From: Rickettsiales bacterium
Lineage (GTDB): Bacteria; Pseudomonadota; Alphaproteobacteria; Rs-D84
Reading direction: 5' to 3'
NCBI GenBank assembly: GCA_031283565.1
Contig: JAITBM010000034.1
Location: forward strand, 1 to 18,588
DNA length: 18,588 bases
The notes below the pieces were generated by a model. It saw only the letters and a list, made by a program, of their open reading frames with translations. It ran no database searches and was not told the origin of the DNA. Position numbers and translations under genes: made by a program. Shown piece after piece: positions 1 through 18,588 of the stretch (the stretch's first letter is position 1; every line of letters starts with the position of its first letter).

Positions 1-248
1 TTTTTTGTAACTGACTCGATGGCGTAGACCGGAAAACCCAATATCGCTAGCACGACGGCGGGGAATCCGGCGCCGCTGCCAAGATCTATGACAGTTGCGT
101 CCGGCGCCAAAAATTTCGCCAGTTGAGCCGAATCCATGGTATGCCGCTCGCGCACATGGGGCAGGGTGGAGTTGGCAACCAGATTCACGCGGACGTTCCA
201 TTTAGTCAGCAACTTTTCATATTTATCGAATTTTTCTTCAATTGTCAT
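1..248 (-). CDS. rsmG: 16S rRNA (guanine-N7) methyltransferase RsmG, 5' part only
   Basis: This is the N-terminal 82 codons of RsmG (GidB), cut by the left window edge. RsmG methylates a guanine of the 530 loop of 16S rRNA using S-adenosylmethionine. The visible part has the family signatures in order: a helical N-terminus ending KWNVRVNLVA (about residues 16-25), the RERHTMDSAQL segment (the family's 'ERHxxDSL', about 33-43), and the SAM-binding motif VIDLGSGAGFPAVVLAI (about 53-69). The start is ATG at 248-246; an in-frame TAG lies 10 nt upstream, so no longer start exists. There is no Shine-Dalgarno sequence, but a TATAGT hexamer sits 8 nt before the ATG, suggesting a leaderless mRNA. rsmG usually follows mnmG; here mnmG is 5 kb away, so the classic gidA-gidB pair is split. 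Confidence 0.93.
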   Translation of the reverse strand, partial: MTIEEKFDKYEKLLTKWNVRVNLVANSTLPHVRERHTMDSAQLAKFLAPDATVIDLGSGAGFPAVVLAILGFPVYAIESVTK

Positions 249-256
249 AGTCGCAT

Positions 257-262
257 ACTATA
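257..262 (-). promoter_or_regulatory. Predicted -10 element of rsmG (leaderless)
   Basis: The minus strand reads TATAGT, then 8 nt, then the rsmG ATG. A TTGAAA at 283-278 could be the -35, but its spacer is only 15 nt. If the hexamer is the -10, transcription starts at or next to the A of the ATG. Confidence 0.5.
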
Positions 263-295
263 AGGAACATAATAAAATTTCAAGCGAATCCTATA

Positions 296-306
296 TACTG
301 GCGCAA
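296..306 (+). repeat. Copy 1 of the TACTGGCGCAA repeat
   Basis: First of three perfect 11-bp copies, all in the same orientation, in the non-coding stretch. It is preceded by TATA, so it also forms a TATACT hexamer. Confidence 0.6.
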
Positions 307-1026
307 AAGGCAAGCTCGAAATTTTTTATACCGTATACGATTGCAGTCGCCCCGACCATCATTGAGTCCATTCGCGAGCAGATCATATCCAAATGCTGTT
401 CATGACTACAATCCTGATCCCATAGCCAAACATTTAGTTTTAGTAGACAAAATGTATAATAGAAAACAGAAAAAATTTACTTTCTGGCCTTTTTCATGTG
501 CAAGGATCTAACTAGTTGCGCATATGTCATAAAAACAACATTGCTGCCCTTAGCTTTCAAAAAGTACCCCTGAAATTGTCGATATTTACAGGAAATAGCG
601 CTTTTTCAAAAAAATGCGCAATGGCAAGATATAAATAAACCACTGTGCGAGCTTTGCATAATATAGGGAGGTGTGTTATTTTAGGCACGTTGCATGCGCA
701 CAATGACTTTTAAATAAGAGCGCATAATTATGTTGAAATTTTTGTTATTCATGTTTTTCATCTGTTGCCGTGTTATTTGCCATGTTGGGGCGAAATGGTA
801 GGCGCCGGTTATTGCAACAAAAAATATGCCGATTCCGGGCTTGAGACAAGGCTAAACAGTCCGCTCGACAATATCGGCGGCATCCCGCGACCCCAACGTC
901 ACGTAGATTTGCGGGATCATAGCGACGATCATATATTTATATGGAATGTTCCTTTATTCTGATGTCGGCGGCGATGCTATGAGCGACACCTCAACAATGT
1001 AAAGCAATAGTAATGACAAGCATCAT

Positions 1027-1037
1027 TACTGGCGCAA
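1027..1037 (+). repeat. Copy 2 of the TACTGGCGCAA repeat
   Basis: Second perfect copy. The flanks do not match copy 1; copies 2 and 3 both have TTCATG/TCATGG within about 20 nt downstream. Confidence 0.6.
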
Positions 1038-1247
1038 GACCCTGTCGTTGATTCATGAGCGTTCTTCTATATATGACTCGCCCGATTGCACGTACGCCTG
1101 GCGCTCTGGTTCGTTTCTCAGTTGTTCGCGCTTTGATATGCTAAATTTATTCTTAATTTTGTCGTGCAGCCTCGTCGCGCATGATTGTTAACTAAATCTT
1201 GCGGGCGGACCCGGGATAACACCTTTATATTTAGGTCTGAAAATGTT

Positions 1248-1258
1248 TACTGGCGCAA
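1248..1258 (+). repeat. Copy 3 of the TACTGGCGCAA repeat
   Basis: Third perfect copy, 72 nt upstream of the start of the 999-residue Cys-rich protein gene and about 60 nt upstream of its predicted -10. It could be an upstream regulatory site for that gene. Confidence 0.6.
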
Positions 1259-1314
1259 TGCCGGGATTGTCTTTTTCATGGCGGGGGATTTTTGTTTCGC
1301 GCGACGGGGATTTC

Positions 1315-1323
1315 TGGTATAAT
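1315..1323 (+). promoter_or_regulatory. Extended -10 promoter, leaderless
   Basis: TGG-TATAAT is a perfect -10 with the TGn extension; only 7 nt separate it from the ATG at 1331. No good -35 is visible at normal spacing (TTTCGC at 17 nt, TTGTTT at 20 nt), as expected for an extended -10 promoter. Transcription should begin at about the ATG. Confidence 0.65.
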
Positions 1324-1330
1324 CAATAAA

Positions 1331-4330
1331 ATGAAAAAAGGATTATTATTCGCTGCTTTATTCGCCGCAGTTTTCGGACTGAATACCGCCGGCGTTTTCG
1401 CCGCGCCGGAACGCGCCGTCCGCGGACAGGCGGTGCGGGCGGCGGCGACTTCTGCGGTAACGCCGGGCGCATCTGAGAATGTAGTCCCAAGCAGCGGGGT
1501 CCGAACTCGCGCGCCAACCGGAACCTCTGGAACTAATGGAACCAAAGGGCAGGGCGCTTCGTTGGGCGGTAGAGCTTCTGGCTCAACGGGGCGGAGCGGA
1601 GTTCCATCGAGCAGCGGGATTTCCAGCGGAACAGGGCAGGGCGCGGGCCCAAAGCCGGACTCTGCGCGGGCCGCCGCAAAAAAAAAGGTTGTTGGCAAAA
1701 AAAAGACCAGCAAGGATGACAGCGACAAGTTTTTAAGCGGCGGGAACGCCAAAAATACCGCATCGTTCGCCAAGGGTATTGACGACGATCCATGCAAGAC
1801 GTCTTATTGGGGGTGCATGGATCAGTTCTGCATGTCCGAAAACGACAACGGCGGACGCTGCGCCTGCTCGCAGGAATCCATTGCGCTAGACAACGAATAC
1901 GAAAAGGTTATCGGTGGCGTTGAAAAAGAAATCGCAAAAACTTCCGCACTCGAAACCGATATAGAAACAGGCGGAGATATTCGAGCCCAACTTTCAGATG
2001 ACGATGAAGAGGATGAAGACGGCGAAGAAGAAGCCTGCGGCGAATCTGATGTATCTTGCAAGGTCGGCGCGGCAAAGCTGACCGCCGCCGCGAAAATGTG
2101 CGACGCGCGCGTAGAGGCCGCATGCAGCGCCAATCACTCTTTTGTAAAAATGCAATACAACCAAAATATCCGGCAAGACTGTTCTGCCTATACGGCCGCA
2201 ATCAAAAACGCCCGTGAAAATGGGGCCGCCGTTCTCTATGCCGCGCAAAAGCAAATGCGCGAGACCGCGGCTGAAAAATTTTCGGCCGAAAACAAGTTCA
2301 ATGAGTCCGAATGCATTGTCGAGCTGCGGTCCTGCATGAACGGCTCCGACGCATGCGGCGCAGACTGGTCCAGATGCGTCAAAGGCGGAATAGCTGAAAA
2401 GCGCATTCACTGCGAAAACAAGGTGCTCGACAAATGTGCCGCTGTCCGCGAGTCTGTCTGGAATGCATTTGCCGCCGACATAGCCCCGACCCTCAAGAGC
2501 GTCGAAATTGCCAAGGACAACGACCGCCGCCAGGACTGCCTCGGCTCCGTGGCCGATTGCATTCACAAGGCCTGCAAAGACGACATTGAAGGAAAGGGCG
2601 TCGACACGATGGACGCCTGTCTCGCCAGGCCGGAAATGGCGCAGTCCTTTTGCAAGGTAGAACTGGATTCCTGCGACCTGAATGACACCATGTGGAACTT
2701 TGTGAAGGCAAAGCTTGCCGCCATGCGATCCAACGCATGCCAGGCCGAAGTCAAGACCTGCCTCGAAGACGAGGGGCGCTGCGGGAAGGATTACTCCAAT
2801 TGTCTGGGGCTCGACCTGCCGGCGCTTTACGATATGTGCCCCATTGACAAGCTTGTCGTCTGCAAGCAGGATAAGCAGGACTTTTCCCTATATGATTTGG
2901 GCAATATGGTTATGGGCATTTTCATGAACATTGACGACAAGGCCCTCGAGCAATGCCAGAAAATTGCCGAGGACAAAATGATCGAAGTCTGCGGATCCGT
3001 CGTCAACTGCAACCAACAGATAGATCCGAAAATCGGCACCATGTCCCTGCGGTACCAGAACACGAACGGAACGCATTACATATATGGGATGATCAACTGG
3101 GGATTCGTGAACGCGTCCGGCGGATTGGAGCGTCAGGCTTGCATCAGCGCCAAGCGGAAAGACTGCGGCAAATATCCCGCCGCCGGACAGCTATTGATCA
3201 CCAACTATCTCGACTTGGCAGCCAAAAGTCCGGATCCAGACAAGAAAAATGACAAAAATAACCTTGACCTCATCGAATCAGAACTTAAATCGGCCGCCGG
3301 GCAGATAAACAACATCCTATCGTTACTTGACGACGATCCGAAAATACAAAAATGCATAGGCGGGCGCGACTTGTCTCAGATTACTGGATCGAAGGAAAAG
3401 ACAGAGGCGCGATTCCCGGGACTTACCAATTCGTACCGCCGGATCATTGCCGAAGCCGCGCTGGTTCAGATCAAGGACAACTATAATGCTAAAATGATAG
3501 AGCTAATAAAAAAGGCTGAAAAGTCCGCCGATGAAATCGAAGCCGAATACATGTGCTATATAAAGCCGTCCACCGTCATAGGGCGCCGCGTGCCCGAAAA
3601 GCAGGAGGTGGTTGATTTGCAGGCGCTGAATGGATATTCTACATATAAGATCGTGGCGAAAAACTCCGCCACGCGGCAAGAACTGGCAGAACTGGCTTCA
3701 AAAAAGACCAAGGTCGCAATCGACGACATTCTCACCAAGGAGACAACCGTTCTATACAGCCCCGCAACCAGAAACTGCCATTTGTGCATGACTGATACCT
3801 TCCATGGAAAGCGCAAGTACGTTGATCCGCGCGTCGGAGAGACAGAGCAGATGAAGGCCGAGCTTGACAAGATTCAAAAGGAACAGAACGAGACAAAAAA
3901 GGCAGCTGCACTCCTGACTGTAGCAACCAGCGGTCTGGCCGTCGCCGCGCTCACCGGAGTTGGAATCGCCGCCGCCGTAACCGCTGCTAGTGCGGCGGCT
4001 GCGGTTGCGGCGGCTGCCGCCGCTGGCGCAGCCCTTGTTACAGCCGTCTCTTCTGGAGCAGCAGCAGCAACCATCGGAGCGGCCGTAGCGAGCACAACGG
4101 CCGCGCTGGGTACGGTAGCCACTACGGGTACAACGGCGGCGGCGGTGAGCGCGGCAGTTCCAGTAGTCGGATGGATAGCGGCTGGCGTTATCGTCGCCGG
4201 AATCGCAAGCTTCGCTATATGGTCCGCATTCAATAAAGAAGAAGATCCGATGGAAAAAGTCGTTACAAAGACAGTCGATTATTGCGTCGACGAGGTCATC
4301 GGCGAGGTATCGGCCACAAAACCGAAATAA
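1331..4330 (+). CDS. Secreted Cys-rich protein, 999 aa, unknown function
   Basis: I do not recognise a family. The order of parts is: a signal peptide (MKK then a hydrophobic stretch, cleavage near GVFA-AP, residue 24-25); a Ser/Gly/Ala/Arg/Pro low-complexity region (about 26-115); a Lys-rich patch (about 116-128); and a region with 38 cysteines. An acidic run SDDDEEDEDGEEE lies at about 223-235. Cysteines recur in a fixed rhythm: C-x6-C-x6-C-x6-C at residues 328-349 and again at 470-491, with shorter versions at 155/162/167, 403/410/415 and 441/448. Residues about 858-966 form a long Ala/Val/Thr/Gly hydrophobic block, likely membrane-inserted or a helical anchor, followed by a charged tail. 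I chose ATG 1331 because it creates the signal peptide and follows the -10 by 7 nt; a TTG at 1292 is in frame but lies upstream of that promoter. Likely periplasmic or surface-exposed with disulfides; the function is unknown. Confidence 0.88.
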   Translation: MKKGLLFAALFAAVFGLNTAGVFAAPERAVRGQAVRAAATSAVTPGASENVVPSSGVRTRAPTGTSGTNGTKGQGASLGGRASGSTGRSGVPSSSGISSGTGQGAGPKPDSARAAAKKKVVGKKKTSKDDSDKFLSGGNAKNTASFAKGIDDDPCKTSYWGCMDQFCMSENDNGGRCACSQESIALDNEYEKVIGGVEKEIAKTSALETDIETGGDIRAQLSDDDEEDEDGEEEACGESDVSCKVGAAKLTAAAKMCDARVEAACSANHSFVKMQYNQNIRQDCSAYTAAIKNARENGAAVLYAAQKQMRETAAEKFSAENKFNESECIVELRSCMNGSDACGADWSRCVKGGIAEKRIHCENKVLDKCAAVRESVWNAFAADIAPTLKSVEIAKDNDRRQDCLGSVADCIHKACKDDIEGKGVDTMDACLARPEMAQSFCKVELDSCDLNDTMWNFVKAKLAAMRSNACQAEVKTCLEDEGRCGKDYSNCLGLDLPALYDMCPIDKLVVCKQDKQDFSLYDLGNMVMGIFMNIDDKALEQCQKIAEDKMIEVCGSVVNCNQQIDPKIGTMSLRYQNTNGTHYIYGMINWGFVNASGGLERQACISAKRKDCGKYPAAGQLLITNYLDLAAKSPDPDKKNDKNNLDLIESELKSAAGQINNILSLLDDDPKIQKCIGGRDLSQITGSKEKTEARFPGLTNSYRRIIAEAALVQIKDNYNAKMIELIKKAEKSADEIEAEYMCYIKPSTVIGRRVPEKQEVVDLQALNGYSTYKIVAKNSATRQELAELASKKTKVAIDDILTKETTVLYSPATRNCHLCMTDTFHGKRKYVDPRVGETEQMKAELDKIQKEQNETKKAAALLTVATSGLAVAALTGVGIAAAVTAASAAAAVAAAAAAGAALVTAVSSGAAAATIGAAVASTTAALGTVATTGTTAAAVSAAVPVVGWIAAGVIVAGIASFAIWSAFNKEEDPMEKVVTKTVDYCVDEVIGEVSATKPK

Positions 4331-4430
4331 TGCGCGTTTTGCCGAGCGATTTATGCATGGTCTTTATTGGCAATTGCTCTACAATGACAAGAGTTGACTC
4401 TGCGAAAATCGTGCATATCAAGAGTTTCGC

Positions 4431-4536
4431 TGACACTTTTTGACAACCGAATCTTATGAAAAAGTCCGATTTTTTCTTGAAAACTAGCAAGATGCAATAC
4501 AAGATATCCATCGTCGCAATGTCGCAAAAAGTGTCA
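4431..4536. repeat. 12-bp perfect inverted repeat between converging genes
   Basis: TGACACTTTTTG at 4431-4442 is matched by its exact reverse complement at 4525-4536, 82 nt apart, inside the 256-nt gap (4331-4586) between the ends of the Cys-rich gene and rsmE. The left arm is part of TGACA-N5-TGACA (4431-4445), and a similar TGACA-N5-TGACT lies at 4385-4399. Neither arm is followed by a clear T-tract, so it is not an ordinary terminator. I see no gene in the gap. Confidence 0.55.
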
Positions 4537-4586
4537 ATGAAATTCTAATCATTTACAATATGACGCCGCAAACGAGAACGTATAGG

Positions 4587-5246
4587 CTATAAGAATTTAG
4601 AGCAAAGGGCAATAGCAGCCACCTCGGCCCGTAAAATTGTGGATCCCAGGGAAACGCCCGTCGCATCGCCAGAATCTAGCGACTCGAATTCGGATGGAGA
4701 AAATCCGCCCTCCGGACCGATAAGAAACCTGAGCGGACCGGGGAAAGAACGAAAGCTTAAAACGCCCCGCCATGGATCGACAGGCGCCCGCTCATCGCCA
4801 TAGATCAGACCCGATTTCGGCAGGTCGGTAAAACTCATCGGCAGACGTAATGCCGGAATCGAGCTGCGGCCCGACTGTTCCGCCGCCTCTATCATTATTT
4901 TTCGCATGCGGCCCCAATTGACATTGCGCGCCTCCGTTCGCTCCGTGATAACCGGCTGCAAAACTCCTACGCCCATTTGCGTGATGAATGAAACAAGATC
5001 CTCAACGCGTTTTATAGGCGCAAAGCAGAAAGTCCATTTGCCTGATGGATCCGCGCGACCGGTCGAATCGCCTATGACAAAATCGCCGCCGCGCACCGAT
5101 GCAAAAAATTCCAATCCGCCGCCGAACGCCAGAAATTTGTCCGTACGCATGACGCGCGTCAGATAATGAAGCTGCAAGGCATCAAGCGGACCAGACGCGC
5201 CGGCATGCAAATCACCATTTATAAAAAGCCGCGGCTGGTTCCTCAT
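4587..5246 (-). CDS. rsmE: 16S rRNA (uracil-N3) methyltransferase RsmE
   Basis: RsmE is a SPOUT-fold methyltransferase that makes m3U in helix 44 of 16S rRNA. The 219-residue protein has LHYLTRVMR near the N-terminus, the [17 protein letters not shown] segment, [13 protein letters not shown], the SAM-knot loop [13 protein letters not shown], and the closing [17 protein letters not shown]. Together these are diagnostic. A longer frame exists upstream, but ATG 5246 is the right start: it overlaps the mnmG stop as ATGA and has GGGAG 7 nt upstream. Slightly shorter than the usual 240 or so residues. It is the second gene of a mnmG-rsmE operon and is probably translationally coupled. It ends in TAG, which matters for interpreting the TAG in topA. 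Confidence 0.95.
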
Positions 5247-6895
5247 TTCAAAGCTCCCATCAGCACCATCAGCCCCGCCGGAGTCATGCCCTGAATCCGC
5301 GATGCAGCCGCCATGTTGGCGGGGCGGGCGGCCGCCAATTTCTGCCGAAGCTCGTTTGTCAGGCCTGCCATGTGCCAAAAGTCCAATCCGGCCGGGATTT
5401 TTATAGACATATCCCGCCGGACGCGCCCTATCTGCGCACTCTGCTGGGCGATATAACCCTCATAAAACTTGTCGTTTTCGGAGCGGAGCGGAGCCGCAGC
5501 AGCACTCATTTTTTCAAAATCGGACTCGCTTAACAGGCCGGTTTCGACTGCCATCTGGCCAAGCCGGAATACCGCGTTGTCGGCGCGAAGACTCAGCCGG
5601 TATTCGGCGCGGCTGGAAAACATGCGATACGGCTCGTCTATGCCCGCCGTTGTTATGTCGTCTATCATCACGCCGATCATCGAATTCGTACGATCCAATT
5701 GCAACGGCTCCGCGCCCAAAGCAAAAGCCGCCGCGTTAGCCCCCGCGACCAAGCCCTGCGCCGCCGCTTCCTCATACCCGCTGGTGCCGTTTATCTGGCC
5801 TGCTAAAAAAAGGCCCGGAATAGCTTTGGATTCCAAAGTTTCGCCCAAGGCGCGGGCGTCTATCGCGTCGTATTCCACGGCATAGCCGTATCGCGCGGCG
5901 CGGACGTTTTCAAGTCCCGGAATCGTTCTTAGAAAACGGTCCTGAATGTCCGCGCCGAATGAGGTCGACAGGCCGTTCGGATATATTATTGCCGAATCAA
6001 ATCCCTCTGGCTCCAAAAAAACATGGTGCGATTCATGTTCCGGAAACTTCATAACCTTGTCTTCAATCGAAGGGCAATAGCGCGGGCCTACTCCCTCTAT
6101 CGAACCGTTGTACATCGGGGCCAGCGCGATATTCGCCCTTATAATCTTGTGAGTTTCTTCCGTCGTGCGGGTGATGAAGCATGGAATTTGCGGGCGATTT
6201 TGGCATTCCCCATGGAACCATTCGTGAGGCTCGTCGCCGGTTTGCCGCTCCAATTTAGAAAAATCTATGCTGTCTTCAAGCAGTCTCGCCGGAGTTCCGG
6301 TTTTCAAACGCATTATAGAAAACCCGGCTCTTTTGAGGATTTCAGTCAATCCCGCCGAATTTTCCTGATATGAAGAATCGTCCAGCTGGCGGCCGGCCGG
6401 AATTCTTTCCCCTCCCCGCGTGGCCAGACCGTTCAGGAATGTTCCCGTTGTAATCACTATGGCGCGGGCACAGTATTTGTCGTCTACTATTTTCTTTTCC
6501 AAATCTAGCGTTTCTGCGGATTCATATATTATGTCGAACCGACCGGATGCCAAGCGCCGGGTCGCGGCGCGGTAAGCACCGCGGTCTACTTGCGCCCTCA
6601 GCGCCCGCGTCGCCGGACCGTGCGCCCTATTCAGCATGCGGAATTGGATTCCGGCCATGTCCGCCATACGGGGCATCGCCGCGCCAAGCGCATTCATCTC
6701 GGCCAGCATCTGGCTTTTGCCGGGCCCGCCTATCGACGGATTGCACGACATGGCCCCAAGGTCTTGCGGCGACTTCGTGAGCAGCAGCGTTTTCGCGCCG
6801 CGCCGCGCCGCCGCGCTTGCAGCTTCTATTCCGGCATGCCCGCCGCCTATGATGATAACATCCCATTCCGCCATTGAGTTTGCTTTTTTCAGCAT
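5243..6895 (-). CDS. mnmG: tRNA uridine-5-carboxymethylaminomethyl synthesis enzyme MnmG, internally shortened
   Basis: MnmG (GidA) is the FAD-dependent partner of MnmE; together they build (carboxymethyl)aminomethyl groups at U34 of tRNAs. The Rossmann motif [14 protein letters not shown] is at residues 13-26, followed by [51 protein letters not shown] and [14 protein letters not shown], all family hallmarks. The C-terminal [10 protein letters not shown] and [11 protein letters not shown] motifs are present. Length is 550 versus about 620-630: between FEKM (about residue 460) and YEGYI (478) some 60 residues of the C-terminal helical domain are missing, and a hairpin near residue 136 is also short. 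There is no frameshift. Two in-frame starts exist (6895, 6874); 6895 sits 8 nt after TATTAT. First gene of mnmG-rsmE, divergent from ileS. Confidence 0.95.
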
Positions 6896-6908
6896 TTGAT
6901 TCTATAAT
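6880..6908 (+). promoter_or_regulatory. ileS promoter
   Basis: TTGCTT (6880-6885), a 17-nt spacer and TATAAT (6903-6908). It predicts a leader of about 20 nt carrying AAGGTG (6925-6930), a ribosome site 5 nt before the ATG. The -35 lies inside the first codons of mnmG. Confidence 0.6.
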
Positions 6909-6932
6909 AAAAAAGATATAAATCAAGGTGAA
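6904..6932 (-). promoter_or_regulatory. mnmG promoter, leaderless, overlapping the ileS promoter
   Basis: On the minus strand TTCACC (6932-6927), a 17-nt spacer and TATTAT (6909-6904) lead to the mnmG ATG 8 nt later. There is no Shine-Dalgarno sequence between. The -10 shares five bases with the ileS -10 on the other strand. Confidence 0.55.
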
Positions 6933-6935
6933 AAA

Positions 6936-9900
6936 ATGACAAAATATTACCCGAATGTGCCGGCAAAGCCGGACTTTGTGAAAATCGAGCGCGAAATGCT
7001 GGCCTATTGGGCCGCGAACGACATATTTGAGAAGACCATCGCGCGGCGCGACAGAGCAGGCGAATATGTATTTTACGACGGGCCCGCATTCGGAAACGGA
7101 CTGCCACATTACGGACATATCTTGACATCCTATGTGAAGGACCTCAAGCCGCGCTATGAAACCATGCGAGGAAAAAAAGTCCGCCGCAACATCGGATGGG
7201 ACTGCCACGGATTGCCCGCCGAACTGGATGCGCAAAAGCACCTTGGCATTTCCGGCCGGGGCGAGATAGAAGAATTTGGAATAAAAGAATTCAACGAAGC
7301 CTGCCGCGGCCGAGTTCAGATGTATGTATCCGAATGGGAAAAGATTCTGACACGCATGGGCCGATGGATCGAATTTGACAAGACCTACCGCACCATGGAC
7401 GCATCATACACCGAAAGCGTGATTTGGGCCTTTAAGCAACTTTATGAAAAAGGCCTGATTTATGAGGGGGTTTATTCCATCTGGTATTCATATGGCGCGG
7501 AATCCACGGTCTCGAACTCCGAAACGCGGCAGGATGACTGTTATCACGAACGCGAGGATTCAGCCGTCACCGTAATGTTCGAACTTCGCGAGCCTATATC
7601 GGGGGCGCAATCCTATTTGCTGGCGTGGACTACCACGCCATGGACTTTGACAGCGAACTTTGCCTTGTGCGTAGGAGGCGACATAGACTACGCTGTAATG
7701 GAGCAGGGCGGACGGCATTACATAATCGCCGACGCCGCGCGCGAGCGGTACAAGCATCAATTGGCAGACGCAAAATTCGTAAGAATGATGAAAGGGCGAG
7801 ACTTGGTCGGGAAGACTTATGCTCCGCTGTTCGACTTCTTTGCCGATACGCCGGGAGCGTTCCGTATAGTGTCTGCCGATTATATAACTACAGAGGACGG
7901 AACCGGAATTGTTCATATCGCACCGTTTGGAGAAGAAGATCTGGAAGTCATGGAGCGGGAGGCCATCCTATGGCGGGCCCCCGTCGACCAAAAAGGGCGG
8001 TTCACCAAGCAAGTCGGAAAATACGAGGGGCTGCTGGTGTTCGATGCCATAGACCCTATCATAGCCGACCTAAAAGCCGCCGGGGTTCTTGTGAAAAAAG
8101 AGCAGTACCGGCACATGTATCCGCATTGCTGGCGCACGGGAGTGCCGCTGATAAGCATGCCGCTTTCAAGCTGGTATGTCGATGTGCCGCGCCTACGCGC
8201 CGACATGGTGCGGCTGAACAAGAAAATCGACTGGATTCCCATGCATATTCGGAACGGACAGATGGGAAAATGGCTGGAAAACGCAAGACCGTGGGCTATT
8301 TCGCGCTCAAGGTTTTGGGGTGCGCCGATTCCGGTATGGAAGTCCGAAAACCCCGCATATCCGCGAATGGACATTTATGGAAGCATCGCGGAATTAGAGC
8401 GGGACTTTGGGGTAAAAATCACTGATTTCCACCGCCCCGCAATCGACGCGCTTGTGCGGAAAAATCCCGACGACCCGACCGGAAAATCCATGATGAGGCG
8501 GGTTCCGGATGTGCTGGACTGCTGGTTCGAATCGGGCGCCATGCCGTTCGCGTCGATTCATTACCCCTTTGAAAACAAAGATTGGTTCGATGCGCATTTT
8601 CCGTCCGACTTCATTGTGGAATACATTGCGCAGACGCGCGGCTGGTTCTATAACATGATGGTTCTTTCGACCGCGCTGTTTGGCAAAGCGCCTTTCAGGG
8701 CAGCTGTATGCCATGGGGTCGTTGTCGATTCTGAGGGAAAAAAGCTGTCGAAATCCAAGCGCAATTATCCAGACCCTATGGAAATTATCGAAACGCTCGG
8801 AAGCGACAGCCTGCGCTGGTTTCTGATGTCTTCACCGATACTCTCAGGCGGGAATCTTTCCATAGAAAAAGACGGCGGGGATATCGCCAAGGCCGCCGGG
8901 CAGGTGCTTGCCCCGCTGTGGAACGCATTTTATTTCTTCAGTGTCTATGCGAATGCCGAAGGTGTCCGAGCCAAGGAAACCAATGATGCAAGCGATGCAT
9001 TGGATCGGTACATCCTGTCGAAGCTGCGGACCATGGTGCTGAACGCGCAGGAGCTACTGGATAAAAATCATATCAGCGAGGCCGCGCCTCTTTTCTCCGA
9101 ATTCATGGAAACGCTGAACAACTGGTATGTGCGCCGTAGTCGCGCGAGGTTCTGGGATGGCAAGGATCAATCGGCGTTTGACACGCTTTATACTGTATTG
9201 TGCATTCTATGCAGGGCGCTCGCGCCGTATCTTCCAATGACCGCAGACTATATTTTCCGCGCTTTGACGGGCAGAGAATCCGTTCATCTAGAGGATTGGC
9301 CGAATGTGTCCGCCATAGCCGCCGATCCAGATCTCGAAGAAAAAATGGACAAGGTCCGATCCATTATAGCGGTTGGAAAACTTTTGCGCGAAAGCCGCGG
9401 CCTGCGGAACCGGATGCCGCTCAAATCTTTGGAAATAGCAGGCTGGAACGATCCCGAATTTGACGGGATCATACGCGGCGAGCTGAATGTAAAGGAAGTG
9501 CGCCATGCGACCGATGTCTCCGGCGTCGCGGAAAAATTCATATATCTGCTGACACCAAAAATCGGAGCTAGGCTTGGCGCCAGGCTTGCACAGATCATTC
9601 CTGCATCGAAAGAAACAGGGTTCGATCCAGCCGCATGGGGAATTGCACCCGACGAATACGAATGCCGCCTGAAAGTCAAAGACGGAATCGCGGGAGCGGC
9701 TCTGCCAGACAACACAGCCGTAGTGGCGCTGAATACCGAAATAACGCCAGAACTTGTGATCGAAGGGCTGGCCAACGACGCCCTGCGGTTCATCCAAGAC
9801 GGGCGCAAGGCCATGGAGTTATCCGTTTCGGATCGTATAATCCTGTCCGTCGCGGGCGCCCGCGAAACCGTCATGGCGGTCCGCGCCCACGAGGCGCGTA

Positions 9901-10013
9901 TCATGGCAGACTCTTTGGCTGAAAAAATCGAATATGCGGACAGGCCTTTGGATCTGGCTGGAGAAATTGAGGGCAGGGCGTTTTCAATCAGCATAAAGCG
10001 CAGCGCGGCATGA
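6936..10013 (+). CDS. ileS: Isoleucyl-tRNA synthetase, eukaryote-like type (IleS2)
   Basis: A class I synthetase of 1025 residues that charges tRNA-Ile with isoleucine. The HIGH motif is P-HYGH at residues 57-61, followed by the type-specific GWDCHGLPAE. The WTTTPWTL editing-domain motif and DCWFESGAMPFA are present. The KMSKS motif is KLSKS at residues 603-607, within GKKLSKSKRNYPDP. The N-terminus (YYPNVPAKPDFVKIEREMLA) and these motifs match the Rickettsia/eukaryote-like group rather than the E. coli type. That group is known for low sensitivity to mupirocin. ATG 6936 has AAGGTG 5 nt upstream. The stop codon overlaps the nth start as ATGA, so the two genes form one transcript and are probably translationally coupled. 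Confidence 0.97.
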   Translation: MTKYYPNVPAKPDFVKIEREMLAYWAANDIFEKTIARRDRAGEYVFYDGPAFGNGLPHYGHILTSYVKDLKPRYETMRGKKVRRNIGWDCHGLPAELDAQKHLGISGRGEIEEFGIKEFNEACRGRVQMYVSEWEKILTRMGRWIEFDKTYRTMDASYTESVIWAFKQLYEKGLIYEGVYSIWYSYGAESTVSNSETRQDDCYHEREDSAVTVMFELREPISGAQSYLLAWTTTPWTLTANFALCVGGDIDYAVMEQGGRHYIIADAARERYKHQLADAKFVRMMKGRDLVGKTYAPLFDFFADTPGAFRIVSADYITTEDGTGIVHIAPFGEEDLEVMEREAILWRAPVDQKGRFTKQVGKYEGLLVFDAIDPIIADLKAAGVLVKKEQYRHMYPHCWRTGVPLISMPLSSWYVDVPRLRADMVRLNKKIDWIPMHIRNGQMGKWLENARPWAISRSRFWGAPIPVWKSENPAYPRMDIYGSIAELERDFGVKITDFHRPAIDALVRKNPDDPTGKSMMRRVPDVLDCWFESGAMPFASIHYPFENKDWFDAHFPSDFIVEYIAQTRGWFYNMMVLSTALFGKAPFRAAVCHGVVVDSEGKKLSKSKRNYPDPMEIIETLGSDSLRWFLMSSPILSGGNLSIEKDGGDIAKAAGQVLAPLWNAFYFFSVYANAEGVRAKETNDASDALDRYILSKLRTMVLNAQELLDKNHISEAAPLFSEFMETLNNWYVRRSRARFWDGKDQSAFDTLYTVLCILCRALAPYLPMTADYIFRALTGRESVHLEDWPNVSAIAADPDLEEKMDKVRSIIAVGKLLRESRGLRNRMPLKSLEIAGWNDPEFDGIIRGELNVKEVRHATDVSGVAEKFIYLLTPKIGARLGARLAQIIPASKETGFDPAAWGIAPDEYECRLKVKDGIAGAALPDNTAVVALNTEITPELVIEGLANDALRFIQDGRKAMELSVSDRIILSVAGARETVMAVRAHEARIMADSLAEKIEYADRPLDLAGEIEGRAFSISIKRSAA

Positions 10014-10699
10014 TGCAGCCTGGAAAATATTTCAACGCAATATGGAAGCAGTTCGGCGCAGACTGCCTGACCGAGCTATATCATACCAATGAATTCACCT
10101 TGGCGGTCGCGGTCATTCTGTCTGCCCAGGCCACGGACAAACACGTGAACACCGTGACACCCGGCTTGTTCGCCGTTGCGGATACGCCGGCAAAAATGAC
10201 AAATTTAGGAATCGCGGAATTAAAAGAGTTTATAAAATCAATATCTTTTTTCAACAACAAGGCGAAGAATATCATCGCATTATCGGAAATTCTGACGGGT
10301 TCCGGGGACTGCTATTATGAAAATAGCGCGGAGCAGAGCTGTTCGAACTGGCGGTTTCCAGCAAAATATCACTCGCGGGATGCTTTGATGATGCTGCCGG
10401 GAATAGGGCAGAAGACCGCCAACGTGGTATCGAATATCCTTTGGGGGGCACCGAATATCGGAGTGGATACGCACTTGTTTCGCCTGTCGCACCGATTCGG
10501 ATGGGCAGACGGGGCGGACGACACGCCGGAAAAAGTGGAGTCGAAACTTTTGGCGCGTATTCCGAAAAAATATCACGCTATTGCGAATCATGCCATGGTC
10601 ATGCATGGACGCTACATTTGCAAGGCTTTGCGCCCGGATTGCGGAAATTGCCCCGTGGCGCTTTTATGCGATTCAAAAGATAAAAAATTGGAGGCCTGA
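10010..10699 (+). CDS. nth: Endonuclease III, base-excision repair glycosylase/lyase
   Basis: Nth removes oxidised pyrimidines and cuts the abasic site. The 229-residue protein shows ILSAQATDKHVN (37-47), the helix-hairpin-helix LPGIGQKTANVV with catalytic Lys135, VDTHLFRLSHRFG with catalytic Asp153, and the 4Fe-4S ligands C204-x6-C211-x2-C214-x5-C220. Both catalytic residues sit about 15 positions later than in the E. coli enzyme because of an extra loop around residues 97-118 that itself carries two cysteines. The start at 10010 overlaps the ileS stop (ATGA); a second ATG follows at once at 10013. No Shine-Dalgarno sequence is visible, so coupling is likely. The last codons (10689-10699) overlap the 3' end of tRNA-Cys on the other strand. 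Confidence 0.95.
   Translation: MMQPGKYFNAIWKQFGADCLTELYHTNEFTLAVAVILSAQATDKHVNTVTPGLFAVADTPAKMTNLGIAELKEFIKSISFFNNKAKNIIALSEILTGSGDCYYENSAEQSCSNWRFPAKYHSRDALMMLPGIGQKTANVVSNILWGAPNIGVDTHLFRLSHRFGWADGADDTPEKVESKLLARIPKKYHAIANHAMVMHGRYICKALRPDCGNCPVALLCDSKDKKLEA
10682..10687 (-). terminator. T-tract ending tRNA-Cys transcription
   Basis: On the minus strand six T residues begin one base after the encoded CCA, so the acceptor/T-arm of the tRNA plus this U-tract could act as its terminator. The tract is also two Lys codons of nth. Confidence 0.45.
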
Positions 10700-10762
10700 G
10701 TCGGAATCGAACCGGCATAAACGGATTTGCAGTCCGGCGCATAACCATTCTGCCATCAAGCC
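10689..10762 (-). tRNA. tRNA-Cys (anticodon GCA)
   Basis: The minus strand folds as a 74-nt cloverleaf with encoded CCA. The acceptor stem GGCTTGA pairs with TCAGGCC (one G-T pair). The discriminator is T, as required for Cys identity. The anticodon loop is CTGCAAA with GCA, and the T-loop is TTCGATT. Weak points: a C-T at the top of the anticodon stem (27-43) and a C-A in the T-stem (50-64), neither enough to reject it. It is a stand-alone gene, opposite to nth (overlapping by 11 nt) and divergent from queH. Two Cys-rich proteins (38 and 34 Cys) lie in the same window, but I infer no functional link. Confidence 0.95.
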
Positions 10763-10770
10763 TTGGCGTC

Positions 10771-10799
10771 ATTTTACACCGGCAAATCTTGATTTGCAA
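10771..10799 (-). promoter_or_regulatory. tRNA-Cys promoter
   Basis: TTGCAA (10799-10794), a 17-nt spacer and TAAAAT (10776-10771) on the minus strand; only 8 nt then precede the mature 5' end, so the primary transcript would have almost no 5' extension. Confidence 0.6.
10782..10797. promoter_or_regulatory. Palindromic operator-like site between tRNA-Cys and queH
   Basis: GCAAATC-tt-GATTTGC is a perfect 7-bp dyad with a 2-bp centre. It covers most of both predicted -35 elements (queH TTGATT at 10789-10794, tRNA-Cys TTGCAA at 10799-10794). A dimeric regulator here could affect both genes. It could also be chance. Confidence 0.4.
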
Positions 10800-10816
10800 A
10801 CAAAATCTATTATAAT
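10789..10816 (+). promoter_or_regulatory. queH promoter, leaderless
   Basis: TTGATT (10789-10794), a 16-nt spacer and a perfect TATAAT (10811-10816); the queH ATG follows after 8 nt with no Shine-Dalgarno sequence. Confidence 0.65.
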
Positions 10817-10824
10817 CAGATAAA

Positions 10825-11382
10825 ATGGACAAAGGATCGTTGCTTTTGATGTCATGTTGCGCGCCATGTTCGGCGGACGCGATTAAAAAGCTGAAATCCG
10901 AAGGGCGGGATTTCTCCGTATTGTTCTATAACCCTAATATTTTCCCGCAGGAAGAATATGGCAGACGGCTGGCTGAACAGAGGGTTCTGTGCGAAAAACA
11001 CGGCGCAAAAATAACGGCCGGTCCGTGGAATCACAAGGCCTGGCTGACAAACATGCAAGGATTAGAGCGAGAGCCGGAGCGTGGCGCAAGGTGCGCAAAA
11101 TGCTTTGCATTGAGGGCGGCGTTCGGCATCAAGTTTGCACGAGAATACGGATTCCCTGCGGTAGCCTCGGTATTCGGAACCAGTCCGCACAAGGATCAGG
11201 GGCAGGTCGATGCCGCGTTCAGAATCGGCCCCTCCGGATTGTACGACAACCGTAGATTCGGATATTTGCCGGAGGGCTGGATGTATCGGCAAAAGTATTG
11301 CGGTTGTGAATTTTCAGAGACTTTTAATGCCGGCAATAAATCTATTGCGAACAAAAACAACCGGGACGGACATGAAAACTGA
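10825..11382 (+). CDS. queH: Epoxyqueuosine reductase QueH
   Basis: QueH (DUF208) catalyses the last step of queuosine synthesis, reducing epoxyqueuosine in tRNAs with GUN anticodons; it is unrelated to the cobalamin enzyme QueG. The 185-residue protein has the family's cysteine pairs: SCCAPC (C11, C12, C15), GARCAKC (C90, C93) and YCGCEFS (C159, C161), which supply the Fe-S and iron ligands. FYNPNIFPQEEYGRR and the GTSPHKDQGQ segment also match. ATG 10825 is 8 nt after TATAAT, so the message is probably leaderless. The 3' end overlaps the next gene by 11 nt. QueH does not need cobalamin and is common in organisms with anaerobic or reduced lifestyles. Confidence 0.9.
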   Translation: MDKGSLLLMSCCAPCSADAIKKLKSEGRDFSVLFYNPNIFPQEEYGRRLAEQRVLCEKHGAKITAGPWNHKAWLTNMQGLEREPERGARCAKCFALRAAFGIKFAREYGFPAVASVFGTSPHKDQGQVDAAFRIGPSGLYDNRRFGYLPEGWMYRQKYCGCEFSETFNAGNKSIANKNNRDGHEN

Positions 11383-11674
11383 AAAAAGAGATACGCGTCC
11401 GATGTTCTTGGGGCCGGCAATAAATCGTTTTTTGATAAAAATCGGAGCGACCATGTCCGACGGCGATTTAGCGGACAATTGGAATGAAATATCCGCCGGA
11501 CTGCCTAAATCGAAACTGGCGAAATTGTCGTGTGGAAAAAAAAACCGGACGGTGAGGATTGTGGTCGAAAATCCGGCCGAACGGCTGACGCTTTCCTACG
11601 CGGCCCCAGAGCTGATCCGGCGAATCAACGCCTACTTCGGATATGACGCCGTGACGAAAGTGGCAATCCGATAA
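11372..11674 (+). CDS. DUF721 protein, DciA-type helicase-loader candidate
   Basis: A 100-residue protein of the DUF721/DciA type. DciA proteins help load the replicative helicase DnaB in bacteria that lack DnaC or DnaI. The most telling part is the C-terminus, APELIRRINAYFGYDAVTKV (about residues 76-95), which matches the family's conserved 'lIeriNaffGy..V' block; upstream, RFLIKIGATMSDGDLADNWNEI fits the usual N-terminal helices. It is shorter than typical alphaproteobacterial members, which often have an extended tail. The ATG at 11372 lies within the end of queH (11-nt overlap, different frame), so it is probably co-transcribed and coupled. A longer frame upstream lies entirely inside queH and is rejected as the start. 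Neighbouring dnaG fits the replication theme but is not in the same operon. Confidence 0.72.
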   Translation: MKTEKRDTRPMFLGPAINRFLIKIGATMSDGDLADNWNEISAGLPKSKLAKLSCGKKNRTVRIVVENPAERLTLSYAAPELIRRINAYFGYDAVTKVAIR

Positions 11675-11699
11675 AAAGCGCAATTTAATTACTTTGCGC
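11673..11699 (-). terminator. Terminator of the SufD-like gene
   Basis: On the minus strand GCGCAA (11699-11694) pairs with TTGCGC (11683-11678) and is followed by TTTTT. The T-tract touches the dciA stop codon. A competing 7-bp stem, TTGCGCG (11694-11700) with CGCGCAA (11712-11718), shares one arm, so two alternative hairpins are possible in this convergent gap. Confidence 0.55.
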
Positions 11700-11738
11700 G
11701 GACGGCTACGGCGCGCAATTATGATATTGAAGAAAATG

Positions 11739-12395
11739 CTATGCCTCGCCCATAAAGACCCGTTCCAACAGCGATTCGGCCTGCGGACCGGATAAGCCCG
11801 CCGTTTCAAGATACTGCATTTCTGGTTCTCCAGGACTATAAATATACGCGCCGTGCCGCGCGTCCAGCGGCGCCGACGATATGCGCTGGGCCGGAGACAT
11901 TTTTAGCGCAAGCGCCTTGGGACTAAGAAGAGCGGCAAAGTTTATATCCGACTTCGCGCCCTTCACGCCCATAGCTATGTTGGCGACGCCGGAAAGATCG
12001 CTGGACGATCCGGAGCCGGCAACGATCCGGGCAGCGCAGTTTATTTCCGTATCGTCCGCATTGTTGTTCCCTTCGACCGTCAAAGTAAAAATTCCGGCGT
12101 TTTTGCAAAAAACTAAGCCGTCGAAAAATGCGCCACGTTCGCTCGCGTCTATTATTATATGCAAATCAGCCGAATCCGAAACTTCCAGACGTGCGGTTAA
12201 AAAGACCTTTTGCGGGTCGGCCGCTATGCGCCATTCCACGGATCCAGAGATCCTGCCCACGTGCATTATGTGCAGCGGCAGGTTGGCTCCGCCGGACTCA
12301 TCCGAAAGCTCGGGGGCAAAAAGCCCGTTCCGATAAACCCGGGTCCGTGCATGAAATGTCCGCATGTTCTTGAAAAAGTCAAAAAGATATGTCAT
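11739..12395 (-). CDS. Minimal SufD/SufB-family Fe-S assembly protein
   Basis: A 218-residue protein whose C-terminal half matches the SufB/SufD beta-helix core. GAKSDINFAALLSPKALAL (about 146-164) corresponds to the family's 'GAqkTda.q.n..LLLs..A' strand region. LDARHGAYIYSPGEPEMQYL (about 177-196) corresponds to 'DVkcsHGAtvG.ld.e.lFYL', and LSGPQAESLLERVF to the closing 'A..lLi.gF'. His181 aligns with the conserved SufD histidine thought to help assemble the nascent cluster. Normal SufD proteins are about 420 residues, so the N-terminal half is missing, with no trace of it nearby. It stands alone, without sufB, sufC or sufS. The start at 12395 is chosen because TATAAT lies 9 nt upstream; M11 (12365) is an alternative. 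Ends in TAG. Family assignment is fairly sure; retained activity is inference. Confidence 0.72.
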   Translation of the reverse strand: MTYLFDFFKNMRTFHARTRVYRNGLFAPELSDESGGANLPLHIMHVGRISGSVEWRIAADPQKVFLTARLEVSDSADLHIIIDASERGAFFDGLVFCKNAGIFTLTVEGNNNADDTEINCAARIVAGSGSSSDLSGVANIAMGVKGAKSDINFAALLSPKALALKMSPAQRISSAPLDARHGAYIYSPGEPEMQYLETAGLSGPQAESLLERVFMGEA

Positions 12396-12398
12396 TAT
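12370..12398 (+). promoter_or_regulatory. ychF promoter
   Basis: TTGAAA (12370-12375), a 17-nt spacer and CATTAT (12393-12398). Predicted start near 12405 gives a leader of about 18 nt that contains the ribosome site. The -10 overlaps the start codon of the divergent SufD-like gene. Confidence 0.45.
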
Positions 12399-12404
12399 TC
12401 GTCC

Positions 12405-12433
12405 ATTATAAAGGATAACATCATGGGATTCAA
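12405..12433 (-). promoter_or_regulatory. SufD-like gene promoter, leaderless
   Basis: On the minus strand TTGAAT (12433-12428), a 17-nt spacer and TATAAT (12410-12405); the ATG follows 9 nt later. The -35 lies inside the first codons of ychF. Confidence 0.6.
12410..12415 (+). promoter_or_regulatory. ychF ribosome-binding site
   Basis: AAAGGA, 7 nt before ATG 12423. It fixes the ychF start in a frame that stays open much further upstream. Confidence 0.75.
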
Positions 12434-13499
12434 TTGCGGAATTGTCGGACTTCCGAATATCGGAAAATCAACCATGTTCAATGCCCTGACGGCTACTGTC
12501 GCGGCTGACGTGGCGAATTACCCATTTTGCACCATAGATCCAAACCTCGGCAAGGCGGTCGTACCGGATGAAACTCTGACCGCCATCGCGGAATTTGAAA
12601 AGTCTGCAAAAATAATTCCAGCCCAGCTCGAAATCGTCGATATCGCCGGATTGGTCAGGGGTGCCAGCGCAGGCGAGGGCCTTGGCAACAAATTCCTGTC
12701 CCATATCCAATCGACCGACGCCATCATTCATGTGGTGCGCTGCTTCGAAGATGACGATGTCATTCATGTGAACGGTCGCGTCGATCCGCTGGCCGACATT
12801 GATGCTATAAACACCGAGATCATGCTGGCGGACCTGGAAACTTTGGACAAAGCTATAAAAAACCTGGAAAAGAAAACCCGCGCACAAGATAAAGAGGCCG
12901 CCAAAAATCTTGCCGCAGCCATGAAGATAAAGTGCGGGCTCGAAAACGGAATGCCTGCGAGAGAGAGCGGCGAAATGCTATCCGAACTGAGACTTCTAAG
13001 TGAAAAACCCGTGATCTATGTGTGCAATGTGGACGAGAAATCATCGGCTTTCGGAAATGCATTTTCCCAGTCCGTTTGTGAAAAATATGCAAAAGAGCCG
13101 GTGCTTGTGATCTCATCCAAAATAGAAATGGAGATCGCGCTGATAACGGATGCTGCTGAAAGAAAAATGTTTTTAGACGATTTGGGATTGGAGGAATCGG
13201 GGCTTTCGCAAATAATAAGGACTGGGTACAGGGTGCTCGGGCTCCAGACTTTTTACACCGCCGGACCGAAAGAGGCCCATGCATGGACCGTGCACAAAGG
13301 AACTTTGGCGCCAGAGGCCGCCGGCAAAATCCATTCGGACTTTGAAAAGGGATTCATTCGCGCCGAAATCATTCGGCCAAACGACTGGCTGACGCTTGGA
13401 GGCGAGGCGGCCGTCAAAGCAAAAGGCCTGTGCCGTACCGTCGGACGGGATTACGAAATGCAGGACGGCGATATTGCTAATTTCCTGGTTAGCAGTTAA
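12423..13499 (+). CDS. ychF: Ribosome-associated ATPase YchF (OLA1 family)
   Basis: YchF is an Obg-related P-loop protein that prefers ATP, binds ribosomes and is linked to stress responses and translation control. The 358-residue protein (family about 363) starts with the P-loop GLPNIGKST (9-17), then NYPFCTIDPN, the G3 motif DIAGLVRGAS, and the variant G4 motif NVDE (in YVCNVDEKS) in place of NKxD, which explains ATP preference. The C-terminal TGS domain has LGLQTFYTAGPKEAHAWTV, FEKGFIRAEII and the closing DGDIANFLV. The start is set by AAAGGA 7 nt upstream of ATG 12423. Divergent from the SufD-like gene with interleaved promoters, and followed by a GC-rich terminator. Confidence 0.97.
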   Translation: MGFNCGIVGLPNIGKSTMFNALTATVAADVANYPFCTIDPNLGKAVVPDETLTAIAEFEKSAKIIPAQLEIVDIAGLVRGASAGEGLGNKFLSHIQSTDAIIHVVRCFEDDDVIHVNGRVDPLADIDAINTEIMLADLETLDKAIKNLEKKTRAQDKEAAKNLAAAMKIKCGLENGMPARESGEMLSELRLLSEKPVIYVCNVDEKSSAFGNAFSQSVCEKYAKEPVLVISSKIEMEIALITDAAERKMFLDDLGLEESGLSQIIRTGYRVLGLQTFYTAGPKEAHAWTVHKGTLAPEAAGKIHSDFEKGFIRAEIIRPNDWLTLGGEAAVKAKGLCRTVGRDYEMQDGDIANFLVSS

Positions 13500-13540
13500 T
13501 CCGTTCCGTCATTTATGATCACCATCATAATTTATTTTGT

Positions 13541-13570
13541 CGCGCGGCTTTACCGCGCGTTCGATTTTTC
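13541..13570 (+). terminator. Rho-independent terminator of ychF
   Basis: CGCGCGG (13541-13547) pairs perfectly with CCGCGCG (13553-13559) across a 5-nt loop and is followed by TTCGATTTTT. An AT-rich 7-bp dyad (TTATGAT at 13513-13519 with ATCATAA at 13524-13530) lies just upstream. Confidence 0.75.
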
Positions 13571-13615
13571 TGAATTGGCGATCAAATCGCATAATTAATA
13601 GTGAAAAAGAGCCGG

Positions 13616-15325
13616 TTATTTCTTGCGCAGAGATTTTATCTTTTCATGAAAGCGGCGGGTGAGCTCGTTGAATTTTTCAACAAATTCTCTTTCTTCTTTT
13701 GATATAGCCGGTGCCCCGGCAGGTTTGGATTCGGGCGCCAATTCATTATTAACCGGCATCGCTTGCGTGCCCGACACCGGCTGTTCCATGGAAGGCCGAG
13801 CATCAGCATTTTCCCTCTGATGGAGCGGTTGAGGCGTGGGCGGTTCTTGTTGTGTAGCTGATGCCTGTTCAACAACGGCAGGTGTTTGCTTATCAATTTG
13901 AGCATTGGACGGTTCGGAACCAATATCGGATGATGCAGCAGGCTCAATAGATGCTTCAGATTCGGTCTGTGCGAACACCTCTGACTCTAGCTTGTTCGAG
14001 TCTGGTCTCTGTATTTGTGTCGGGGTAGGTGAATTTTGCGAATTCTCTTGCGGCGGAGCTGGAGCGACTGTTTTTTGTTCGCAACAGGATACCGTATTCA
14101 AAAGATCACCTATTCTTTTGATATCGCCTTTTACAAAAAACAATCCTTTGTCCTTGCATAGTTTTTGCGGGCAGTCCATTGCAATACAGGCATCGCTTCG
14201 ACCAGCATAAACCTCTATATTATTGACAGTCAATTTAGCATCCAGAAATTGCGCAAAAAGACGGGATTCGCCCTCGGCGCATACAATGCTTGGAAAATTA
14301 TCATCAAGTATAATTTTACTTGGGTCCTGACGGCATATGTTTTCAATACCCTGCACAGGCAAATATCCATCTTTGCATTCGCAGCTCCCGTTCCATATCC
14401 CATTATTGCTTTCGCAAGTTCTCTTTTTTTGGTTGCTGCATTTTTCATATTTTTTATCACCAATAGATATTATCACTTTTTCCGGGTAATCAGGTTTACA
14501 TTCACAGCCCGTTTCTTTCCAAATTCCATGATCGCCATCTTCACACATTTTTTTGGCAGTTTTTGCTTCAGCTGCTGCTATCTGTTCCGATTTTTGTTTT
14601 TCATAATCTACAGTGCAAATATAGGGTGTTTGTGAAGAAGGAATACGGTCCTTGCCGCAAACACATTGCCATTCACCATCAACTTTCTCATATGCGTCGC
14701 CTACTTTGAGACCATTCTCACATGCTTTCTTTTTTACATCGCTGCACCGGATAAAAATTTCTTTATCTGCCTGTTTGTCTGGATATTTCGGATCCTTGCA
14801 GCTGCATTCTTTTTTATCGGTATCCCATGTGCCGTGTTCTGTCTGGCATACAGTCCGCCTCGGATTAGCCCTGCACCTTGCTGAAGAATATTCTCCCTTG
14901 ACGGTATACGACTGTTCTAAATCTCCGGAGCATACGCATTTTTTTACGGACGGGTCCCATGTTCCGTTATTACTGATGCATATCAATTCCGCATTCTCCA
15001 CACAGCCTATGTTGTCTTCGCCCGGTAGATAAAATTCGCCGCATTTTTTACAATAGGAAAATTTTTTCGCAGTGAACATATCCCCGCTTCCGTCGGCGCC
15101 GCCCCGGATTATGCGTCCCTGAACTATGACAAGACCAGAATCACCCGAGCATGCGCATGACTCGCCGCTGACCACCCCTTTTACGCAATCATCGCCTTTG
15201 AATTGATCGCTGCATTCGCAACTGGCTTTAAGCTCATCAGCGGTTAGATCCCTGATTTCGCGCCCGGCCGCCGGAGAAATCAGCGCGACGAATGCATAGC
15301 TCATAAAAGCGATTTTCTTTCTCAA
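13616..15325 (-). CDS. Secreted protein with five GxW/CxC cysteine repeats, 569 aa, unknown function
   Basis: I do not recognise a family. A signal peptide (MRKKIAF then a hydrophobic stretch, ending SPAAG, residue 21) is followed by a 395-residue Cys-rich part and then a Pro/Gln/Glu/Ser/Ala-rich tail with no cysteine (about 420-545), ending in a basic helical segment rich in K, R and E. Of 34 cysteines, 20 fall in five tandem units with the order C ... G-x-W ... C-x-C ... C: C116/130/132/151, C160/174/176/194, C202/221/223/237, C261/274/276/296, C304/315/317/331. A CKKC pair is at 92-95 and a CC pair at 414-415. The pattern resembles small EGF-like disulfide modules but is not a clear match. 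The start is TTG 15325: a TAA codon is directly upstream in frame, and the next ATG (15304) would lose the positive N-region. AAAGGA lies 12 nt upstream, rather far. Confidence 0.85.
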   Translation of the reverse strand: MRKKIAFMSYAFVALISPAAGREIRDLTADELKASCECSDQFKGDDCVKGVVSGESCACSGDSGLVIVQGRIIRGGADGSGDMFTAKKFSYCKKCGEFYLPGEDNIGCVENAELICISNNGTWDPSVKKCVCSGDLEQSYTVKGEYSSARCRANPRRTVCQTEHGTWDTDKKECSCKDPKYPDKQADKEIFIRCSDVKKKACENGLKVGDAYEKVDGEWQCVCGKDRIPSSQTPYICTVDYEKQKSEQIAAAEAKTAKKMCEDGDHGIWKETGCECKPDYPEKVIISIGDKKYEKCSNQKKRTCESNNGIWNGSCECKDGYLPVQGIENICRQDPSKIILDDNFPSIVCAEGESRLFAQFLDAKLTVNNIEVYAGRSDACIAMDCPQKLCKDKGLFFVKGDIKRIGDLLNTVSCCEQKTVAPAPPQENSQNSPTPTQIQRPDSNKLESEVFAQTESEASIEPAASSDIGSEPSNAQIDKQTPAVVEQASATQQEPPTPQPLHQRENADARPSMEQPVSGTQAMPVNNELAPESKPAGAPAISKEEREFVEKFNELTRRFHEKIKSLRKK

Positions 15326-15504
15326 TTATTGACAAATCCTTTGAAGGATAATATCATATACGAACAAGGCGACACAAGGCCAATCTCTGTATAGGTGAAT
15401 TATAAGTGATATATTATTATAAAAACCTGTCAATATCGAATTAGCCAGGAATAAGCCGCGATAGTCGCACATTGATCTATATGGAGTGCGGCGAATGACA
15501 TTTT
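15326..15504. other. Gap between dnaG and the Cys-rich repeat gene
   Basis: This gap carries the upstream region of the TTG-started gene: a possible TTGTGT (15377-15372), 18-nt spacer, TATTAT (15353-15348) promoter on the minus strand and the AAAGGA site at 15343-15338. The promoter match is weak. The dnaG-proximal half has short GC stems (GCCGC/GCGGC) but no T-tract, so I cannot call a dnaG terminator. Confidence 0.4.
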
Positions 15505-17058
15505 TTAGGCCGCCACGATGACAGGCGTGGTCCACAGTTCCAGCATGGCATCTTTGACGCGCTGGATTTCAACGGCCGAGGCGTGCTCAGCAACAAGATT
15601 TTCAAGCTGCTTTTTTAGCGCGATCGCCGCCACATGCTTTTCCGCCGTTTGGCGGCTCATGCCCGTATCCGCGGCGCCCGATGTCACCGTGCCAAGCAGC
15701 TCGAAGTTTCTTTCATAAATGTCTGGAAATTTGGCGGCTATTTCCGCAATTATCCGAATCTGCTGACCGGACGGATCCGGCGCTTTCATTTCCGGAACGA
15801 TTTCACGGCGAAAACGCTTCCAGGCATCCCATTCCCGGCTGCGCAATGTCGTCAAAAATTCATTTTTGAGACCCGCGTCCGGCACCTTTTCATATTCCGA
15901 CCTTATCCACCTGTCGGCTCGGACGCGGCCTGATTCCGTTCTGACCGAAAAATTCCGGTTAGCCAGGTCCCATACGAAATCGGGAAGCAGTTTTGCGGAA
16001 TCTATTATTGCCGCCATCGCCGACCCTCCGGCGACGCCGGATCTGAGCAGTTCGTCGGGATCCTTCCCCCCGCTCATGAATGCAAAGCGGATCGTCATAT
16101 CAGCTTTCAATTCCGGCAAAACCAAGGACGAAGCCCGCGCCGCGGCCTTTTGGCCAGCCGCGTCTCCATCAAAACAGAATACAAGCTCTTTGGCATATTT
16201 CAGCAGGATATGAACATGTTCGGCCGTCAGCGCGGTACCAAGCGGCGCAACCGTTTCGCCAAATCCGCGCATTTGCATTTGGATGGCATCTATCTGACCC
16301 TCTACTATTATTGCGCGGCGCTTCTGCCTAATGTCGGACAGGGCGAAATTTAGACCGTAAAGGGTGCGCCTTTTCGCAAAAAATTCCGTTTCCGCAATAT
16401 TCATGTATTTCGGTTCAGACCCGTCAAGGCTTCGGCCTGAAAAAGCAATAACATTCCCGCGCACATCCATTATCGGAAACATCAGCCGGCCCCTAAAAAA
16501 ATCATAATCCGATCCGCCGTACGTGCTGTGGCGGACAAGTCCCGCAGCAACGCCTTTTTCTCCGAAGCGCCCGGAAATAATGTTGTTCTTCGGGGCATAG
16601 CCAAGGCCGTATTTCGCGATTATTTCCGCTCCCAAATCCCGGCCACGTAGATATTCGTCAGCAATCGAACCACCCAGCTCTGCGGCGTACATTTTCGCCG
16701 CCTCGCCCAAAATAGTGAAATATTCCCTCTCGCGGTCTTCTTCGGCAGGATCGCGAGGACGCAATTCTGGCAGTTTCATTCCGGCTATGGCGGCCAGCTC
16801 GCGCAGGGCGTCCATGTACTGCAAGCCGTGCTTTTTCATCATGAAAGTGATGACGTCGCCGCCCTCGCCGCAGCCGAAGCATTTATAAATTCCAAGTTCT
16901 TCGTTCACGGAAAAAGACGGGGTTTTCTCATTATGGAACGGGCAGCAGCCCCAGAAATTCTTGCCCTTGGGCTGAAGCGGCACAGAGCGTCCAACGATTT
17001 CGACTATGGAAACCCTCTGTTTCAATCTATCGACAAAAGGCTTCAAACTTTCAGACAT
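15505..17058 (-). CDS. dnaG: DNA primase DnaG
   Basis: DnaG makes RNA primers at the replication fork. From ATG 17058 the protein has 517 residues, short next to the roughly 580-600 of typical DnaG. The CHC2 zinc finger is intact: C39-x2-H42-x17-C60-x2-C63 (in GCCPFHNEKTPSFS and IYKCFGCGEGGD). FSGRSLDGSEPKYMNIAET and LYGLNFA mark the RNA-polymerase core. The Toprim motifs are IIVEGQIDAI (glutamate for metal binding) and FCFDGDAAGQKAA. The C-terminal helicase-interaction region is short. A GTG at 17067 would add three residues (MIK); neither start has a clear ribosome site. The gene follows topA by about 47 nt in the same direction. The gene after it is the secreted Cys-rich protein rather than rpoD, a frequent neighbour. 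Confidence 0.95.
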   Translation of the reverse strand: MSESLKPFVDRLKQRVSIVEIVGRSVPLQPKGKNFWGCCPFHNEKTPSFSVNEELGIYKCFGCGEGGDVITFMMKKHGLQYMDALRELAAIAGMKLPELRPRDPAEEDREREYFTILGEAAKMYAAELGGSIADEYLRGRDLGAEIIAKYGLGYAPKNNIISGRFGEKGVAAGLVRHSTYGGSDYDFFRGRLMFPIMDVRGNVIAFSGRSLDGSEPKYMNIAETEFFAKRRTLYGLNFALSDIRQKRRAIIVEGQIDAIQMQMRGFGETVAPLGTALTAEHVHILLKYAKELVFCFDGDAAGQKAAARASSLVLPELKADMTIRFAFMSGGKDPDELLRSGVAGGSAMAAIIDSAKLLPDFVWDLANRNFSVRTESGRVRADRWIRSEYEKVPDAGLKNEFLTTLRSREWDAWKRFRREIVPEMKAPDPSGQQIRIIAEIAAKFPDIYERNFELLGTVTSGAADTGMSRQTAEKHVAAIALKKQLENLVAEHASAVEIQRVKDAMLELWTTPVIVAA

Positions 17059-17105
17059 TTTTATCACAAAATTTTATGTTCCGCCGCAAAATGAACCGGC
17101 TCTAT

Positions 17106-17243
17106 CTATTTGCGAAATTTCTTTTTGAAAGCGCTCGGCTTTTTATTGTTTATCAGCTCTATGGCCTCGGTCAGAGACGGCTGCTCCTTGACCGACACAT
17201 TCACCTTGCCGCTGGAAATGTATGGGCCGTACCGCCCGCTGGA
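17106..17243 (-). pseudogene. topA C-terminal extension cut off by an in-frame TAG
   Basis: After the TAG at 17246-17244 the same frame continues for 45 codons to a second TAG (17108-17106). These codons read SSGRYGPYISSGKVNVSV and then a KEQPSLTEAIELI helix and a Lys-rich end. SGRYGPYI is the conserved start of a TopA C-terminal repeat; the previous repeat in this protein starts IGRFGPYV. So one stop codon separates topA from its normal last domain. Either this is a nonsense mutation, a readthrough site, or a base error. Confidence 0.75.
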
Positions 17244-18588
17244 CTAGAACAATATATCGTCGTCCGTTGCTGGATTTTTGCCAAGCTTCGCGGCTTCGGC
17301 TTTTTGCCCGACATTTGCGAGCAACCCCTGGGCAACTTCAAGCGTGATCGTATCGCGCGTGTATTTTTTTGCCGAGGCGTTTTTTGTCCCATCCGTAACA
17401 TAGGGGCCGAAGCGTCCAATCTTGAATGATATCCCGCCGCCAAGGTCGCTAGGCTCCGCTGCCTGCGCTTCGCCGACAGATTTCACATTCCTCATGTATT
17501 TGCAAGTCGGATAATTCTTGCAAGAAATGAACGCGCCGAACTTGCCGGATCGGAGATGAAGAGGACCTCCGCAATCGGGGCAAATTTCGCCGCCCTTGAA
17601 AACAAAGGACGCCAGTTCTTCGTTTAGCTTGTCCCACACATCTTTTATTCCAATGTCCCTGGCTGAGGCCACCCATCCGGCGAACGGAGACCAAAAATTA
17701 GACAGCACCGCCAGACGCCCGGCTTCGCCGTTCGATACGTCATCCAGCGCATCTTCCGTCTTGGCTGTGAAATCCGCCTGTATCAATTGATTGAAATAGC
17801 CCGCAAGAAAAGCCGACACAAGGCGCCCGCCCATTGTCGGAGTGAACCGGCGGTTCTTGTCGACCCCTACATATTCCCGGTCCACTATTGTGCCCATTAT
17901 TGAAGCGTATGTGGAGGGGCGCCCGATTCCGAGCTCTTCCAATTTTTTCACAAGGGAGGCCTCTGTAAAGCGGGGGGGGGGCTGCGTAAAATGTTGTTCG
18001 GGTAGAAATTCAAGCACGTTGGCGACGTCCCCTGCGGACAAAGGCGGCAATTTTGCATTTTCCTCGTCTGCGTTATCGTCTTTATCTTCGACATAAACCT
18101 TGAGAAATCCGTCGAATACGAGCGACTGTCCCGTCGCATGGAACAGGGCATCCTTTGCCGCAAGATCTACGGCCACTGCATCAAAAAGCGCGTTCGTCAT
18201 TTGGCATGCTATTGTCCTTTTCCAGATCAGATCATACAACCGCGCGCCGTCGGGATCGTCAATCTTTGGCTTCGCGCCAAAATGAGTCGGACGCACCGCC
18301 TCGTGCGCCTCTTGCGCATTTTTTTGCTTCTTAGAATAAAAGTTGGGCGAAGCAGGCAGGTATTTTTCGCCAAAATCCTTGGAAATAAAGGATCGAAGCT
18401 CTTTCACCGCCTCGGACGAAAGGTTTGTCGAGTCCGTCCTCATGTAAGTGATGAACCCGGCTTCATACAATTTCTGGGCCGCAGACATAGTGCGTTTTGA
18501 TGAAAAATGTAGTTTTCGCGCCGCCTCCTGCTGGAGTGTTGATGTTGTGAACGGCGCATATGGACGTCTTGAAACCTGCTTTTTCTCT
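17244..18588 (-). CDS. topA: DNA topoisomerase I, 3' part, ending at a premature TAG
   Basis: TopA relaxes negative supercoils. The window holds the C-terminal part; the 5' end is beyond the right edge. The first visible codons give RRPYAPFTTSTLQQEAARKL, an invariant region, followed by the active-site tyrosine in AGFITYMRTDST. HEAVRPT, FTQPPPRFTEASLVKKLEE, GIGRPSTYASIMGTI and KTEDALDDVSNG are all canonical. One zinc finger is present (CPDCGG ... CKNYPTC), then the repeat beginning FKIGRFGPYV. The frame ends at TAG 17246-17244 just before a second GRYGPYI repeat. The PPPR codons form a run of ten C on the coding strand (17972-17981). Catalytic regions are intact, so truncation would remove only the last DNA-binding repeat. 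Confidence 0.93.
   Translation of the reverse strand, partial: EKKQVSRRPYAPFTTSTLQQEAARKLHFSSKRTMSAAQKLYEAGFITYMRTDSTNLSSEAVKELRSFISKDFGEKYLPASPNFYSKKQKNAQEAHEAVRPTHFGAKPKIDDPDGARLYDLIWKRTIACQMTNALFDAVAVDLAAKDALFHATGQSLVFDGFLKVYVEDKDDNADEENAKLPPLSAGDVANVLEFLPEQHFTQPPPRFTEASLVKKLEELGIGRPSTYASIMGTIVDREYVGVDKNRRFTPTMGGRLVSAFLAGYFNQLIQADFTAKTEDALDDVSNGEAGRLAVLSNFWSPFAGWVASARDIGIKDVWDKLNEELASFVFKGGEICPDCGGPLHLRSGKFGAFISCKNYPTCKYMRNVKSVGEAQAAEPSDLGGGISFKIGRFGPYVTDGTKNASAKKYTRDTITLEVAQGLLANVGQKAEAAKLGKNPATDDDILF

Follow-up and report, generated by a model that had tools for sequence, protein, structure and literature searches.

Leaderless genes of the TA-led class are translated from a 5'-terminal AUG, by 70S ribosomes and in a kasugamycin-resistant manner, and sigma-70 RNA polymerase starts transcription about 7 nt past the -10 hexamer. 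Zheng et al. 2011 (PMC3160421) surveyed 117 alpha-proteobacterial genomes and report TA-led genes in 2 of them, at a mean of 6.3%. For Caulobacter crescentus (PMC4117421), 375 leaderless mRNAs, 9.6% of CDSs, are reported, and for Sinorhizobium meliloti (PMC3616915) 171. The stretch of DNA analyzed here, 18,588 nt of contig JAITBM010000034.1, is referred to as the window; it comes from a Rickettsiales bacterium of the GTDB order Rs-D84, to which Enterousia has been assigned in a published paper. By MnmG comparison, its nearest named relatives are reduced-genome MAGs from termite gut and rumen and of Candidatus Enterousia, and the bacterium itself is a small-genomed Alphaproteobacterium, probably of gut habitat.

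The genome very probably features two compact kinds of sigma-70 promoter, one of which, with the -10 hexamer close to the start codon, would produce leaderless or near-leaderless mRNAs; four of five window genes are assigned to it, while mnmG is uncertain. The five genes had been singled out in a first-pass annotation for -10-like hexamers located 7–9 nt ahead of the ATG: on rereading the sequence, all are present exactly as described (Table 1). The reported lack of Shine-Dalgarno sequences at these genes is also true, but largely forced, as the hexamer leaves almost no room for one. The Shine-Dalgarno-like sites indicated for ileS and ychF were both recognized, and rsmE, nth and dciA each overlap the preceding gene, as had been stated.

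Table 1. Features of the window discussed in the text; promoter elements and leaderless assignments are predicted.
Feature	Position	Strand	Remarks
rsmG, 16S rRNA methyltransferase, predicted leaderless	3..248	-	ATG 248; cut by window start; Pfam GidB 2.5e-19
TATAGT, -10 of rsmG	257..262	-	TATAGT-N8-ATG
TATAAT, -10 of 999-aa gene	1318..1323	+	TATAAT-N7-ATG
999-aa Cys-rich protein gene, predicted leaderless	1331..4330	+	ATG 1331
mnmG, leaderless reading ambiguous	5243..6895	-	ATG 6895; TIGR00136 640 bits; second in-frame ATG at 6874
TATTAT, hexamer of mnmG	6904..6909	-	TATTAT-N8-ATG
TATAAT, 27 nt ahead of ileS ATG	6903..6908	+	shares 5 bp with mnmG hexamer, opposite strand
AAGGTG, Shine-Dalgarno-like site of ileS	6925..6930	+	
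ileS, leadered contrast gene	6936..10013	+	TIGR00392 774.7 bits
TATAAT, -10 of queH	10811..10816	+	TATAAT-N8-ATG
queH, epoxyqueuosine reductase, predicted leaderless	10825..11382	+	ATG 10825; Pfam QueH 1.3e-40
SufD-like (SUFBD core) gene, predicted leaderless or near-leaderless	11739..12395	-	ATG 12395; Pfam PF01458 27.8 bits (cut-off 27), scanned as 11739-12431
TATAAT, -10 of sufD-like gene	12405..12410	-	TATAAT-N9-ATG
AAAGGA, Shine-Dalgarno-like site of ychF	12410..12415	+	
ychF, leadered contrast gene	12423..13499	+	Pfam YchF-GTPase_C 1.2e-32; divergent from sufD-like, 27 nt separating start codons
TTGAAT, -35 of sufD-like gene	12428..12433	-	17-bp spacer to -10; within first ychF codons (by eye)

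The genome of origin is a 56% complete draft, sampled through 53 readable contigs (61 of 102 were taken, 8 of which read "N"). First-like genes were scored in this genome (178) and over three genomes of the same genus (459), with all starts predicted from coding potential alone by a gene caller favouring ATG; the SufD-like gene was missed by the caller, and is therefore absent from the set of 23 near genes described below. N indicates the number of nucleotides between the end of the -10 hexamer and the start codon, and genes with a -10 at N6–9 form the near class. As controls, the upstream regions of these genes were shuffled 200 times with dinucleotide composition kept.

Upstream of the 459 first-like genes, exact TATAAT occurs 2 times at N0–5, 26 at N6–9, 8 at N10–17, 27 at N18–24 and 23 at N25–53, thus forming two peaks, at N6–9 and N18–24, over a background of 0.8 per position. 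In the genome of origin, 10 of the 178 genes carry the exact hexamer at N6–9, against a shuffle mean of 0.4 (maximum 3); when one mismatch is allowed, the number rises to 23, against 3.7 ± 1.9 (maximum 9), and 19 of 170 genes are near once the window is removed. Of 177 genes that follow a same-strand gene at under 25 nt, 1 has a match at N6–9. Ca. Enterousia shows a weak excess of one-mismatch hexamers (15 vs 8.1, shuffle maximum 16), and exact matches are 6 vs 1.2. When all ATGs are considered, TATAAT is found in the genome of origin 58 times at N6–9 and 28 at N12–15, the top ratio among the 105 sampled Alphaproteobacteria with at least 50 matches (p = 0.0008, uncorrected for 191 genomes). 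The narrower comparison of N7–9 with N12–14 gives 36 vs 26, lower than in relatives such as G009 (57 vs 23) and G050 (56 vs 24); the family totals are 2609 vs 2073, with a ratio above 1 in 32 of 36 genomes. A reversed-pattern control (36 vs 4) was rejected as a measure of effect size, which it overstates: at control distances, too, TATAAT...ATG greatly outnumbers its reversed form, so that the distance control (58 vs 28) is the fairer one.

These distributions modify two points of the first-pass annotation. The -10 to ATG distance, there called fixed, ranges genome-wide from 6 to 9. The suggested genome-wide excess of TANNNT at 7–9 nt is borne out by exact TATAAT, which peaks at N6–9, but not by the loose motif, distinct at N6 alone: upstream of first-like genes, TANNNT gives 30, 16, 16 and 14 matches at N6–9, against roughly 7–23 elsewhere beyond N10, and over all ATGs it shows no peak.

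The two distances differ in the associated signals. Shine-Dalgarno sequences are present in 44 of the 56 genes with a -10 (at most one mismatch) at N18–24 and in 115 of the 331 without a -10 at any scored distance; in the near class they are found in 0 of 52, a value almost forced by hexamer geometry. A -35 element, with at least 4 of 6 matches and a spacer of 16–18 to the -10, accompanies 28 of 49 near genes, vs 15.7% in the shuffles. ATG starts are found in 49 of 52 near genes and in 274 of 331 of the remaining class, figures to be read in view of the caller's preference for ATG. A search pattern for the anti-Shine-Dalgarno tail of 16S rRNA was matched in none of the five genus genomes, and in one Enterousia locus. 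By the definitions used, a near -10 and a Shine-Dalgarno are both lacking in 242 of the 459 first-like genes. That leaderless genes account for most first genes, as initially proposed, holds in the window; in the genome of origin, in contrast, near genes are 23 of 178 (about 4 expected by chance), or about 11% after chance subtraction, vs 62 with a Shine-Dalgarno, the remainder featuring neither.

In the first kind of promoter, the -10 would end 6–9 nt ahead of the ATG and, with transcription beginning some 7 nt past the hexamer, the 5' end of the mRNA would be located at the AUG or within about 4 nt of it. Lacking a Shine-Dalgarno, such an mRNA would depend for initiation on its 5'-terminal AUG, with 70S ribosomes as the most likely agents. 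A -10 located 18–24 nt upstream, as in the second kind, would generate a minimal leader bearing a Shine-Dalgarno. The motif, the peak in its spacing, the enrichment of -35 elements, the conservation seen for some genes and the absence from the E. coli control are direct observations, whereas the actual 5' ends and how translation is initiated are inferred.

Conservation of the class was evaluated on start-aligned orthologue pairs. Within the genus, 6 pairs are near-near, none near-SD, 2 near-other and 23 SD-SD; with Ca. Enterousia, 2 are near-near, 2 near-SD and 9 near-other, suggesting that the near class is often not kept across genera. For single window genes, a -10 at N6–10 is found in 19 of 28 rsmG family orthologues and in 18 of 29 sufD-like ones, 17 of the latter at N9 or N10; 36 of the 40 family genomes contain a match to the SufD-like protein. 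The -10 of the 999-aa gene is preceded by TGG, forming by eye an extended -10. This protein has many paralogues and gave no match in a Pfam scan; near spacing is found in both of its closest homologues, whose starts were taken as the nearest in-frame ATG, with alignments beginning only at residues 133–134. For queH, TTGATT is seen by eye 16 nt further upstream of the -10, and near spacing is present in just 2 of 25 relatives. Since the TATAAT peak, the -35 enrichment, the conservation of the class within the genus and the E. coli control agree, rsmG, the SufD-like and the 999-aa genes are best read as giving leaderless transcripts (leader of 0 to about 4 nt). Of the five leaderless transcripts originally predicted, that of queH is less well supported, though fair, and that of mnmG is doubtful.

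For mnmG, near spacing is found in 3 of 26 relatives. In three close relatives a TTTTTTTATTATA block is kept upstream of the gene, 14, 11 and 12 nt ahead of their starts; the alignment of their MnmG with that of the window begins at residue 8, 11 and 8 of the latter. The real start could thus be the ATG 21 nt downstream, preceded by a leader, and the leaderless reading of this gene is ambiguous.

A more general alternative would place the true starts further downstream, with near ATGs arising as artefacts of annotation and the -10s generating ordinary leaders of 20–60 nt. In its favour are the alignment of most MnmG homologues from window residue 8, with the in-frame ATG just mentioned, and the presence of 11 start-aligned near-other pairs. 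As a general explanation it is nonetheless quite unlikely: most rsmG orthologues align from residue 1, and nearly all sufD-like ones from residue 1 or 2; by eye, a signal-peptide-like stretch opens the 999-aa protein at the near ATG; and wrong starts would not be expected to yield a sharp TATAAT peak with 2 matches at N0–5.

It is scarcely credible that near hexamers arise by chance, from the composition of AT-rich intergenic DNA beside ATGs. TATAAT is indeed common in AT-rich relatives, where control counts climb, and TANNNT gives little signal; the shuffles and distance controls reported above, the 0 of 110 matches at N6–9 in E. coli and the enrichment of -35 elements at the right spacer all oppose this view. 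Finally, the -10s might be real, with the protein mainly produced from a more distant promoter or a processed RNA, and the leaderless transcript minor or untranslated. A second TATTAT at N20 of rsmG fits this possibility, as does Zymomonas, where an upstream promoter is reported to be also present at about half of the leaderless units (n=52; PMC7566282). We regard it as very unlikely, as the 999-aa and sufD-like genes have no second one-mismatch -10 inside 60 nt, and none of 28 rsmG orthologues has a Shine-Dalgarno.

In all 30 loci fetched from the family, own locus included, the sufD-like and ychF genes are divergent, and around half of these loci have start codons 26–28 nt apart. One Shine-Dalgarno leader, but not two, would fit into such a gap, which might force the Fe-S gene to be leaderless. 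In E. coli, YchF inhibits leaderless translation, so that here it might directly determine the output of its leaderless neighbour. The fixed pair could then form a two-gene feedback unit tying Fe-S assembly to ribosome state, a rather unlikely reading; the conserved pair still offers a naturally occurring system for testing whether YchF acts in leaderless translation as proposed.

Two further correlations were rejected. Judging by Pfam names, 8 of the 23 near genes look related to translation or RNA modification (Era-like GTPase, LepA, RbfA, Dus, RsmG, MnmG, QueH, RMKL-like methyltransferase); in two relatives, only 2 of 29 are (RbfA, small-domain methyltransferase), and a Shine-Dalgarno control sample (20 drawn from 62, one discarded because its coordinate exceeded the contig) contains at least 3 of 19 (L21, GatC, class II tRNA synthetase). 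Leaderless starts as a packing of divergent genes show no clear genome-wide trend over gap classes: for ATG genes, a near -10 is found in 1 of 15 at gaps below 25 nt, 3 of 12 at 25–44, 7 of 35 at 45–79, 7 of 36 at 80–149 and 13 of 91 at 150 or more.

The results would extend predicted leaderless expression, of a known kind, to uncultured, genome-reduced gut Alphaproteobacteria, a little-studied lineage, and may offer gene finders a promoter-based clue to start codons in such genomes. Near genes resemble the TA-led genes of Zheng et al. 2011 (PMC3160421), where TANNNT lies about 12 bp ahead of the start codon, with a positional peak and an excess over dinucleotide shuffles; unlike there, TANNNT here is distinct at N6 alone. 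As in Caulobacter crescentus (PMC4117421) and Sinorhizobium meliloti (PMC3616915), also Alphaproteobacteria, leaderless genes are a minority, mapped experimentally in those species and predicted from sequence here. In Deinococcus-Thermus (PMC12340547) the -10 similarly lies a few bp ahead of the ORF, at a constrained distance; an added -35 merely enhanced expression there, whereas the natural promoters described here are enriched in -35 matches. The mnmG and ileS hexamers, overlapping on opposite strands, recall prokaryotic bidirectional promoters (PMC12825309, PMC10268837), from which they differ in that one partner may be leaderless; their divergent activity is putative.

The spacing between -10 hexamer and start codon was evaluated in genes called on 53 readable contigs of the source draft (61 of 102 were taken, 8 of which read N) and on stretches of two genomes of the same genus, G003 and G004. 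The draft amounts to 556,022 bases in 102 contigs, with an estimated completeness of 56%. Starts were chosen by codon statistics, ATG being preferred and upstream signals ignored; the caller is imperfect, and the window's SufD-like gene escaped it. Genes divergent from their upstream neighbour, or at least 40 nt behind it, were classified as first-like: 178 in the source genome, 131 in G004 and 150 in G003. Below, N followed by a number gives the nucleotides between hexamer and start codon, and "near" indicates a -10 at N6-9, one mismatch being allowed.

In these 459 genes, exact TATAAT is found 26 times at N6-9, between 2 occurrences at N0-5 and 8 at N10-17; a further 27 fall at N18-24 and 23 at N25-53. 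The peak persists when the window is excluded (451 genes; 11, 5, 4 and 4 at N6, N7, N8 and N9). Each genome exceeds its shuffled upstream regions at N6-9: exact matches are 10 vs 0.4 in the source genome, 10 vs 0.4 in G004 and 6 vs 0.5 in G003, and one-mismatch matches 23 vs 3.7, 15 vs 2.8 and 14 vs 3.2, respectively. A -10 at N6-9 precedes only 1 of 177 genes that follow another gene of the same strand by under 25 nt, and none of 110 first-like genes in four 50-kb stretches of E. coli K-12, used as a control. Candidatus Enterousia, from another genus, features a weak excess (227 genes; exact 6 vs 1.2, one-mismatch 15 vs 8.1). The TANNNT scan at 7-9 nt, proposed in the first-pass annotation, proved weaker than the TATAAT test: first-like genes give 30, 16, 16 and 14 at N6 to N9 vs roughly 7-23 elsewhere beyond N10, and over all ATGs no peak is present.

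The two spacing modes differ in meaning. Where the -10 (at most one mismatch) lies at N18-24, a Shine-Dalgarno sequence is found 4-11 nt before the start in 44 of 56 genes; at N6-9 it is found in 0 of 52, a figure almost dictated by geometry, and with no -10 at any scored distance in 115 of 331. ATG starts 49 of the 52 near genes, as favored by the caller; 28 of these 49 have a -35 (at least 4 matches, spacer 16-18 bp), vs 15.7% of shuffles. Near promoters look like ordinary sigma-70 promoters, pressed up to the start codon.

All five -10/ATG motifs first proposed as leaderless are present exactly as described (see table). Gene identities are backed by Pfam or NCBIfam, marginally for SufD-like (Pfam 27.8 bits, cut-off 27), except for the 999-aa gene, for which the Pfam scan gave zero matches; its protein belongs to a large family, matched 6 to 22 times per genome across 40 family genomes.

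Motifs and neighboring features, in window coordinates unless a locus is named
Feature	Position	Observation
rsmG		TATAGT-N8-ATG
999-aa Cys-rich gene	1331-4330	TATAAT-N7-ATG
mnmG		TATTAT-N8-ATG
mnmG/ileS, divergent	6903-6909	-10-like hexamers on opposite strands share 5 bp (symmetric TATAATA)
queH		TATAAT-N8-ATG
tRNA-Cys	10689-10762	adjoins queH, opposite strand
SufD-like		TATAAT-N9-ATG; TTGAAT 17 bp upstream of -10, within ychF start codons
SufD-like/ychF, divergent	12395-12423	
569-aa Cys-rich protein	13616-15325	no Pfam match
topA frame, TAG	17244-17246	apparent further C-terminal part follows in frame (by eye)
Divergent pair, locus L128	1274-2860	60 nt between; near -10 for both, promoters overlapping

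The suggestion that leaderless transcripts serve most first genes holds for the window only. Of roughly nine first genes there, four or five are near (counted by hand), vs 23 of 178 first-like genes in the source genome (19 of 170 without the window), or about 11% once chance is subtracted: the window is richer than the sampled genome. Of the 178, 62 have a Shine-Dalgarno sequence and 93 neither signal.

Among 191 Alphaproteobacteria, 105 genomes have at least 50 matches to TATAAT-ATG at N6-9 and N12-15; the source genome tops them (58 to 28, ratio 2.07, p 0.0008 uncorrected), the median being 1.04 and the maximum outside the family 1.67. On the narrower count, N7-9 vs N12-14, it is unremarkable (36 to 26), and is exceeded by G009 (57 to 23) and by G050, from another family (56 to 24). 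That count gives 2609 vs 2073 for the family (ratio above 1 in 32 of 36 genomes), 1477 vs 1316 for 18 genomes from the order's other families and 253 vs 255 for six other class members.

Orthologues were collected from up to 30 genomes per gene, own included, dropping loci with unusable starts (rsmG 1, queH 4, mnmG 4). For rsmG, 19 of 28 have a -10 at N6-10, 16 of them at N7, and none of the 28 a Shine-Dalgarno sequence; for sufD-like, 18 of 29 have a -10 at N6-10 and 2 a Shine-Dalgarno sequence. The same N6-10 spacing is found in both closest homologues of the 999-aa gene (2/2), in 2 of 25 for queH and in 3 of 26 for mnmG. In G003 (locus L178) an apparent tRNA 3' end lies just upstream of queH, about 7 nt from the ATG (by eye). 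MnmG of three relatives with a conserved TATTATA block aligns from residues 8, 11 and 8, and the block-to-start distance varies, making the leaderless reading of mnmG ambiguous. MnmG relatives comprise 30 loci at 59-72% identity, followed by a fall to 52% or less among the best 80; the nearest are MAGs from rumen, from termite gut (presumably, as we read isolate names) and Candidatus Enterousia.

Start-aligned reciprocal best hits among four genomes include 8 near-near pairs (six gene families), 2 near-Shine-Dalgarno and 11 near-other; the rest are 46 Shine-Dalgarno-Shine-Dalgarno, 26 Shine-Dalgarno-other and 32 other-other. Within the genus the three near categories count 6, 0 and 2, vs 2, 2 and 9 with Enterousia: the near class seems to be retained inside the genus and is often not shared outside. 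Enterousia itself is assigned to order Rs-D84 of GTDB (Alphaproteobacteria), and its genomes measure about 0.75-1.0 Mb (PMC12306168). The window probably belongs to that order as well.

A sufD-like match is present in 36 of 40 family genomes, and the gene is divergent from ychF in all 30 family loci fetched (L207-L236, own included). In 16 of the 30 the start codons are 26-28 nt apart, and in all 16 the upstream sequences place the sufD-like -10 at N9 or N10. YchF is described as an inhibitor, whose loss in E. coli increases translation from leaderless reporters (PMC8138138). The divergent pairing may be functional.

The pattern is well supported as sequence; the leaderless transcripts themselves are predictions. 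Literature searches, with most subscription journals outside their reach, returned nothing on leaderless genes in Rs-D84 or termite gut alphaproteobacteria, nor the word leaderless for RF32, Enterousia or CAG-239. Elsewhere, a 2011 survey of leaderless genes, marked by TANNNT about 12 bp before the start codon, reported them in 2 of 117 alpha-proteobacterial genomes (PMC3160421); 375 leaderless genes were mapped in Caulobacter, 9.6% of CDSs (PMC4117421), 171 in S. meliloti (PMC3616915) and 119 in Zymomonas (PMC7566282), and they have been studied in Deinococcus (PMC12340547). Set against these systems, the pattern predicted here would be a new instance of an already known type of gene expression.
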